From: Bradyrhizobium barranii subsp. barranii
Lineage (GTDB): Bacteria > Pseudomonadota > Alphaproteobacteria > Rhizobiales > Xanthobacteraceae
Reading direction: 5' to 3'
Assembly (NCBI RefSeq): GCF_017565645.3
Contig: NZ_CP086136.1
Coordinates: forward strand, 5,563,501 to 5,627,500
DNA length: 64,000 bases
Positions 1 to 64,000 of this stretch are shown here, piece by piece; position 1 is the first letter of the stretch; each line of letters begins with the position of its first letter. The notes beneath the pieces were generated by a model. The model was given only the letters and a program-made list of their open reading frames with translations. It was not told the origin of the DNA and ran no database searches. The position numbers and the translations under genes are program-made.

Positions 1-5
1 ACAAG

Positions 6-1043
6 ATGACGAAGCTAGCTTTGCAAGATCATGTCGTGGATATTCTCGGGTTTATTGCAGACGACCTCGAATCTGCGCAGACTGCGCGAGAGAGGTTTGA
101 TAAATCGCGCGGCGTGGGCCCTCCAGAAAATCCGTTTTCCGAGAGCGCGGCTGAGGTTCATGCCGCTCTTCGCCTTGCCGATGGTTTTGACATCGACCAG
201 ATGGTCTCCGAATACCGGGCGCTTCGCGCAAGTGTTGTGAAGCAATGGGTGGCTCATCATCAAGGGCTGGCTGCAACCGATGTTGAAGACCTCACGCGAT
301 TCAATGAAGCGATTGATCAGGCTGTCACGGAGTCGGTAGCTCACTACACTAAGACGATTAATGACTCCCGCAATTTGTTCTTGGGCGTGCTGGGTCATGA
401 TTTGCGCAACCCCATAGGCGCGGTTTCGATGGGTGCTCAGTGGATGGAGCGATCCGGAATAACAAATCCGAAACAGGCAAAGGTGGTTTCGGAGATTAGG
501 ACGGCGGCCCGTCGGGCGACACAAATTTTAAATGACTTACTCGATCTCACGCGCTCGTCCTTCGGTACTGAAATTCCAGTTGTAAAGACCAAAATCGACA
601 TGGTGGCGCTCTGTCAGGAGATAGCGGATGAGCTGCGCGCCATCCACACGGATCGTGATTTTGAGGTCACGCACGACGGAGATCCTACGTGCTCGTGTGA
701 CGCTGCGCGCCTGGGGCAGGTGCTGTCGAACCTGATGGGCAACGCCATCCAATATGGCGACCGAGAGCAGCCTATCACTGTGAGGATCGCAGGCAACGCC
801 CCCGACACCGTCACAATAGCCGTGCACAACATGGGTTCACCAATCCCCCCGGACACACAAAAATTAGTATTTCAGTCTTGGATGCGCGGCCAGGACGTCA
901 GCGATGAGTCTGAGCACAGTACACATCTGGGCCTCGGTCTCTATATCGCGAAATTAATCGTCGAAGCCCACGGCGGCGAAATTTCTGTCGCCTCCAACGA
1001 ACAAACGGGAACGACATTTTCCCTCCGACTTCCGCGCAGTTGA
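6..1043 (+). CDS. Sensor histidine kinase with RsbRD-like N-terminus
   Basis: A 345-residue soluble kinase with no membrane segment. Residues about 5-120 are helical and resemble the RsbRD N-terminal sensor domain (GFDIDQMVSEYRALR, RFNEAIDQAV). The phosphoacceptor H-box GHDLRNP lies near residue 130. The N-box (QVLSNLMGNAIQYG) and G2 region (HLGLGLYIAKL, GTTFSLRLP) follow. The G1 box reads HNMGSPIP, with Asn in place of the usual Asp. The role is probably cytosolic signal input to an unlinked response regulator, since no regulator is adjacent. The ATG is five bases from the window edge, so the ribosome binding site is not visible and an upstream start cannot be excluded. Confidence 0.88.
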   Translation: MTKLALQDHVVDILGFIADDLESAQTARERFDKSRGVGPPENPFSESAAEVHAALRLADGFDIDQMVSEYRALRASVVKQWVAHHQGLAATDVEDLTRFNEAIDQAVTESVAHYTKTINDSRNLFLGVLGHDLRNPIGAVSMGAQWMERSGITNPKQAKVVSEIRTAARRATQILNDLLDLTRSSFGTEIPVVKTKIDMVALCQEIADELRAIHTDRDFEVTHDGDPTCSCDAARLGQVLSNLMGNAIQYGDREQPITVRIAGNAPDTVTIAVHNMGSPIPPDTQKLVFQSWMRGQDVSDESEHSTHLGLGLYIAKLIVEAHGGEISVASNEQTGTTFSLRLPRS

Positions 1044-1118
1044 ACTCGCAGGAGCAGGGCTACACACTTCAAGGCTGTCCTTGGGCGAAGAGAACGGCCC
1101 CGGCTCCGGAGGGATCAA

Positions 1119-1187
1119 GGGGTAGGCCGAGGCCGCTCCGCCGGCTGTGGTCAGCGAGCCAGCGACGATTCAAATATTCGGCCGCCC
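1119..1187. repeat. Short dispersed repeat, copy A
   Basis: About 70 bp closely match 29690-29765. On the minus strand both encode the peptide AAEYLNRRWLA followed by a Gly/Pro-rich stretch. The rest of 1044-1634 holds no convincing gene. Its ORFs on both strands look like shadows, so this is probably a gene remnant shared by the two islands. Confidence 0.5.
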
Positions 1188-1223
1188 TTGTGTTCCCTTT
1201 GAGTCCTTGTCCCGCAAGAAAAG

Positions 1224-1256
1224 GGCCCCAGCTCAAATGGGGGATGAGCCGGGGCC
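1224..1256. terminator. GC-rich hairpin, terminator-like
   Basis: GGCCCCAGCTCA pairs with TGAGCCGGGGCC around a short loop, preceded by an A-run on the plus strand. A second hairpin (CCCTCGACGAGCCTCGAGGG) follows near 1267. There is no strong T-tract on the plus strand. The A-run upstream would read as a T-tract on the minus strand. Confidence 0.35.
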
Positions 1257-1634
1257 TAGAGGTTACCCTCGACGAGCCTCGAGGGCGTCGGGAAAACTTG
1301 GCAAAAGCGACGATGTTCCTGGCTCGGCAGAACCCCCTCGGCCAACAAACGTCAACGGTGCAGGGTAGCACCAGATGCACGCCGATCGTGCGGAACGTCG
1401 CAGCACGGGCCGCAGGTGCCGGACGAGACCGGACCCTGCGGCCGAGCGCGCGCTGTGTGAAACAGGCCACAGGCAGGGGAGATTTAGGACTTGGCTGGGA
1501 ACATCTATGTTGCGCCCGGCTTGTGTTCTGCGGTGACGGTCTCGGTCCCACGAGACAGAAGCCTGTCCGGAAGCCGCAGCATCATCACGCCCCCCGGCCC
1601 GATGCTGGGGCCTCCACGGGCAGAGGATTCAAAG

Positions 1635-1709
1635 ATGGGTCCCAATGCCAATACGGTTTTGGGCGTTCTGCTGGCGGCCGCCCTCGCGTACGTCATTTTT
1701 GTGCATTAG
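1635..1709 (+). CDS. Small single-span membrane peptide
   Basis: A 24-residue ORF, MGPNANTVLGVLLAAALAYV plus a four-residue tail, is one hydrophobic segment with a short hydrophilic start. An AGAGG sequence lies eight bases upstream. Nothing is known of its function. Similar tiny membrane peptides occur at 5534, 58058 and 58260. Confidence 0.45.
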   Translation: MGPNANTVLGVLLAAALAYVIFVH

Positions 1710-1915
1710 GCGCTGGCCTGTTTCCGATCGCGGTGGCTTATGTAGGGGAGTGGCCTTTACCTTCGGTGACTGGTGCGAGGTGATCAAAATTGACCATAAG
1801 TCCGGTAGCGTACATGCCAGACTAGCCCCATCACCGCGCAGCCCTTGGCATCTATCGGTGATGAGAACGCCATCACGCGCTCCCGCCTCCTTCCCTTTGG
1901 ACAGGAGCTGGCGCC

Positions 1916-2113
1916 ATGCACCGACGCCGCATCAAGCAAACTACATCTCTTGAAGAACGCCTTGCCGAACAAGCCCAGCGGCTCCGGCAGGCAGCCAAAT
2001 CGCTTCCGCCAGGTATCGAGCGGGAGCGGGCGATCCGCAAAGCTCGGCAAGCCGAGACCGGCGCTCACATAAGCGAGTGGCTGACCTCGCCGGGTCTGGC
2101 ACCACCGAAATGA
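1916..2113 (+). CDS. Small conserved Bradyrhizobium-type protein (65 aa)
   Basis: This basic helical protein begins MHRRRIKQTTSLEERLAEQA and ends in SEWLTSPGLAPPK. I recognise it as a small protein common in Bradyrhizobium genomes, of unknown function. An AGGAG ribosome binding site lies eight bases upstream. Its stop overlaps the start of the next ORF (ATGA at 2110-2113), which indicates translational coupling with the gene split by IS66. Confidence 0.7.
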   Translation: MHRRRIKQTTSLEERLAEQAQRLRQAAKSLPPGIERERAIRKARQAETGAHISEWLTSPGLAPPK

Positions 2114-2170
2114 TCGGATACCACGCCTACCTCATAGGCTCCGATGGTCACATTCAACAGCGGATCGACC
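2110..2170 (+). pseudogene. 5' fragment of small ORF split by IS66 copy 1
   Basis: The fragment encodes MIGYHAYLIGSDGHIQQRID and then runs into the element. Joining it to 5340-5500, so that one GATCGACC target copy is kept, gives a continuous 73-residue protein that continues LLCDADEAAKEQAEQLMDGH and ends at 5500. This resembles short Bradyrhizobium proteins of unknown function (YxAYxxGxDGH start, DGHDVE motif). Confidence 0.75.
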
Positions 2171-2218
2171 GTAAACGGTACGAGAGGCCCACGGAGCCAC
2201 GGACTTGGTGCGGACGGC

Positions 2219-2869
2219 CTACGCACCGCGCTTGAAGCGTATAGGCATCCAGAACTGCCGGAGGGCCTCGACGGTTGCTGGAATGTTGCGCCAGGCGTTT
2301 TGGATGATGGGCTGCGTTCCCAGCGTGCGCCGGGCCGGGGGTAGCAAGGGTCGACCGGCGTCGTCGATGCAATGGACCAAGATCGGCCGCAGCATAAGGT
2401 GTTCGGTTCCATTCGGGGGGAGAAGCCGCGACCAGACGAGAAGCCGAAGCTTCATGACGGCGTAGAAGCCCATGCACCAGGGCTGCGGGTCGACTTCGCC
2501 GTCCGGTGATCGCACGAACAGCGGCTCGAAGCTCTCCGGTCTCGTCGACAGCGTCTCGCTGATAGCGTTGTGGCGCATCAGCGTGGCGGCGATTGCCGAG
2601 AACTCCTCGGTGTCGTGATTGAAGGCGTCGGGATCTACGCCGAGGAGCGGGCACACCCATTCCTCGGACGCCATCGAGACCGGCCCGGCGACGACCGCGG
2701 CCACCGCGCCATCGAGCATGGAGAGCGACGTCGCCCGCGGATGCCGAAGCGTCGGCGACCTGGCGCGCTTGCTGATCCATTGCCCGAGCCGTTCGAACGA
2801 CATGGCATAGTCCGCCATCGTCGTCTTGCGTGCTTTTCGCGTTCCCCGCCCTTGCTTCGGCTTCGTCAT
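2219..2869 (-). CDS. UPF0149-type passenger protein of IS66 copy 1
   Basis: A 216-residue protein with a basic N-terminus (KPKQGRGTRKARKT), encoded last in the IS operon with its ATG overlapping the tnpC stop. The central GVDPDAFNHDTEEFSAIAA and PWCMGFYAVMKL segments resemble the UPF0149/YecA family, which often travels with IS66 elements. I do not know its role in transposition. No catalytic motif is visible. Confidence 0.75.
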   Translation of the reverse strand: MTKPKQGRGTRKARKTTMADYAMSFERLGQWISKRARSPTLRHPRATSLSMLDGAVAAVVAGPVSMASEEWVCPLLGVDPDAFNHDTEEFSAIAATLMRHNAISETLSTRPESFEPLFVRSPDGEVDPQPWCMGFYAVMKLRLLVWSRLLPPNGTEHLMLRPILVHCIDDAGRPLLPPARRTLGTQPIIQNAWRNIPATVEALRQFWMPIRFKRGA

Positions 2870-4416
2870 GCCACGGCCCGCTTTTCGGCTTCGCGTGCGG
2901 CCTTCCAGTTCCAGGCCAGAAGTTCGTGAAGCTGGTTGGTCTTCGTGGCGCCGCTCACCATGCGATCGAGAACGTCGACGAGATACGCCTCGGGGTCGAG
3001 GCCATTCAATTTCGCTGTGTTAAGAAGCGAAGCGAGTATCGCCCAGGTCTCGCCCCCGCCTTCGTCACCACTGAACAACGAGTTCTTTTTTCCGATCGCA
3101 ATTGGCCTGATCGATCGTTCGACCGTGTTGGTGTCCGGCTCGAGCCGCCCGTCATCCAGGAACGTCGTCAGGCCCTGCCAGCGTTCGAGCATGTAGTCGA
3201 TCGCCTTGATGAGCGTCGAGCGGCGGGAGATCCCGTCCTTCACCGCGATCAGACGGGCCCTCAACGCCTCCATCAGCGGCTTCGTCTCGGCCTGTCGCGT
3301 CGCGCGGCGTTCCCCAGCATCGAGACCGCGGATCCTCTCCTCGATCGCGTAGACGGCCGCAATGCGCTCGATGACCTCCGCGGCGAAGGGTGAGTTCGTC
3401 GTCTTGTGCACCCTCACGAAGTTGCGGCGCGCGTGAACGAGACAATACGCCAGCTGGATCTGGCCCGACATCATCGCATCGCCCGCCAGCGAGGCGTAGG
3501 CGGCATAGCCGTCGACTTGCAGCACGCCTTCGAAGCCGGCTAACTGCGCCACGATCTCCTTTTTGCCGCGACCACCTGCGAACACGTAGGCGACCGCCGG
3601 CGGCGCCGGCCCCTTCCACGCCCGATCGTCCGTCGCGTGCGCCCAGAACTGGCAGATCCTCGTGCGGCCGCGTCCCGGATCGAGCACTGGCATCGGCGTC
3701 TCGTCGCAGAACAGCCGCTCGAAGCCGTGCATAGTCTTCAGTTGCAGATCGTAGAGGCCCCTGACCAGCCACGCCGCGCTCCCCATCCAGCGCGCCAGCG
3801 TCTGACGGTCGACGACGACACCCTGACCCGCCAGGATCTGCGTCTGGCGATAGAGCGTCGATTGCCAGGCATATTTGGCCGCGGCGATATGCGCGATCAG
3901 CGCCGTCGTTGCCATGCCGCCCTCGACGAGCCGCGCCGGTGCCGGGGCCTGGACAATCGGGCCCTCACAGGAGCGGCAGGCGTATTTTGGACGGATCGTG
4001 CGGAGCACACGCAGCCACGCGGGAACCCGATCGAGCGCTTCGCTGCTCTCCTCGCCGATCCGATGCATCTGACCCGTGCAGCACGGGCACAGCGTGGACG
4101 CCGGCTCGATCACCCGCTCGACCCGAGGCAGATGCGCCGGCAGCGCGCCGATGTTGCGCTTCGCTTTGCGCCGCTCCGGCCGCGGCGCGTCCGGTTTGTC
4201 GTCATTGGCCGGGAGCTGTGAGCCGGCGGTCCGTTCCAGATCAAACGCGATCTGTTCGGCGCAGACGATCGCCGCGCGCTCCGATCGTGCGCCGAAGATC
4301 AGGCTCTTCAACGTGGCGATCTCTGCGCGCAGATCATCGTTCTCGCCTTCGAAAGCCAGCACCATCTCGGCAAGAGCCGCAGGGTCAGAGGGGAGATCTT
4401 CGGGGCGAAGCGCCAT
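2866..4416 (-). CDS. tnpC: IS66 transposase TnpC, copy 1
   Basis: This is the 516-residue DDE transposase. An N-terminal leucine-zipper-like helix (residues 10-45) precedes a basic Pro-rich linker. A four-cysteine zinc-binding region follows (CPCC near 103, then CRSC near 145). The catalytic core carries Asp in FCDETPMPV, Asp in LQVDGYAAY and Glu in NTVERSIRPIAIGKK, followed by the conserved C-terminal region. It is full length, with no frameshift, so the element is probably active. Confidence 0.95.
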   Translation of the reverse strand: MALRPEDLPSDPAALAEMVLAFEGENDDLRAEIATLKSLIFGARSERAAIVCAEQIAFDLERTAGSQLPANDDKPDAPRPERRKAKRNIGALPAHLPRVERVIEPASTLCPCCTGQMHRIGEESSEALDRVPAWLRVLRTIRPKYACRSCEGPIVQAPAPARLVEGGMATTALIAHIAAAKYAWQSTLYRQTQILAGQGVVVDRQTLARWMGSAAWLVRGLYDLQLKTMHGFERLFCDETPMPVLDPGRGRTRICQFWAHATDDRAWKGPAPPAVAYVFAGGRGKKEIVAQLAGFEGVLQVDGYAAYASLAGDAMMSGQIQLAYCLVHARRNFVRVHKTTNSPFAAEVIERIAAVYAIEERIRGLDAGERRATRQAETKPLMEALRARLIAVKDGISRRSTLIKAIDYMLERWQGLTTFLDDGRLEPDTNTVERSIRPIAIGKKNSLFSGDEGGGETWAILASLLNTAKLNGLDPEAYLVDVLDRMVSGATKTNQLHELLAWNWKAAREAEKRAVA

Positions 4417-4466
4417 ATCGCAGAGCTACACGAACGCACTCGCAATCGCCAGCAAAACAAGACGCT

Positions 4467-4823
4467 TCAGGCAACCTTCGTCGGCCGCTTCGTCACCTTC
4501 GGGACCACACGCGACCACTCCGCAAGACCTTCAATCAGCATCGCCAGTTGCGCCCCCGTCACCGGCATCGTACCCTCGCGAACAGGTGGCCAGGCAAAGC
4601 CCCCATTCTCCAGCCACTTCGTCGCTAGAACCATTCCCGAGCCGTCAAAAACCAGTAGCTTCAAACGATCCGATCGCTTCGATCGGAAGACATAAACGTC
4701 ACCGCTGTAGGGCTTGCCGCCTAATCCCTCCGCTACCAGCGCGACAAGGCCATGAACGCCTTTACGAAAGTCAATCGGCTGCGTCGCGACGAACACACGG
4801 ACCATTGGACCGAAAGAGATCAT
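4467..4823 (-). CDS. tnpB: IS66 accessory protein TnpB, copy 1
   Basis: At 118 residues this is a typical IS66 Orf2/TnpB with the signatures PIDFRKGVHGL and YSGDVYVFRSKRSDRLK. TnpB is required together with TnpA for transposition in this family, in an undefined role. Its ATG overlaps the tnpA stop (4820-4823), which suggests coupling. Confidence 0.93.
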   Translation of the reverse strand: MISFGPMVRVFVATQPIDFRKGVHGLVALVAEGLGGKPYSGDVYVFRSKRSDRLKLLVFDGSGMVLATKWLENGGFAWPPVREGTMPVTGAQLAMLIEGLAEWSRVVPKVTKRPTKVA

Positions 4824-5242
4824 CGCGTCGATCTCACCGCCGCCAGCACGCGCTCCAGCGTCGCGGCGTCGACGCCGACGGGCACGCGCACCGTCGCGCC
4901 CGCGATCATCACCTCGATCCGCTCGGCCGGATCCGTCAGAACATGCGCCTTATCGATCGCGTTCGGCTGCGCCTCGACGGCGGCCTCGAGCCTGACTTGC
5001 ACGAACTGCGGCGCTTCGCTCGACGCGAGCCGCGCCTGGCGCCGCCACACACTGAGCAGTCCCCGGTTCACCCCGTTGCGTCGAGCCACCTCGGAAATGC
5101 TCGTCTCCGGATCGGCACTCTCGGCCACGATCCGCGCCTTCTCCGCATCGCTCCAACTGCGCCGTCGCCTCTCCCCTGTGATCACCTCGATCCGCTGATA
5201 GGAGGCGGCATCATGCCCGTCTTGATGTCTGTCTTGATGCAT
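4820..5242 (-). CDS. tnpA: IS66 accessory protein TnpA, copy 1
   Basis: A 140-residue Orf1 with an N-terminal helix-turn-helix (RRRSWSDAEKARIVAES, then SISEVARRNGVNRGLLSVWR). It is related to IS3 OrfA-type DNA-binding proteins. It is the first gene of the element and probably binds the terminal repeats. Confidence 0.92.
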   Translation of the reverse strand: MHQDRHQDGHDAASYQRIEVITGERRRRSWSDAEKARIVAESADPETSISEVARRNGVNRGLLSVWRRQARLASSEAPQFVQVRLEAAVEAQPNAIDKAHVLTDPAERIEVMIAGATVRVPVGVDAATLERVLAAVRSTR

Positions 5243-5339
5243 GGAACGAGCGTCCCTCGCGTTGTCAAATCCACGCGCGAGTCTCGCTCATCCCGTCCAC
5301 CTAAACGAGGTGGGGTCGTCGTACCGCTATCGATCGACC

Positions 5340-5500
5340 TCCTATGCGATGCCGACGAGGCCGCAAAGGAACAGGCCGAACAGCTTATGGATGGTCATGA
5401 CGTAGAGCTGTGGCAACTCAACCGCAGGATTTTGCGAGTTCAAAGCCAAAGAGTGAGGCCACCTCAGTTGGCGTTCGTTGTCGCCGGCCGACCGCCATGA
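5340..5500 (+). pseudogene. 3' fragment of small ORF split by IS66 copy 1
   Basis: This is the continuation of the ORF starting at 2110. The 61 and 161 coding bases add up to 74 codons including the stop, with no frame loss. The fragment encodes DADEAAKEQAEQLMDGHDVE, then a Trp-Gln-Leu helix and a C-terminal VVAGRPP. Confidence 0.75.
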
Positions 5501-5533
5501 GAGACTGACGGCCGCGTCTCGGAGGGAATACCG

Positions 5534-5614
5534 ATGCGCCTGGCATTGCCTTATCTGGGAATTGGTTTCTGCGCGCTTCTCTCGGGCTGGTTGTTCTTTG
5601 CCCTGATCTATTGA
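5534..5614 (+). CDS. Small membrane peptide (26 aa)
   Basis: MRLALPYLGIGFCALLSGWL plus six residues form one hydrophobic helix. A strong GGAGGG site sits seven bases before the ATG, and the ORF follows the split small gene by 33 bases. The function is unknown. Confidence 0.5.
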   Translation: MRLALPYLGIGFCALLSGWLFFALIY

Positions 5615-5870
5615 GTGAGTAAGCCATCGCCCGAGCTGAGCAAGCGTACATATGTCCCACTCTCGTGGAGCTGGAGCCAGCCGCGCTCGATCGCGTGTTT
5701 GAGCCCGGCGCCAAACTCGCTGCGACTGCCCTTCAGCTTGAACAAGAAGGGCGCGTCCTCTCGATATAGATGCGACCGTCCTGCACGGCCGCGACGTCGG
5801 CTGCGAGCTTGACGAGCTTGCGCGCGGCTGCCTCCGGATTTGCGTATGGTCGTTCCTCGGCGTGCTTCAT
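5608..5870 (-). pseudogene. Frameshifted small Bradyrhizobium-type protein
   Basis: From 5870 the frame reads MKHAEERPYANPEAAARKLV and on to QDGRIYIERTR, then hits a stop. A second frame resumes as APFLFKLKGSRSEFGAGLKH and IERGWLQLHESGTYVRL to a stop at 5608. I recognise these as two halves of one common small protein (about 87 residues) with a frameshift near 5755. Its 3' end overlaps the convergent peptide at 5534 by seven bases. Confidence 0.6.
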
Positions 5871-6039
5871 CGGCGTGTCCCGTTGGTCGCCTTCGCGGCG
5901 GTGATGCGCGCGGTGCGGGTAGCTCGCCGCCGGTTTCCAGCTGTCGAATGTGGTCCCGGATCCTTAAGACCTCGTTGTAGAGATCGTCGACAAGGGGCCG
6001 CCCGCGAGAACCGGCGGGCCTTTCGCTCGGTAGCCGGAG

Positions 6040-7269
6040 TTATCCCACCCTGCGGTCTTGCAGCTGAAACACATTGCTGCCGGTGAGGAATGCGGCCCAA
6101 TCCTTCATTAGAGCCCGTCGCTTTTCCAACTTTTGGCCTCGCTGATAGGCTGCGGTGGTCTCGCTCTTGTATTTGTGGGCCAGCGCGGCTTCGCGTACGC
6201 CGTCCGGATAATCGGTGCATTCCTCCGCCCAAGTCGCGAAGGTTGATCGGAAACCATGGACGGTGACGTGTCCGTAGCCGAGACGATCAAGCACTGCGAG
6301 CATTGCGTTTTCTGAGAATGCTCCGCCATCAGGTCCGGCGAAGATTAGTTCGCCTTCGCGTCCATCGCGCAACTCGTCGAGCACCGCCAAGGCGGGGGCA
6401 GACAATGGAACGTAATGGTCCTGGTCCATCTTCATTCGGTCGCCCGGAATTTTCCAAGTCGAATTTGGCCGATCGATCTCGGACCACCGCCCCTCGACCG
6501 CCTCGTTGGTGCGGCAAGCCGTAAAAATTAGAAAGCGCAACATGGCAGCAGCTCTGCCTGGCGCGCTAGCTAGAAGCCTCAAAAATGCTGGTGCTTCGGC
6601 ATAGGCCAAAGCGGGATGATGCCGAACGACTCGCTTGGAGCGTTTTGGTAATTTCTCGCGCATCTGCCGTGTCAGTTCGGCTGGGTTGCGGAATTCCGGA
6701 TCATCGATATCGACGTTCTTTGCGATGATCGTTTCAATTCGGCCACGGACGCGGTTCGCAGTCTCCCGCTTCTCTACCCAGATTGGCTCCAGCAGATCGT
6801 GGATGTGGCTTGGCTTGATCTCCGGAATCGTCAGTTTGCCGATGGTAGCATAGGCGTAGCGTTTGAGGGAGGACGGCCATTGATCGCGATGCTTCTCACT
6901 CCAGGTCGACCAGTTCGCCCGAATGTAGGCTTCCGCACATTCTTCAAAGGTTGGCAATACCATCTTGGCCACGACGGTTTTTGCCTCGTCGCGTTCTTTT
7001 CGCCGTTCTTGAACGATGTCGATACCGGCAGTGCTGCGATCACCTTTAACACGCAGTCGGGCCGCATCTCGCGCAAGCCGCGCATCCTTTAGCGATACCG
7101 CCTTCAACGAGCCAAGACCGTGCCACCGCTCTTTGCCGTCTTTCCAATATCTATACGACCAGCTTCTCGAGGTCGGTCCTGTGACGATCAAATACAGGCC
7201 GCCGCCATCGGCGTATTTGCCGGGCTTTATGAGGCGCTCTACGTCGAGTGGTCTGAGCCGTCCAGCCAT
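6040..7269 (-). CDS. P4-type tyrosine recombinase, first island integrase
   Basis: About 409 residues. The N-terminal DUF4102-like arm-binding domain (KYADGGGLYLIV) is followed by the catalytic domain with Arg in ACRTNEAVEGRW, HGFRSTFATW (His-x-x-Arg) and LAHKYKSETTAAYQRG (His and nucleophile Tyr). The chosen ATG at 7269 has GGAGGA six bases upstream. A longer frame to 7344 exists. The start lies 161 bp from the att-like repeat at 7430, nearly the same geometry as the second integrase and the tRNA, so it probably integrated an older island into the same tRNA-Ser site. Confidence 0.92.
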   Translation of the reverse strand: MAGRLRPLDVERLIKPGKYADGGGLYLIVTGPTSRSWSYRYWKDGKERWHGLGSLKAVSLKDARLARDAARLRVKGDRSTAGIDIVQERRKERDEAKTVVAKMVLPTFEECAEAYIRANWSTWSEKHRDQWPSSLKRYAYATIGKLTIPEIKPSHIHDLLEPIWVEKRETANRVRGRIETIIAKNVDIDDPEFRNPAELTRQMREKLPKRSKRVVRHHPALAYAEAPAFLRLLASAPGRAAAMLRFLIFTACRTNEAVEGRWSEIDRPNSTWKIPGDRMKMDQDHYVPLSAPALAVLDELRDGREGELIFAGPDGGAFSENAMLAVLDRLGYGHVTVHGFRSTFATWAEECTDYPDGVREAALAHKYKSETTAAYQRGQKLEKRRALMKDWAAFLTGSNVFQLQDRRVG

Positions 7270-7429
7270 TGTTCCTCCAAGGAATCGTCCTCCGAACCCA
7301 CGGTCTTCAGCTACGGTCAGTGACCCGATTAGGAAGAACACCAACGAACTGCGAAGTACAGTCGTTCGGCGTAAGTCACTGAAGTTGCTGTGGAGTTCGA
7401 ACGACCACGAACAGTGGCGAACAATATAC

Positions 7430-7443
7430 TGGCGGAAGGGGTG
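7430..7443. repeat. att-like repeat matching tRNA-Ser 3' end
   Basis: TGGCGGAAGGGGTG is identical to 46120-46133, which is the CCA end, discriminator and 3' acceptor strand of tRNA-Ser. This is the expected relic of site-specific integration at the tRNA. It bounds the 38.7-kb island on the left. Confidence 0.8.
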
Positions 7444-7570
7444 TCAACCGAAGGGCGCTGAATTCTCGAACGAATTTCGATTTTCTACGGTTCAACCCAC
7501 GTCTAGCCCCGCATCGCCTTGTCTACCGTGTTCCCGGCGGTTCAATAGTCAAGATAGAGGATCGCCGGGG

Positions 7571-7732
7571 GTGACCGATGTTCATGACGCTTATGGACGG
7601 CGTGGCTCGTGGTTGATCATAATCGGGCTGTGCGTGCTGGTTTTCATTTTCGTGAGCGCCGGGCTCGGCGCCTTGATCGGCAACATAATCGTGGCGCTCC
7701 GCCGGATGAGCGCCCGCATTGGCCGACGATAG
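7571..7732 (+). CDS. Small membrane protein (53 aa)
   Basis: GTG-initiated ORF with a hydrophilic start (MTDVHDAYGRRGS), one long hydrophobic segment of about 30 residues and a basic tail RRMSARIGRR. It lies just inside the island's left end and overlaps the next ORF by 14 bases. Its function is unknown. Confidence 0.45.
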   Translation: MTDVHDAYGRRGSWLIIIGLCVLVFIFVSAGLGALIGNIIVALRRMSARIGRR

Positions 7733-7985
7733 CCACATTGAGCCTCGTTTGCTCTCCGGGAAGGCTGCCGCCGCGTATTGTAGCGTGACCCTAAACACCT
7801 GGTCGAAATGGGTGACAGCCGGCCTAATGCCCAAACCGGTCATCGGGCGCCGTTGGGACAAGCGAGCCATTGACCAGATGCTGGACAAGTTGTCGGGGAT
7901 TGAGGCGCCTTCCGGGCCTGCCGAGGAAGAGAACCCCTTCGAAAAATGGATGCGGGAAGACGCGATGCGACGAGGAGGAACCTAA
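7719..7985 (+). CDS. Helix-turn-helix protein, excisionase/AlpA-like
   Basis: An 88-residue protein whose motif LLSGKAAAAYCSVTLNTWSK, followed by PKPVIGRRWDKRAIDQ, fits the MerR-like winged helix of excisionases and AlpA regulators. It starts at TTG, and no ATG precedes the domain. Its position beside the attachment repeat suggests a role in excision or in control of the island. Confidence 0.65.
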   Translation: MADDSHIEPRLLSGKAAAAYCSVTLNTWSKWVTAGLMPKPVIGRRWDKRAIDQMLDKLSGIEAPSGPAEEENPFEKWMREDAMRRGGT

Positions 7986-8112
7986 TTTGACGAATGGGAG
8001 CGCAAATACGAAGCGCGGAAGAAACGCTAGGATCGGTCGACCTTGCCTTGAATTCTTGACCAGGGACCATCGAGCGCCAAGAACCTTATTCCTGCCTTTT
8101 CCATGGCGGTGA

Positions 8113-8419
8113 CGATCTTAGTCAGTGACTCAGACCGCGCTGGCGCCGGAGGTGCATCATCATGAAGGCGCTTGCCAAAGTGATCGAGATGCCGGCAGAC
8201 TAGCCGCCGCGTCGGGCGGATGCGCTAACACCCGCCCCGGACGTCACGTTAGCGGCGAAGCTTCCGAAGGGTCAGGCGAAACCATCGCTTGACCCTTTCT
8301 CGTTTTCGTTGGCAGGGTTCACGTCCAACCCGGCGATTGGTAGTGCAGCGGCCGATTGAAGTCCGAAGCCGCGTCGGACGCTCTCCACAGTGCAAGCAAG
8401 AGGCGACTGACCACCGTCC
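8113..8419. other. Intergenic, no convincing gene
   Basis: A 13-codon ORF (MKALAKVIEMPAD) and long antisense frames are present, but none has recognisable protein character. It is probably decayed sequence. Confidence 0.4.
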
Positions 8420-8635
8420 GGGCGCTTTCGCCGGCGAGGCGAGCAGCCGCGCCGTGATCCGTTTACCGTTGGTTGTGCGGATTGGCATCCCGTCGCCTTC
8501 GACCAGCGTAAGCAAGTCCTCGTCGACCGCGTAGAATCCGACCTGACAGCTTCCCAGGTCACCAGGCGCGCCGGATGGATTGCGGGTCGAAACAGTGATT
8601 TCGTCGATACGACTATCGTTGCGACAGATGCAAAC
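8420..8635 (-). pseudogene. Remnant of small Bradyrhizobium-type protein
   Basis: The minus strand reads CRNDSRIDEITVSTRNPSG, then QVGFYAVDEDLLTLVEGDG and KRITARLLASP. This looks like the body of a small protein seen in Bradyrhizobium (CRND start, GFYxVDGD core). No start codon precedes it and the C-terminus runs into unrelated sequence. Confidence 0.35.
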
Positions 8636-8704
8636 CGGTGGCGCAAGGTGTTAGAAAATTATGATTGTCCCGATAAGGGATACGTTCTTCCCGGAGCACT
8701 CTAA

Positions 8705-8854
8705 CCCGTCTTATTCGCGAGAGGGCGCCTGAGAGGCTGGCGAGCGTGGTGTAAAGCGCTGATGCGGCGTAGGATTCGGTTGCGAAGCCACCCCATCACC
8801 TTCAACCGCGAACGCCACGCCCGCCATGACCGATGATACGATTTCAGACCACTA
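8705..8854 (+). mobile_element. Solo left end of an IS1380-type element
   Basis: About 150 bp match the left end of the element at 9054, from CCCGTCTTATTCG through the ATGACCGATGATACG start region, with an extra 20-bp segment near 8733. It is preceded by CTAA, the target sequence of this IS. No transposase follows, so this is a deletion remnant. Confidence 0.75.
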
Positions 8855-9053
8855 TCGAGAAGCAAGAATTCAACACAAATAAAACCTCTGCCTCGCGCTC
8901 GATCTCTTCATGCTTGATAGTCTCGTTTCGGAGGCTGATCACCTACCGCGTCTAATAGGCCGCTCGCGCCGGTTTCTTTGGACGCGGCACGACCGCGACT
9001 CCACGTTTCGGCACAGAAATGATCGGGAGTCACTCAATCTTTCTTCAACTTAA

Positions 9054-10670
9054 CCCGTCTTATTCGTAAGAGTGCGCCTGAGGGGTAAAGCGCTGATGCG
9101 GCGTAGGATTCGGTTGCGAAGCCAACCCCATCACCTCCAACCGCGAACGCCACGCCCGCCATGACCGACGATACGATTCCGCCCTTCTCGTTTCCAGCCG
9201 TTCACGCCAAGAAAGTCACAGCTGCCTTCGATGGTGGGCGCCTAACCTCGAACGGGGGCGTGATGCTTCTGGCGATGGCCGAGCGGCGTCTCGGTTTGGC
9301 CAACAATCTGGCCCGGGTGTTCCCGGATCGGCGCGATCCGACGCGGGTCGTGCACAGCCTGGTCGATATGCTCCGCGCTCGCATGTTCGCGATCTGCTGC
9401 GGCTACGAGGACGCCGACGACCTCGATCATCTGAGGTCCGATCCGGCATTCAAACTGGCCTGCGGACGGCTGCCGGACACGGGCCGGGATTTGTGTTCCC
9501 AGCCGACGCTGTCGCGGCTGGAGAATGCTCCGCGCCTGCGCGACGTGATCCGGCTGACCTACATTTTGGTCGACGCATGGATGGATAGCTACCCGCGCGA
9601 GCCGGCATCCGTCACGCTCGACATCGATGATACCTGCGACGTCGTCCACGGCCATCAGCAGCTCTCGCTGTTCAACGCTCATTATGACGAACGCTGCTTC
9701 CTGCCGATCCACGTCTACGACACGGAGAAGAGCCGGCCCGTGGCCGTCGTGCTGCGGCCCGGCAAGACGCCGGGCGGCGTCGAGGTGCGTGCCCATCTGC
9801 GCCGCCTGGTACGGCATATCCGGACGCGATGGCACAACACGCAAATTACGTTCCGTGGCGACGGGCACTATGCCCGGCCGGAGGCCATGGCGTGGTGCGA
9901 GACCAACGGCATCGACTACATCTTCGGTCTGTCCGGCACCAAGCCTCTCGCCAGAAAAGTCGACGAGGTCGCCGACGACATCCGCACGCGACGCGCCATC
10001 GAGAACCTGCCGGTTCTGCGTGGCTATACCGAGACGCGCCACAAGGCAAAGTCCTGGGATCGCGAACGGCGCACTGTCGCCCGTATTGAGGCGACGATGC
10101 TCGGCCTCGACATCCGCTTCGTCGTCACCAGCCTCGATGTCGGCTCGGCCGAGTGGATCTACGACAGCCTGTATTGCGCGCGCGGCCAAGCCGAGAATCT
10201 GATCAAGCTGCATAAGACGCAGCTCGCCTCCGATCGCACCAGCTGCCGTTCGGCGCTCGCCAACCAGGTCCGTCTCGTGCTCCATACGGCCGCTTATTGG
10301 CTGATGCTGACCGTGCGCGACGCCATTCCCAAAGCCCGGGAATTGGCCGCTGCCGAGTTCGCGACGCTGCGTCTTCGGCTCTTGAAAATCGCCGCCCGTG
10401 TCGTCGAGACCACGAGCCGCATTCGCCTTGCGTTTGCCGCGGCATGTCCCGAAGCCGACCTGATCTGCGGCTTGCCCGGCGCGCTGCTGCCGCTCGGTCC
10501 TTGACCGGCGGGGCGTCCGCCCCCGTTCGCCCAACCCATCCCTCAAGCGCGTTGCAAAGTACCGGTCGTCAGGCGGCGAAAAGCCGAAGGCAATCCTGTG
10601 CGCCTCGTCAGACAAGATGTGCGGCCGCATCAATCGGGCCCAAAAGCCGCACTCTCACGAATAGGACGGG
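9054..10670 (+). mobile_element. IS1380-family element, copy 1 (1617 bp)
   Basis: The terminal repeats are CCCGTCTTATTCGTAAGAG at the left and the inverted CCCGTCCTATTCGTGAGAG at the right. The flanks are TTAA (9050-9053) and CTAA (10671-10674), an imperfect 4-bp duplication. It has the same length as the inverted copy at 41123. Confidence 0.92.
9161..10504 (+). CDS. IS1380-family transposase, copy 1
   Basis: A complete 447-residue DDE transposase of the IS1380/IS4-like group. Visible hallmarks are the N-terminal FDGGRLTSNGGVMLLAMAER, the catalytic LDIDDTCDVVHGHQQ, FRGDGHYARPEAM and the C-terminal YCARGQAENLIKLHK with the catalytic Glu. It differs from copy 2 by Arg versus His in the SYPREPAS segment. 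Confidence 0.93.
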   Translation: MTDDTIPPFSFPAVHAKKVTAAFDGGRLTSNGGVMLLAMAERRLGLANNLARVFPDRRDPTRVVHSLVDMLRARMFAICCGYEDADDLDHLRSDPAFKLACGRLPDTGRDLCSQPTLSRLENAPRLRDVIRLTYILVDAWMDSYPREPASVTLDIDDTCDVVHGHQQLSLFNAHYDERCFLPIHVYDTEKSRPVAVVLRPGKTPGGVEVRAHLRRLVRHIRTRWHNTQITFRGDGHYARPEAMAWCETNGIDYIFGLSGTKPLARKVDEVADDIRTRRAIENLPVLRGYTETRHKAKSWDRERRTVARIEATMLGLDIRFVVTSLDVGSAEWIYDSLYCARGQAENLIKLHKTQLASDRTSCRSALANQVRLVLHTAAYWLMLTVRDAIPKARELAAAEFATLRLRLLKIAARVVETTSRIRLAFAAACPEADLICGLPGALLPLGP

Positions 10671-10676
10671 CTAAAA

Positions 10677-10698
10677 ATAACGATATCCCTTACGTTAT
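10677..10698. promoter_or_regulatory. Inverted repeat, operator-like
   Basis: ATAACG and CGTTAT are separated by ten bases in AT-rich DNA just outside the IS1380 right end. A related AAGGGATACG string occurs at 8673 before the solo end. No gene reads directly from it, so the function is unknown. Confidence 0.2.
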
Positions 10699-10910
10699 CA
10701 GAAGAAATTTGTTCCGGTCGGGATTCGCTCAAGACGATATTTTCTCGGATTTGAAGGACTGAAAGCTCCTTATGCTATGTTTGACTTTCCCGACGAATCG
10801 CGAGCTTAAGCTTCGCTCATTCAGGCGGCGCGCACTAGCCAAGCCGCAAGAGTGATGTGGCCGGCCGACTGCGGCAGGAAAAAGCGGACTCAATTCGAAG
10901 TGATTTAACT

Positions 10911-11369
10911 TCAGCCAATTGTGCTCGTGGAGGAGGCTACCTCCAGGACCTTACTCAGACTTGCAGGAAGGCCCTCATAAAATTTCACGCCACCCGGTCC
11001 AATGCTTTTAAGGCGCGCCGCCAGTACCAACCCGATCAACAGCATAAGCGTCGCAGGCTCAAACACCTGAGCGTGAACCTGAGTGGCGTCTGTTATAGCT
11101 TTCTTCGCCCATTTGCCAAAATCTGGACCTTGGCCCCGTGGGCTGTCTAAGAAAGCCTCCAACATTATACGACACAGCTTCGCAACTTTCGGATCATCGG
11201 ATTTCGGATCAACAATCCAATCCTCAATGGGCCCCTGAGCTTGTCTCACTTTCTCAATAGTTTGAGAAACCTCGAATACTTTCGAGCCAGCGACTTTTAT
11301 CCACTCCTGAACGATGAAATTGGTCGCCCGGATTGCTTGTTCATCGGTCAACTGCGAAACTGAGACCAT
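10911..11369 (-). CDS. Small protein with C-terminal hydrophobic segment, protease-linked
   Basis: A 152-residue protein I do not recognise with certainty. The N-terminal two thirds are helical and charged (MVSVSQLTDEQAIRATNFIV onward). A hydrophobic segment PATLMLLIGLVLAARL near residue 115 precedes GPGGVKFYEG. A GGAGA site sits eight bases before the ATG at 11369. It lies 84 bp downstream of the trypsin-like gene on the same strand, so they are probably one operon. The architecture recalls the small constant partners of trypsin-containing conflict systems (EACC1 or trypsin-co-occurring domains). That assignment is inference. Confidence 0.6.
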   Translation of the reverse strand: MVSVSQLTDEQAIRATNFIVQEWIKVAGSKVFEVSQTIEKVRQAQGPIEDWIVDPKSDDPKVAKLCRIMLEAFLDSPRGQGPDFGKWAKKAITDATQVHAQVFEPATLMLLIGLVLAARLKSIGPGGVKFYEGLPASLSKVLEVASSTSTIG

Positions 11370-11453
11370 GTCGTTTCTCCGCAAGTGAGAGACGGTCCAA
11401 TCTGAGTATCCGAGCATTCTGCGATCATCTAGCGCAGACGATACTATATCTTA

Positions 11454-12430
11454 TCATAAAATTGTTGCCTTCATGTCTCGAAGACAAGCATCTAGAGGAG
11501 AAACGAATGAGTATTGCTCCGTTCCCGCAATAACGAGCCCAATGCCGCAACCATCTGCCGTGTATACGAGCGCGCCGCTATCCCCCGCCCTAGAAAAAGG
11601 TCCCTTATCGCACCGCACGGCTAGAATATTTGTGTAAATGTAGTGCCGCTCAGTAACGGCTTCAGCGGGGTCGCTATTTGCTACGACAATTCGTTGTCGC
11701 TGTAGACCGACTATATCTAAAATACCGCTAGTCAATCCCGTCGTTCGCCCCATCTTGTACACGCGCTGTCCCAATCGATTGGCCACATCTTCACCCCCGA
11801 TCACCCGCTGGATGGGCATAAGGATATTTGGCCGGTCGGGAGACCAAACCTCAGTCACGTCGGGAATGTCACTTGTATCCTCTACCTTAACCAGCGCTAT
11901 ATCTTCACAGCAGAGGTAATTGTCGGACGCGCATTGAAAATGAGGTAACAACTTAAAGTTTTGCAGCGTACCAATCTCTTCATTGAGCGTTCTGCGCCCA
12001 TCTGGATCCCCCGGCGAAAGGACTTTGTCGCCTCTTCGTGATCTATTATTCCTGCCCAGGACGTGCGAGGCGCTAATTACTCCAAGCCAATTGCCTTCGG
12101 TGCAACGAACGAAGCAGCCTAGGGTGCCAGGATAACCAGACATATGGCCTATTGATGCTCCGGCTTTGCGATCGGGTAGCGACGGAGATTTTGGCAAATG
12201 CGATGCCCTCGCGTCCAAAGAATGAGCTTCCGCCGTAAGGCGAGTGACAAAAACTGCCTCAGAACTGCGAACTATCTCTTGAACCAGGGGATCTGCATCA
12301 TTTTCTGCTAGGATGATGACTTTAAATTCGCCGTGACGGCGGGTAATTCCCCACGAAATTTGATTGTCAGCAGGTCGCCCGGCTAAAATTGCTGGCATTG
12401 CTGCATTAAGCGTCTTTAACCGTTCAGCAA
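11454..12430 (-). pseudogene. Trypsin-like serine protease, 3' part (split by IS256)
   Basis: Joined to 13839-13926, this gives an uninterrupted 354-residue protein (88 plus 977 coding bases make 355 codons). The chymotrypsin-fold triad is visible: His in VISASHVLGR, Asp in CCEDIALVKVED and Ser in SRAGDSGALVYT. About 120 residues precede the protease domain and may be a regulatory region. There is no signal peptide, so it is cytosolic. It lies downstream of two metallopeptidase genes on the same strand. As found it is disrupted near residue 30. Confidence 0.85.
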
Positions 12431-12439
12431 TTTCAGTTC

Positions 12440-13838
12440 GAGCTATGGCGGAATCTGGGTGATGACGGTGTGAGGAAGGCGGCGTATCGAGGCGGGTGAC
12501 GAGCCTGCCAGAACCTCTCGAGGAGAGCGATACGCCATGACCGAGACTACCAATGTTCTTGCTTTCCGTCAGCCGTCCGCGGTTGATGATCCACTGACCG
12601 ATATCGTTCGTGCCGGCGCGCGGGACCTGCTTGCCAGGGCGATCGAGATCGAGGTTGGCGCGTTTCTGGCCAGCACGGCCAATCTGACGCTGCCCGACGG
12701 TCGAGCGCGCCTGGTCCGACATGGGCACGGTCCGGTGCGCGAGATTGCGACCGGCATCGGTCCGGTGGAGGTCGCTCGTCCCAAGGTCCGCGACCGCGGA
12801 GCGAGCGGGCCAGGCGACCGCCTCCGCTTCAGTTCGGCAATCCTGCCGCTATGGGCGCGGCGGACGAAGAGCCTGGATGCCTTGATCCCGGTCCTCTATT
12901 TGCGCGGCATCTCGACCGGCGACTTCCAGGAGGCGCTCTCGGCGCTGCTCGGCAAGGATGCGCCGAACCTGTCGCCTTCGGTGATCGCCGGCCTGAAGGC
13001 CGATTGGCAGGTCGAGTACGAACGCTGGCAGAGACGCGATCTGTCGGCGCGTCGCTATGTCTACATCTGGGCCGATGGCGTGTACCTGCAGGCCCGCATG
13101 GAAGATCACAGCGAATGCATGCTGGTGCTGATTGGCACCACGCCGGAAGGCAAGAAGGAGCTGATCGGCTTCCAGGTCGGCGTGCGCGAGAGCGCGCAGA
13201 GCTGGCGCGAACTCCTGATCGACCTGCGGCAACGCGGGTTACGGATTGCCCCGCAACTCGCCATCGGCGACGGCGCCCTCGGCTTCTGGAAGGCACTGGA
13301 CGAGGCCTTTCCCGGCACGCGGCACCAACGATGCTGGTGCCATAAAGTGAGCAACGTACTCGACAAGGTCGCCAAATCCGTGCAGGGCCCCATGAAGAAC
13401 GACCTGCGGAACATCTATCTGGCCCCACACCGGGCCGAAGCTGAAACCGCGATCGACGTCTTCGTCGAGAAATACCACGTCAAATACGGACGTGCGGTGG
13501 AGTGCCTGATCAAGGATCGCCATGCGCTGCTCGCCTTCTTCGACTTCCCTGCTGAGCACTGGATCCACCTACGCAGCTCGAACCCGATCGAGAGCGTCTT
13601 CGCCACGGTGCGCCACCGAACGGTGCGGACCAAGGGATCGCTGTCGCAACAAACTGCGAAGCTGATGGTGTTCAAGCTCATCGACGCCGCATCGAAGACC
13701 TGGCGGCGATTGAAGAGCACGAACCAGTTGCCGAAAGTCATCGCCGGTGTAAAGTTCATCGACGGAATCGAAGTCATTCCGAACACTGAAAGCCACGCCG
13801 CCTGATCAGGCCGCGTCACCCAAAATCAGCCATAGCTC
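12440..13838 (+). mobile_element. IS256-family element (1399 bp)
   Basis: The ends match as inverted repeats: GAGCTATGGCGGAATCTGGG at the left, against the inverted right end GAGCTATGGCTGATTTTGGG. The 9-bp duplication TTTCAGTTC lies at 12431-12439 and 13839-13847. It is oriented opposite to the protease gene it splits. Confidence 0.95.
12537..13805 (+). CDS. IS256-family (mutator-type) transposase
   Basis: A complete 422-residue transposase. The DDE residues are visible in YIWADGVYLQ, LAIGDGALGFWKAL and SSNPIESVFATVRHRT. The mutator-type HQRCWCHKVSNVLDKV motif lies between the second Asp and the Glu. An N-terminal DNA-binding region with GHGPVREI precedes the core. It is intact and probably functional. 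Confidence 0.95.
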   Translation: MTETTNVLAFRQPSAVDDPLTDIVRAGARDLLARAIEIEVGAFLASTANLTLPDGRARLVRHGHGPVREIATGIGPVEVARPKVRDRGASGPGDRLRFSSAILPLWARRTKSLDALIPVLYLRGISTGDFQEALSALLGKDAPNLSPSVIAGLKADWQVEYERWQRRDLSARRYVYIWADGVYLQARMEDHSECMLVLIGTTPEGKKELIGFQVGVRESAQSWRELLIDLRQRGLRIAPQLAIGDGALGFWKALDEAFPGTRHQRCWCHKVSNVLDKVAKSVQGPMKNDLRNIYLAPHRAEAETAIDVFVEKYHVKYGRAVECLIKDRHALLAFFDFPAEHWIHLRSSNPIESVFATVRHRTVRTKGSLSQQTAKLMVFKLIDAASKTWRRLKSTNQLPKVIAGVKFIDGIEVIPNTESHAA

Positions 13839-13926
13839 TTTCAGTTCCTACGGCACCCATATAAATGCGCAGAATGTCGCGCGTTGCATCAACTAGATAC
13901 TTGTGTGTTCCGGTGTGCTCTTCCAT
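13839..13926 (-). pseudogene. Trypsin-like protease, 5' part
   Basis: It starts at ATG 13926 (MEEHTGTHKYLVDATRDILR) with GGGGTGAC as ribosome binding site. It reads through one target copy into TEIAERLKTLNAAMPAI of the 3' part without frame loss. The promoter is expected within 13927-14075 or upstream in the operon. Confidence 0.8.
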
Positions 13927-14075
13927 CTGATTGTCACCCCGCTTGTTGAACCGGGCTTCTCAGTTGGGGTCGTGATCATAGTGCCTATTTTCTTCGCAAC
14001 GCAATGGGATTCGCAGTCGCGGCTCACGAACCATCTATCGTCGGACCGACGCGCTTCTCGACCCAAAGATCCCCG

Positions 14076-14387
14076 TCAGGCCGTGACCACAATTTCGATC
14101 TGCTGACTTTGCAGGCGACCTTGCCATGGATCTCCCCTGAGCACCTCGATGCGAGCCTGCCCGGATTGAACCGCACGAAACAATATGTTGGTTGGCGGTC
14201 CGACCGGGCTCAGTACACGGCCATCGTCCGAGAGTACGCCAGTTGAGAAGACCCCCAGCAGTTCGACGGTCGTTTCGCCTTCCAAGAGATGACCACCGCT
14301 TGCTCCAAACATCAGTGCGTCTCCCACCCGCACGTGCAACACGGGCGGGAGGTCCTGACACGCCTGGATCTCGACGAGGTGCGCCAA
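14076..14387 (-). CDS. Small beta-rich protein downstream of metzincin
   Basis: A 103-residue ORF starting at TTG four bases after the metzincin stop, so probably translationally coupled. The sequence is rich in predicted strands (VLHVRVGDALMFGASGGHLL, then TTVELLGVFSTGVLS and ILFRAVQSGQARIEVL). There is no signal peptide and I do not recognise the family. Its place between three proteases suggests an inhibitor, substrate or processing partner, which is speculation. Confidence 0.6.
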   Translation of the reverse strand: MAHLVEIQACQDLPPVLHVRVGDALMFGASGGHLLEGETTVELLGVFSTGVLSDDGRVLSPVGPPTNILFRAVQSGQARIEVLRGDPWQGRLQSQQIEIVVTA

Positions 14388-14391
14388 AGCG

Positions 14392-15396
14392 TTAAGGTAC
14401 CAGTTCCTCGTCCACCTCCACATCCTCCGACGGGGACCATTCGTCGGCGAGGCCCATTTGAGCTTGGAGCGACGATGCACCCTCAGATGAAACCTTCGGG
14501 TAGATCTGTCCCGCGAAGGCATAGTCGGTGGCATTGATGTCCGAGCCTCCCCGGATCGGCTGACCGTCTTTGGTAATCGATCCCGGAAGTTGATAGCACA
14601 TGATCGAATCTTGGTCCGGTGGGGTGGCCATGATTGAGTCCTGGCTGAGCGGTGTCAGCACCTGCTGGTCCACCATCTCACGAGACCACCCCTGTGTGCG
14701 CAGGAAGAAGTCGTAGGCCTTCTGTGGATCTATGAGATCAACCAGCTCCTCGCGCATGTGTTCATGCGGGAAGCCGAGCGTGTGTCCGGCTTCATGACGC
14801 ACCACACGATGGAATTCGCTGTCCTCCGTATTCATGGTGAAACCCTGCAGGTTCAGCGTCGGGCGATTACTGGGAATGTGCAGGATGTCGGTCCCGAGAT
14901 AGGACCAGTATCCTGCTTGATTCCGCGAGATGCGCACCTTCCCCACACCGCGGGTCTCCACGAATGAGATCCCTGCGGTTTGATTCCAGGCATTCATGTG
15001 CTGAATGATCCGTCGGCGAAGATCGCTTGGTCCGCCATCCAGGAAGCTGACCGTGAGCCGGCGCTGCTGCGGGCCCCAATACTTACCAACCAGAACTGCA
15101 ATTGCGGCCGGAGAGAGTACCAGGCCGCGTGCCACGGAGCCGATGGCACCGAAGCTAACTCGGTTCATAGGATTGATGGATGTTGCAGTCTTCGCCGCCT
15201 TTTCGACTAGACGGCCGGGCAGTTGCTTAATCGAACAATGCGCGTTTTTTCCTCCCGCGTGGTTATGTGGGCGCCGCGCCGTCTCGCCATGCGGCTTATC
15301 GTCCTCGTCCACATACCGTCCGGTATCCGCGGCTGCCTGAGCCACATCTGCGATTCTCATCAACGCTTGGCGGAGTTTCTGTTCGCTATCGCTCAT
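14392..15396 (-). CDS. Metzincin-type zinc metallopeptidase (M12-like)
   Basis: A 334-residue protein with the exact metzincin zinc motif HEAGHTLGFPHEH at residues 201-213 and a Met-turn SIMCYQ near 286, as in astacin/M12 peptidases. Residues 108-200 form the upper catalytic half (RRLTVSFLDGG, HMNAWNQTAGISFVET). The N-terminal 100 residues, with a hydrophobic patch near 85-103, could be a pro-domain or membrane contact. There is no clear signal peptide. The ATG overlaps the stop of the upstream gluzincin (ATGA) and AAGGAGA lies eight bases upstream. Confidence 0.88.
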   Translation of the reverse strand: MSDSEQKLRQALMRIADVAQAAADTGRYVDEDDKPHGETARRPHNHAGGKNAHCSIKQLPGRLVEKAAKTATSINPMNRVSFGAIGSVARGLVLSPAAIAVLVGKYWGPQQRRLTVSFLDGGPSDLRRRIIQHMNAWNQTAGISFVETRGVGKVRISRNQAGYWSYLGTDILHIPSNRPTLNLQGFTMNTEDSEFHRVVRHEAGHTLGFPHEHMREELVDLIDPQKAYDFFLRTQGWSREMVDQQVLTPLSQDSIMATPPDQDSIMCYQLPGSITKDGQPIRGGSDINATDYAFAGQIYPKVSSEGASSLQAQMGLADEWSPSEDVEVDEELVP

Positions 15397-17363
15397 GTCA
15401 TTCTCCTTCCTGTTGTTGGTTGCTGGGCACCGACTGTTCCACTAAAGAGATGGCACATGCTCGATCGCGACAGTTGGTGGTGGCTGCCACGGCTCGTCCA
15501 TCCCTTTGAACCACCTTTACCGTTGAGATGGTCTGCTTGCGCTTCTATTCGGCGTTGATCCGTCACGCACTTGCGAATTACGTAGCGAACGCTGCCGTCT
15601 GGGCCGAGAATGACCGTTGAGCCGCCGAAGACCTCTCTGAACGTTCCCGAGCTCCCCTTGCACCAACGCCGTTGGGTGATCTCGGCGACTGTATCGAAGG
15701 TGACTTGCCGGTCCGGGCCGACGCGACGAAGAGATCGAATAGAACCAACAACTGCAGGATCGATGTGATCGCCGTTTAGTTGCATGTCGCCCGGCAGAGC
15801 GCAGCCGAACGCGCGTGCGTATCCTGGTCGCATGACGTAAGACCCGAGAGCTTCGGCCTGTCGGCGCAGTTCGGTCTCGTCGGCTGCTCGCCCCGGATCG
15901 CCCGCGAAGCGCAGCCTTTTGAAGTGCAATGCTTCGATCGGCTCCATGCCCTTCTTGTCAGGCGGTCGCCATAGCAGAGAATCCTCCGCTAGATCCGGCA
16001 CGTCATCGGCGTAGATGCGACGACGGGCGAACGAATCGATGATTGCCTCGCGATAGCCGAAGGGGTCGTCCTGAACGAGATCGAAGTCCGCAGTGATAAC
16101 TGCTCGCAGATATTCGCCAAAACAGAGGTCGAACGGCGGGCAGTAGTCGATGGCTCGTATGCAAATGGAAAGAAACTGTGATGCCAATGTGCTTGCCTGG
16201 TCGGCGAGGATCTCGCAAAGCTCGGAGCCTGGAGCCTCACCGGGAGCCAGACGTGCCAGGCGAATGAATCGCTTTGTCTTCCGTTGAAGTATCGTGGCGA
16301 ACGCTTCGAAGATCGCCGTTACCAGAAGCGAACCGCGCTCGTGCGGCTCGTCCCCGACTTCGTCATATCGTCGGACGCTGCCCTCCTTGTCTTGGCCAAG
16401 TCCCGCAGGATCGATGGCTGATCGCAATGGTCTGCACGAACCTGTGGTATGTCCGAATTGGGTAGCGATTGACAGAAGCACCTCATCGGGCGTGACCCCT
16501 GACCGCTCAATCGCGGCACGAACAACATCCGAATACGAGAAATGCATGAGTATTGCCACGAGGTCGGCAAAACCTTCGTGAAAGGCCGAGACATCCGGAT
16601 GGGTCGGCAGTCGAAAGCGCGGCCGAAGACCGTCCAGCAACGCGTGGGTCATCTCGTGCACAATGATGTCGTGTGAGAGGCTTGTGAACACCCGACCGCC
16701 GGGACGATTTCGTCCCTGCACACTACCATCGGCAGCATAGTAGCCGAACTTGAGTTCCCCAGCTGATGAATCGTAATAGGCATTGCGGCCGCAGAAGGCC
16801 TGTGGCCGAATTCTAAGCTTTGCATAAGCTTGGCCACGCCTGGAGCGAAAGCCCCAGCACGGATCACGTCCCAGCGCGCGCCTGAAGACATCGTACGTGG
16901 ACGCGCAGACCGCGTAGACCATCTGCTGCCGGAACTGAGGGTCGGACGGCGAGGGGGGGCGCCCATTTTCGATCAGGATTCGAGGATCATCCAAGTCGAC
17001 GGGCCCGTTGAACTGCTCCGTCGTCTCATCCCAGTCGACCACTTCTAGGACGCTGCCTTCTAGAGCGTTGCGCTCGCACATCGAGCGCAATCGCTCAAAT
17101 GGGGCATTTAGCACCGCAACAGCGCCATCCTGCCGACTTGCAGCTGGATCGAGCGTATAGATTCTGAGCGGCCGATGGATTGGATCCTGATGCGTCCTTT
17201 GATACGGCTGCATAGAGGCAGTCGCTAAGAAAACCGGATCCACCACGAAATAGTTGGCCGATGCAGTCAGCGCACGCTGTACTTTGCCAATCTTCGGGCG
17301 AGGTACACTCGCTGCCATCTCAGGCTTCACGCAATGAAGGGGTGGATGCGCCTGAATACCCAT
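15393..17363 (-). CDS. Gluzincin-type zinc metallopeptidase
   Basis: A 656-residue protein with HEMTHALLDG at about residues 236-245 and the third-ligand helix FHEGFADLVAI near 262, the M4/gluzincin pattern of HExxH plus a distal Glu about 24 residues on. Other conserved-looking parts are the preceding GGRVFTSLSHDIIV and the C-terminal beta-rich region with QVTFDTVAEITQRR. There is no signal peptide, which is unusual for thermolysin relatives and argues for an intracellular role. ATG 17363 has GGGGAG eight bases upstream, and a GTG at 17381 is an alternative. It is the first gene of the protease cassette. Confidence 0.85.
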   Translation of the reverse strand: MGIQAHPPLHCVKPEMAASVPRPKIGKVQRALTASANYFVVDPVFLATASMQPYQRTHQDPIHRPLRIYTLDPAASRQDGAVAVLNAPFERLRSMCERNALEGSVLEVVDWDETTEQFNGPVDLDDPRILIENGRPPSPSDPQFRQQMVYAVCASTYDVFRRALGRDPCWGFRSRRGQAYAKLRIRPQAFCGRNAYYDSSAGELKFGYYAADGSVQGRNRPGGRVFTSLSHDIIVHEMTHALLDGLRPRFRLPTHPDVSAFHEGFADLVAILMHFSYSDVVRAAIERSGVTPDEVLLSIATQFGHTTGSCRPLRSAIDPAGLGQDKEGSVRRYDEVGDEPHERGSLLVTAIFEAFATILQRKTKRFIRLARLAPGEAPGSELCEILADQASTLASQFLSICIRAIDYCPPFDLCFGEYLRAVITADFDLVQDDPFGYREAIIDSFARRRIYADDVPDLAEDSLLWRPPDKKGMEPIEALHFKRLRFAGDPGRAADETELRRQAEALGSYVMRPGYARAFGCALPGDMQLNGDHIDPAVVGSIRSLRRVGPDRQVTFDTVAEITQRRWCKGSSGTFREVFGGSTVILGPDGSVRYVIRKCVTDQRRIEAQADHLNGKGGSKGWTSRGSHHQLSRSSMCHLFSGTVGAQQPTTGRRMT

Positions 17364-18617
17364 AAAACGACTCCCCAGCACAATTCAGCTAGTAGAGCGC
17401 GATTCTTTTGGCGTAGATTTCACCCGGGTGTCACCGAAACATATTTTGTACGAATGGCGACCCAAGTTTATCGACATCGCACGTCAAAACGGCACGCAGC
17501 TATTGCAACGTCAGTGGTCGCCGGTACGAGAACTTGTTCACTCTACAAGCTTTAATAAGCCAACCGGCGTATTTCAGCAGCCTGACTCAGCTTCATTTCT
17601 TGGCAAGAATGGCGTACCCGCCAATGTATCCGCGAACGTATTGCTAAAGGTAGAGTATGCTCGCGCAGTCAAGGCACTCACTCACTCCGCAGCTGTGCGG
17701 CCACGGCTGCCCTGCGCGGGTCGAAGGTCACTAATACTGCCCTACGACGGATTTCGTAGTTTAGCCCAAATCTCCACCGGGAGGTAGTACTTGTCTCTAG
17801 GACAACTTGTCGCGCAATGGTTGCCGCACTCATGAGACGCTCGCGGCTTCGAGCCCAGACAATTCGACGCTGAGGGCATTTTGTTCTCGCGGCAGTGCGC
17901 GGAATTGAGCCCAGAATCAAGAACGGCGTTTGGGCGCCCGGCATTGGCTTTCGAGAGTTTGCATTGCTAGGACGCGGGTTTGAAAATTGCCCTATCAAGC
18001 GCACCGCGGTCTTCGTGTATCTTGTTAGACATTTCGTCAGTCGGTGATGATGCGGCAGTGGTCTATCGAAGGACTCGCTGCGCCCCCGACGACCCGCGCT
18101 TAATCTGCCCTGGCGTTCTGGAACTATGTCCCGCGATCTCTCGTATCGCGAGCAGCATGATGGCAAACGCCAAGAAGCGTGAGGACACGTCGAGAGACAA
18201 GATTGCGCAGCGCCAGCCGCCCAAACAACAAACTCTTTGGGTATAGCACACATCCACCAACCGTTGCTTGGGGCCAGAAGCAGAAGTTGAGGCGCATCCT
18301 GATTAGGTCTAGCGATGTCTTCCTGCAGCCGCGCTGCCATGCGCAGGCCTTGGCGGCCGTCTCTTCGGCGAAATTATGTTTGGCCATTGGATAGGCCTCT
18401 ATGCCGTCTTTTGGCTAGGCGCCAACAGCTCGCTTGGGCTTGAATGGAAGACTTGAAACCGGGCTTCCGACAAGCGTGTCAACGGATGTCCGCCGGGGCT
18501 CGTTAAGGTTGAACCTAATTCAGACCTGGGAGAACAAAGAAGGGTGTGGAGGTGGTAGGCGTTCGAGCGCTTACACAAAAGACTTCGGCGCGTCTCAGAC
18601 AAGTCTGGAGGACCGCT
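17364..18617. other. 1.25-kb region without a secure gene
   Basis: It holds several overlapping frames on both strands. The best candidates are a plus-strand GTG frame from 17428 (MSPKHILYEWRPKFIDIARQ) and a minus-strand fragment around 18100-18215 with a membrane-like SSRFLAFAIMLLAIREIAG. Neither has a convincing start and full domain. It should contain the cassette promoter near 17400-17500. Confidence 0.4.
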
Positions 18618-18959
18618 ATGGAGTATGTCCTTGTCATCATAGCGATATTTGTTCTGATCTTCCTAATTTCTCGATCGTACGAGAAGCAGCAGCCCTCAAA
18701 GCCCGATAGGGTAATCTTTGAGGGGCCGACTGAAAGCAGGGATTTTAGTAATCGAGATGACGAGACAATATCGATTATTGGCTCGTTAGACGACGCTGAC
18801 TCGATCGGGCGCACTTACGCAAATGTATTTGCGCTCCTAAGTCCAGAACGACGGCGCGCTCTGATCACGTACTATCAGGCAAAGCACTGCTGCGGTGAAA
18901 TTGAAGCCATGAAGTTTGCAATTATCGATCGGCAAAATGACGAAGATCGATATCGTTAA
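18618..18959 (+). CDS. Membrane-anchored hypothetical protein
   Basis: A 113-residue protein with an N-terminal signal-anchor (MEYVLVIIAIFVLIFLISRS) followed by an acidic cytosolic region and a helical end with SPERRRALITYYQAKHCCGE. A GGAGG site lies seven bases upstream of ATG 18618; a longer frame to 18546 lacks support. The family is unknown. The nearest same-strand neighbour is the decayed HExxH gene 250 bp downstream. Confidence 0.55.
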   Translation: MEYVLVIIAIFVLIFLISRSYEKQQPSKPDRVIFEGPTESRDFSNRDDETISIIGSLDDADSIGRTYANVFALLSPERRRALITYYQAKHCCGEIEAMKFAIIDRQNDEDRYR

Positions 18960-19209
18960 TCCACCGCTCGGCCAAGCGAAATTAGGCGGACGAGACGCCG
19001 ATCTCTACAACGAAGATAATTCTAAATGCTGTTGGCGGGATTTTGCCGAAGCCACTATTGAGGCGGAGCTCAGCGGCAGATCGTCAAATTAGGATTGCTA
19101 GTCGCTAGGGGTATTTTGGTTACTAGAGTAGACGTTTTCCAATGAGCTGCTTCGCAAGCCGCGACGCCCGACACCTAAAGAGCCTCTGAGCGCAAAACGG
19201 ATTCTTCAC

Positions 19210-20476
19210 ATGCGCATCCGATCGCATCTCGACCCGACACTCTTCGTTGTCTTCTGGCATATTGACGCACGCGAGTATGACGAAGAGTTCAGACGACTTG
19301 TGCGCTCACAGACGCGGGGGAAGGGCACCGACGTTGGCCGCATCTTCGACGCGCTACGCGAGCGGGAATCGCGCATCTGGGCACACGAGCGTTACCACTT
19401 TTGGCAGGGTTTGCGGCTGCCATTCCTGCATCTTTACGCAATGCAGACAATGCGAACCGTGATAGTCGGCGCTGGTACCCTGGCCAAACTCGTCGAAGAT
19501 TGGCGAAAATGGGCGGACCATGCTCTTGCCGTTGCGCTGTTCGCCCGGTTGGATAGTCCGTTCCATTTAGGCGCAAACAGGTCCGGTCAGATTGCGCTCG
19601 GATCGACGCCGCTCGCTGGCTATGAGTTCACCCTGAAATCCTCACCGAAGGAAATGCTGGAGTGCGCAGCGTCCATCTTTGACTATCAAACATCCTGCAA
19701 GGCCGTGCGCGAGATGAGCGACCCCGTGTCGTTTAGAAAGTGGTGTAAGCGGAATCCCGCCTACCTCCGAATATTCGATTTTCTCAAAGACTTTTTAAGC
19801 TCAGATCGGCTTGCCCTTAGAACGGTATTGCCTCTGATTAACGCCGCATTTCACACGAGCTATCCGGAGCGTGCTTTTGCCGAGTTGGCGGCGAGGATAT
19901 GGGGGGGCTCCACGGGGCCAAATCCGCAGGCAGCGGCTTTTCTTGCTCAGAGCGAGCCGTGCCGTTGGCACGAGGTTTTCCAGCAGTGGTTGACTGAAAT
20001 CGAATAAGATTATCCTCTTGGTGAAATTCCAAATGGAATCGACCTGGACGATCGTAAATTTTATTATTTGGAGCCAGATGCATGGCTGGGGGCTCAGGGT
20101 CTTGGTCGAGGAATTCAGCATCCATTCCTAGGACCGCTGGCAGCCGAATGGCAGAATCGCGCAAAAGAAATCCCAGGGCTTGATTCTTATCTGGATATGC
20201 CTGGCTATGTTTCAGATAAGGAAGCCCGCCAGTTCGCTCACACGGCACAGCCGGCACTCCAGATTCTTCGGATTTTTATGGATGATGGATCTGATAGAGT
20301 CTTTCCAGTTGGAGACGGGTTTATCGGAAGCGCTTTCACTCACGAGGGATTCATCAAGGGGTCAGCGGATGAATTCCGTGGACTGGCGATCGACACGTTG
20401 GCCGTTTATGGTGCCTTCAGGCGTGCAGCTAATATATCGATGACCGAAGCGGCGAGGACTTGTCATCTCAGCAACT
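19210..20476 (+). pseudogene. HExxH metallopeptidase-like gene, stop-interrupted and IS-truncated
   Basis: The first 265 residues contain AHERYHFWQGLRLPFLHLY near residue 58, a HExxH zinc motif. A later segment SPKEMLECAASIFDYQ could supply a gluzincin-type third ligand. A TAA at 20005-20007 interrupts the frame, which then stays open in the same frame (DYPLGEIPNGIDLDDRKFYY onward) for 157 codons. The next stop (20476-20478) falls in the first bases of the IS3 element. The most economical reading is one gene of over 420 codons with a nonsense mutation and an IS truncation. Alternatives are two genes, with the second starting at TTG 20068, or a sequence error. Confidence 0.65.
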
Positions 20477-20556
20477 AGAGCTGGCCCCGGTTGTTTGGAC
20501 AGCGCCCCGCTGGATTTAAGTGGATTCCTGCCGGGTTATGCTGAACGCGGGGCTTT

Positions 20557-20613
20557 ACGGTTTTGTCGTTGCGTCGGGAGGGCGTAGCCCGACCAGAGCG
20601 ACGACAAAACCGT
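20557..20613. terminator. Strong hairpin downstream of IS3 orfB
   Basis: ACGGTTTTGTCGT pairs with ACGACAAAACCGT, and an inner GTCGGG pairs with CCCGAC. The structure sits ten bases beyond the orfB stop, inside the element. There is no U-tract, so it may be a transcription attenuator or an end structure, not a classic terminator. Confidence 0.45.
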
Positions 20614-20622
20614 CGGCGACGG

Positions 20623-21450
20623 TCATGCGGCCATCACCATAGCTTGCGTGCCGAAGTAAGCCTCGTCGGGCGTGCGCCCGTCAAGGCTCGAGTGAGGGCG
20701 TCCCTGATTGTAGAAGGCCAGATACTTGGCAATTGACGCTCGCGCCTCGGACACGCTGTCGTAGGCGCGGAGATATACTTCTTCGTATTTGACCGTGCGC
20801 CAGAGCCGCTCGACAAACACGTTGTCGCGCCAGGCGCCCTTGCCGTCCATGCTGATGGCGATCTTCGCGTCCAGCAGCACATCGGTGAACTCGAGGCTGG
20901 TGAACTGGCTGCCCTGATCCGTGTTGAAAATCTCGGGCCTGCCGTGCTTCGCCAACGCCTCCTGGACCGCTTCGACGCAGAAGGCCGCCTCCATTGTGAT
21001 CGAGACGCGATGGGCCAGGACCCGTCGGCTGAACACATCGACGACCGCCGCGAGATAGACGAAGCCACGCCGCATCGGAATGTAGGTGATGTCCATTGCC
21101 CACGCATGGTCGGGCCGCTCGATCTTCAATCCGCGCAACAGGTACGGGTAGATCTTGTGACCCGGAGCCGGCTTGCTCGTGTTCGGGCGACGATAGACCG
21201 CCTCGATCCGCATGCGCTTCATCAGCGTCGCGATGTGGCGGCGACCGGCGTATACGCCCTCCCGCCGCAGCAACGATCGCAGCATACGCGCTCCCGCGAA
21301 GGGATAATCGAGATGCAGCTCATCGAGCCGACGCATCAAGGCAAGGTCCTCGGCCGAAACTGGCCGAGGTTCATAGTAGACCGTGCTGCGAGCCAGCTTC
21401 AGGACCTTCGCCTGGCGCACGATAGAAAGATCATGATCGCGGTCGATCAT
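20623..21450 (-). CDS. IS3-family transposase OrfB
   Basis: A 275-residue integrase-core protein with Asp in WAMDITYIPMRRG, Asp in FNTDQGSQFTS and Glu in NVFVERLWRTVKYEEVY, the rve DDE triad. An N-terminal HTH_21-like region (YPFAGARMLRSLLRREG) is present. Its ATG overlaps the orfA stop as ATGA, which suggests coupled or frameshifted translation. Confidence 0.93.
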   Translation of the reverse strand: MIDRDHDLSIVRQAKVLKLARSTVYYEPRPVSAEDLALMRRLDELHLDYPFAGARMLRSLLRREGVYAGRRHIATLMKRMRIEAVYRRPNTSKPAPGHKIYPYLLRGLKIERPDHAWAMDITYIPMRRGFVYLAAVVDVFSRRVLAHRVSITMEAAFCVEAVQEALAKHGRPEIFNTDQGSQFTSLEFTDVLLDAKIAISMDGKGAWRDNVFVERLWRTVKYEEVYLRAYDSVSEARASIAKYLAFYNQGRPHSSLDGRTPDEAYFGTQAMVMAA

Positions 21451-21752
21451 CGCTTTGCGCTCAGCAGGCCCGCCTTGGTGAGCGCGCCGGACAAAAAATC
21501 GTTTTCCAACGCCAGCTCGCCGATCTTGGCATGTAACGCCTTCAAATCGACCGGCGTCTCGGCCGATGTCTTGTCATGCCCAAACACGCCGGCGGCGCCT
21601 TCCAGGAGCTGGTTTTTCCAGATCGTGATCTGGTTCGGATGAACATCAAACAGTTGCGCCAGCTCCGCCAGTGTCTTGTCGCCTTTGACCGCAGCCAAAG
21701 CAACCTTCGCCTTGAATGCCGGAGAATGCGTCCGGCGGCTCTTCTTCGTCAT
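21447..21752 (-). CDS. IS3-family transposase OrfA
   Basis: About 101 residues with the helix-turn-helix AFKAKVALAAVKGDKTLAEL and HPNQITIWKNQLLEGA, followed by a coiled-coil segment (LKALHAKIGELALENDFLSG). The start is placed at MTKKSRRTHS; the upstream extension lacks family support. Confidence 0.9.
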   Translation of the reverse strand: MTKKSRRTHSPAFKAKVALAAVKGDKTLAELAQLFDVHPNQITIWKNQLLEGAAGVFGHDKTSAETPVDLKALHAKIGELALENDFLSGALTKAGLLSAKR

Positions 21753-21841
21753 CTTCGCTCCTGATTCGCAGCAAGAATCCTCGCCGCTGTCAGGCAGAAA
21801 ATCCACTCAAGCTACTGTCCGAATTTGCGGGGCCAGCTCTA

Positions 21842-21942
21842 CTGTCCTCATTTCGAAAGAAATTACTGTAATTGCTATCCGCTGATTCCTGATCAATTCG
21901 AGGATTGTGGTTTCCCTGCCAGGATCCAACGCTGGATCGATG
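21842..21942 (+). pseudogene. Cys-rich remnant between IS3 and IS66 copy 2
   Basis: The 101 bp between the two elements stay open as CPHFERNYCNCYPLIPDQFE followed by GFPARIQRWID. After removing IS66 and one target copy the frame continues into AMRGG of the G-tract. It is probably the C-terminal end of the HExxH gene broken at 20476, but the frame across the IS3 cannot be proven because no target duplication is visible. Confidence 0.45.
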
Positions 21943-21990
21943 GTAAACGGTACGAGAGGCCCACGGAGCCACGGACTTGGTGCGGACGGC

Positions 21991-22641
21991 CTACGCACCG
22001 CGCTTGAAGCGTATAGGCATCCAGAACTGCCGGAGGGCCTCGACGGTTGCTGGAATGTTGCGCCAGGCGTTTTGGATGATGGGCTGCGTTCCCAGCGTGC
22101 GCCGGGCCGGGGGTAGCAAGGGTCGACCGGCGTCGTCGATGCAATGGACCAAGATCGGCCGCAGCATAAGGTGTTCGGTTCCATTCGGGGGGAGAAGCCG
22201 CGACCAGACGAGAAGCCGAAGCTTCATGACGGCGTAGAAGCCCATGCACCAGGGCTGCGGGTCGACTTCGCCGTCCGGTGATCGCACGAACAGCGGCTCG
22301 AAGCTCTCCGGTCTCGTCGACAGCGTCTCGCTGATAGCGTTGTGGCGCATCAGCGTGGCGGCGATTGCCGAGAACTCCTCGGTGTCGTGATTGAAGGCGT
22401 CGGGATCTACGCCGAGGAGCGGGCACACCCATTCCTCGGACGCCATCGAGACCGGCCCGGCGACGACCGCGGCCACCGCGCCATCGAGCATGGAGAGCGA
22501 CGTCGCCCGCGGATGCCGAAGCGTCGGCGACCTGGCGCGCTTGCTGATCCATTGCCCGAGCCGTTCGAACGACATGGCATAGTCCGCCATCGTCGTCTTG
22601 CGTGCTTTTCGCGTTCCCCGCCCTTGCTTCGGCTTCGTCAT
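21991..22641 (-). CDS. UPF0149-type passenger protein of IS66 copy 2
   Basis: This is a 216-residue product, residue for residue the same as the one at 2219. It is encoded after tnpC with overlapping stop and start. Confidence 0.75.
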   Translation of the reverse strand: MTKPKQGRGTRKARKTTMADYAMSFERLGQWISKRARSPTLRHPRATSLSMLDGAVAAVVAGPVSMASEEWVCPLLGVDPDAFNHDTEEFSAIAATLMRHNAISETLSTRPESFEPLFVRSPDGEVDPQPWCMGFYAVMKLRLLVWSRLLPPNGTEHLMLRPILVHCIDDAGRPLLPPARRTLGTQPIIQNAWRNIPATVEALRQFWMPIRFKRGA

Positions 22642-24188
22642 GCCACGGCCCGCTTTTCGGCTTCGCGTGCGGCCTTCCAGTTCCAGGCCAGAAGTTCGTG
22701 AAGCTGGTTGGTCTTCGTGGCGCCGCTCACCATGCGATCGAGAACGTCGACGAGATACGCCTCGGGGTCGAGGCCATTCAATTTCGCTGTGTTAAGAAGC
22801 GAAGCGAGTATCGCCCAGGTCTCGCCCCCGCCTTCGTCACCACTGAACAACGAGTTCTTTTTTCCGATCGCAATTGGCCTGATCGATCGTTCGACCGTGT
22901 TGGTGTCCGGCTCGAGCCGCCCGTCATCCAGGAACGTCGTCAGGCCCTGCCAGCGTTCGAGCATGTAGTCGATCGCCTTGATGAGCGTCGAGCGGCGGGA
23001 GATCCCGTCCTTCACCGCGATCAGACGGGCCCTCAACGCCTCCATCAGCGGCTTCGTCTCGGCCTGTCGCGTCGCGCGGCGTTCCCCAGCATCGAGACCG
23101 CGGATCCTCTCCTCGATCGCGTAGACGGCCGCAATGCGCTCGATGACCTCCGCGGCGAAGGGTGAGTTCGTCGTCTTGTGCACCCTCACGAAGTTGCGGC
23201 GCGCGTGAACGAGACAATACGCCAGCTGGATCTGGCCCGACATCATCGCATCGCCCGCCAGCGAGGCGTAGGCGGCATAGCCGTCGACTTGCAGCACGCC
23301 TTCGAAGCCGGCTAACTGCGCCACGATCTCCTTTTTGCCGCGACCACCTGCGAACACGTAGGCGACCGCCGGCGGCGCCGGCCCCTTCCACGCCCGATCG
23401 TCCGTCGCGTGCGCCCAGAACTGGCAGATCCTCGTGCGGCCGCGTCCCGGATCGAGCACTGGCATCGGCGTCTCGTCGCAGAACAGCCGCTCGAAGCCGT
23501 GCATAGTCTTCAGTTGCAGATCGTAGAGGCCCCTGACCAGCCACGCCGCGCTCCCCATCCAGCGCGCCAGCGTCTGACGGTCGACGACGACACCCTGACC
23601 CGCCAGGATCTGCGTCTGGCGATAGAGCGTCGATTGCCAGGCATATTTGGCCGCGGCGATATGCGCGATCAGCGCCGTCGTTGCCATGCCGCCCTCGACG
23701 AGCCGCGCCGGTGCCGGGGCCTGGACAATCGGGCCCTCACAGGAGCGGCAGGCGTATTTTGGACGGATCGTGCGGAGCACACGCAGCCACGCGGGAACCC
23801 GATCGAGCGCTTCGCTGCTCTCCTCGCCGATCCGATGCATCTGACCCGTGCAGCACGGGCACAGCGTGGACGCCGGCTCGATCACCCGCTCGACCCGAGG
23901 CAGATGCGCCGGCAGCGCGCCGATGTTGCGCTTCGCTTTGCGCCGCTCCGGCCGCGGCGCGTCCGGTTTGTCGTCATTGGCCGGGAGCTGTGAGCCGGCG
24001 GTCCGTTCCAGATCAAACGCGATCTGTTCGGCGCAGACGATCGCCGCGCGCTCCGATCGTGCGCCGAAGATCAGGCTCTTCAACGTGGCGATCTCTGCGC
24101 GCAGATCATCGTTCTCGCCTTCGAAAGCCAGCACCATCTCGGCAAGAGCCGCAGGGTCAGAGGGGAGATCTTCGGGGCGAAGCGCCAT
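22638..24188 (-). CDS. tnpC: IS66 transposase TnpC, copy 2
   Basis: A 516-residue DDE transposase identical to copy 1, with the zinc-binding cysteines and the DETPMPV, VDGYAAY and NTVERSIRP catalytic segments intact. Confidence 0.95.
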   Translation of the reverse strand: MALRPEDLPSDPAALAEMVLAFEGENDDLRAEIATLKSLIFGARSERAAIVCAEQIAFDLERTAGSQLPANDDKPDAPRPERRKAKRNIGALPAHLPRVERVIEPASTLCPCCTGQMHRIGEESSEALDRVPAWLRVLRTIRPKYACRSCEGPIVQAPAPARLVEGGMATTALIAHIAAAKYAWQSTLYRQTQILAGQGVVVDRQTLARWMGSAAWLVRGLYDLQLKTMHGFERLFCDETPMPVLDPGRGRTRICQFWAHATDDRAWKGPAPPAVAYVFAGGRGKKEIVAQLAGFEGVLQVDGYAAYASLAGDAMMSGQIQLAYCLVHARRNFVRVHKTTNSPFAAEVIERIAAVYAIEERIRGLDAGERRATRQAETKPLMEALRARLIAVKDGISRRSTLIKAIDYMLERWQGLTTFLDDGRLEPDTNTVERSIRPIAIGKKNSLFSGDEGGGETWAILASLLNTAKLNGLDPEAYLVDVLDRMVSGATKTNQLHELLAWNWKAAREAEKRAVA

Positions 24189-24238
24189 ATCGCAGAGCTA
24201 CACGAACGCACTCGCAATCGCCAGCAAAACAAGACGCT

Positions 24239-24595
24239 TCAGGCAACCTTCGTCGGCCGCTTCGTCACCTTCGGGACCACACGCGACCACTCCGCAAGAC
24301 CTTCAATCAGCATCGCCAGTTGCGCCCCCGTCACCGGCATCGTACCCTCGCGAACAGGTGGCCAGGCAAAGCCCCCATTCTCCAGCCACTTCGTCGCTAG
24401 AACCATTCCCGAGCCGTCAAAAACCAGTAGCTTCAAACGATCCGATCGCTTCGATCGGAAGACATAAACGTCACCGCTGTAGGGCTTGCCGCCTAATCCC
24501 TCCGCTACCAGCGCGACAAGGCCATGAACGCCTTTACGAAAGTCAATCGGCTGCGTCGCGACGAACACACGGACCATTGGACCGAAAGAGATCAT
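24239..24595 (-). CDS. tnpB: IS66 accessory protein TnpB, copy 2
   Basis: A 118-residue protein identical to copy 1 (PIDFRKGVHGL signature), overlapping tnpA by four bases. Confidence 0.93.
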   Translation of the reverse strand: MISFGPMVRVFVATQPIDFRKGVHGLVALVAEGLGGKPYSGDVYVFRSKRSDRLKLLVFDGSGMVLATKWLENGGFAWPPVREGTMPVTGAQLAMLIEGLAEWSRVVPKVTKRPTKVA

Positions 24596-25014
24596 CGCGT
24601 CGATCTCACCGCCGCCAGCACGCGCTCCAGCGTCGCGGCGTCGACGCCGACGGGCACGCGCACCGTCGCGCCCGCGATCATCACCTCGATCCGCTCGGCC
24701 GGATCCGTCAGAACATGCGCCTTATCGATCGCGTTCGGCTGCGCCTCGACGGCGGCCTCGAGCCTGACTTGCACGAACTGCGGCGCTTCGCTCGACGCGA
24801 GCCGCGCCTGGCGCCGCCACACACTGAGCAGTCCCCGGTTCACCCCGTTGCGTCGAGCCACCTCGGAAATGCTCGTCTCCGGATCGGCACTCTCGGCCAC
24901 GATCCGCGCCTTCTCCGCATCGCTCCAACTGCGCCGTCGCCTCTCCCCTGTGATCACCTCGATCCGCTGATAGGAGGCGGCATCATGCCCGTCTTGATGT
25001 CTGTCTTGATGCAT
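24592..25014 (-). CDS. tnpA: IS66 accessory protein TnpA, copy 2
   Basis: A 140-residue helix-turn-helix protein identical to copy 1 and first gene of the element. Confidence 0.92.
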   Translation of the reverse strand: MHQDRHQDGHDAASYQRIEVITGERRRRSWSDAEKARIVAESADPETSISEVARRNGVNRGLLSVWRRQARLASSEAPQFVQVRLEAAVEAQPNAIDKAHVLTDPAERIEVMIAGATVRVPVGVDAATLERVLAAVRSTR

Positions 25015-25117
25015 GGAACGAGCGTCCCTCGCGTTGTCAAATCCACGCGCGAGTCTCGCTCATCCCGTCCACCTAAACGAGGTGGGGTCGTCGTACCGCT
25101 ATCGATCGATGCGATGA

Positions 25118-25126
25118 GGGGGGGGG
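25118..25126 (+). repeat. Nine-G homopolymer before a start codon
   Basis: Nine consecutive G residues lie four bases before ATG 25131. They may act as an over-strong ribosome binding site or as a slippage tract. One extra G would fuse the upstream remnant in frame to the downstream gene, and one fewer would end it at TGA within ATGGATGA. Confidence 0.6.
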
Positions 25127-25130
25127 CGTC

Positions 25131-25502
25131 ATGGATGAGCCTAGAATTGGTATTTCACTCGGGGAAGACACTGAAAGGTTGTTGCAGGACGTGCTCGGGG
25201 AGGTTGACGATGACGATCTTTACATTGAGCGGGAGCTGGAGGAGAGCGAAGGCCTAGCCGGTGAGCCGATAACATTTGGTGTGATTATCGGCGGAAGCGC
25301 AGTTGTACTATCCGCTGTCCTTCGGCTTATCGAGCGTCGTCTGGAACACAAGCGGCAGTGGAAGGCCATGAAGATGGTAGCCGAAGGCTTTCAATCCCAT
25401 CCTGAACTGGGCAAGCTCTTGGCGCAGATTGCGAAGAAGAACGCTGACGTCTCAATTACGTATGGGATTGCGAAAGAAGCATGGGCGTCTAAACGCCAGT
25501 GA
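25131..25502 (+). CDS. Small acidic protein with one membrane segment
   Basis: A 123-residue protein, acidic at the N-terminus (GEVDDDDLYIERELEESEG), with a hydrophobic segment FGVIIGGSAVVLSAVLRL at about residues 50-67 and a basic amphipathic C-terminal region (ERRLEHKRQWKAMKMVAEG). I do not recognise it firmly. The acidic-membrane-basic plan is like EACC1-type components of conflict systems, but this is inference. It was probably cotranscribed with the decayed HExxH gene before the IS insertions. Confidence 0.6.
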   Translation: MDEPRIGISLGEDTERLLQDVLGEVDDDDLYIERELEESEGLAGEPITFGVIIGGSAVVLSAVLRLIERRLEHKRQWKAMKMVAEGFQSHPELGKLLAQIAKKNADVSITYGIAKEAWASKRQ

Positions 25503-25732
25503 TTCGAGCTTCTTTGCGATTGCTTAGAAGATGTCCGGTTCGGGTCAAAAGGCGAAGAACTCAGCGGGAGCAAATCTCGTCCGCTACGCCCCACTAAGCT
25601 GACCTCAGTGAGGGGTGTCGCCACTTCGCTGATGGGCCAATAGCCGACATCAACCCCTGGCATCCCGTCAAGGCGTGCTTGGCACTGCCGTCTGATCCGT
25701 CATACAGTGTGCTATGGGTTGGATAGCGTGCC

Positions 25733-27523
25733 ATGGCAGAAGAGCGGCCGGTCCGTGTCGAGCGCAGGTTGTCGGGGATATTGGCCGCCGACGTGGCTGG
25801 CTATTCGCGGCTCATGCACCATGACGAAGAAACGACGCATGCCAAACTGACGGCACTCCTAGCGGACGCTGTTGAACCGAGTATCGCCGAGCACGGTGGC
25901 CGCGTGGTGAAGAACACCGGAGACGGGTTCTTGGCGGACTTTCCGAGTGCGGTCCAAGCGGTTCGGGCTGCTGTTCAGTTTCAAACCCGCATCAAGGAAC
26001 TTACAATTGGTGACGCGGAAGACAGACGCATTGCTTTGCGCGTGGGCGTCAATATCGGCGACGTAATCGTCGAGCCCCATGACATCTTTGGAGATGGCGT
26101 CAACGTCGCGGCGAGACTTGAGAGCATCGCAGAACCTGGCGGCATCTGCATCTCGTCTTCTGCCTACGATCAAGTCCGAGGCAAGGTCGGGGTTGAGTTC
26201 ACCGATCTGGGCGAGCAGAACCTCAAGAATATTGCTCGTCCGATCCGAGCCTATGCCGTGGCCCGAGAGGGACTTAGCCCGGTGACAAAGGTCGGCAGCA
26301 CGACGCCAAGCTCGCTTTCAGCGCCGCGTCTGTCCATGGTGGTGCTGCCGTTTGCGAATATTGGTGGCGATCCCGAGCAAGACTATTTCGTTGACGGCGT
26401 GACCGAGAGCCTGACCACAGACTTGTCGCGCATCAATGGCTCATTCGTGATTGGCCGACACACCGCATTTACGTTCAAAGGCAAAGCGGTTGATCTCAAG
26501 CAGATCGGGCGCGAGTTAAACGTCCGCTACGTACTGGAGGGCTCGGTGCAGCGTGGTGGCAACCGGTTTCGCGTGAATGTTCAGCTGATCGACGCCGAGA
26601 CTGGCAAACACCTGTGGGCCGAACGGTTCGATAAGCCAGTCGCTGATCTATTCGATATGCAGGACGAAATCGTATCGAGGCTCGCCAACACGCTAAACAC
26701 TCAACTTGTTGAAGCTGAGGCGCGGCGGGCGGAGCGTTCGCTGCATCCCGATGCGATGGATTTGATTTTCCAGGGCATGGCTTGCTTAAACAAGGGAAGG
26801 ACTTCCGAGTATCTTGCGCAATCGCGCAGCTTTTTCGAACGCGCCTTGGCGCTCGATCCCAAAAATGTCGAAGCGCTGGTCGGATTGGCAGCTGTTGATG
26901 CGGCAGCTGTTGGCATGGCTTTGACCGTTGAGCGGGCCGCGCGTCTCGCAGCGGCTGAGACGGCCTTGATCAAGGCTCTGTCCCTGGCCCCCCAGCACGC
27001 ACGCGCCCACTGGCTTCTCGGAAACATCAAAATGTTCACAAACCGCGCGGCCCAAGGCATTGCTGAATGCGAGCAGGCATTGGCGCTGGACCGAAACCTA
27101 GCTAATGCGCACGCCTACATTGGTCGCGCCAAGTATCTTCTCGGTCGCGGCGAGGAGACTGAGGCCCATGTCCAAGAGGCACTCCGCCTCAGTCCTCGTG
27201 ATACGGAGGCTTTTGTTTGGATGATGTTCGCGGGCTTCGCCAAGCTGCAGCTCGGCGCCGATCAGGAGGCGGTCGCACGGTTCCGTCGCTCGGTCGAGAT
27301 CAACCGAAATCATCCACGCGCGCACATCTATCTTGCCACCGCGCTAGCGCACCTCGGTCAGCTTGATGAGGCGCGATCCGCGGCCCAAGCAGGGCTTGCG
27401 CTCGACCCGACTTTCACCATCTCCCGCTTCCGCGCCAACGTGCCGAGCGACAATCCGACTTACCTCGCTGGACGCGAGCGCTTCTGTGAGGGCATGCGCA
27501 TGGCCGGGGTGCCAGAGGGGTGA
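25733..27523 (+). CDS. Class III adenylate/guanylate cyclase with TPR repeats
   Basis: A 596-residue protein. The cyclase domain at residues 12-175 shows LAADVAGYSRLM (metal Asp), NTGDGFLADF and FGDGVNVAARLE. A TolB-like segment (VLPFANIGGDPEQDYFVDGV) and a region for linker and TPR helices up to the C-terminus follow (LDPKNVEALVGLA, LAPQHARAHWLLG, LDRNLANAHAYIG). No membrane segment or signal peptide is present. Such cyclases are numerous in Bradyrhizobium and make cAMP in response to unknown partners. Its promoter region is 25503-25732, where I see no other gene. Confidence 0.92.
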   Translation: MAEERPVRVERRLSGILAADVAGYSRLMHHDEETTHAKLTALLADAVEPSIAEHGGRVVKNTGDGFLADFPSAVQAVRAAVQFQTRIKELTIGDAEDRRIALRVGVNIGDVIVEPHDIFGDGVNVAARLESIAEPGGICISSSAYDQVRGKVGVEFTDLGEQNLKNIARPIRAYAVAREGLSPVTKVGSTTPSSLSAPRLSMVVLPFANIGGDPEQDYFVDGVTESLTTDLSRINGSFVIGRHTAFTFKGKAVDLKQIGRELNVRYVLEGSVQRGGNRFRVNVQLIDAETGKHLWAERFDKPVADLFDMQDEIVSRLANTLNTQLVEAEARRAERSLHPDAMDLIFQGMACLNKGRTSEYLAQSRSFFERALALDPKNVEALVGLAAVDAAAVGMALTVERAARLAAAETALIKALSLAPQHARAHWLLGNIKMFTNRAAQGIAECEQALALDRNLANAHAYIGRAKYLLGRGEETEAHVQEALRLSPRDTEAFVWMMFAGFAKLQLGADQEAVARFRRSVEINRNHPRAHIYLATALAHLGQLDEARSAAQAGLALDPTFTISRFRANVPSDNPTYLAGRERFCEGMRMAGVPEG

Positions 27524-27701
27524 TGTCGGAGACGGGTCACAAGCCGCCGATCACGCTCAAGATGGCAGACTTCCGCTTTGCGCTGCTAATCCGACCTTTA
27601 TGAGTACGCGCCCTAGTACTGGAGTCCGCTAAGAGCGTTGTCGGATGGCAGGCCGAAGGGTCTGCTAAGGGCGGCTCTTATCGGACTCCAGGATCGAAAT
27701 T

Positions 27702-28619
27702 CTAAGGCGACGTCGGGGTCGAAGGAGCTTGTATTTGCGGTGCGTTTCCGCCGCCCTGAAGAGCTAACGTCGTCTGCACGCCGCTCGCGGCTTTTGCGAT
27801 TTCTTGCGCCATGGCAATGATGACGCTCTCGCCATTTGCGAACAGCATGCGAGCGTCTGGCTCCGAAAGAATCACTCTCGGATGAACGATTGGATTGCGA
27901 TAATCCTCACGCATCTGATCGATTTCGGCGAGTGTCTTCTCGCTGGGACACGGAGTCGGTTTGGTCGCCGCAATCTTCCTCAAGGCAATGATGTAGTCTT
28001 TCCATCCGTTCAAAGTCTCAGTCTTGCCGCTAAAAAGGAAATAGTACGATTCTAGACAGGCCTCGACGGCTCTTGCCACATGAAAGCCGGAGGCCGCTAA
28101 TAAATTGAAGGCTAGGCATCTTCCGGCAGACTTCCAATCATCTTTGGTTTTCTGGGGAATGTGGCTTTGCAGTTCGGTCGGGAATGAGTCGTCAGCAGTG
28201 TCGATGAGGGCGGGCGTATAGTAAATCCCGCGTCGGGGCACAAAGTACGTGGCGGTTTCTCGCATCTCTTCTGCAAAAACGGTCTCGAACTCCTCGATCG
28301 CCGTCTTGATCCATTGCAGTTCCCAAGCCGAAATCGGCTCATCATTTGCTTCTGGGAAACGGAGAGTTGCTTTTCCCTCAGCATCTGTGACTTCAAAGCG
28401 GCGAGACATGAGCTCCGTCATCCGAGTTACTGCGGCCTGCGCTTTTCCTTGAGAGATCCCAATCGGGATCGGATCGCTTTTGAGCAGGCGCTGGAGGCTA
28501 CCCCTGGCCTGCCAGAGCGGCCAGAACACCTTCGTCGTTGCCGTCTCTCCACTGAGTTCAGTGAAATCTCTGATCGTCTTCGCAAAATCATAAAACGCGA
28601 ACGGATTTATCCTGTCCAT
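27702..28619 (-). CDS. Hypothetical protein with possible HEPN motif
   Basis: About 305 residues, all-helical in character. Near residue 250 it has REDYRNPIVHPRVIL, matching the Rx4-6H motif of HEPN ribonuclease domains (RNPIVH). The preceding helix HVARAVEACLESYYFLFSG fits a helical bundle. No second domain is recognised. The start could also be five codons earlier, at 28634. The C-terminus is Gln/Pro/Thr-rich. An abortive-infection RNase role is possible but is not shown by the sequence. Confidence 0.6.
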   Translation of the reverse strand: MDRINPFAFYDFAKTIRDFTELSGETATTKVFWPLWQARGSLQRLLKSDPIPIGISQGKAQAAVTRMTELMSRRFEVTDAEGKATLRFPEANDEPISAWELQWIKTAIEEFETVFAEEMRETATYFVPRRGIYYTPALIDTADDSFPTELQSHIPQKTKDDWKSAGRCLAFNLLAASGFHVARAVEACLESYYFLFSGKTETLNGWKDYIIALRKIAATKPTPCPSEKTLAEIDQMREDYRNPIVHPRVILSEPDARMLFANGESVIIAMAQEIAKAASGVQTTLALQGGGNAPQIQAPSTPTSP

Positions 28620-28795
28620 GGTCAGCCCCGGCATGCCCCTTATTGATCCATGTCATATCGCGCTGCAGACCGACCGGTGCGGTTTCTAACTCTCGTGTCC
28701 ACAACCTTTGTTGGCGGGTCTTGCCGGGTTTGAAACAAAACCGGTGGCCCGGCCCCAATTTTCGGCTAGCTGCGGGGGATAAAGTCGATGCAACG

Positions 28796-28895
28796 CCTTT
28801 GGAGCCGATTTCGATCAGCGAGGCGGCCCGGAAGATCGGGGTCAACAAGTCGATGCTGAGGCGTCAGATCGAGAGCCGGGCGGTCCGGTCCCATG
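28796..28895 (+). pseudogene. Remnant of helix-turn-helix protein
   Basis: LEPISISEAARKIGVNKSML followed by RRQIESRAVRSHE is the DNA-binding half of a small Bradyrhizobium regulator. No good start precedes it and the sequence breaks after RSHE into unrelated frames. Confidence 0.45.
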
Positions 28896-28959
28896 AACGA
28901 GCAGATCGACGGTCGTGCTCATGGCGACACCTCTGCGATCGGCAGCGGTCGACCAAGCC

Positions 28960-29144
28960 TGGCTCCTTTAATGCGATCGGGAAGGTCGAAGCGGAGAGGC
29001 TTTGCAGAGCGGCCTCGTCCTCGGAAAGTCGCCGTTCAATGAACTGGCGCTCCAAAGGCGAAAGCTTGGTACGCAGGAGCCGGCGGTAGCGGCTGATGTT
29101 GTTGTGATGGCACGAAGGCGTGCCAGGTTCTCGTCCATCGTCAT
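28960..29144 (-). pseudogene. Frameshifted small conserved protein
   Basis: One frame starts at 29144 or 29138 (MTMDENLARLRA). A second frame continues NNISRYRRLLRTKLSPLERQ and FIERRLSEDEAALQSLS. Together they resemble one small Bradyrhizobium protein, with the break near 29108. Confidence 0.45.
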
Positions 29145-29158
29145 TTGGGCCTCCGAAA

Positions 29159-29308
29159 CTACGCCGCGGCAGCCGCACGTACGGTCGAACGGAGTTTCCG
29201 CCGGGTGGCGTCCGGCGTCGCCCCAATCCTCTCAAAACGCGCGAACCGTCCGACGTCTCCAAGCTCCGCGATGCCGTTCTCAAAAAGGTACTTCAGACGG
29301 TTCAGCAC
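29159..29308 (-). CDS. Short ORF (49 aa) of unknown function
   Basis: GTG-initiated: VLNRLKYLFENGIAELGDVG, then RFARFERIGATPDATRRKLR and an alanine-rich end. It starts 20 bp downstream of the stop of the next gene on the same strand, so probably one transcript. It may be a truncated relic. Confidence 0.4.
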   Translation of the reverse strand: MLNRLKYLFENGIAELGDVGRFARFERIGATPDATRRKLRSTVRAAAAA

Positions 29309-29328
29309 ATCGGTGCGCTAGAGGCACC

Positions 29329-29568
29329 TCAGTGTCGCCAGCCGTCCTTGTCGACCTCCACCCGAAAGCCCTCTGGCATGCGCGGCACTTCACCCTCGCC
29401 AGTCACGTTGCAGGCCGGGCAGGGCGCGCCAGCGCCACCACAGGTGCAGGCAAGTGGGCCGCCCCAAGGGCGGTCCGGGTGCTTCTCGCAAACCCACCCG
29501 AGGTCGTCACGGTTGACGCACATCGTGGTCGTGGCACCGGCGGCCACCGGTTCATCCTCGCAGGACAT
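29329..29568 (-). CDS. Small Cys-rich protein (79 aa)
   Basis: It contains CEKHPDRPWGGPLACTCGGA and GAPCPACN, giving two Cys pairs in zinc-ribbon-like spacing, then PRMPEGFRVEVDKDGWRH. I recognise this as a frequent Bradyrhizobium small protein of unknown function. The start is placed at MSCEDEPVAAG. Confidence 0.6.
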   Translation of the reverse strand: MSCEDEPVAAGATTTMCVNRDDLGWVCEKHPDRPWGGPLACTCGGAGAPCPACNVTGEGEVPRMPEGFRVEVDKDGWRH

Positions 29569-29689
29569 CAGACGACCCCGCGCAAGGGCAGCGCTAGCTG
29601 CATGTCGAAGTGCCTTGTGGCGTTGGCAGCGATGAAGTCTTGCAGCGCGGACGAGACCTCGGCGTCGGCGACCTCGGAAGTCGCATCCC

Positions 29690-29765
29690 AAGGGGGTAGG
29701 CCGGGGCCGCTCTGCCGGCTGTGGCAGCGAGCCAGCGACGGTTCAAATATTCGGCGGCCGCCGCG
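29690..29765. repeat. Short dispersed repeat, copy B
   Basis: It matches 1119-1187 with a few differences. The minus-strand peptide is AAEYLNRRWLAATAGRAAPA. No complete gene contains it. Confidence 0.5.
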
Positions 29766-29886
29766 GCCGGCGGCGCACCCCACCGGCTGAAGCGGTAGCT
29801 TATCCACAATTCCGGCGCTGCGAGCATTTGCTTCGGCGCCGCCGGGATCCAAAATCAAAATCGCGACTCATCAGGGGAGCAAGCAC

Positions 29887-30096
29887 ATGCGCAACAGGGC
29901 GGAAGCAAATGCCGATGTTGAGGCGCGGATTGCTCAAATCGAGCAGATGACGTTAGACCAGATCGCGACGTTTCAGGGCAGGATGCTGTCCGATATTACC
30001 ACCGGTAGAATTGCGCCAAGAGAAGCCAGTGCCCTAGATCGCGCTCTCCGAAAACGTTTGAAAATGATCGAGCAGGGACTGCGCGAGGGCGGCTGA
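29887..30096 (+). CDS. Small helical protein (69 aa)
   Basis: MRNRAEANADVEARIAQIEQ, then a helix with QGRMLSDITTGRIAPREASA and a basic C-terminus. AGGGGAG lies nine bases upstream of the ATG. It probably forms a coiled coil. The function is unknown. Confidence 0.6.
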   Translation: MRNRAEANADVEARIAQIEQMTLDQIATFQGRMLSDITTGRIAPREASALDRALRKRLKMIEQGLREGG

Positions 30097-30468
30097 GGCG
30101 CGGGGCTTCGGTCCCGCGCTACACCGCAGTTGAATGGCCCGCCGGTTCACGCTGGCGGGTTCGGCCCGCCAGTCGCGGTCTTGGCGCCATTCGGCGAAGG
30201 CGGCGTCTGGGATGGTGAGCCGCAGCTCGGACCACGCGGCCTCGAAAGCCTCGCGCGCGGCTTCGAAGGTCGCGGCCATGCCCCTTCGCCTCGCGCCTGG
30301 CTCCATGCCGGGATAGAAGCCAACCGACCAAGCCCATGGATCGGCGTGCACGGGCACGCCGGCGCGCACGCCGATCGCGCCGATGCGGACGTCGCTGGAA
30401 TAGATGTGCCAAGTCTCCTCGTGCGGATTGTCGGCGCGGCGGCGGGTGAGGGCGGTATCATCGGTCAT
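30034..30468 (-). CDS. Conserved Bradyrhizobium-type hypothetical protein
   Basis: About 144 residues. The core EETWHIYSSDVRIGAIGVRA followed by DPWAWSVGFYPGMEPGARRR and a segment with TFEAAREAFEAAWSELR is typical of a widely repeated rhizobial family of unknown function. The last 20 or so residues overlap the convergent gene at 29887 and look non-native, so the 3' end may have been shifted. The start is set at MTDDTALTRRRA. Confidence 0.65.
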   Translation of the reverse strand: MTDDTALTRRRADNPHEETWHIYSSDVRIGAIGVRAGVPVHADPWAWSVGFYPGMEPGARRRGMAATFEAAREAFEAAWSELRLTIPDAAFAEWRQDRDWRAEPASVNRRAIQLRCSAGPKPRASAALAQSLLDHFQTFSESAI

Positions 30469-30484
30469 GGCGAGAGGATAGCCG

Positions 30485-30577
30485 TGCAAAGCAACGTGGA
30501 ATACGTCGTGGATGAAACGCCCGATCCACCGAAATTCGAAGCAAGATCAATAGCGCTTGGCGGAGGGTAGGTCCGCC
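30485..30577 (+). repeat. NVEYVVDE repeat, copy A
   Basis: About 92 bp nearly identical to 37529-37617. The plus strand encodes QSNVEYVVDETPDPPKFEAR, then SIALGGG and a stop, preceded by an in-frame GTG. It may be a small gene or a mobile fragment. Confidence 0.55.
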
Positions 30578-30840
30578 TAGCTTTTTGGCCTTCGACCGCC
30601 TTTCAACGGCCGAGGCGCCACTTCGCCGGATCTAGGCACTCTGAATAGTTCTTCAATATTGGCGGACAACGCTTTGGCAAGTCGCTCAAGGACTGCCACG
30701 CTTGGGTTTTCGAGATCGCGTTCAAGGCGGCTAACATAAGTTCGATCAATCGCAGCATCTACGGCGAAGACTTCCTGGGAAAGTCCGCGCGCGACCCTCA
30801 ACCGACGAATATTTCTTGCGACAAGAGCGCCTGCTTTCAT
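30577..30840 (-). CDS. Xre-family transcriptional regulator
   Basis: An 87-residue HTH_3 protein: NIRRLRVARGLSQEVFAVDA and IDRTYVSRLERDLENPSVAV give the complete Cro/CI helix-turn-helix. The C-terminus is basic. Its close abutment to the repeat at 30485 and the divergent gap to 31245 suggest control of the island cargo. No operator could be assigned. Confidence 0.88.
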   Translation of the reverse strand: MKAGALVARNIRRLRVARGLSQEVFAVDAAIDRTYVSRLERDLENPSVAVLERLAKALSANIEELFRVPRSGEVAPRPLKGGRRPKS

Positions 30841-31244
30841 GGGAGCAGGCCGACAGGGTGGGGCCTATTAAACCACGGACAATAGCGCTATGAATTTGGC
30901 TGCTGTCTCTTCGAGGTTGAGGGCTCGGCACTCCGAGGGGCAGTGTGATTCCGGAGATAACCGCGTGGTTATCAGACTGCCAAACGCAAGGGGCACATCA
31001 TTTTCACAATAGCTGGCGGAATTCTGCTCGCGGTTTTGATGCTATCCGCCCGATTTGCAAGATGCGGCTGTTCAGACGGTGCTTCGTCAGGCAGAAGCTT
31101 TATCTGCAAGTTGGGCGGTCTAACGGCAGGCTGGGCGAGCCCCGAATGTTCATCTTGAGATTCGTCCGTCCGGAAACAGCACTATTCCGATCGGCTGGGC
31201 CTAGCGGACTTCCGAGCGGCCCGCATTAACAATACCTCCGACCG
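30841..31244. other. Intergenic before the protease-PIN pair
   Basis: The plus-strand frame 30945-31229 has atypical composition and no recognisable domain. The region should carry the divergent promoters for the Xre gene and the 31245 gene. Confidence 0.4.
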
Positions 31245-32075
31245 ATGAGGCTTTTCGTGGTCATAACGAGCAAAAAGCAGAAACCCACGCCCGAAATGAT
31301 GGAAGCGTATCTGAACATCGCCCTGCAGATGCGATTAATCATGATGCCCTTCGTTATGCCGCTCGTCCGAACCGACGAGGATGGTCCGACCCATGTTGGC
31401 AGCGGCGGCTACATCGAGTTTTCCGGACATAAGTTGGCGCTGACCAACGACCATGTTGTGCGGGAAGGTCAGGGCCGCCTTGCGCACAAGTTCTACGATT
31501 CCGACACTTACTTTGGTTTTCCAAATGCTTTCGCCTCCGAAGCGTTTCCCATCGATTTGGCGGCGTCTTCCGTCGATTTAACCTGGACTGCGACTACACA
31601 CAGCGCGATGGCTTTCCCGGAACATCGAATGGCACTGATCCATGCACCGGTAGCGCGGGAGCTCCTGTTTCTAATGGGATTTGCGGGATCTCGAGCTTAC
31701 TTTTCACCCATCCTCAACATCATCGTGACCAATGGAACGCCTTATCTGAATCAGGAGTTCGATCCGCAAGCAGAAGAACGCGATATTCGTTGTGAGCACT
31801 ACGATCCCAACCTTCATTTCGCGATACCGTGGGAGCCTGAACAGATTGAAGTCGTGGATCGCGACGACAAGGCGATACCAGTTAACGCAAATGGGTTTAG
31901 CGGCTCGCTGGTTTGGAATACGCGATATGTCGAATATGCCGCGGCCGAAAAGCCGTGGGATCCGAATGTTGCGCAACTGACCGGTGTCGTTTGGGGGTGG
32001 CCTCAGCAAGATCGGGTGCTGCTCGCTACGCGCATCGAGCATGTCCGGACCTTTCTTGCAAAGAGTTCAAAATGA
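31245..32075 (+). CDS. Trypsin-like protease-related protein
   Basis: A 276-residue protein. VGSGGYIEFSGHKLALTNDH supplies the catalytic-His region, and ANGFSGSLVWNT the Ser nucleophile region (GFSGS, where typical enzymes have GDSG). GVVWGW is the following strand. A candidate Asp lies in FPIDLAASSVDLTW. There is no signal peptide, so it is cytosolic. Its stop overlaps the start of the PIN gene (ATGA), which indicates a functional pair. The atypical Phe before Ser leaves activity uncertain. A later Met at 31298 is an alternative start. Confidence 0.75.
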   Translation: MRLFVVITSKKQKPTPEMMEAYLNIALQMRLIMMPFVMPLVRTDEDGPTHVGSGGYIEFSGHKLALTNDHVVREGQGRLAHKFYDSDTYFGFPNAFASEAFPIDLAASSVDLTWTATTHSAMAFPEHRMALIHAPVARELLFLMGFAGSRAYFSPILNIIVTNGTPYLNQEFDPQAEERDIRCEHYDPNLHFAIPWEPEQIEVVDRDDKAIPVNANGFSGSLVWNTRYVEYAAAEKPWDPNVAQLTGVVWGWPQQDRVLLATRIEHVRTFLAKSSK

Positions 32076-33133
32076 GCGCAACCCGGCCCCGCAAGATTTT
32101 CCTAGACGCCAACGTTGTCATCCGCGCCGGCAAGCCACCCGGCGGACCGCTAATGAAACGCGTCGCCGACCTGGTCGATGCCGGCTATGTGAAGGTGGTT
32201 ACCACCGATCTCACCAAGATGGAAATTGCGAAGAAGCATGCTAGTAACGACTTCGAAACAATCGCCGACGTGGCCAAGAAGCGTTTCCGCGACTTGGCGG
32301 CCGAGATACTGAAAGTCAGTCTGCCTGCAATCTCTCCAGCGGACCTTCATCAGAAACTGCTTGAGAAATACCAAGCGGCAGTCGAAGAGATGTTCAAGTC
32401 GCTCCGGGCCGAAACTCTCTCGATTGACAGCATCAAGCCTTCAATAGTTTTCGATGCCTACGCCCGTAGGACCGGACTGTTCGGCGACGAAGCCAAGAAA
32501 GACCAATTCCCGGACGCCTTCATCTTTGAGGTTCTGAAAGCGGTTGCAAGGCAAAGCGATCCGCTCACTATCGTCTCGGACGACAAAGATTTCGCAGTCG
32601 TCACTCAAGGGGCCGATCATATCTCTCGACTAAAGTCGATTCCGGACTTATTCGCCGACCTAAATCTTACGATTGAAGCGGCTCCCGACGTCAACGACTT
32701 TGTTGAGAGGAAGCAAGAAGAGATCGTCGCTACCGCTCACAACGAGCTTAATCAGTGGGGCCTCCAGGTCAGTGACGTCGATGATGCGGAAATCGATGAA
32801 TCTACAGTCGAGAACGTGAGCTTCATCGATTTTCGCACCTTCCGGACGGCTGGCGACGGAAGGGACATCCTTGTCGTCGGTCGGTTAGAGATGGACGTCA
32901 AGGTTTCCTACCATCATCCCGACTGGGACACTGCGACCTATGACAGCGAGGACAAGGTGCTACTCCCGCACCACACCGTAGAGGGCGAAAAGAACATCCA
33001 GGTGGAAGCCGATTTCAGCATGACGTTGAAGGTTGACGGGCATGGTAAGCCGGCTTCGATCGCGGAGTTTTCGTTCGACGACGATAACTACATATGGGTG
33101 TCGATCGGGCATAACGACTACGATTACAAATAA
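32072..33133 (+). CDS. PIN-domain protein (DUF4935-like)
   Basis: A 353-residue protein. The N-terminal PIN nuclease domain shows KIFLDANVVI (first acidic residue), a middle acidic segment near DQFPDAFIFEVL and TIVSDDKDFAVV, the classic third and fourth acidic positions. The C-terminal 150 residues are beta-rich and acidic (DATYDSEDKV-type repeats, FSFDDDNYIWVSIG). PIN domains are RNases of toxin systems. No antitoxin of the usual size is adjacent; the coupled trypsin-like gene takes its position. Confidence 0.85.
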   Translation: MSATRPRKIFLDANVVIRAGKPPGGPLMKRVADLVDAGYVKVVTTDLTKMEIAKKHASNDFETIADVAKKRFRDLAAEILKVSLPAISPADLHQKLLEKYQAAVEEMFKSLRAETLSIDSIKPSIVFDAYARRTGLFGDEAKKDQFPDAFIFEVLKAVARQSDPLTIVSDDKDFAVVTQGADHISRLKSIPDLFADLNLTIEAAPDVNDFVERKQEEIVATAHNELNQWGLQVSDVDDAEIDESTVENVSFIDFRTFRTAGDGRDILVVGRLEMDVKVSYHHPDWDTATYDSEDKVLLPHHTVEGEKNIQVEADFSMTLKVDGHGKPASIAEFSFDDDNYIWVSIGHNDYDYK

Positions 33134-33291
33134 GCCAGGTTGTAGCAAAGCAGTTGATCAGGTTGCCAGCCGGAGGCTGATTCAAGCTTCTCGCGCTCAA
33201 CGCGACCGCGCGCGGCGACGTTAGTTCTCCGCTGTGCCATGAAGAGCTTATCGGGTGGTCTGTCGGCGAATGTTGCTCTAATTCGGGGATG

Positions 33292-33378
33292 ATGCCGTGG
33301 AGCAAAACGGAGAAACGTCAAAACATTCAGAAAGATCAACAGCATTCGGAGGATGCTGCATCCTCCCAATGCGGTTGA
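33292..33378 (+). CDS. Small PWSxTEKR peptide, copy A (28 aa)
   Basis: MPWSKTEKRQNIQKDQQHSE followed by DAASSQCG. It is homologous to the 29-residue ORF at 40866. Conservation of the protein frame between two diverged copies supports a real gene. Confidence 0.55.
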   Translation: MPWSKTEKRQNIQKDQQHSEDAASSQCG

Positions 33379-33720
33379 GACAAAAAGGGCGTTCGGCCCG
33401 CGTTTGTCTAAATATTCGTTGAGTGGAATGCGCTCAGGTGAGCCAACAGGGACACCAAGGCTCTCACAACCTGGCGTCCCGCGAGGGGCAAAGGATCAGA
33501 TCTGATTGTTTCAACGAGAGAACGAGGCCGAAATCCCGCAGTACGCGCGCACGCGAGCCGCCATCAACAGATAACCGTCGCCGCGTGCCAGACGCCCCCG
33601 GTGGGGGGCGCCACTCTAAGCTCGTTGAGTACCGTGGCGATCTTGCGCGCTGAACCGGAGGACAGAATCTGTGTACACTAAGTAGGTTGCTGACCAACAG
33701 GGCGGGGGCTTTGTGTCGTG
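33379..33720. other. Intergenic, nothing recognised
   Basis: ORFs on both strands are low complexity or Arg-rich shadows. I see no RNA gene or repeat. Confidence 0.4.
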
Positions 33721-33876
33721 ATGAAGTATCTTATTGCTGGCATCATCAGGCCACGGCCCCGTTCTGAATCTCGCCCGTTCATCAAGCGTCAGATACTGAA
33801 CAAGAACAATCCGCTAGCCGATGCCACAGGCGGAAGCCAGTTCTCGGAGCCAGATTTGCTTCGCCGACGCAGATAA
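33721..33876 (+). CDS. Possible small protein (51 aa)
   Basis: MKYLIAGIIRPRPRSESRPF then KRQILNKNNPLADATGGSQF and a basic end. There is no strong ribosome binding site, and nothing is recognised. Confidence 0.3.
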   Translation: MKYLIAGIIRPRPRSESRPFIKRQILNKNNPLADATGGSQFSEPDLLRRRR

Positions 33877-33961
33877 TTGGCATGCGCAACGCATGAGAGA
33901 ATCGGGCGGACTCCTATCGATCGGTCTGAATCGATGAAACAGGGCTTAGGGAGAGAAACAG

Positions 33962-34405
33962 GTGCGCTTCCAGTCAGGCAAATACGAGGGAAAGACTACG
34001 GAGGAGGTGCTGCTCAAGTATCCGGACTGGGCGCGCTGGAATACGCAAAACTATCGTGAGGCTAAGCACTCAAGAGAGTTCGGTGCGCTGGCTAAGAAGT
34101 TTACGGCCAAGCCGTACGTCGTCGAATGCGCCAGCACGCACTGCGGTAATAAGGCCACAAGGGCAAGTGCCTATCAAGGTAGTGGCGACTTGATGTTTTG
34201 GTGCGATGGCTGCAACCCGGGTCAGTCAGGAGCAGAGTCGCCGAAGTTGAGGATCGTGAAGACGATCGGCGATGTATTGGACCATGTGGAGTTCACTATG
34301 GATGCTAGCCGCAGCTGGGCTAGAATAATCGTGCGGTCCTTGACGGAAGCAAAGGGACTTCCGAAGCGAGTCGGTGAAAAGCAGGCTCTCGCGTCCTTCC
34401 GATAG
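33962..34405 (+). CDS. Small zinc-binding protein with exonuclease-X-like N-terminus
   Basis: A 147-residue GTG-initiated protein. The start FQSGKYEGKTTEEVLLKYPD resembles the short GKYKG domain found at the C-terminus of exodeoxyribonuclease X and in DUF3820 proteins. A Cys pattern (CASTHCGNKA, then WCDGCN) suggests a zinc ribbon. The C-terminus is helical and basic. No nuclease catalytic motif is present. Confidence 0.6.
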   Translation: MRFQSGKYEGKTTEEVLLKYPDWARWNTQNYREAKHSREFGALAKKFTAKPYVVECASTHCGNKATRASAYQGSGDLMFWCDGCNPGQSGAESPKLRIVKTIGDVLDHVEFTMDASRSWARIIVRSLTEAKGLPKRVGEKQALASFR

Positions 34406-34545
34406 CTAAACAATGCAGACAAACTTTGCGACTTCCAGCCGGGCTAGACGCCCGTCATCGCAGGTTAGTGCATTTAGGGCCTGGCGTTCGCCGGACCTGG
34501 CGAAAGAATTTCGACGGCGACTGAAGCGCTAAATTGGGGGACGCG

Positions 34546-34821
34546 ATGGAAGGGTTTGGAATCGTATTTCAGTCGATAGGGGCGATCCTGCTCATGTACT
34601 CGCAGTTTGAGATGAACCGGACGGTTTCGCTGTGGCTGCAATCACTTGATTTAACAGTTGATCAAGTCGTGAGCGGTTCGGACATCACTCGAATCCGCGG
34701 GATCGACAAGCACTGGGGTCGTGATCTGAAGTGGGATAGGTGGCTCTCGCTATTCGGCTGGCTGTTTTTCGTTGGCGGCTACTTGTTGCTTATCTGGCAC
34801 GTCGTCAACGTCAGGGAGTGA
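34546..34821 (+). CDS. Two-span membrane protein (91 aa)
   Basis: Two hydrophobic segments, GIVFQSIGAILLMYSQ near the start and LSLFGWLFFVGGYLLLIWHV at the end, flank a charged linker with RIRGIDKHWGRDLKWDRW. The start is placed at ATG 34546, though a TTG at 34534 is possible. The function is unknown. Confidence 0.55.
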   Translation: MEGFGIVFQSIGAILLMYSQFEMNRTVSLWLQSLDLTVDQVVSGSDITRIRGIDKHWGRDLKWDRWLSLFGWLFFVGGYLLLIWHVVNVRE

Positions 34822-35022
34822 CACTTCTTTCTACTCTCACGTCTCTGCGTGCTTAGTGAGTTCGATGTCCGTGTTGGCTGCTCCCGTAGACCTGCGCCAA
34901 CGTGCTTCATCGCTGCTCTGGGAAGAGTCGCACTGATAAGTCTTTGGATTGTGGGGTAGAGCAAAGTTTTTATGGGTTATGTAGGCCCGTAAAGTGCTGA
35001 GGCGACTCCGGGGAGGATTGCT

Positions 35023-35496
35023 ATGTCGATAATCGACTCCAAATACGAAGCCGAAGAGAACGATCAGTTTGCACAATCGCGGAGTCACGAGGCATCAAAG
35101 ATAGCCTACGACTTCGGGAAGTCTTCGGCTCAAGCCTGCTTAGTCATCAATGGTGGTGCCGCGACCGCTGTAATTGCCCTGGTGGGTAAGAGCGATGTCA
35201 GCAACGTTCGCGTGATTGGTTGGTGTCTGGTGCTGTATGCGATCGGAGTGGCTGCCGGTGCTTTTATGATGTTCGCCTCAATGCGAATGGCCGATCACTG
35301 GAATTACTTCTGGTACCACATGTCCTATACCGGCGAAGAGGAGCGCGGTCGGCAGCATGAAAAACATGCCAGTAGATGGGACAAGGGGGTGAAAAGCTCG
35401 TTCGGCCTTTCGATCGTCTGTTTTATCGTGGCCAGCATTATACTTTCATACTCGCTGACCGCCAAGATCACTGCAGGACTTTCGGCAGCACCATGA
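35023..35496 (+). CDS. Three-span membrane protein
   Basis: A 157-residue protein with GGAGG eight bases upstream. An N-terminal soluble helix is followed by membrane segments SAQACLVINGGAATAVIALV, VIGWCLVLYAIGVAAGAFMM and FGLSIVCFIVASIILSYSLT. The plan is similar to small SLATT-like or pore-forming partners of conflict systems, but no signature proves it. It is convergent with the decayed gene at 35468. Confidence 0.6.
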   Translation: MSIIDSKYEAEENDQFAQSRSHEASKIAYDFGKSSAQACLVINGGAATAVIALVGKSDVSNVRVIGWCLVLYAIGVAAGAFMMFASMRMADHWNYFWYHMSYTGEEERGRQHEKHASRWDKGVKSSFGLSIVCFIVASIILSYSLTAKITAGLSAAP

Positions 35497-35957
35497 CGAT
35501 CTGAACGTCGCACTTGATGATGAAGGCGGCGATGATGGAGATGTGCAGGGCAAGGTTGTCCTCGATCTCGGCAGCGGTCTCCTCATCCTTGGCATAGACG
35601 AAGAGGATATCGTTATCCAGCTCATCGAGCCTGATCGAAGGTCTTTGCACCGACGACGAGCGCCATGCGAGCCTGGATTGCCTGATCATGGATATCGGTG
35701 AGCTTCATCATACCGATTAGATAAGAGTCGGCCGTCTCAAAACAAGGTGAAATAAATGCGGGCAGGGTGCTTGATGCTACGATTCCTCTCCGCAAGCTTG
35801 CGCGTTGATGTTGGAAGCACACCGTGTCGCCGTAGATTACGTGCACGTCCTTAGCACCGATCGGCTCGCTGTGTGCGGCGGCTGCCGTGAACATCATGAT
35901 TGCTGCTGCTGTTACAGGCGCTTCATATCGAGATTCCGAGCCGTTCGAGTTCTTCAA
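35468..35957 (-). pseudogene. Decayed secreted protein gene with frameshift
   Basis: From 35957 the frame has a signal-like stretch (AAAIMMFTAAAAHSEPIGAK) followed by DVHVIYGDTVCFQ, reminiscent of the start of thermonuclease-like proteins, and ends at 35622. A second frame continues RLDELDNDILFVYAKDEETA to a stop at 35468. They probably form one broken gene. The identity is weak. Confidence 0.4.
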
Positions 35958-37179
35958 TCACGCCGGGCTCTCGCATCGCGATCGCCCTGGATATGATGTG
36001 GTCGAGCACTGCGTCAATCTTGCTGTAGTCGTAGCCTTCTACGCGCCCGCGCTGCTTGATGAATTCGCGAGCATAGCGTTCCTTATTGACCAACTCGCCC
36101 TGATAAGCATCGATTTTGGAGACGTAGCTGGACCATCGGACACGCGCATCGGACGGCAAATCCAGAAAGCACTCAATCGCAGCCGCGCGGCCAATGATGT
36201 CGGCTTCGCCATCGCCGTTTGGCCCTTGCGTCGGAAAGCGCGCAAATTCGGGGCGATCCGGGAGTTTGAGAACCGCCATGTTGTCGGGAACTTTTAGGCT
36301 GAGCGTGCGCTCGTAGTTCGCGAGGCCTTCCGCATCATTGTCATAGATCACAATGACGCTGTTCAGGACGCGAATGCTTATGAGGCCCTGAATAAACCGA
36401 AAGACGTTGCCGGTGCCGGAAAATGGATAGCCTTCCTCCATATCCACGAAATCAAAGAAATCCGCGATGTGGGGTCGCAGGAGTGCGAAGGCTTTTCGCA
36501 AGATCGCCGCATCGGAGCTGCCTTCCGTTACCAGCAGGAAGCGGTGCGTCTGGTCCAGGGGCCGCACAAAGTCATCTCGCTTAGCCCAACCACCATCCTC
36601 AACGTCATTGAACGCCCATTGCACGTTCAGCTTTTGGGCCGTGGGATTGTCTGCCAGCAGGTGGAGGATTGTGTAGGAGGTCAAATTCTCCATGCCTTGG
36701 GCAACGCCACTGAGACCCATTGGGTCGAGGCCGCCTTGCCTCAAGTTGAGGCGAGGTAGAATCTCCCGGCGGAAGAACTTGCCGAAATCCTCACCCCCTT
36801 CGCCGTAGTTGGGCGACAGCGCGGTCCCGTCCAGCGTGCTCAACGCCTCACGCAAATCATCGAAGGTGAAACTTGCTGCGTCGAAACCATTGAATTCCGC
36901 GAGCGCGGCGAATTCCTTTTCGCAAACCGCGCGGGTATGGCCCAGCAGATTGATCCGGTCGATCACTTGAGCAAGGGGCTTCGAAAGCCCAGCCTTCATT
37001 TCGGTGATGACTTCCCAAGCTCGTTCACTATCCTCGCCTTCGATTTCGTCGCCCGCGTAGTAGTACGGCACAGCTGCAACATCGCTCGTTTGGAAAAGCG
37101 CGCTGTGATCGACAAATCCGCTGTTCTTGCCCCAGTCGATCTCAAGCCGACCCACGGCAAGGCTAATCATTGAGCCCAT
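35923..37179 (-). CDS. HEPN/Toprim-type conflict protein
   Basis: A 418-residue protein. The N-terminus MGSMISLAVGRLEIDWGKNS followed by FVDHSALFQ matches the HEPN/Toprim N-terminal domain family. A Toprim fold lies at about 215-300, with the catalytic Glu in FLLVTEGSSDAAIL and the DxD in VIVIYDNDAEG. The C-terminal helical region contains KERYAREFIKQRG. Toprim proteins of this kind occur in predicted nuclease-based immunity. It is encoded alone on its strand. Confidence 0.85.
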   Translation of the reverse strand: MGSMISLAVGRLEIDWGKNSGFVDHSALFQTSDVAAVPYYYAGDEIEGEDSERAWEVITEMKAGLSKPLAQVIDRINLLGHTRAVCEKEFAALAEFNGFDAASFTFDDLREALSTLDGTALSPNYGEGGEDFGKFFRREILPRLNLRQGGLDPMGLSGVAQGMENLTSYTILHLLADNPTAQKLNVQWAFNDVEDGGWAKRDDFVRPLDQTHRFLLVTEGSSDAAILRKAFALLRPHIADFFDFVDMEEGYPFSGTGNVFRFIQGLISIRVLNSVIVIYDNDAEGLANYERTLSLKVPDNMAVLKLPDRPEFARFPTQGPNGDGEADIIGRAAAIECFLDLPSDARVRWSSYVSKIDAYQGELVNKERYAREFIKQRGRVEGYDYSKIDAVLDHIISRAIAMREPGVIEELERLGISI

Positions 37180-37528
37180 TTAGACCGTCCATTCAGGAGA
37201 AGGCGCGGTACCCCGGCGCCTGCTGTTCCAGCATTCGGCCTCAGTCGCCCGATGGTCAAGGCACTTCTCACCGCTGCAGAGTCGTTCTCGGTGGGAATGC
37301 CGCGACGTTGTTGGCAACATGAGGCGTGCCATCGGAGTACGCTCCTCCACGGCTGCCTCGTCGGGGATTTCCTCCCGAGCGGCGGCCCGACCAGAGGCAC
37401 GCGTCGCCGCCGAGAGATCAAGGGCGACAGCGCCGGGGTCAGCAGCTGCACTGCCCACTCTGCTCCTCCACTTTTTCGGCTGGCGGGTGGGTCTCATGGT
37501 GCGAACGAGGAGGGCGAAGCTGGCCGCG
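37180..37528. other. Intergenic between HEPN/Toprim gene and repeat
   Basis: There are open frames on both strands (plus strand 37319-37612, reading into the repeat). The composition is Ala/Arg-rich with no domain, so coding status is undecided. Confidence 0.35.
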
Positions 37529-37617
37529 CAAAGCAACGTGGAATACGTCGTGGATGAAGCACCCGATCCACCGAATTTCAAAGCGAGATCAATAACGCTT
37601 GGCGGAGGGTAGATCCG
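37529..37617 (+). repeat. NVEYVVDE repeat, copy B
   Basis: It encodes QSNVEYVVDEAPDPPNFKAR, then SITLGGG and a stop. An upstream in-frame ATG at about 37497 would give a 38-residue protein (MVRTRRAKLAA start). It matches 30485-30577. Confidence 0.55.
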
Positions 37618-38202
37618 CCGACTCGCCAGTTGGTTTAATCCGTCAGTGTCGATATGGTGAGCCTGACATGGGATGGGCACAAGCGGATCAATGTCTGGCT
37701 GACGACAAGGCTCACCACTGAGCCCGCCTGCGTCTGGATGTGGACGGCAAAGCAAAAGACGATGGCCCGGTGACGACGCAAGCGTCACGCGGTTTCCTGT
37801 CATCGATGTGAGCAAGATCAGCGTTTGCTCCGCTCGCGCCGATCTCTCCCACGGCCGTATTTTGTTCACCGTCTCCCAGCCAGCCCCCCGACTTTCGCCT
37901 AACACCTGCTCTCGTTGAGGTTTGTGAGCCGCAAGTGTTAGTTTCGCTGATCCGGCCACCGGTCGGAGGGGGGACGGGGGGCTCGGTCAGGTGCGGACAT
38001 GCCGGGCCCCTCCGAACCATCACTGATTCATCGGCCCAGATGGTAGTCGCCGTCACACCGGCGCGGCCGCCCGTGCGGCAAACTCCAATTCGGCCCCCCC
38101 TCCAGTCACAACCCCGACCTACACTTTCGCGTGTTGAGATAAGCCCCTGGTATTGTTAGGGCTTTCTTGCACCGAGAAAAATAGGACGCGAAACGAGGAC
38201 CA
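37618..38202. other. Intergenic, nothing recognised
   Basis: GC-rich stretch with homopolymer runs near 37968 and 38096. No supported gene or RNA. Confidence 0.4.
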
Positions 38203-38460
38203 ATGACTGACCTGTACCCCATCATGAAAGGCAAGGCCTACCGCCTCGCCGAGTCCATCATCGCACCGAAGCATCAGGGGGAGGATCTGCTAGCCACAAT
38301 CATGTCGAACAGGGACCACACCCGTCACGTGGCGTTCCTGACGATGCTACCGACCGTGATCCCGGCCGACGCGCATCGCCAGATTCTGCTCGACGGCTTG
38401 GCCCGGGAATATGCTGGTGTCGATAGCTGGATGGCCTATGTCGACCGCGAGGTGTTGTGA
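38203..38460 (+). CDS. Hypothetical protein (85 aa)
   Basis: MTDLYPIMKGKAYRLAESII, then a hydrophobic middle (VAFLTMLPTVIPADAH) and an acidic end. Its stop overlaps the next start (TGATG). It is the first gene of a plus-strand run up to 40636. The family is unknown. Confidence 0.6.
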   Translation: MTDLYPIMKGKAYRLAESIIAPKHQGEDLLATIMSNRDHTRHVAFLTMLPTVIPADAHRQILLDGLAREYAGVDSWMAYVDREVL

Positions 38461-38873
38461 TGACCAAGGTCGTCGTTGATAACTCCGCACCCGAGGCGCG
38501 CCAGCGACAGCTGGAGGCGCAAGTGCAGGTGGCCTTCGCCAAGGCTGCGAGCAAGGTATTGGCTTTTTTAGTCGGAAAGGCTGAGGGAAATATGATCATG
38601 GCAATGCAGGAGTTCATCGCCGTTCATGAGGCCGCCGAGCAAGAGAGCATTGACCCTAAGGGTATCGCGATCCGTGTGCCGAAGCTCGGCCGTACCGGCA
38701 ACGACGAAAACGAGCACATCAACATGATCCTGCGCGGCTCACTGAATACGGTCGCCGCAATGCTGAAGATGAACGCCAAAATCCCAACCAAAAACCGGGG
38801 GGGGCAGGCCGTGGACCAAGACAGAAAAGCGCGACTACAACAAGGCGCTGGAGGAAATTGGAAAGGGGATTGA
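38460..38873 (+). CDS. Hypothetical protein, probable frameshift in G8 tract
   Basis: The annotated frame gives 137 residues, helical in the middle (AKAASKVLAFLVGKAEGNMI). After eight G residues at 38797-38804 the frame becomes Gln/Arg-rich. The alternative frame with seven Gs reads GRPWTKTEKRDYNKALEEIG and KGIELQLEARMASARPSRRS to a stop at about 38958, which looks more protein-like. Either the gene is frameshifted or the tract slips. Confidence 0.55.
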   Translation: MTKVVVDNSAPEARQRQLEAQVQVAFAKAASKVLAFLVGKAEGNMIMAMQEFIAVHEAAEQESIDPKGIAIRVPKLGRTGNDENEHINMILRGSLNTVAAMLKMNAKIPTKNRGGQAVDQDRKARLQQGAGGNWKGD

Positions 38874-39069
38874 ACTGCAACTGGAGGCGCGGATGGCTAG
38901 TGCGCGCCCCTCGCGCCGAAGCCGCAGGCCTTCGCCCGATAGTCAGCCTAAGCTCTAGCTGGATTTTCAGACGCGAGATTTGGCCCTTTGCCGCAGAGTT
39001 GCCGTTTTAGTTAAGTGTGTCCGTTTCGCTGGGAGTGCAGATGGCCTGCCCCATTAACCCGCGAGGAAG

Positions 39070-39906
39070 ATGAAAGTGCCGAAGTACAAGATTGTAAAAA
39101 AGACGTTCACCTATCTCGTCTATGATGGTGAAGCCTTGCGCCGTAAGGCCCACAAAGTCGCGGCTGAGCAAGACAAGGACTTTGACGAGAATCATCCCGA
39201 TCTCAAGGACGATGACCGCTATCTGAAGCATTGTGAGCATCTCGCCGAGGCCGAAGCCGATGCTGCAGAAGCAGGTGACGAAGGCGGAGCCATGTCGGCA
39301 TGGCTAGATGAAGCTCTCATTGCAGCCGACGACCCTGAAGCCGATGGCGACGGCTACACGCTCCTGCATACCCTTGCCGAAAATTCGAACGAGCAGCCAT
39401 CCGACTATGAGCTTGGCGTTCTCCGTCTCGGCATCGAGATTGGTCATAAGCTGGTGCGTCGGAATGCCGATGGATCGACAGACATCGTCGCAGTACGCAA
39501 GGTAACGCCGCACGACGTCTATATCGAGGGTGACGAACGGCGCTACTGGAGCGTTGGCGAGTTTCCCCTGACCCACTCCGAAACTGCCACGACCCTAATT
39601 GGCTTCGCCGATAATGTGGTACCGCTCGGCAATACGCGCCGAGACATCAAACCATCACTGCGCGGATATCTGCGCCATGAAGCGGCTTATATCATCCTTC
39701 GGGAGCGGGGCGAGCCCATGACAACAGCCGATCTCGTCGCCGAGATGCAGAGCCGAGGCCAGCCGTTTTTCGGCCAATATCCCGTCGAGTCCCTACAGCG
39801 AGCGATCCGCAAACATGCGGACCGCGACGGCTCAATGGTCTATCACGACAGAAAATGGTCCATTGCGAAGGAGTTGACCATCCCGCCACCATCCAAATGG
39901 GACTAG
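39070..39906 (+). CDS. Hypothetical protein with C-terminal winged-helix-like domain
   Basis: A 278-residue protein. The N-terminal half is acidic and charged (HKVAAEQDKDFDENHPDLKD). The last 70 residues, LRHEAAYIILRERGEPMTTA onward with ESLQRAIRKHADRDG, resemble a HARE-HTH or similar winged helix. It is probably DNA-associated. There is no catalytic motif. Confidence 0.6.
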   Translation: MKVPKYKIVKKTFTYLVYDGEALRRKAHKVAAEQDKDFDENHPDLKDDDRYLKHCEHLAEAEADAAEAGDEGGAMSAWLDEALIAADDPEADGDGYTLLHTLAENSNEQPSDYELGVLRLGIEIGHKLVRRNADGSTDIVAVRKVTPHDVYIEGDERRYWSVGEFPLTHSETATTLIGFADNVVPLGNTRRDIKPSLRGYLRHEAAYIILRERGEPMTTADLVAEMQSRGQPFFGQYPVESLQRAIRKHADRDGSMVYHDRKWSIAKELTIPPPSKWD

Positions 39907-39948
39907 CAACGAGTACTATCTGATCTCCATTCGTGCAAAGAAATCGCA

Positions 39949-40386
39949 ATGAAGCTCGAACGCAATGTTATGATCGGAGGACAGACTGCGAAGCTGGTCC
40001 GCGATTTTCTGGGCGATGCTAGTAACTCGGATGGTTTCTACATCGGCTTGGTCAACGATCATCTGCTAAAGGCATGGTGGCGCACAGCCATCGAGGAGCT
40101 AATAGAAGCGGGCAAGATGGACCGGCGCAAGCGTGGTCTTTGCCTGCGCAAATGGACTTGGGCGCTCAGGAACGACGAGATATGCGGAGCGCGTTTGCCG
40201 AAAGTGCCGGAATTCATGGCTCCGGCGCGGAAGCTAATAGAGGCGCTTCTTGCGCACGAACTGATCCACGAGGATAGCCAAGAGGGCGACGGCCGCACGC
40301 TCAATCGTGTCACCGATAAAGGCAACGCGGTTGGGATGAAAATACTCGTGCGGCGCATGGGCCGCGCCAAGAAAGCGGCTTCGTGA
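39949..40386 (+). CDS. Hypothetical protein (145 aa), helical
   Basis: MKLERNVMIGGQTAKLVRDF, then WWRTAIEELIEAGKMDRRKR, suggests a small winged-helix or DNA-binding protein. The C-terminus is basic (RRMGRAKKAAS). It is encoded 42 bp after the previous gene on the same strand. Confidence 0.55.
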   Translation: MKLERNVMIGGQTAKLVRDFLGDASNSDGFYIGLVNDHLLKAWWRTAIEELIEAGKMDRRKRGLCLRKWTWALRNDEICGARLPKVPEFMAPARKLIEALLAHELIHEDSQEGDGRTLNRVTDKGNAVGMKILVRRMGRAKKAAS

Positions 40387-40387
40387 G

Positions 40388-40636
40388 ATGCGACCCGTAC
40401 TCGATGCCTCGCCAGCGCTGATCGACCCGTCGAGAATGTACTCTTCGCTGCCGGAGTCGCTCGACTATCTCAGCTCGTTGGAGCGCTCCGGCCGGCCGGG
40501 CCTCGCGCCGTACAAGGCGGAAGTGAAGCGCCACTTCGCGCTGCTCGGTCGCGATTGGGTCGGCAAGCCGCACCCCCGGGTGACTGACGGCCTGCCAGGG
40601 CGCCTAGCGCCTCACCCTGGTGCAATTATCTATTGA
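40388..40636 (+). CDS. Hypothetical protein (82 aa)
   Basis: It starts one base after the upstream stop (TGAGATG). The sequence MRPVLDASPALIDPSRMYSS, then ESLDYLSSLERSGRPGLAPY, is not recognised. The C-terminal Pro-rich end may be non-native. Confidence 0.45.
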   Translation: MRPVLDASPALIDPSRMYSSLPESLDYLSSLERSGRPGLAPYKAEVKRHFALLGRDWVGKPHPRVTDGLPGRLAPHPGAIIY

Positions 40637-40865
40637 TGTCAGCCCACACGCGCGCGTACTGCGGGGATTCTCGTTATTCTGTTGTTGAATCAGTCGGTTC
40701 TGACCATCGCCGGGCGCCAGGTCGAGAGGGCCTTGGTGTCCATCTTAGGTCCCCCGCGCGTCTTCTACTCATCGCTTATTTGAACAAGCGCGGGTCGAGC
40801 GGCCTTTTTTGATCTTTCTCCAATGGCGAGATTTCGTCTCATCGCCTCGCGCGGGTCGAACTGGG

Positions 40866-40955
40866 ATGGCGCCGTGGAGTGAAACCGAGAAGCGTTCAAA
40901 CGCCCAGCAGAATCAAACGCATTTAGAGGATGCTGTATCCGCCGATGGTCAATAG
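40866..40955 (+). CDS. Small PWSxTEKR peptide, copy B (29 aa)
   Basis: MAPWSETEKRSNAQQNQTHL then EDAVSADGQ, homologous to 33292-33378. Its 3' end overlaps the stop of the convergent split gene by seven bases. The preceding 40637-40865 holds no recognised gene. Confidence 0.55.
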   Translation: MAPWSETEKRSNAQQNQTHLEDAVSADGQ

Positions 40956-41118
40956 GGCGGCGGCGAGACGGTGAGGGGAGCGTGTTCGATCGTCTTCGCG
41001 AAGCTGCCTTTCAAGTAGGCCTCGATACCCGCGAATATCTCGGATGGCTCTACATCGCCTAAGCGAGCCGCCTCAATCGCATCGAGCACGCCGCGCAGTT
41101 GCGACCACTCTTGCGGCG
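40949..41118 (-). pseudogene. 3' part of island gene split by IS1380 copy 2
   Basis: It continues the ORF from 43001. Removing the element and one CTAA restores GNLAPQEWSQLRGVLDAIEA and then the acidic-helical end to a Pro-Pro-Pro-Tyr stop. The two parts plus the target copy make 144 codons. Confidence 0.75.
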
Positions 41119-41122
41119 CTAA

Positions 41123-42739
41123 CCCGTCCTATTCGTGAGAGTGCGGCTTTTGGGCCCGATTGATGCGGCCGCACATCTTGTCTGACGAGGCGCACAGGAT
41201 TGCCTTCGGCTTTTCGCCGCCTGACGACCGGTACTTTGCAACGCGCTTGAGGGATGGGTTGGGCGAACGGGGGCGGACGCCCCGCCGGTCAAGGACCGAG
41301 CGGCAGCAGCGCGCCGGGCAAGCCGCAGATCAGGTCGGCTTCGGGACATGCCGCGGCAAACGCAAGGCGAATGCGGCTCGTGGTCTCGACGACACGGGCG
41401 GCGATTTTCAAGAGCCGAAGACGCAGCGTCGCGAACTCGGCAGCGGCCAATTCCCGGGCTTTGGGAATGGCGTCGCGCACGGTCAGCATCAGCCAATAAG
41501 CGGCCGTATGGAGCACGAGACGGACCTGGTTGGCGAGCGCCGAACGGCAGCTGGTGCGATCGGAGGCGAGCTGCGTCTTATGCAGCTTGATCAGATTCTC
41601 GGCTTGGCCGCGCGCGCAATACAGGCTGTCGTAGATCCACTCGGCCGAGCCGACATCGAGGCTGGTGACGACGAAGCGGATGTCGAGGCCGAGCATCGTC
41701 GCCTCAATACGGGCGACAGTGCGCCGTTCGCGATCCCAGGACTTTGCCTTGTGGCGCGTCTCGGTATAGCCACGCAGAACCGGCAGGTTCTCGATGGCGC
41801 GTCGCGTGCGGATGTCGTCGGCGACCTCGTCGACTTTTCTGGCGAGAGGCTTGGTGCCGGACAGACCGAAGATGTAGTCGATGCCGTTGGTCTCGCACCA
41901 CGCCATGGCCTCCGGCCGGGCATAGTGCCCGTCGCCACGGAACGTAATTTGCGTGTTGTGCCATCGCGTCCGGATATGCCGTACCAGGCGGCGCAGATGG
42001 GCACGCACCTCGACGCCGCCCGGCGTCTTGCCGGGCCGCAGCACGACGGCCACGGGCCGGCTCTTCTCCGTGTCGTAGACGTGGATCGGCAGGAAGCAGC
42101 GTTCGTCATAATGAGCGTTGAACAGCGAGAGCTGCTGATGGCCGTGGACGACGTCGCAGGTATCATCGATGTCGAGCGTGACGGATGCCGGCTCGTGGGG
42201 GTAGCTATCCATCCATGCGTCGACCAAAATGTAGGTCAGCCGGATCACGTCGCGCAGGCGCGGAGCATTCTCCAGCCGCGACAGCGTCGGCTGGGAACAC
42301 AAATCCCGGCCCGTGTCCGGCAGCCGTCCGCAGGCCAGTTTGAATGCCGGATCGGACCTCAGATGATCGAGGTCGTCGGCGTCCTCGTAGCCGCAGCAGA
42401 TCGCGAACATGCGAGCGCGGAGCATATCGACCAGGCTGTGCACGACCCGCGTCGGATCGCGCCGATCCGGGAACACCCGGGCCAGATTGTTGGCCAAACC
42501 GAGACGCCGCTCGGCCATCGCCAGAAGCATCACGCCCCCGTTCGAGGTTAGGCGCCCACCATCGAAGGCAGCTGTGACTTTCTTGGCGTGAACGGCTGGA
42601 AACGAGAAGGGCGGAATCGTATCGTCGGTCATGGCGGGCGTGGCGTTCGCGGTTGGAGGTGATGGGGTTGGCTTCGCAACCGAATCCTACGCCGCATCAG
42701 CGCTTTACCCCTCAGGCGCACTCTTACGAATAAGACGGG
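41123..42739 (-). mobile_element. IS1380-family element, copy 2 (1617 bp)
   Basis: Inverted relative to the copy at 9054, with the same length. A perfect 4-bp duplication CTAA lies at 41119-41122 and 42740-42743. The pair forms inverted repeats 30 kb apart, near the two island ends. Confidence 0.94.
41289..42632 (-). CDS. IS1380-family transposase, copy 2
   Basis: A 447-residue transposase, the same as copy 1 except for His in SYPHEPAS. All catalytic segments (LDIDDTCDVV, FRGDGHYAR, ARGQAENLIK) are present. Confidence 0.93.
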   Translation of the reverse strand: MTDDTIPPFSFPAVHAKKVTAAFDGGRLTSNGGVMLLAMAERRLGLANNLARVFPDRRDPTRVVHSLVDMLRARMFAICCGYEDADDLDHLRSDPAFKLACGRLPDTGRDLCSQPTLSRLENAPRLRDVIRLTYILVDAWMDSYPHEPASVTLDIDDTCDVVHGHQQLSLFNAHYDERCFLPIHVYDTEKSRPVAVVLRPGKTPGGVEVRAHLRRLVRHIRTRWHNTQITFRGDGHYARPEAMAWCETNGIDYIFGLSGTKPLARKVDEVADDIRTRRAIENLPVLRGYTETRHKAKSWDRERRTVARIEATMLGLDIRFVVTSLDVGSAEWIYDSLYCARGQAENLIKLHKTQLASDRTSCRSALANQVRLVLHTAAYWLMLTVRDAIPKARELAAAEFATLRLRLLKIAARVVETTSRIRLAFAAACPEADLICGLPGALLPLGP

Positions 42740-42743
42740 CTAA

Positions 42744-43001
42744 GTTGCCAGGGGTGGCTTGCTGGACCTGCACGAACACGTCGCGCGGCATCAGCCCGAA
42801 CGCGATCGTTGCGAACTTACCAGGGTCTTCCGTCGCCAGGTGTTGCAGCACCGCGGCGCCGTGCGTTGACCAGGTGTCGGCCAAATCGGCAATCAGCCGC
42901 TCGGCGATCTTCTGGCGGTTCGTCGGGCCGCGTCCCTTTGGGTTCACGGACGGCGCACCGGGGCGCATGTTCGAGTTTCCACGGGCAGGCAATTGGTTCA
43001 T
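42744..43001 (-). pseudogene. 5' part of island gene split by IS1380 copy 2
   Basis: It starts at ATG 43001 (AGGAGT nine bases upstream): MNQLPARGNSNMRPGAPSVN, then PKGRGPTNRQKIAERLIADL and a helical region to GNL at the IS. The NPKGRGPTNRQK segment resembles the Gly/Arg start of phage terminase-small-like or DUF5681 proteins. Intact length would be 143 residues. Confidence 0.7.
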
Positions 43002-43138
43002 TGGTTTACTCCTATTCGTACTCAACCGCTATTTGCAGTGACCCGTTGATTTTGATCCGTCCGAAGCGCGGCGACACTCATTGAAACGCATTTTCCAGGT
43101 TTGATGCTCATCGCCGTTTAAGCCTTTGAAGTTGCTGT

Positions 43139-43234
43139 GTAGCGTGTAGCAAAGCGTAGCAATGCTACGGGCCGTGAGTGTAGCGTAGCGTAGCAAACCC
43201 CTATAAGGGGTTGCTGCTACAGCGCTACGGCTAC
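43139..43234. repeat. GTAGC iteron-like array with palindrome
   Basis: Six GTAGC pentamers (three in tandem at 43180-43194) precede the palindrome AACCCCTATAAGGGGTT (43196-43212). Three inverted GCTAC pentamers follow (43216, 43224, 43230). The array ends at the stop codon of the RepA-like gene. It could be a replication or transfer origin of the island, or a large terminator. Confidence 0.6.
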
Positions 43235-44328
43235 GCAGGACACGTGGGTGTGTTTCCAGGTTGAGTTTTGATCCGAACAAGTCCGGTCGGCTCTTCAAAT
43301 ATGTGTTGACTCAATCCCTTTCGAATTCGCGCAAAAGTTGCGCGCGGGTTTTTGTCTTCCGGCCTTATCAAACCATCCCTGGCCAATTCCCCTTTCCAGT
43401 AATCTGGATGTACGGCGCCGTCCTGACCGTGCGTCGTGATCACACGCGCGAGCGCGTCCAAGGCCTGCGTCTGTTTGCCGGTGGTTCGCTGTGAGGCTGT
43501 ACGGGCTTCTGTGGCCGGCGTAGCCGCCGCCAGGATGGCGACGGTGTACGGGTCGCGATCGGAGCCATCCGACCATTTGCTGCACACCACGACCTCTTCC
43601 ATCTCGAATGACGCAATCAGTCCTTCGGGCTGGTCGTTGGCCTTGACGATCGTCGCAGTGCGTACCTTGTCGCCAGATATTTGCACCGCCATGTCGACGT
43701 GCCCAAGCTTAGCGTTGCTGCCGCGCTCGCCCGCCGACGGGTTCTTGCCGGTATGACCAATCGTTGCGATATGAGCGCAGCCGCACAGGCGATCGTGTAT
43801 TCGCTGAATGTTCATCGCCGCAAGGTTCTGCGTTTGGGCTTTGTCTTCGTCTCCTCCCGCGATGGCCTTTGAATATGTGTCGATAATGATGAGCGCGATG
43901 TGTGTCCCGGTCGTCTTCTCGAATTCCTCGACCGTTCTTACGACTCGGTCAACGCAGGCGGGGTCCAGTAGGTCAAGCGGCTCGGAAATTACAGCAATGG
44001 GAAGCTTGCTTGGTAGTTGGTCGCGAAACGCATGGGCTACTATGCGACGCCCCGTGAGTTCTGCGCGCTCCAACGCGAAATAAATGACGCCCCGACTGTC
44101 GTCTGCGGGATCAGGATTATGAGAAAACCTGTACCCCCTCCAATCTCTCCCGGCAGAAACGCTTACGCCGATGTCAGTCAGCACAGCGCTTTTAAGTGAA
44201 CCCGGTGGACCGAACCAGGACGAGGTGTCGCCTTTCGCTAATAGATTTTCCAAGACCCAAGACTTCGGGGCCTCGTTATAGAGAAGGTTTTCGAGAGTGC
44301 TGAATTCGAACACACCAACGTCGGACAT
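43231..44328 (-). CDS. RepA-like AAA ATPase / hexameric helicase
   Basis: A 365-residue RecA-fold protein. Walker A is WFGPPGSLKSA at about residue 39 and Walker B is IALIIIDTYSKA near 145. ATIGHTGKNPSAGERG and sensor-type ISGDKVRTATIVKAND follow. It resembles the RepA/RSF1010-type helicase or phage/ICE AAA_25 proteins, which load at an origin and unwind DNA. The C-terminal 90 residues form a helical DNA-binding-like region. It neighbours an HTH gene, the integrase and the repeat array, so it is part of the island's maintenance module. Confidence 0.85.
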   Translation of the reverse strand: MSDVGVFEFSTLENLLYNEAPKSWVLENLLAKGDTSSWFGPPGSLKSAVLTDIGVSVSAGRDWRGYRFSHNPDPADDSRGVIYFALERAELTGRRIVAHAFRDQLPSKLPIAVISEPLDLLDPACVDRVVRTVEEFEKTTGTHIALIIIDTYSKAIAGGDEDKAQTQNLAAMNIQRIHDRLCGCAHIATIGHTGKNPSAGERGSNAKLGHVDMAVQISGDKVRTATIVKANDQPEGLIASFEMEEVVVCSKWSDGSDRDPYTVAILAAATPATEARTASQRTTGKQTQALDALARVITTHGQDGAVHPDYWKGELARDGLIRPEDKNPRATFARIRKGLSQHIFEEPTGLVRIKTQPGNTPTCPA

Positions 44329-44486
44329 AATTAGGATTTCTGCGGCACGAACGTGCAGCGGTCAGAAACCCAACCGAGAAGAGCGCTTGATTTTTGGAGC
44401 TAAATCCAGTAGAAGAGAAGCGTTCCGCACTTCTTTAGAAATGAATTCAGCCCCGGTCGCGCGCGACGCGGTCGGGGTTATTCGTT

Positions 44487-44666
44487 TCAGGCGGCTTCGG
44501 CTTCGCGTGCGGCTCGCCAGGAAATGTAGGCTTCCCGGCTTATGCGCCGATTGCTGCCGACCGGATACGTCCGCGGCGCCTTGCCCTGCGATTGCAGCTT
44601 ATAGAAGAAAGCGCGTGAGATTTTCTCGGCGGCGCAAAACTCGCTGATCGTGAAAGCTTCGTCCAT
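44487..44666 (-). CDS. AlpA-type helix-turn-helix protein (59 aa)
   Basis: MDEAFTISEFCAAEKISRAF followed by YKLQSQGKAPRTYPVGSNRR and ISREAYISWRA is a complete MerR-like AlpA/excisionase domain. The upstream extension is not supported. It is probably the regulator or excisionase of the neighbouring integrase. Confidence 0.8.
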   Translation of the reverse strand: MDEAFTISEFCAAEKISRAFFYKLQSQGKAPRTYPVGSNRRISREAYISWRAAREAEAA

Positions 44667-44817
44667 TGTTGGTATCCTGACATAGCGAAGCGTGCGCGGA
44701 AGCGACGCATTCGCGGGTTGAACGGATGTGATGGGCGCGCGCGGCACAATCGCCGTGTGCCCATATGCATAACCATGGCGCTCTAAAATTCACCAAAAGT
44801 AAAACGAAATTCCGATT

Positions 44818-45948
44818 TCAGGCGCCGTTGCAATAGGCGGCCCACGTCGTCATCAGGTCGCGTCGCTTTGCCAGGGCGGTTGATCGCCGATAGGCCGCCT
44901 CGGTTTCGTCGTCGACCGCGTGCGCGAGTGCCATTTCAGCGATTTCGCGGGGAAAGCTCGTGCAGTCGCCGGCCCAATCTCGGAAGGTCGACCGCATGCC
45001 GTGCGTTGTCGCCGTCGTGTTCGTGTGGCGCGCGATGCAGTTTGAAAGCGTTACGTCCGACACCGGGCGGAACGGAAGCTGTGCCAACGCCAGGTTCGTC
45101 AACGGCACCTTGTGCTCACGCTCCGCTTTCATGCGAATCGCCGGGATCGTCCAAAGCTCGCCTTTCACTTCGGCGGCCGGATCCATGTCGGCAGATTCGT
45201 TGAAGCGGCACGCGGTCAGGATGATCCAGCGAAGCATTCGGGCGGCTTCGCTCGTGTCGCTGGCCAAGGATCGCCAGAACTGCGGCATCTCTTCATACGG
45301 TAACGCCGGGTGGTGCTTCACGTCTGACTTGCGGCGCCGGGCAAGCACCTGGTCCAGATGGCCGCGCCAGAGTGCAGGGTTTTCGCCTGTTCGCAGGCCT
45401 TCCGCTTTTGCGGCGTTCAAGATCGCCTCAATTCGCCCCCGAACACGGCGCGCCGTCTCTTTCTTGACGTTCCAGATTGGGCGCAGAACCTTCAAGACCG
45501 CCTCAGTGTCGATGTCCGAAACGGCGAGCTGCCCGATGATCGGATGAGCGTAGTCCCGCAGACTATTTGACCATTGCTGGCGGTGCTTCTCGTTTTTCCA
45601 ACCTACCTCTTTGCCAGCGATGTATTGCTTTGCGTAGGCCTCGAAAGTGAGTGTCCCAGTTGCGGCCGCCTTGGCCTTGGCGCGTTCACTGATACGGTGT
45701 TCGATCGGATCAACATGATTGCGCACCAGGGCGCGTGCAGCGCTGGCGGCCTCGCGAGCCTCCGCCAACCCGACGTCCCGCAGGGGACCAAGTCCCATGA
45801 ACCGCTCTTTGCCGGTTACGGGCGACTTGAATCGGAAGACCCAGCTCGCGTTACCGTTCTTGTCAACGTCGAGTCTCAGCCCATCGCCATCAGCGAGCTT
45901 TTCACCCGGCTTCGCATGTTTCACCCGCACCGCTGTTAGAATCCCCAT
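44818..45948 (-). CDS. P4-type tyrosine recombinase, second island integrase
   Basis: A 376-residue protein with an N-terminal DUF4102-like domain (KLADGDGLRLDVDKNGNASW). The catalytic Arg is in TACRFNESADM, THGMRSTFRDW is the His-x-x-Arg box and LAHAVDDETEAAYRRS holds the His and the Tyr nucleophile. GGAGAACGGCAG precedes the ATG. The start lies 171 bp from the tRNA-Ser 3' end, the classical position, so this enzyme should integrate and excise the 38.7-kb island using the 14-bp core. Confidence 0.93.
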   Translation of the reverse strand: MGILTAVRVKHAKPGEKLADGDGLRLDVDKNGNASWVFRFKSPVTGKERFMGLGPLRDVGLAEAREAASAARALVRNHVDPIEHRISERAKAKAAATGTLTFEAYAKQYIAGKEVGWKNEKHRQQWSNSLRDYAHPIIGQLAVSDIDTEAVLKVLRPIWNVKKETARRVRGRIEAILNAAKAEGLRTGENPALWRGHLDQVLARRRKSDVKHHPALPYEEMPQFWRSLASDTSEAARMLRWIILTACRFNESADMDPAAEVKGELWTIPAIRMKAEREHKVPLTNLALAQLPFRPVSDVTLSNCIARHTNTTATTHGMRSTFRDWAGDCTSFPREIAEMALAHAVDDETEAAYRRSTALAKRRDLMTTWAAYCNGA

Positions 45949-46119
45949 CTGCCGTTCTCCAAAAGTGTCCGCCTAAACCCACGTCCCAACCCACGTCGGC
46001 ACCGCAGATGCCGGTTGACATGCGAACACATTGAACGACACGAAATTGAAATTTCGCTTTACGTCTCAACGGTTTAGGTGTCAGGGATGGACGCGTATAG
46101 ACACTGATGGATTAGCAGG

Positions 46120-46209
46120 TGGCGGAAGGGGTGGGATTCGAACCCACGGTACCCTTGCGGGCACGCCGGTTTTCAAGACCGGTGCCTTAAACCACTCGGC
46201 CACCCTTCC
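46120..46209 (-). tRNA. tRNA-Ser(UGA)
   Basis: A 90-nt gene on the minus strand. It has acceptor GGAAGGG/CCCTTCC, discriminator G and encoded CCA. The anticodon loop CTTGAAA gives UGA, and the long variable arm (GCCCGCAAGGGT region) and T-arm GGTTCGAATCC are typical of serine tRNAs. Its last 14 bases (46120-46133) recur at 7430 as the island attachment core. Confidence 0.96.
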
Positions 46210-46668
46210 GGACAGAGAATGGTTGTCGCTTAACGCAGTCGACCGCGCAAGGCAACGCGAAGTTGGCGCTTGCGGGGGAAAACCAAGTCCGATGGGGAAA
46301 CGGGCCGGGAAGGGCGGAGCTCGGCTTCGTCGAGCAGTCGTTCGGCGCGGATTCGCTCCCGGTGTGGCTCGGCTTCATCCCACGACGACTGGAAATGCAC
46401 GCTACGCTCAATCACGCAGCGTTTGATGACCGGACACGTCCGATGGCCGGCGCTGAGCTTGAGCAACGCACTCGTGCTCGCATCCGCCTCATCCACACGA
46501 CGCATGGCCAGATCTGTCGTTTCGATAAAGGTTGTATGAAATAGATCACGCAACCCCGAAAAATATTCGCGCTTGCTTCGACGTTGAAGGTGCGTGTCTA
46601 CGTGACATCACCCAAAAGTTGTGATTAGTCTCCGGCCGCCTTCTTCGTCTTGCTGTCCGGGGGCTGGA
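46210..46668. other. Intergenic, tRNA upstream region
   Basis: Open frames exist on both strands (minus 46230-46553, plus 46263-46544), but neither has family support. The tRNA promoter must lie here on the minus strand; TTGCCT and TTAAGC about 20-50 bp upstream of the tRNA are a weak candidate. Confidence 0.35.
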
Positions 46669-48774
46669 ATGGACACCGAAGCATTGACCGTTGCTTATGC
46701 GCGCGTGAAGGCGATCCTGGATGAAGCTGCCGGCGATAGCACCGCTGATTATGGTGGCGCTGGACGGTTTTGGGATAAGGGCGCACAGGCGCTGGAGACG
46801 GCCGAGATCTTCGGCATCAAGATGGTTGCTCCAGTGCCGGAGGGCCACGCCTGCTGCATCCCGCCGCATGCGCGCAGCGACGCGTCCGGATTGATCAAGG
46901 GATTGCGCGGTGAAGCACCGTTCGACGGTGGCCGGTTCCCGGCGCTGCCATGGGGCGGCAAGCGCGTCGCGCCCGCTGACGTCGACCGCGTTGCCGACTG
47001 GATCGATGCCGGTTGCCCGGATGATGCGACCAGCGTCGCAGTCGAGCTTGCGCCCGGCAAGCCGGCGAAGACTTTGACGGTGAAGGTGAGCGAGATCGCC
47101 GAATTTGCGGTGGCTGCCGACGGCTATTCGCCGGCCGCGGATGCCGGCGAGCCCCGGCGACGCATGAACATCGATTGCATGAGCGAGCCGCAGCTCGAAC
47201 GGCTGCGCCGCGGCTTCCGCCGGCTTTACGATCTCGACCACTGGCCGGAAGACCGGCGCAACTACAACAACCAGGCGCTGATCCACCAGAACCATTGCCA
47301 ACACGGCTGGGAGCGCTTCCTGCCCTGGCATCGTGCCTATCTCTACGAGTTCGAGCAGAACCTTCAGGACTTCGAGCCCGGGCTGATGCTCCCGTACTGG
47401 GACTTCACGATGCCGGAGTACCGGCCGGGGGAGCCGGACAAGGGCCGCATCATTCCGAATTCGATGAAGGCCTATCTCACCGAGGAAGCGGCCGAGACGC
47501 TGTTGGCGGCGCTCGATCCGGCGCCGACGGCGGCGCAGAAGAAGGCGATCCTGGCGCTCGCGCATGACCGCGTCACCTTCACCTCACAGCACGGCTTCTT
47601 CTGCTACGTCATCAGCAAGATCGGCTATGCGGCTGTCACGCCGGATCCTGACAATGCCAACCGCCAGCGCTTCATTGACGCGCTGCTTCAGTCGAACTCG
47701 CTCTGGTATCCGCTGCGCTATCCGGCCGAATATCCCAAGGGACAGACTATCAACCAGGCGATCAACTATCATTACCCGCCGGCCGACGACATCGCCCAGA
47801 TCCTGAGCCTCAACAATTTCCGCGACTTCGGCGGCGGCAGCATCTACGACGCGGCGTTCGGGTTCCTCGACCAGAATCCGCACAACACCATGCACATCTG
47901 GACCGGTGGCCAGAATCCGGATGCAGGGCAGGCGACCTATGTCTGCAAAGATGCTCCGATTGCGGCGGCTGCGTCGCAATCCGACGCCGAGACCACACGT
48001 CTGCGCGCGCTCGCCAAGCGCCGCAACGATGCCGTACAGGTCGGCGGGCGCCGTTTCCACGCCCGCCCGGATCTTTATTCGCAGCCGCGCTCCGGCGACA
48101 TGTTCAGCAACCTGACGGCCTCCTACGACCCGGTGTTCTGGCCGATCCACGTCAATATCGATCGGATCTGGTGGGAGTGGCAGAAGCTCAATCCGAATGC
48201 GCTGCCGGCCGATCTCGATTCCGTGCTGTCGCCGTGGAACTACACCATTCGCGACACGCTCGACATCGCGCCGTTCGGCTACGAATACGTTCGCAGCTCG
48301 CATTTCATGCCGGTCGGACTCGATGCGCCGGTCAGCCGCTTCGTGTCGCAGCCGATCAACGTGCCGCAGGCCGCGCGCAGCTTCAAACGCGCGGAGATCC
48401 GCCTGCATCAGGTGCCGCAACTGATGCGCTCCTGCTTCGTGCGCGCCTTCCTGAACGAGCCCGGGGCCGACGCCTCGACGCCGATCAAGGGCAACCCGCA
48501 CTACGCCGGCTACATCTCGATCTTCGGACATGGGGCCTGCTACGGCGGTCCCGGCCATTGCGATATCCCGCCGCCGCAGCCGCGGCGCTTCGACCAACGC
48601 GGGCGCAGCCACAACACGCCACGCGTCCATCGCATCGACGTCACGGCCGCCGCCAGGCAGGCGCTCAAGAAGAAGGGCCCGCTGCAGATCACGCTGGTCG
48701 TGATCGGCGGCGACTACCAGGAGGAGAGGGAGCTTCTGAAGCTGGAAGGCGTGTCGATCAGTTTCCTGGATTGA
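46669..48774 (+). CDS. Tyrosinase-family copper oxidase with N-terminal extension
   Basis: A 701-residue protein. Its copper-A region NHCQHGWERFLPWHRAYLYE and copper-B region (NPHNTMHIWTGG, then DPVFWPIHVNIDRIWWEW) carry the six-His type-3 copper pattern. The C-terminal domain is beta-rich and may cap the active site. The first 150 residues (ACCIPPHARSDASGLIKGLR, ADVDRVADWIDAGCPDD) resemble the PSCyt1-type planctomycete cytochrome domain but lack CxxCH. There is no signal peptide. It probably oxidises phenols. Head of an oxidase operon; LodA-like starts 18 bp downstream. The start is set at MDTEALTV. Confidence 0.88.
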   Translation: MDTEALTVAYARVKAILDEAAGDSTADYGGAGRFWDKGAQALETAEIFGIKMVAPVPEGHACCIPPHARSDASGLIKGLRGEAPFDGGRFPALPWGGKRVAPADVDRVADWIDAGCPDDATSVAVELAPGKPAKTLTVKVSEIAEFAVAADGYSPAADAGEPRRRMNIDCMSEPQLERLRRGFRRLYDLDHWPEDRRNYNNQALIHQNHCQHGWERFLPWHRAYLYEFEQNLQDFEPGLMLPYWDFTMPEYRPGEPDKGRIIPNSMKAYLTEEAAETLLAALDPAPTAAQKKAILALAHDRVTFTSQHGFFCYVISKIGYAAVTPDPDNANRQRFIDALLQSNSLWYPLRYPAEYPKGQTINQAINYHYPPADDIAQILSLNNFRDFGGGSIYDAAFGFLDQNPHNTMHIWTGGQNPDAGQATYVCKDAPIAAAASQSDAETTRLRALAKRRNDAVQVGGRRFHARPDLYSQPRSGDMFSNLTASYDPVFWPIHVNIDRIWWEWQKLNPNALPADLDSVLSPWNYTIRDTLDIAPFGYEYVRSSHFMPVGLDAPVSRFVSQPINVPQAARSFKRAEIRLHQVPQLMRSCFVRAFLNEPGADASTPIKGNPHYAGYISIFGHGACYGGPGHCDIPPPQPRRFDQRGRSHNTPRVHRIDVTAAARQALKKKGPLQITLVVIGGDYQEERELLKLEGVSISFLD

Positions 48775-48792
48775 GAAAGCGGCGGGGAAGTC

Positions 48793-51072
48793 ATGGCGAC
48801 GTATCGAATCCATCCGGGCATCGGCATCGCGCGCCTGGGCAACAGCGACAACGAATTCTACCTCGCGCCGGAGACGCCCGCGGCGATGCCGCTCGCCTGC
48901 GACAGTTTCGGCAATCCCCTGCACGGCCCCGACGGGGTCACGCCCGTTCCGGTCAAGACGTTCAAGGATGCGCAGGGCCGCGTGAAGCGGCAGGCCGCGC
49001 GCTTCCAGATCTTCGTCTATGACGATGAGTCCCCGGAAGGCAGGCCGCTGGCGCTCGGCGATGCCGTGGAGGGCGGCGGCAATCATGGTGTGCTCGTCGA
49101 CATCCAGTGGCGCGTCTATGTCGCCAACAAGAAGGCCTCCTGGTACCCGTTCACCGAGCTCAAGGGCGAGCATGGCTACGCGCCCGGCAGTGCACGCCGT
49201 AACGCTGACATCACCGGTCAGGACCGCGATCTGCTCATCATTGATCCCGGCCCGCGCAGCGTGAACGCGACCACCAACCGTCGCGCGCATTTCGATCGCT
49301 CGGGCGGCCCCGGCAGCTATGCCACCACGTTCCCGCCCAGGGGCCTCCAGCCGTTCGACATCGACACGCTGGGCGAGATGATGACCGACAACAAGGGCCG
49401 CCTGGTCGTGCTCTGCGGTCACGGCAATTCGGGCATGGACGTCAACGGCAGCTTCGGTCCGAAGATCGAGGACTATGCCAACACCGACGGCTGGTACGAC
49501 GACATCTCCGATGGGCCGGTGATGGCGCGGCTGATCATGTATTCGAAGCAGGTCGGCCAGACCCGCTACATCGACGTCGAGTTTCCTGCCTGGGTCGTGG
49601 TCGGCTACCCGCGCTTCGTCCCTGAGATCCTCGACATGATCACGATGGACGAGGTGCTGTACGATCTCTATGTGCGCCAGTTCGCCACCGACACCGGCAT
49701 CTACGGTACGCTCGGCACCTATGACGATCCGCAGCAGATCCCGTTCCGCGACGAGGCGGCGCTGCGTCACTGGCAGGCCGGCCGTCTTGCCTGGAATCGC
49801 AACTACCGGCCGTGGTTCTATCGCGACATCTGGCCGATCCTGTTCCGGCCGGATGAATTCAGGTATCTGAACGATATCCTTCAGCAATCGAACTACCCGC
49901 ACGATCAGGCGCAGCGCGGCACGTTCGATCCGGACAAATTATCAAAGACCCCGAAACGCGCGACGCGGCCGACGGCGACGGCCACACCGTCGGATGCACC
50001 GTTGCGCGATGCCAGTCAGGGCGAAGCGGTCATGGCGGTGGCGGCGGTCGCAGGTCCGACCCACTACTCCAAGGCCGACGATCCCTACGGACCGATGCGC
50101 CGCTTCCTGTTCGATCTGTTGCGCCGTGCGGGCGAGGCCAATTCGTTCCAGGTGCAGGACCGGGCATCGTCGCGCGTCCATTCGCTGCCGCTGATGCCAT
50201 TGCTGTGCGGCGACAATCCGCTGACCAACGAGACGCCGTCGAAGTTTCTTCATCTCACCGAGTACCAGCTCTTCATCCTCGGCCAATGGGCACGCGGCTG
50301 GTTCATCAACGAGAAGGAGGAGGGCTGGCTGCCCGACGGCTATTCACCCTTCGCGCCTTATCCGAAGACACCGCCGAAGACCGGCCGCGAGCTCGACCGC
50401 GGCGTGCTCAGCAACGTGCTCGGCGGCGCCTTTTGTCCGGGCGCCGAGCTCGGCTGGGTGATGCGCAACCCTTCGATCTACTGGGCGCCGTATCGCATCA
50501 ACGCCGATCGCAGCGTCTCGGATTTCCTGCAGAGCGCCGCCCAGGCCAATCAGGACCACGGCACCGTGATTGCCGACCCGACCTTCAACGTCAACTCGCC
50601 GCTCAGCCAGGACAACGACTTCGAGACCGGTCTTCAGCCGGGTGACCTCACCAAATATATGGGGCTGCCTTGGCAGTCCGATTTCAACGAGTGCACCACG
50701 CAGCCGATCAACATCACCTACGCCGACTGGAACAATCTCTGGCCCGGCAGCGACAATGACGATCGCTTGCGGCGCGACGAGAAGACCTGGACCACACTGT
50801 GGTGGCCGGCGCATCGGCCGTTGCAGTCGTTCGAGATCGCCTCGGTCTCGAACGGTAAGCCCAATTACGTCTGGACCACGTGGAGCCGCGGCGTCCCGCA
50901 GACGCCGGTCGGCGACCTCAAGATGGTCACCGAGTGGTCGCTGCTCGGTTTCATCGTGCGCAATCCCTACGAGCCGGCCGTCAAGCCTGCCGACAGTTAT
51001 CAAGGGCCCAAATACATCAGCGTCGAGCGAACAACGGGGTCGCGGCCCGATCCCAAAAGCGAGGCATCATGA
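48793..51072 (+). CDS. LodA/GoxA-like CTQ-dependent oxidase
   Basis: A 759-residue protein beginning MATYRIHPGIGIARLGNSDN, the LodA-family start. The cofactor-forming Cys548 lies in GGAFCPGAELGWVMRNPSIY and Trp627 in GLPWQSDFNEC, the pair that forms cysteine tryptophylquinone in LodA-like amino-acid oxidases. Maturation needs a LodB flavoprotein, encoded two genes downstream but frameshifted here. The product is expected to deaminate an amine or amino acid with release of hydrogen peroxide. The substrate is unknown. Confidence 0.88.
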   Translation: MATYRIHPGIGIARLGNSDNEFYLAPETPAAMPLACDSFGNPLHGPDGVTPVPVKTFKDAQGRVKRQAARFQIFVYDDESPEGRPLALGDAVEGGGNHGVLVDIQWRVYVANKKASWYPFTELKGEHGYAPGSARRNADITGQDRDLLIIDPGPRSVNATTNRRAHFDRSGGPGSYATTFPPRGLQPFDIDTLGEMMTDNKGRLVVLCGHGNSGMDVNGSFGPKIEDYANTDGWYDDISDGPVMARLIMYSKQVGQTRYIDVEFPAWVVVGYPRFVPEILDMITMDEVLYDLYVRQFATDTGIYGTLGTYDDPQQIPFRDEAALRHWQAGRLAWNRNYRPWFYRDIWPILFRPDEFRYLNDILQQSNYPHDQAQRGTFDPDKLSKTPKRATRPTATATPSDAPLRDASQGEAVMAVAAVAGPTHYSKADDPYGPMRRFLFDLLRRAGEANSFQVQDRASSRVHSLPLMPLLCGDNPLTNETPSKFLHLTEYQLFILGQWARGWFINEKEEGWLPDGYSPFAPYPKTPPKTGRELDRGVLSNVLGGAFCPGAELGWVMRNPSIYWAPYRINADRSVSDFLQSAAQANQDHGTVIADPTFNVNSPLSQDNDFETGLQPGDLTKYMGLPWQSDFNECTTQPINITYADWNNLWPGSDNDDRLRRDEKTWTTLWWPAHRPLQSFEIASVSNGKPNYVWTTWSRGVPQTPVGDLKMVTEWSLLGFIVRNPYEPAVKPADSYQGPKYISVERTTGSRPDPKSEAS

Positions 51073-51485
51073 GCGACAATCCATTCGTCGGACATTGGAC
51101 CTATCGCAGCCTGCTCAACGATCCCGACGTCAACACGGCCTTCAACAATCTCGAATTCGGTCGCGGCACGATCGATATCGCGGACGGGCCGATGCAGCTG
51201 CTGACCGGAACGATCGGCGGCCCGGGCTGGTCGCTCGCGCTGAAGGGATCGCGCGCCTACGGATCGCCGATGCAGGTGCGTTTCCAGGGCACCGGCGTCG
51301 TCGGCGGCGAGGAATGGATCTACGATTATTGGGGCTCGCTGGTGCCGGCCTGGCCCAATGGCGTCGACCAGCGTCCGGCCATCGTCGGCTCGGTGATCCG
51401 GACCATCCCGCACAGCGGCGGCTCGCCCGGCACGGTGGCGCCGGCCGGCGTCGTGGCGTCGTTCTACGCAGTCCGGGCCGACTGA
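51069..51485 (+). CDS. Small conserved protein between lodA and lodB
   Basis: A 138-residue beta-rich protein (NPFVGHWTYRSLLNDPDVNT, then FGRGTIDIADGPMQLLTGTI and GGEEWIYDYWGSLVPAWPNG). Its ATG overlaps the LodA stop (ATGA), so it is translationally coupled. It lacks a signal peptide. The family is not recognised by name. Its fixed place suggests a substrate-side or maturation partner of the oxidase. Confidence 0.7.
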   Translation: MSDNPFVGHWTYRSLLNDPDVNTAFNNLEFGRGTIDIADGPMQLLTGTIGGPGWSLALKGSRAYGSPMQVRFQGTGVVGGEEWIYDYWGSLVPAWPNGVDQRPAIVGSVIRTIPHSGGSPGTVAPAGVVASFYAVRAD

Positions 51486-51487
51486 CC

Positions 51488-52608
51488 TTGGCTGCGTTCG
51501 ACATCATCGTTGCAGGCGCAGGTCCAGCCGGAACGGCCGCTTCCCGCGCGCTTGCGATGTGCGCGCCAGAGCTTCGGGTGGCCGTGATCGCGCCGTCCGG
51601 GCGGCGCGGGCGAGACGAAGGACGAGACCAAGGACGAGGCGAGGTCTTGTCACCGCTGGTCCAGCCGGTGCTGCGGCAGCTCGGTCTGTGGACGACTTTC
51701 CTGGCGCAGGGCTTTGCGCCGTCGCACCGCACGCTCACCTCCTGGGACCAGGTCGGCCTGACGTCGAGCGAATTGCTGCTGGAAGCGCGCGGGCCGTCAT
51801 GGCGCGTTGATCGAATGGCGTTCGATGGCTGGCTCACGGCGGCGGGTTGCCGCGCGGCCGAGCGCGTCGATGCGAAGGTCTGTCATCTCGCGCGCGAGGC
51901 GGACGGCTGGTCGGTCGTTTGCGACGACGGCACCAGCCGTTCGGCCCGGCGACGGGCCGCGCCCGCGCACTCGCCGACCGCCAGGGTTCGCGGGCGAAAG
52001 CGCAGGACCGCCTGATTGCGGCCTATGCCGAGGCGACGACATCAGGACCGGCGGCACCGGAACTGCTCGTCGAGGCCTTTGAAGACGGCTGGTGGTACAC
52101 GATGGCACTCGACCAGGGCAGGCGCGCTTTTGCCTGCATGACCGATGCCGATCTCGCGCGCGGCCTCAGGCTGAACACGCCGGACGGCTGGCGCAGAGCT
52201 CTCGCCAGGACGCAATTCGTCTCGGCGCTCGCGAGCAAGATCATTCGGCTCGAACAACCCCGCTTGATCCCTGCGGGCAGTCGATACGCCGCGATGACTG
52301 CCGGCTTCCATTTCCTCTGCGCAGGCGATGCCGCGAGCGCTTTTGATCCGATCTCCGGCCATGGCGTGGTCAAGGCCATGCGCTCGGGCGTGTTCGCCGC
52401 CTATGCCGCCTGCGATTGCCTCGCGCGCGGTGATGCGGCCGCTCTCGATCGCTACGGCGCGTGGATCGCGCGCGAGGCCGCGGCCTACGCGACGACGCTG
52501 AGCGAACATTACGGCAGTGTTTCGCGCTGGTCCGAGCGGCCATTCTGGCGGCGCCGGCATGCCGACGCGCCTTCACGCAATCCTTCGAGCAGTCTTCTGG
52601 AACAGTAG
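51488..52608 (+). pseudogene. LodB-like FAD oxidoreductase, frameshifted
   Basis: The TTG-initiated first frame has the dinucleotide motif DIIVAGAGPAGTAASRAL and substrate-side segments to about residue 155, then stops at 52015. The second frame resumes GRARALADRQGSRAKAQDRL and carries the FAD-side FHFLCAGDAASAFDPISGHG through the C-terminus at 52608. A deletion near 51950 removed the expected VVDATG region and shifted the frame. As read, no functional LodB is made. The homologous role is CTQ maturation of LodA. Confidence 0.8.
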
Positions 52609-52618
52609 GGCGGACAAC

Positions 52619-54812
52619 ATGATGAAGAGCTTCGCGCGAATTGGTCTTGTCATCGCCGCGCTGGGACCGAGCCTTCCAGCATTCGCGGCGCCGGTTCCCC
52701 GTGCTTTCGAACCGCCGCCGACGCTGCCCGGACAGGGCAATGTCGTGGCCCTGGAGGCCGGCGTGGCGCCGGCCGTTGGCGGCTGCCGGCCGCAAGGATC
52801 GATCTCGCGCAGCGGCTCGATCGTCTCGGTGGTGCTCAACTTCGTGCGCGGCCGCTTCTTCATCAACAACCCGGATCCGACCGATCCGCAACCGGATGGC
52901 CTCGACCCCGTCGAGCTGCGCTCCTACGGCGGCTGCAAGTCGGGCCCGGCGATCTTCGTCAAGCCCGGCGACACGCTGCGCGTCGACCTGATCACAACCA
53001 GCTCGCGAAGGACGACCCGAGCTGTTTGCCCAATCCGCCGGAGGGGCTGGGCTTGCCGGCGTTGGTCGGGTGCTTCAACACCACCAACCTGCACACGCAC
53101 GGCCTGCACGTTTCGCCCGCCGGCAATAGCGACAACGTGCTGCTCAACATCGCCCCGCAGACGAAGTTTCCGTATGAGATCAACATCCCCAACGACCATC
53201 CGGCGGGGACGTTCTGGTATCACGCCCACCGTCATGGCTCGACGGCAGTGCAGGTGGCGAGCGGCGCCTCGGGCGTGCTGGTCGTCAAGGGCGAGCGTCC
53301 CTATACGCCACCGTCGCCGCAGAACCCGAAGCCGATTGCCGATATCGACACGGTCCTGCATGACGTCAACGGCGCCCCGTTCAAGGAGCAGCTCTTCCAG
53401 TTTCAGCAGATCGCCTATGCCTGCTTCGCCAACCAGCCGAACCAGCCCGGCGGCCCGTGGCAGCAGATCTACACCACGCTGGGACTCTACAACGCCAACA
53501 GTCCGGCAAATATCGCCAACGCGCCGTGGACGTGCCCGCTGGCGACGTCAGGCAATCCGGTAAGCCCCGGCGTCGTCGAGAACTTTGGCTTGCAACTGGA
53601 CTCATCGTCGATCTGGGACACCAATGGCCGCTTCACCAGCGTCAATGGCATCGTGCAGCCGACGCTCACCGTGCCGGCGGGCGAGATCCAGCGCTGGCGC
53701 TTCGTGCATGCCGGCATTCATGACACGATCAACATTCAGCTCGTGCGGGCTACGCCGGTCGGCACAACGAACCTGATCGCGACCTCGGCGCTGAGCGGCA
53801 ACCGCCAGCAGCAGAAGGCCGATCTTCTGGCCGCCTGCAACGCCTCGACGGGCACACTGATCCCGCAGTTCGAGATCGCATCCGACGGTCTGACCCGGAC
53901 CAAATTGCGCACCGTGCACGCCTCGCAAGTCGGCGGCGTGCTTGAATCGAACTACATGCAGCCCGGCTATCGCAGCGACGTCCTCGTCGTATTCCCCTCG
54001 GACGGTGACTATTGCCTGCTCAACCAGGCGGCGCCGAAGGCAGAGCGCGTGTCCAACGGCAATGGCGGCGGGCAGGGGCCGTCGACCCCGCAATTGCTGG
54101 CCTACGTCCATGTGCGCGGAGGCCAGCCCGTGACGGGGGACCTGCAGGCCTATGTCGGCAAGGCGCTATACGATGCCAACCCGACGCTGCCGGACGCCGT
54201 TCGCACCGGGCTGCGTGACGGCGATCTGCAGCCGTGGGCGCCATTCGAAAACCTTGCGCCGCCGGCTGCGGGCAGCCAGCAGCAGCAGGCGGCCTTCGCG
54301 ATCAACTTCCCGGCCTTCACGGTCAATAACGCCTCGTACGATCCCGACGTGGTGAACTTCACGCGCGAGGTCAACACCACGGACGACTGGATGCTGTCCG
54401 CGCAAGGCGAGCCGCACATCTTCCATATCCACGTCAATCCGTTCCAGGTGATCGACGTCACCACCACCAACACCAACGGTCAGCAGATCTCGATCTACAA
54501 TCCCGACGGCACCTGCAAACCTGACATCGTGTATGCCGACAAGCAGCAACTGGCCAACCAGTATTGCGGCATGTGGCACACATTCCGCGACACGATCATC
54601 GTCGAGAACAACTATCAGATCCGGGTCAGGACGCGGTATGACCGCTACATCGGCGAGTATGTCCTGCATTGCCACATCCTGGACCACGAGGACGCGGGCA
54701 TGATGGCCAACATCGCGATCGTTCCCGACCTCAACGCGCCGGGCGGCGGCCTCGGGATGGCGGGGATGCCATGCCAAGCAGCCGACGGCGACACCCGCGG
54801 CGACGCCCGTAG
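52619..54812 (+). pseudogene. Multicopper oxidase, frameshifted
   Basis: The first 125 residues include a signal peptide (MMKSFARIGLVIAALGPSLP then AFAA). The frame is lost near 52992, where one base is missing before LAKDDPSCLPNPPEGLGL. The second frame has all four copper clusters: NLHTHGLHVSP, WYHAHRHGST, HIFHIHVNPFQV and LHCHILDHEDAGMM. At the 3' end a TAG at 54810 is one frame off, so the reading frame instead runs on into the DJ-1 gene. A native periplasmic laccase-like oxidase is inferred. The lesion may be decay or sequence error. Confidence 0.8.
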
Positions 54813-54855
54813 GCCACAAACATTGATCGTCACAAAGCAGGGAGGATTACGCGCG

Positions 54856-55503
54856 ATGAAGATCGGCATTCCCGTCTACGACGGCGTCGACATGCTCGAC
54901 GTCGCCGGTCCCTTCGAAATGTTCGACTGGGCCGACTTCGACGTCGAGATCGTCGCGGCAAAGTCGGGAATGAAACGGTTTCGCAACCGGGGATTTCCGT
55001 TCGAGGTCGCAAAATCCTTCGCGGAATGCACCCAGTATGATGCGGTCTGGATTCCCGGCGGCGATCCAGACGCGCTCACCGAGATCATCAACGATCCGCA
55101 CCGGACCTACGTCCAGTTTCTGACCGGGCAGGCCGCCGGTGCGAAGTACATGTGCTCGGTCTGCGAGGGAGCGATGCTGTTCGCGGCATCGGGTCTTCTC
55201 GACGACCACTGGGCGACGACGCACTGGGCTTTCCTGGAATGCTTCCCGACGCTGTTTCCGAAGGTGAAGGTTGCCGACGGACATCCGCGTTTCGTGCTGG
55301 ATCGCAATCGCCTGACCGGAGGCGGAATATCCGCGGGCCTCGACGAGGCCCTGATGTTGATCACGCTGCTCGGAGGCACGGAGCTGGCGCGTGAGGTTCA
55401 GCAGAACACCCAATACTATCCGGAGCCGCCCGTCCGCAGCGCGATTCCCGCGGCACCGCAGTGCCCTCTCCCAGGCGTCAAGCCACCGGGGGCGTCGCAA
55501 TAG
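54856..55503 (+). CDS. DJ-1/PfpI-family protein
   Basis: A 215-residue glutamine-amidotransferase-like fold: IPVYDGVDMLDVAGPFEMFD (conserved Glu), then YDAVWIPGGDPDALTEII and the nucleophile elbow KYMCSVCEGAMLFAASG. AGGGAGGA lies ten bases before ATG 54856, which supports an independent start although the upstream frame is open and fused. The C-terminus has a proline-rich tail. In isonitrile-hydratase-like members the elbow Cys is catalytic. The substrate is unknown. Confidence 0.82.
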   Translation: MKIGIPVYDGVDMLDVAGPFEMFDWADFDVEIVAAKSGMKRFRNRGFPFEVAKSFAECTQYDAVWIPGGDPDALTEIINDPHRTYVQFLTGQAAGAKYMCSVCEGAMLFAASGLLDDHWATTHWAFLECFPTLFPKVKVADGHPRFVLDRNRLTGGGISAGLDEALMLITLLGGTELAREVQQNTQYYPEPPVRSAIPAAPQCPLPGVKPPGASQ

Positions 55504-55618
55504 GTCCGGCCGACCGAATGCATCATCTAACTATCTGATATGTTGATACTTCAATCGGCCGCGTCGACTGCCGGGTTCAACTCATGGAACCGTTTCGTTG
55601 CTTGCGCGTTGTCTCCGC

Positions 55619-55810
55619 ATGACCGAAGACCTTTCCTTCCGACGCAAACCCCTGACCCCTGAGCAGCGCCAGGCTCGTGATGCCGCACGCCGGATCGAGG
55701 CCGAAAAGGCCATGCGCGATCACGAAGAGGCCCAGAAGGCGTTTTACGCCAATAAGGAACGGCTGAGGGCCGAGCGGCTCGCGCGCGAAGCGGCCGAGGC
55801 GAAGGGCTGA
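55619..55810 (+). CDS. Small highly charged helical protein (63 aa)
   Basis: MTEDLSFRRKPLTPEQRQAR, then a long Arg/Glu/Ala helix (KAMRDHEEAQKAFYANKERL). This is a common Bradyrhizobium small protein, probably coiled-coil. The function is unknown. Confidence 0.65.
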   Translation: MTEDLSFRRKPLTPEQRQARDAARRIEAEKAMRDHEEAQKAFYANKERLRAERLAREAAEAKG

Positions 55811-55868
55811 CCGAACGCGGTCTCCGCCCACAATCTTCTGAGGCGATCTCCCAACCGGAGACCGGCAG

Positions 55869-56093
55869 CTAATGCCGATTGGACATTCCCGTTGCGCTCA
55901 AAGCCAGCTTGAGCGCCTGGACGGCGCCGGCGAACGCGCCGCGGGGCGCTTGCGCCTCGATCGCCTCGGCCGCGATGCGACAATCGTCGGCGACCTTGAG
56001 CAACCCGCTTCGCGCGAGATCCATGGTGGAGAGGGCGGCCTGCTCCAGGCAGACCCGTTCAAGCCGTCGAAACTCCCGCAGCTCTTTGTTCAT
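55869..56093 (-). CDS. Small helical hypothetical protein (74 aa)
   Basis: MNKELREFRRLERVCLEQAA followed by LARSGLLKVADDCRIAAEAI. All-helical, widespread in rhizobia as an unknown. The start is chosen at MNKELREF; the upstream extension is not plausible. Confidence 0.6.
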   Translation of the reverse strand: MNKELREFRRLERVCLEQAALSTMDLARSGLLKVADDCRIAAEAIEAQAPRGAFAGAVQALKLALSATGMSNRH

Positions 56094-56358
56094 GCGCCAG
56101 CTCTCGATGTCCCCCGGCCCATCCGGCCGCCGAGTCTGCTTAACGGACGGTAAACATCTCTGCCTAGCCGATTTGGCTGGCGCGGCGCTGGTGCGGCGTG
56201 CCGTGCCCACGCCCGGGCTGCGGTGCACCACCGCGCAGGCTTGACGGCCTCTGCCTTCCGGGAGGAAGATTCAAATGATCCTAAACTGACGAGAACCACG
56301 GAGACGTTCGCTCCCAGCCAGTCCGATTCTCCTCAGCGAAAACGCATTGGAGCTGACC

Positions 56359-56679
56359 ATGACCACGTTCGACAAGCGCGAGCAGGGCTTTGAGGCCAAA
56401 TTCGCCCACGACGAGGAATTCATGTTCAAGGCCACGGCCCGGTCCAACAAGCTGCTCGGGCTCTGGGCCGCGGGCCAGCTCGGGCTCAGCGGCGACGCCG
56501 CGGCAAGCTACGCAACGGCGCTGGTGACAGACAATCTGGAGAGCCAGAGCATCGACGATGTCGTGGGCAAGGTGTCCGGCGATCTTGCCGCCAAGGGCGT
56601 GGCGCGCGAGCAGGTCGCGCAGAAGCTTCAGGAGTGCCTGCACCAGGCGCTCGCGCAGCTCGAAGCAAGCAAACAATAA
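56359..56679 (+). CDS. F1-ATPase inhibitor zeta subunit (DUF1476)
   Basis: A 106-residue alphaproteobacterial zeta subunit. MTTFDKREQGFEAKFAHDEE is the inhibitory N-terminus, followed by FKATARSNKLLGLWAAGQLG and a four-helix bundle. It blocks ATP hydrolysis by F1F0 in a way similar to IF1. GGAG precedes the ATG at 56359. It is a chromosomal marker supporting the alphaproteobacterial assignment. Confidence 0.93.
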   Translation: MTTFDKREQGFEAKFAHDEEFMFKATARSNKLLGLWAAGQLGLSGDAAASYATALVTDNLESQSIDDVVGKVSGDLAAKGVAREQVAQKLQECLHQALAQLEASKQ

Positions 56680-56697
56680 GAAGGCCGGCCGTTGCCC

Positions 56698-57288
56698 TCA
56701 CTCGGCGTGCTTGCGCATTCCGGAGTCGCTGAGCCTGTCGACGTAGGCAATGCCGATCGCCGAGGCGATGAAGGTGATGTGGATCAGGACCTGCCACATC
56801 ACGCCGGTCTCGGTGAAGCCGGCGCGGTTCGAGCCGAGATTGCCGGCCTCGATGAAGGTGCGCAGCAGCGCGATCGAGGAGATGCCGATGATGGCCATGG
56901 CGAGCTTGATCTTCAGGACGCTCGCATTGACGTGGCCGAGCCATTCCGGCTCGTCGGGATGACCCTGGAGGTCGAGCCGCGAAACGAAGGTCTCGTAGCC
57001 GCCGACGATGACCATCACGAGCAGGTTGGAGATCATCACGACGTCGATCAGCGCCAGCACGCTCATCATGATCTGCTGTTCGGTGAGGTCGATCGCGTGC
57101 CAGGAAAGATGCCAGAGCTCCTTGAGGAACAGCACGATGTAGACGCATTGCGCCACGATCAGTCCGAGATAGAGCGGCAGTTGCAGCCAGCGCGAGCCGA
57201 AGATGATCATCGGCAGCAGGCCCAAACGCGGCAACGGCGGGCGGGGTTCGGTGCGCAGTTCGGACTCGGGTCCAGGCTCAACCGACAT
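56698..57288 (-). CDS. UPF0114 family membrane protein
   Basis: A 196-residue inner-membrane protein with four hydrophobic segments. Signatures are FGSRWLQLPLYLGLIVAQCV, LALIDVVMISNLLVMVIVGG and YETFVSRLD, then KLAMAIIGISSIALLRTFIE. The family is of unknown function. It is convergent with the zeta gene. Confidence 0.9.
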   Translation of the reverse strand: MSVEPGPESELRTEPRPPLPRLGLLPMIIFGSRWLQLPLYLGLIVAQCVYIVLFLKELWHLSWHAIDLTEQQIMMSVLALIDVVMISNLLVMVIVGGYETFVSRLDLQGHPDEPEWLGHVNASVLKIKLAMAIIGISSIALLRTFIEAGNLGSNRAGFTETGVMWQVLIHITFIASAIGIAYVDRLSDSGMRKHAE

Positions 57289-57450
57289 TCAGGCAGCATC
57301 CTCGCGAGCTGAGATGATCTCGCCTTCATGTAACCCGACAAGATGGCCGGTGGAAGACGGCCAAGCCGCTGGCTGCGGCCGGCAGATCGCGCAGTCTCGT
57401 GCTACCGTGCCGAACGGCCAAAGAGTCAGGGCTTGAATCGGGAGGCGGGG

Positions 57451-57741
57451 GTGTCTTGGAGCGGCTTCGGCAAAGGGCTCGGCGGCATCGCGGTCGCCGT
57501 CGCAATCGTGGTTGGCGCCGGTGGCGCGGAGGTCTCGGCGACGCCGCTGACGCCGTTTCGCTACGAGGCGCAGGCGCAACGTCATTGCCCGCACGATCAG
57601 GTGGTCTGGCTCGATTTCAGGAAAGGCATCTACTACGGCAAGGGCCAGAAGCGGTATGGCCAGGGTTTCGACGGCAGCTTCGTCTGCCTGAGCGAGGCCC
57701 GCGACAGCCTTTATCGCCGCTCGCTATTGGGCCTGCGCTGA
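57451..57741 (+). CDS. Secreted small protein (96 aa)
   Basis: GTG start with GGAGG upstream. The signal peptide (FGKGLGGIAVAVAIVVGAGG, then AEVSA) is followed by EAQAQRHCPHDQVVWLDFRK and GIYYGKGQKRYGQGFDGSFV. The core is a recognisable rhizobial DUF with WLDxxxGxYYxxGxxxYG and one Cys pair. It is probably periplasmic. Confidence 0.7.
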   Translation: MSWSGFGKGLGGIAVAVAIVVGAGGAEVSATPLTPFRYEAQAQRHCPHDQVVWLDFRKGIYYGKGQKRYGQGFDGSFVCLSEARDSLYRRSLLGLR

Positions 57742-57772
57742 GCAGCGCGTGATTCGGAGGTTTGGGGGACGG

Positions 57773-57901
57773 CTATTTCCGGTCCGGCAGCTTCACCGGC
57801 ACGTGCGGGGAGGTGCTGATCACCCGGGGACTTCCGTCAGGATAGGTGCGGTCGCCGCGGATCAGCGATTCCAGAACCAGAAAAAATTTCTCAGCAAGCA
57901 T
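57773..57901 (-). CDS. Small conserved peptide (42 aa)
   Basis: MLAEKFFLVLESLIRGDRTY then PDGSPRVISTSPHVPVKLPD. I recognise it as a frequent short Bradyrhizobium ORF. The function is unknown. Confidence 0.6.
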   Translation of the reverse strand: MLAEKFFLVLESLIRGDRTYPDGSPRVISTSPHVPVKLPDRK

Positions 57902-58057
57902 TTGCGTCACCCTCGTTGGTGATGGCCTCTTGAAATGAGTCGAGGCGCCGAACGCAGAAATTCAATCAACTAAACGGGAGCAGGGCAATACCGGACAGCG
58001 CTGTATGCTGCATCGCGGTGTAGTTGTGGTTAGAAAGAAGGAGACTGGTGGTGGTGC

Positions 58058-58156
58058 TCAGGCGAAGGCCAGTGCCACGAGGCTCGAGCAGAGAAGAAAC
58101 AAGCCGCCGGCGGTCAGTGCCAGGAAGCCATCGGATACGAAGTCATGGTTGCGCAT
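58058..58156 (-). CDS. Small membrane peptide (32 aa)
   Basis: MRNHDFVSDGFLALTAGGLF followed by LLCSSLVALAFA, one hydrophobic helix. Unknown. Confidence 0.45.
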   Translation of the reverse strand: MRNHDFVSDGFLALTAGGLFLLCSSLVALAFA

Positions 58157-58259
58157 GGGACACCTGCCGCTCTCGTGTTCGATGCTCAGTCGGATCGATT
58201 AAGATTGTCCGAACGTGCCGTCTTGAAAGAGGTGATCCTTGCCGTCCGCGCGAATGCCC

Positions 58260-58352
58260 TCAGGCCCTCGTGCGGTAACCTTCAAACGCATGGGCCAGGA
58301 AGATCCCCGCGCTTACCAGACCCATCAGTGCCGAAACCGTCTCGATCATCAT
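58260..58352 (-). CDS. Small membrane peptide (30 aa)
   Basis: MMIETVSALMGLVSAGIFLA followed by HAFEGYRTRA, one hydrophobic helix with a basic tail. The gap to rlpA, 58353-58705, has no other supported feature. Confidence 0.5.
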   Translation of the reverse strand: MMIETVSALMGLVSAGIFLAHAFEGYRTRA

Positions 58353-58705
58353 GAAATTCCAGTTCGCCCCTGCAACCGAGAAAACGCGTGCGGCCTTGCA
58401 CAGTCAAAAGAATTCCAGTGAGCCACAAGACAATGGGGGTGGAGTGAGGATTTGGCGCAACAGAATGTCCAGGAGTGGCACAGAGCAGGGTGCCTGCGCT
58501 CCGTAGATCAACGGGGAGAAGCGAACGCCCCGTTTACCATCCCGGCGTGAACGCTGTGGGCTCCCCATTTCCGCCGTGTTCGGGTTGCGTTATCCTTACT
58601 GCTTCCGACGCGGTGGTGGGCCGCCTAGGATTTTGGGACCGGACAGCGCTCCCCCGTAGCCAAAGCGGGTTGGGTACGCCTCCGGCGAAGTGGTATTTGG
58701 GGCGC

Positions 58706-59632
58706 ATGGGGATCCGACGGTCAGATTCGGTTTTGCGGGCCGCACGCGGTGTTGCGGCGGTCGCGACCTGCCTCGCGCTCGCCAATTGCGCCTCCTCGAA
58801 CAAGTTCGCCAGCCGGGTCGATCCGAAATACGGCGTGTCCTCGAGCCCGCGGGTCGTGGCGTTTGGGGATCCGGTTCCGAAAGGCGGCGGCACCTACCGC
58901 GTCGGCAAGCCCTATGTTGTGGGCGGCCGGACCTACGTGCCGGAGGAGGACGTCAACTACCGCGCCGAGGGTATGGCGTCCTGGTACGGCGACGATTTCC
59001 ACGGCCGCCTGACCGCCAATGGCGAAGTGTTCGACATGACCTCGCTGACAGCGGCGCATCCGACCCTGCCGATGCCGTCCTATGCGCGGGTGACCAATGT
59101 CTCGAACGGCAAATCGCTGATCGTGCGCGTCAACGACCGCGGGCCCTATCACGGCAACCGGCTGATCGACGTCTCGAACAAAGCCGCTGAACTCCTTGAA
59201 TTCAAAGGCAATGGCGTCGCCAAGGTCCGTGTCGAATACGTTGGCCGGGCGCCGCTGGAAGGCTCCGACGATCGCCAGCTGATGGCGACCCTGCGTACCG
59301 GGATCCCGGCGCCGTCGCCCTCGATGGTACGGGTCGCCTCGGCAAGGCCCTTCGTGCCGGAGCTGCCATCGTCGAACCGCGGCGCCATTCGCGGCGAGGT
59401 TCCGACGCCGGAAGGGCGGCCCTACAATCTCGGCCACACCTCCGCCGACATGGCGTCGCTCAACGCGACCTCGGAGATGTCGGCCTCGAGCCGGGGCCGG
59501 GGCCGGGCGCTCCAGAACGCGCGCGCCGTGTCCTATGACGAGGATGGCCGCTACGCGACCGAGAACGCTCCGTCATCGGCCGACGGCGCCGCCGAGGCCC
59601 GCAGCATCCTGAGCGGCCGCGGCCTCTACTAA
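58706..59632 (+). CDS. rlpA: RlpA-family septal ring lytic transglycosylase lipoprotein
   Basis: 308 residues from ATG 58706. The signal peptide ends in the lipobox LANC (ATCLALANCASSNKF). The double-psi beta barrel shows EGMASWYGDDFHGRLTANGE, with the catalytic Asp in MASWYGDDFHG, and RVNDRGPYHGNRLIDVSNKA. The C-terminus is Ser/Arg-rich and has no SPOR domain. It acts in the periplasm on denuded peptidoglycan at the division site. A longer frame to 58475 is not supported. Confidence 0.9.
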   Translation: MGIRRSDSVLRAARGVAAVATCLALANCASSNKFASRVDPKYGVSSSPRVVAFGDPVPKGGGTYRVGKPYVVGGRTYVPEEDVNYRAEGMASWYGDDFHGRLTANGEVFDMTSLTAAHPTLPMPSYARVTNVSNGKSLIVRVNDRGPYHGNRLIDVSNKAAELLEFKGNGVAKVRVEYVGRAPLEGSDDRQLMATLRTGIPAPSPSMVRVASARPFVPELPSSNRGAIRGEVPTPEGRPYNLGHTSADMASLNATSEMSASSRGRGRALQNARAVSYDEDGRYATENAPSSADGAAEARSILSGRGLY

Positions 59633-59698
59633 GCAGGTACCAAGCCGGCAAATCCGGCGAGCGACGTAGCGCCGCTGACACGTCGTCGCGCTCAGGGA

Positions 59699-60399
59699 TC
59701 AGAATGGGATGCGCGCGCGTCCCGTGAACGTCCAGATCTGCGTGTTGCTGCCGATGCCGCCGAGTTCGGCGCCGAAGCCGACCGTGGTGCCGCCCGCCAG
59801 CCTTGCGCCGATGCCGCCCGTGACGCGGGCTGACCAGCCCTGGAGCAATGGTGTCGAAGCGAGCGGGATGCCGCCCGCAGCAACGATCGCGGCCGCATCG
59901 TCCTGCGTGAAGTAATAGTCGGCAAAGACGCCGGCATAGGGGACCAGCAGCACGCTATCGAGCCACGGCACGGGATAGGAGACCCTGTTGCCGGCAGACG
60001 CGCGGCCGCTCGAGAAGGTGCGGGCCGCCTGCTGGGTGCCGAGCGAGTCGACATAGGCGTTTTCCCACTCCCAGATCGCGTAGACCTTGGCCGACGGTTC
60101 GATATTGAAATTGGCCCAGCTGTAGCTGCCGGTGAAGCCGGTCGCGAATATCCAGCGATTGCCGTTGAAGTTGCCTTGCGCCGTGCCGGCGGTGCCGTCA
60201 TAGCCGATGCCGGAATAGGTCACGGCCACGTCGTAACGCAGCGTCGGGATGATCTTCCAGCCGAGATAGGCGCCGACGGTCCAGCCGTCGCCCTTCAGCT
60301 TTCCGTTGATGTCGGTCTGGGTGTAGCTGAAGTTCTCATAGCCGCCGGTCACACCGACCAGCAAATTGGGTCTCGCCCGGTAGGTCAGTCCGGACAGCA
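59699..60399 (-). pseudogene. Autotransporter-type outer-membrane barrel, 3' part
   Basis: It encodes the C-terminal 230 residues of a beta-barrel domain, with alternating strands LLSGLTYRARPNLLVGVTGG, KGDGWTVGAYLGWKIIPTLR and the terminal strand ending in Phe (TFTGRARIPF), the signature for Bam-dependent insertion. Joined across IS66 copy 3 to 63569-64000 it is continuous. It is disrupted as found. Confidence 0.85.
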
Positions 60400-60496
60400 G
60401 GTTGATCGATAGCGGTACGACGACCCCACCTCGTTTAGGTGGACGGGATGAGCGAGACTCGCGCGTGGATTTGACAACGCGAGGGACGCTCGTTCC

Positions 60497-60919
60497 ATGC
60501 ATCAAGACAGACATCAAGACGGGCATGATGCCGCCTCCTATCAGCGGATCGAGGTGATCACAGGGGAGAGGCGACGGCGCAGTTGGAGCGATGCGGAGAA
60601 GGCGCGGATCGTGGCCGAGAGTGCCGATCCGGAGACGAGCATTTCCGAGGTGGCTCGACGCAACGGGGTGAACCGGGGACTGCTCAGTGTGTGGCGGCGC
60701 CAGGCGCGGCTCGCGTCGAGCGAAGCGCCGCAGTTCGTGCAAGTCAGGCTCGAGGCCGCCGTCGAGGCGCAGCCGAACGCGATCGATAAGGCGCATGTTC
60801 TGACGGATCCGGCCGAGCGGATCGAGGTGATGATCGCGGGCGCGACGGTGCGCGTGCCCGTCGGCGTCGACGCCGCGACGCTGGAGCGCGTGCTGGCGGC
60901 GGTGAGATCGACGCGATGA
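60497..60919 (+). CDS. tnpA: IS66 accessory protein TnpA, copy 3
   Basis: A 140-residue helix-turn-helix protein identical to the other copies. Confidence 0.92.
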   Translation: MHQDRHQDGHDAASYQRIEVITGERRRRSWSDAEKARIVAESADPETSISEVARRNGVNRGLLSVWRRQARLASSEAPQFVQVRLEAAVEAQPNAIDKAHVLTDPAERIEVMIAGATVRVPVGVDAATLERVLAAVRSTR

Positions 60920-61272
60920 TCTCTTTCGGTCCAATGGTCCGTGTGTTCGTCGCGACGCAGCCGATTGACTTTCGTAAAGGCGTTCATGGCCTTGTCGCGC
61001 TGGTAGCGGAGGGATTAGGCGGCAAGCCCTACAGCGGTGACGTTTATGTCTTCCGATCGAAGCGATCGGATCGTTTGAAGCTACTGGTTTTTGACGGCTC
61101 GGGAATGGTTCTAGCGACGAAGTGGCTGGAGAATGGGGGCTTTGCCTGGCCACCTGTTCGCGAGGGTACGATGCCGGTGACGGGGGCGCAACTGGCGATG
61201 CTGATTGAAGGTCTTGCGGAGTGGTCGCGTGTGGTCCCGAAGGTGACGAAGCGGCCGACGAAGGTTGCCTGA
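60916..61272 (+). CDS. tnpB: IS66 accessory protein TnpB, copy 3
   Basis: A 118-residue protein identical to the other copies, overlapping tnpA by four bases. Confidence 0.93.
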   Translation: MISFGPMVRVFVATQPIDFRKGVHGLVALVAEGLGGKPYSGDVYVFRSKRSDRLKLLVFDGSGMVLATKWLENGGFAWPPVREGTMPVTGAQLAMLIEGLAEWSRVVPKVTKRPTKVA

Positions 61273-61322
61273 AGCGTCTTGTTTTGCTGGCGATTGCGAG
61301 TGCGTTCGTGTAGCTCTGCGAT

Positions 61323-62873
61323 ATGGCGCTTCGCCCCGAAGATCTCCCCTCTGACCCTGCGGCTCTTGCCGAGATGGTGCTGGCTTTCGAAGGCGAGAAC
61401 GATGATCTGCGCGCAGAGATCGCCACGTTGAAGAGCCTGATCTTCGGCGCACGATCGGAGCGCGCGGCGATCGTCTGCGCCGAACAGATCGCGTTTGATC
61501 TGGAACGGACCGCCGGCTCACAGCTCCCGGCCAATGACGACAAACCGGACGCGCCGCGGCCGGAGCGGCGCAAAGCGAAGCGCAACATCGGCGCGCTGCC
61601 GGCGCATCTGCCTCGGGTCGAGCGGGTGATCGAGCCGGCGTCCACGCTGTGCCCGTGCTGCACGGGTCAGATGCATCGGATCGGCGAGGAGAGCAGCGAA
61701 GCGCTCGATCGGGTTCCCGCGTGGCTGCGTGTGCTCCGCACGATCCGTCCAAAATACGCCTGCCGCTCCTGTGAGGGCCCGATTGTCCAGGCCCCGGCAC
61801 CGGCGCGGCTCGTCGAGGGCGGCATGGCAACGACGGCGCTGATCGCGCATATCGCCGCGGCCAAATATGCCTGGCAATCGACGCTCTATCGCCAGACGCA
61901 GATCCTGGCGGGTCAGGGTGTCGTCGTCGACCGTCAGACGCTGGCGCGCTGGATGGGGAGCGCGGCGTGGCTGGTCAGGGGCCTCTACGATCTGCAACTG
62001 AAGACTATGCACGGCTTCGAGCGGCTGTTCTGCGACGAGACGCCGATGCCAGTGCTCGATCCGGGACGCGGCCGCACGAGGATCTGCCAGTTCTGGGCGC
62101 ACGCGACGGACGATCGGGCGTGGAAGGGGCCGGCGCCGCCGGCGGTCGCCTACGTGTTCGCAGGTGGTCGCGGCAAAAAGGAGATCGTGGCGCAGTTAGC
62201 CGGCTTCGAAGGCGTGCTGCAAGTCGACGGCTATGCCGCCTACGCCTCGCTGGCGGGCGATGCGATGATGTCGGGCCAGATCCAGCTGGCGTATTGTCTC
62301 GTTCACGCGCGCCGCAACTTCGTGAGGGTGCACAAGACGACGAACTCACCCTTCGCCGCGGAGGTCATCGAGCGCATTGCGGCCGTCTACGCGATCGAGG
62401 AGAGGATCCGCGGTCTCGATGCTGGGGAACGCCGCGCGACGCGACAGGCCGAGACGAAGCCGCTGATGGAGGCGTTGAGGGCCCGTCTGATCGCGGTGAA
62501 GGACGGGATCTCCCGCCGCTCGACGCTCATCAAGGCGATCGACTACATGCTCGAACGCTGGCAGGGCCTGACGACGTTCCTGGATGACGGGCGGCTCGAG
62601 CCGGACACCAACACGGTCGAACGATCGATCAGGCCAATTGCGATCGGAAAAAAGAACTCGTTGTTCAGTGGTGACGAAGGCGGGGGCGAGACCTGGGCGA
62701 TACTCGCTTCGCTTCTTAACACAGCGAAATTGAATGGCCTCGACCCCGAGGCGTATCTCGTCGACGTTCTCGATCGCATGGTGAGCGGCGCCACGAAGAC
62801 CAACCAGCTTCACGAACTTCTGGCCTGGAACTGGAAGGCCGCACGCGAAGCCGAAAAGCGGGCCGTGGCATGA
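61323..62873 (+). CDS. tnpC: IS66 transposase TnpC, copy 3
   Basis: A 516-residue DDE transposase identical to the other copies, catalytic segments intact. Confidence 0.95.
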   Translation: MALRPEDLPSDPAALAEMVLAFEGENDDLRAEIATLKSLIFGARSERAAIVCAEQIAFDLERTAGSQLPANDDKPDAPRPERRKAKRNIGALPAHLPRVERVIEPASTLCPCCTGQMHRIGEESSEALDRVPAWLRVLRTIRPKYACRSCEGPIVQAPAPARLVEGGMATTALIAHIAAAKYAWQSTLYRQTQILAGQGVVVDRQTLARWMGSAAWLVRGLYDLQLKTMHGFERLFCDETPMPVLDPGRGRTRICQFWAHATDDRAWKGPAPPAVAYVFAGGRGKKEIVAQLAGFEGVLQVDGYAAYASLAGDAMMSGQIQLAYCLVHARRNFVRVHKTTNSPFAAEVIERIAAVYAIEERIRGLDAGERRATRQAETKPLMEALRARLIAVKDGISRRSTLIKAIDYMLERWQGLTTFLDDGRLEPDTNTVERSIRPIAIGKKNSLFSGDEGGGETWAILASLLNTAKLNGLDPEAYLVDVLDRMVSGATKTNQLHELLAWNWKAAREAEKRAVA

Positions 62874-63520
62874 CGAAGCCGAAGCAAGGGCGGGGAACGC
62901 GAAAAGCACGCAAGACGACGATGGCGGACTATGCCATGTCGTTCGAACGGCTCGGGCAATGGATCAGCAAGCGCGCCAGGTCGCCGACGCTTCGGCATCC
63001 GCGGGCGACGTCGCTCTCCATGCTCGATGGCGCGGTGGCCGCGGTCGTCGCCGGGCCGGTCTCGATGGCGTCCGAGGAATGGGTGTGCCCGCTCCTCGGC
63101 GTAGATCCCGACGCCTTCAATCACGACACCGAGGAGTTCTCGGCAATCGCCGCCACGCTGATGCGCCACAACGCTATCAGCGAGACGCTGTCGACGAGAC
63201 CGGAGAGCTTCGAGCCGCTGTTCGTGCGATCACCGGACGGCGAAGTCGACCCGCAGCCCTGGTGCATGGGCTTCTACGCCGTCATGAAGCTTCGGCTTCT
63301 CGTCTGGTCGCGGCTTCTCCCCCCGAATGGAACCGAACACCTTATGCTGCGGCCGATCTTGGTCCATTGCATCGACGACGCCGGTCGACCCTTGCTACCC
63401 CCGGCCCGGCGCACGCTGGGAACGCAGCCCATCATCCAAAACGCCTGGCGCAACATTCCAGCAACCGTCGAGGCCCTCCGGCAGTTCTGGATGCCTATAC
63501 GCTTCAAGCGCGGTGCGTAG
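62870..63520 (+). CDS. UPF0149-type passenger protein of IS66 copy 3
   Basis: A 216-residue product identical to those at 2219 and 21991. Confidence 0.75.
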   Translation: MTKPKQGRGTRKARKTTMADYAMSFERLGQWISKRARSPTLRHPRATSLSMLDGAVAAVVAGPVSMASEEWVCPLLGVDPDAFNHDTEEFSAIAATLMRHNAISETLSTRPESFEPLFVRSPDGEVDPQPWCMGFYAVMKLRLLVWSRLLPPNGTEHLMLRPILVHCIDDAGRPLLPPARRTLGTQPIIQNAWRNIPATVEALRQFWMPIRFKRGA

Positions 63521-63568
63521 GCCGTCCGCACCAAGTCCGTGGCTCCGTGGGCCTCTCGTACCGTTTAC

Positions 63569-64000
63569 GGTTGATCTGCTGACCGAAGAGTGTGGCCTGG
63601 GTTGCACCCTGACCGATGTTGCCGGACGAGCCCCATTGATCGATGCCGCTGCCGCGCACGTCGATCCAGAACAGCCAGTCCTTCTGCTCCCTGAAGCGCG
63701 CAGCCGGTGCCTTGGTCGGAGCCGCCCGATCGATCGCGGCGAAGGCGTCATCGATCCGCGAGGAGCCGCGCCCGCGGCCGCCGGTCCGGCCGGGGCCGCC
63801 GTCGCCCGAATAGGCGTTCAAACTTTGAGAACCGGGCTGCTGACCGGATTTGGGCTTGTCGTCCTCATCGCCGTCGGGCGCGGCGGCGGAATTGACGCGC
63901 AGTCCGCCCGCGCCTGGCGTGATGTATTGCCCGCCGTCGCTGAACCCTTCGGAAATCGCGGTGTCAATCGAACCGGAGATCGCCTGTCCCGAACTCTGCG
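63569..64000 (-). pseudogene. Autotransporter-type protein, 5' part (runs off window)
   Basis: The frame is open from the window edge. It starts as a Gly/Ser/Asp-rich passenger or linker (SLNAYSGDGGPGRTGGRGRG) and enters the barrel with REQKDWLFWIDVRGSGIDQW and FGQQIN at the IS junction. It continues LLSGLTY in the 3' part. The start codon and most of the passenger lie beyond 64000. Confidence 0.75.

Follow-up and report, generated by a model that had tools for sequence, protein, structure and literature searches.

Phage defences in which a trypsin or a caspase activates an MBL pro-nuclease have been published (PMC12799240); in the accessible part of that source, MBL pro-nuclease/protease pairs are listed for Hachiman, AVAST, Lamassu and DRT, caspase-nuclease (canu) loci are also described, and proteases of other diverse families are mentioned without names. 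Multi-peptidase conflict systems, in which caspase, trypsin, S8 and rare metallopeptidase domains occur in operons, were described by Kaur et al. 2020 (PMC7159879, accessible part). A further protease cassette, located in a genomic island, was analysed here in a 64,000-nucleotide stretch of Bradyrhizobium barranii subsp. barranii DNA (contig NZ_CP086136.1), referred to as the window. The conserved unit in this cassette consists of three genes, encoding a gluzincin, a metzincin and a 103-aa protein, and not of five.

Locus layout and extent of the conserved unit

All genes of the candidate cassette lie on the minus strand (Table 1). As stated in the initial annotation, two zinc metallopeptidase genes, a gluzincin with HEMTH and a metzincin with HEAGHTLGFPHEH, are joined by ATGA, the metzincin start overlapping the gluzincin stop; the 103-aa ORF starts with TTG four bases past the metzincin stop, and a small protein with a C-terminal hydrophobic segment is encoded by the 152-aa ORF. 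The GDSG sequence of the annotated trypsin-like gene is likewise present, but the gene is not intact, as it is split by a Mutator/IS256-type IS with 23-nt inverted ends (transposase: Pfam Transposase_mut, E 2.1e-58) that is flanked on both sides by TTTCAGTTC. Sub-threshold matches were obtained for the trypsin piece (Nal1_C, E 0.0049) and the 152-aa protein (PEP-CTERM, E 0.011). None of the four intact proteins has an N-terminal hydrophobic stretch (Kyte-Doolittle means over 19 residues, starts within the first 25, peak at 0.28–0.84), in agreement with the annotated lack of obvious signal peptides as far as hydropathy, rather than a signal-peptide predictor, can tell. The five window proteins were without a PADLOC match at E≤1.

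Table 1. Positions (window coordinates), strand and basis of assignment for features of the cassette
Feature	Position	Strand	Basis
Gluzincin, HExxH...ExxxD, M4-like, 656 aa; proposed activating protease	15393..17363	-	motif and family alignment
Metzincin, 334 aa, myroilysin-like astacin, Cys54 upstream; proposed latent effector	14392..15396	-	Pfam Astacin and myroilysin match
103-aa beta-sandwich protein, I42/chagasin-like; proposed inhibitor	14076..14387	-	structure model, Foldseek
ATGA shared by the gluzincin stop and the metzincin start	15393..15396	-	sequence
Trypsin-like gene, probable N-terminal remnant; outside conserved unit	13848..13926	-	by eye; no Pfam match
Mutator/IS256-type IS interrupting trypsin-like gene; transposase 12537-13805	12440..13838	+	Pfam Transposase_mut, inverted ends
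Target-site duplication TTTCAGTTC, copy 1	12431..12439	.	sequence
Target-site duplication TTTCAGTTC, copy 2	13839..13847	.	sequence
Trypsin-like gene, C-terminal part, GDSG; outside conserved unit	11454..12430	-	sequence; relatives unlinked
152-aa ORF, C-terminal hydrophobic segment; not conserved	10911..11369	-	own genome only, 1/190

Gluzincin, metzincin and 103-aa genes were found together in 4/190 Bradyrhizobium genomes, which are all the genomes with the 103-aa gene, and in these four the 103-aa gene lies 7–10 bases past the metzincin match (genes were called with a simple length and GC filter; beyond the window, start sites are approximations). The unit occurs in three different contexts. 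DNA similarity to the relatives L027 (Bradyrhizobium agreste, in which the cassette is intact), L028 and L029 is limited to window positions 14075–17820, 14079–17403 and 14076–17287, respectively, and the common block therefore stops where the 103-aa gene ends; flanks are common to L028 and L029. Judged by dN/dS values of 0.05–0.28 against three relatives, the unit is under purifying selection. It is absent from G467, a genome labelled as belonging to the same species.

Among the 190 genus genomes, the 152-aa gene was detected in one, its own. The cassette was present at 0/16 loci of trypsin relatives, and two genomes carry the trypsin gene and the cassette on different contigs. A five-gene unit was rejected: the trypsin gene is unlinked to the cassette, and the 152-aa gene is confined to one genome. 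Of the multi-protease unit annotated initially, conserved linkage was thus retained for the first three genes, while the trypsin and 152-aa genes were excluded; the suggested cascade of three catalytic folds is not supported, given the IS-split trypsin gene, which is unlinked in relatives, and the restriction of the 152-aa 'membrane-linked partner' to a single genome.

Predicted properties of the three proteins

M4 (thermolysin) gluzincins have an HExxH...E zinc site and a downstream Asp. In the window gluzincin, HEMTH is followed by a downstream ExxxD; H236, E237, H240, E263, D267 and H341 are identical in 17/17 aligned family members (window protein included), and HExxH-x(17-30)-ExxxD was matched at 46/46 gluzincin loci. 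Among 8000 scored candidates, 6296 proteins were relatives at E≤0.001, some of them named peptidase M4. The Peptidase_M4 profile matched 5 of the 17 aligned members weakly (best E 0.038) and did not match the window protein, for which Pfam gave sub-threshold matches only, NCBIfam only flagellinolysin (E 0.23), PDB sequences chance matches only, and a Foldseek search with the structure model no PDB fold match (best E 0.21). The putative M4 label rests on the motifs and the source names. Neither the gluzincin nor the metzincin gave a Pfam trypsin or caspase match.

An HExxHxxGxxHE zinc motif with a Met-turn marks astacins (M12A) and myroilysin. The window metzincin carries a motif of this type, HEAGHTLGFPHE, and the Met-turn SIMCY, and was matched by Pfam Astacin above cut-off (E 1.9e-6) and by myroilysin across the catalytic domain (E 2.3e-28); NCBIfam matches were far under cut-off (beta-glucuronidase AbsR1, E 9.7e-12, 44.5 versus 650 bits; LegP, E 0.11). 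C54 was invariant in 11/11 aligned sequences, the alignment leaving out L082, L083, L085, L088–L091 and the propeptide of myroilysin itself. Because this propeptide cysteine is invariant, a cysteine-switch zymogen is suggested.

The 103-aa protein was modelled as a beta sandwich (pLDDT 91.7), with EhICP2, an I42 protease inhibitor, as the top PDB match in Foldseek (E 1.4e-4). Pfam Inhibitor_I42 matched 12 of the 31 members of the 103-aa family weakly (best E 0.026), and the window member was without a Pfam match. Structure prediction, which had been suggested along with the initial annotation, points weakly to an I42-like inhibitor fold. Towards its C terminus, the protein has a loop with PW that may resemble the RPW loop of chagasin.

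Gluzincin partners and proposed mechanism

Gluzincin loci outside the window were counted as strong at a match of 1e-50 or better (n = 46); L054, L055, L121, L122 and L132–L137 were weaker and were left out of the 46, and the weak matches L020–L023, L026, L107 and L109 lie outside the locus counts. An MBL-fold gene was found directly downstream of the gluzincin at 38/46 strong loci and, once the 13/46 loci used as seeds for the MBL model are set aside, at 25/33. A caspase gene was found directly upstream at 4/46, all of which seeded the caspase model and all of which matched Pfam Peptidase_C14; a metzincin was present at 7/46, its gene preceding that of the gluzincin in L049 and L050, and all three partners were absent at 1/46. 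At the 26 comparison loci, which were 10 metzincin and 16 trypsin loci and not random ones, no MBL gene was found (0/26). THxHxDH is kept in 36/38 MBL partners, which have two stretches of variable length, an S8 fusion was recognised by Pfam in 3/3 tested (out of 11), and the two MBL partners tested with PADLOC (L033, L138) matched the LmuA, Avs1a and RTasMBL models; the MBL partner is probably a pro-nuclease. Judged by gene order, members of the gluzincin family share operons with an MBL, caspase, S8 or metzincin partner. Six loci with distant gluzincin relatives (E 3e-23 to 5e-33) were obtained in one scan of viral contigs and were left out of the counts because they fell short of the 1e-50 line and had no MBL match.

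The window unit has no adjacent MBL-fold nuclease gene, and such an MBL gene is also absent from the rest of the four genomes that carry this type of cassette, the best match in the window genome being only partial (E 5.2e-4). In the tree, window type and caspase type fall into one clade (99/99). Gluzincin relatives are also carried by plasmids; among the 17 of 50 plasmid records whose contexts were examined, Hachiman HamA/HamB, a CBASS cyclase or a SAVED effector was located ≤6 kb away at 3/17 loci.

In other bacteria the gluzincin usually lies directly beside a nuclease-like or caspase gene, and the window unit may therefore be an as yet unrecognised variant of protease-triggered anti-phage self-destruct modules. 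We propose tentatively, as a reading that is well possible though short of probable, that gluzincin, metzincin and 103-aa protein together serve suicide or phage defence inside the cell, as a module triggered by proteolysis. In this module, the metzincin would be made latent by its propeptide cysteine bound to the active-site zinc, and the I42-like protein would act as a second lock by binding one of the two proteases. Upon a trigger, the gluzincin would be activated and would trim the metzincin propeptide, and the freed metzincin would destroy cell proteins and stop phage spread. In most relatives surveyed, an MBL-fold protein or a caspase takes the partner position instead; the best reading for the window lineage is that a latent metzincin and an inhibitor-like protein fill this slot. 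Activation order, inhibition, lethality and phage defence are what we infer. The initial suggestion of coupled intracellular proteases with a possible immune or self-regulating role is supported for the first three genes by their linkage, the operon partners and the presence of some copies among defence genes, with cascade and immunity as its conjectural part.

Under another explanation, which is unlikely but has some weight, the unit is a toxin-immunity pair for interbacterial competition, with the protease or proteases reaching neighbours and the 103-aa protein protecting its maker. Such competition was proposed for protealysin-emfourin, whose operon encodes a protease together with a small inhibitor (PMC9505478, accessible part). 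Against this, secretion or delivery genes were not recognised by eye beside the cassette, and the partners of the gluzincin elsewhere are MBL and caspase proteins, sometimes among phage-defence genes.

The activation could also be reversed or mutual, with the metzincin as activator, the gluzincin as effector and the 103-aa protein restraining either of the two. This is compatible with the linkage, which alone cannot give the order, with the metzincin gene coming first in L049 and L050 and with the inhibitor-like gene lying directly 3' of the metzincin; it is regarded as a little less likely than the preceding explanation, and against it stand the conserved upstream cysteine, which sits in the metzincin, and the constancy of the gluzincin with varying partners, although the latter is biased as loci were collected by the gluzincin.

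A housekeeping role in the turnover of proteins inside the cell, or in maturing one particular host protein, for a unit carried on a mobile island is regarded as rather improbable: purifying selection would suit any function and no trigger or sensor is visible, but the unit is patchily spread (the four genomes, and not G467), its partners are swapped with MBL, caspase and S8 domains, and gluzincin relatives are plasmid-borne. A cascade of all five genes, including the trypsin-like protease and a membrane-linked 152-aa protein, for which the shared strand, the close spacing and a metzincin relative beside caspase and trypsin-PLD genes (L084) might speak, is largely refuted and most improbable, given the IS, the unlinked trypsin relatives, the separate contigs, the single-genome 152-aa gene and the end of DNA similarity at the 103-aa gene.

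Returning to the protease-triggered module, we would go further, with slightly less confidence, and place it in a third class of protease-triggered immune modules, run by a gluzincin with an exchangeable partner: an MBL pro-nuclease (with or without fused S8), a caspase protein, or a cysteine-switch astacin with an inhibitor-like gatekeeper, the window being a cascade with zymogen and inhibitor. If this is true, protease-activated phage defence would no longer be limited to trypsin and caspase but would include a class of zinc proteases for which >6000 relatives were found in the candidates scored, and a family mostly labelled hypothetical protein or peptidase M4 would receive a function. Bacteria would then also have a proteolytic module that combines a latent zymogen with an inhibitor-like partner, and its principle would be that of animal protease cascades.

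Comparison with described systems

In the literature searched, no gluzincin-MBL or gluzincin-metzincin unit was found, the scope covering the accessible part of PMC12799240 other than its fig. S2 (other protease families); neither unit is among the multi-peptidase conflict systems in the accessible part of PMC7159879, which differ in this respect. The 103-aa protein has its predicted fold in common with the I42 inhibitors of the chagasin/EhICP2 family, but these target cysteine proteases, of which the window unit has none. The 103-aa protein may also be likened to B. subtilis IPI, a small Ig-like protein reported as an inhibitor of intracellular subtilisin, whose strand order differs from I42 and whose gene lies outside the operon of its protease (PMC3901451, accessible part). 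Myroilysin, a bacterial astacin (M12A) with a cysteine switch (PDB 5GWD; PMC9848320, accessible part), resembles the metzincin in zinc motif, Met-turn and the presence of a cysteine ahead of the catalytic domain; it is secreted, whereas the window metzincin is without an N-terminal hydrophobic stretch, extends further at the N terminus and ends in an acidic tail. The protealysin-emfourin operon, as far as described in the accessible part of PMC9505478, pairs an M4-type protease of the cell interior with a small inhibitor, as the tightly spaced window unit may also do, but in the window a second zinc protease lies between them and the small protein is I42-like and a putative inhibitor. The MBL pro-nuclease/protease pairs in the accessible part of PMC12799240 are like the gluzincin relatives in that a protease gene adjoins an MBL gene and that they are mobile and sometimes near defence genes; they differ in that the protease of the relatives is a gluzincin instead of a trypsin or caspase, and in the window unit a metzincin and a small protein replace the MBL protein.

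Composition of the conserved unit and its island

The five genes of the protease cassette claimed in the initial annotation (gluzincin, metzincin, 103-aa protein, trypsin-like protease and 152-aa protein) were placed correctly, all on the minus strand; the gluzincin and metzincin genes share the described ATGA overlap, and the 103-aa ORF starts with TTG four bases past the metzincin stop. A scan of genome contigs yielded 10 loci, among them three close relatives (L027, L028 and L029) with identical gene order gluzincin, metzincin, 103-aa and with no trypsin or 152-aa match. DNA similarity to the window covers 14075–17820 only (L027), 14079–17403 (L028) and 14076–17287 (L029), so the shared block stops where the 103-aa gene stops; since flanks are partly common to L028 and L029 and those of L027 to neither, the cassette has three contexts. 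Compared with L027–L029, the window genes gave dN/dS values of 0.13–0.17 (gluzincin), 0.05–0.14 (metzincin) and 0.18–0.28 (103-aa). The conserved unit is these three genes.

In a survey of 190 sampled genomes of the genus, the 103-aa family was present in 4, always 7–10 bases past a metzincin match, and the 152-aa protein was found only in its own genome (1/190) and is dropped from the cassette. The 103-aa gene is absent from G467, which is labelled with the window's species and whose sole metzincin is 35% identical. Outside the window's own genome, relatives of the trypsin piece turned up in 6 members of the 297-genome order set and 9 members of the 190-genome genus set; none of 16 fetched trypsin loci contained a gluzincin, metzincin or 103-aa match, which argues against membership of the trypsin-like gene as well. 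Two draft genomes (G375, G367) hold the trypsin and cassette families on separate contigs. The window's trypsin-like gene is interrupted by a Mutator/IS256-type insertion (transposase Pfam E 2.1e-58) with 23-nt inverted ends and a 9-bp duplication at either side.

Within the 11.4-Mb genome, the cassette lies in an IS-rich island flanked by two integrase genes, of which the one adjoining tRNA-Ser likely marks the island boundary; repeated transposase-like ORFs (one pair three times, a DDE_Tnp_1_4 gene twice) show heavy IS activity. Tyrosinase and LodA-like (lysine epsilon oxidase) genes stand in tandem just past the tRNA. A 265-aa ORF about 1.8 kb distant from the start of the gluzincin gene has a HERYH (HExxH-like) motif and neither an above-cut-off Pfam match nor a PADLOC match.

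Coordinates of features in the window and in fetched loci (L-numbers)
Feature	Position	Strand or orientation
Gluzincin gene	window 15393–17363	−
Metzincin gene	window 14392–15396	−
Insertion in trypsin-like gene	window 12440–13838	
Integrase gene together with tRNA-Ser	window 44821–46209	
tRNA-Ser	window 46120–46209	
Second integrase	window 6043–7344	
Repeated transposase-like ORF pair	window 2219–4416, 21991–24188, 61323–63520	
DDE_Tnp_1_4 gene	window 9161–10504, 41289–42632	
265-aa HERYH ORF	window 19210–20007	+
PIN_12 protein	window 31913–33130	
HEPN/Toprim N-terminal domain protein	window 35926–37179	
Tyrosinase and LodA-like genes	window 46621–51072	
HerA-like ATPase gene	L029:11319–12839	convergent with cassette
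Amidase_2-caspase fusion	L030:4896–7817, L031:5035–7905	
Small protein between MBL and metzincin	L032:11077–11535, L033:11074–11463	
Astacin-CHAT fusion	L082:6049–8748, L083:6267–8969	
Metzincin, caspase-like gene and 1799-aa protein	L084:7964–15485	

Gluzincin family and partner genes

Gluzincin relatives made up 6296 of 8000 scored candidates. Outside the window, 46 strong loci were collected (contig scan, 10; order search, 17; phylum search, 2; plasmids, 17 of 50 records); the HExxH...ExxxD motif is intact in all 46, and six catalytic-type residues in 17/17 aligned members. A metallo-beta-lactamase-type (MBL) gene lies directly downstream in 38/46 loci, a caspase gene directly upstream in four (4/4 Pfam-confirmed), and a metzincin within 2.5 kb in seven (four with MBL; three lacking it but carrying the 103-aa gene). 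Eleven of the gluzincins carry a fused S8 domain, and one locus has none of these partners. Among loci not used as seeds for the MBL model, 25/33 had MBL; it was present in 0/26 comparison loci (metzincin and trypsin). MBL partners matched Pfam Lactamase_B (one tested) and PADLOC LmuA, Avs1a and RTasMBL (two tested); THxHxDH is kept in 36/38, the remaining two being split ORFs, and two length-variable stretches in the alignment would, by sequence, fit gating insertions. Directly upstream of the gluzincin in L030 and L031, Amidase_2 is fused to a C-terminal caspase domain, possibly a wall-fragment sensor joined to a protease. Distant relatives on viral contigs (L132–L137) had no MBL matches, and neighbours in the two inspected (L133, L135) were unlike gluzincin-partner operons.

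In a tree of 47 gluzincins, four window-type and four caspase-type members form one starred clade (99/99; L044, on a long branch, is unsure in position), the window types nested among caspase types (96/91, 95/89). Gluzincin-type MBL was found neither in the four window-type-cassette genomes, save a partial match in the window's own (E 5.2e-4), nor in a pair of caspase-type genomes (G099, G226), which suggests that MBL and the metzincin with its small protein are alternatives.

The metzincin matches Pfam Astacin above cut-off and myroilysin (E 2.3e-28); the zinc-binding residues and one cysteine (Cys54) upstream of the catalytic domain are invariant in 11 aligned metzincins, and we infer a latent zymogen. 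All four metzincins accompanied by the 103-aa gene have an acidic C-terminal tail, which is absent from those of L032 and L033, where the MBL and metzincin genes are separated by one for a small protein with a hydrophobic N-terminal stretch. Metzincin genes near gluzincins fall in three separate tree parts (window type; L032/L033; L049/L050). Elsewhere, two genomes of the window's genus encode a ~900-aa protein in which an astacin metzincin is joined to a CHAT protease domain, and a caspase-like gene adjoins the metzincin in L084–L087 (Pfam-confirmed in L084 and L086, no Pfam match in L087; the L085 genome is marked as the window's own species); L084 also encodes a 1799-aa protein that combines Trypsin_2, Trypsin and PLDc_2 domains.

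Defence neighbourhood

Within 6 kb, three of the 17 plasmid loci have defence genes: CBASS cyclase and HamA/HamB (L138), HamA/HamB (L144), and CBASS cyclase and SAVED effector (L145). Others have an SIR2 gene (ThsA/LmuA-like, L141), a ThiF gene (E1-E2-like, L143), a JAB gene (L140) and, by annotation alone, ThiF (L146) and JAB-type (L149) genes. The incomplete gene tables of the remaining nine held none of these names. L154 carries a caspase-family gene that matched nothing in PADLOC; patatin genes are annotated in 6/17 loci and DUF2235 genes in 3/17. Beside the cassettes of the relatives, one HerA-like ATPase gene in L029 matched PADLOC (E 1.4e-14), its C-terminal part recurring at the contig end of L028. 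Five window ORFs outside the unit had no PADLOC match, including the HEPN/Toprim-type gene ~19 kb off; the PIN_12 protein of the same island likewise had none.

Proposed mechanism and known systems

The part of PMC12799240 consulted describes phage defences in which a trypsin or caspase partner switches on an MBL pro-nuclease, and mentions further, unnamed protease families; its main text lacks 'metalloprotease', 'metallopeptidase' and 'gluzincin'. These systems have their natural analogue in the gluzincin-MBL pair. For the window lineage, the place of the MBL partner would be taken by an inhibitor-like protein and a metzincin that is probably latent, which leads to the proposed sequence of trigger, then gluzincin, then metzincin, then cell death. 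No earlier description of the three-gene unit was found in the literature searched; there is a real chance that its gluzincin-MBL relatives are already in the supplementary tree of PMC12799240. For an intracellular M4 protease paired with an inhibitor from the same operon, the closest case is protealysin-emfourin, as described in the part of PMC9505478 consulted; this likeness supports a use of the cassette in competition between bacteria, as proposed for that operon, a reading we consider unlikely.
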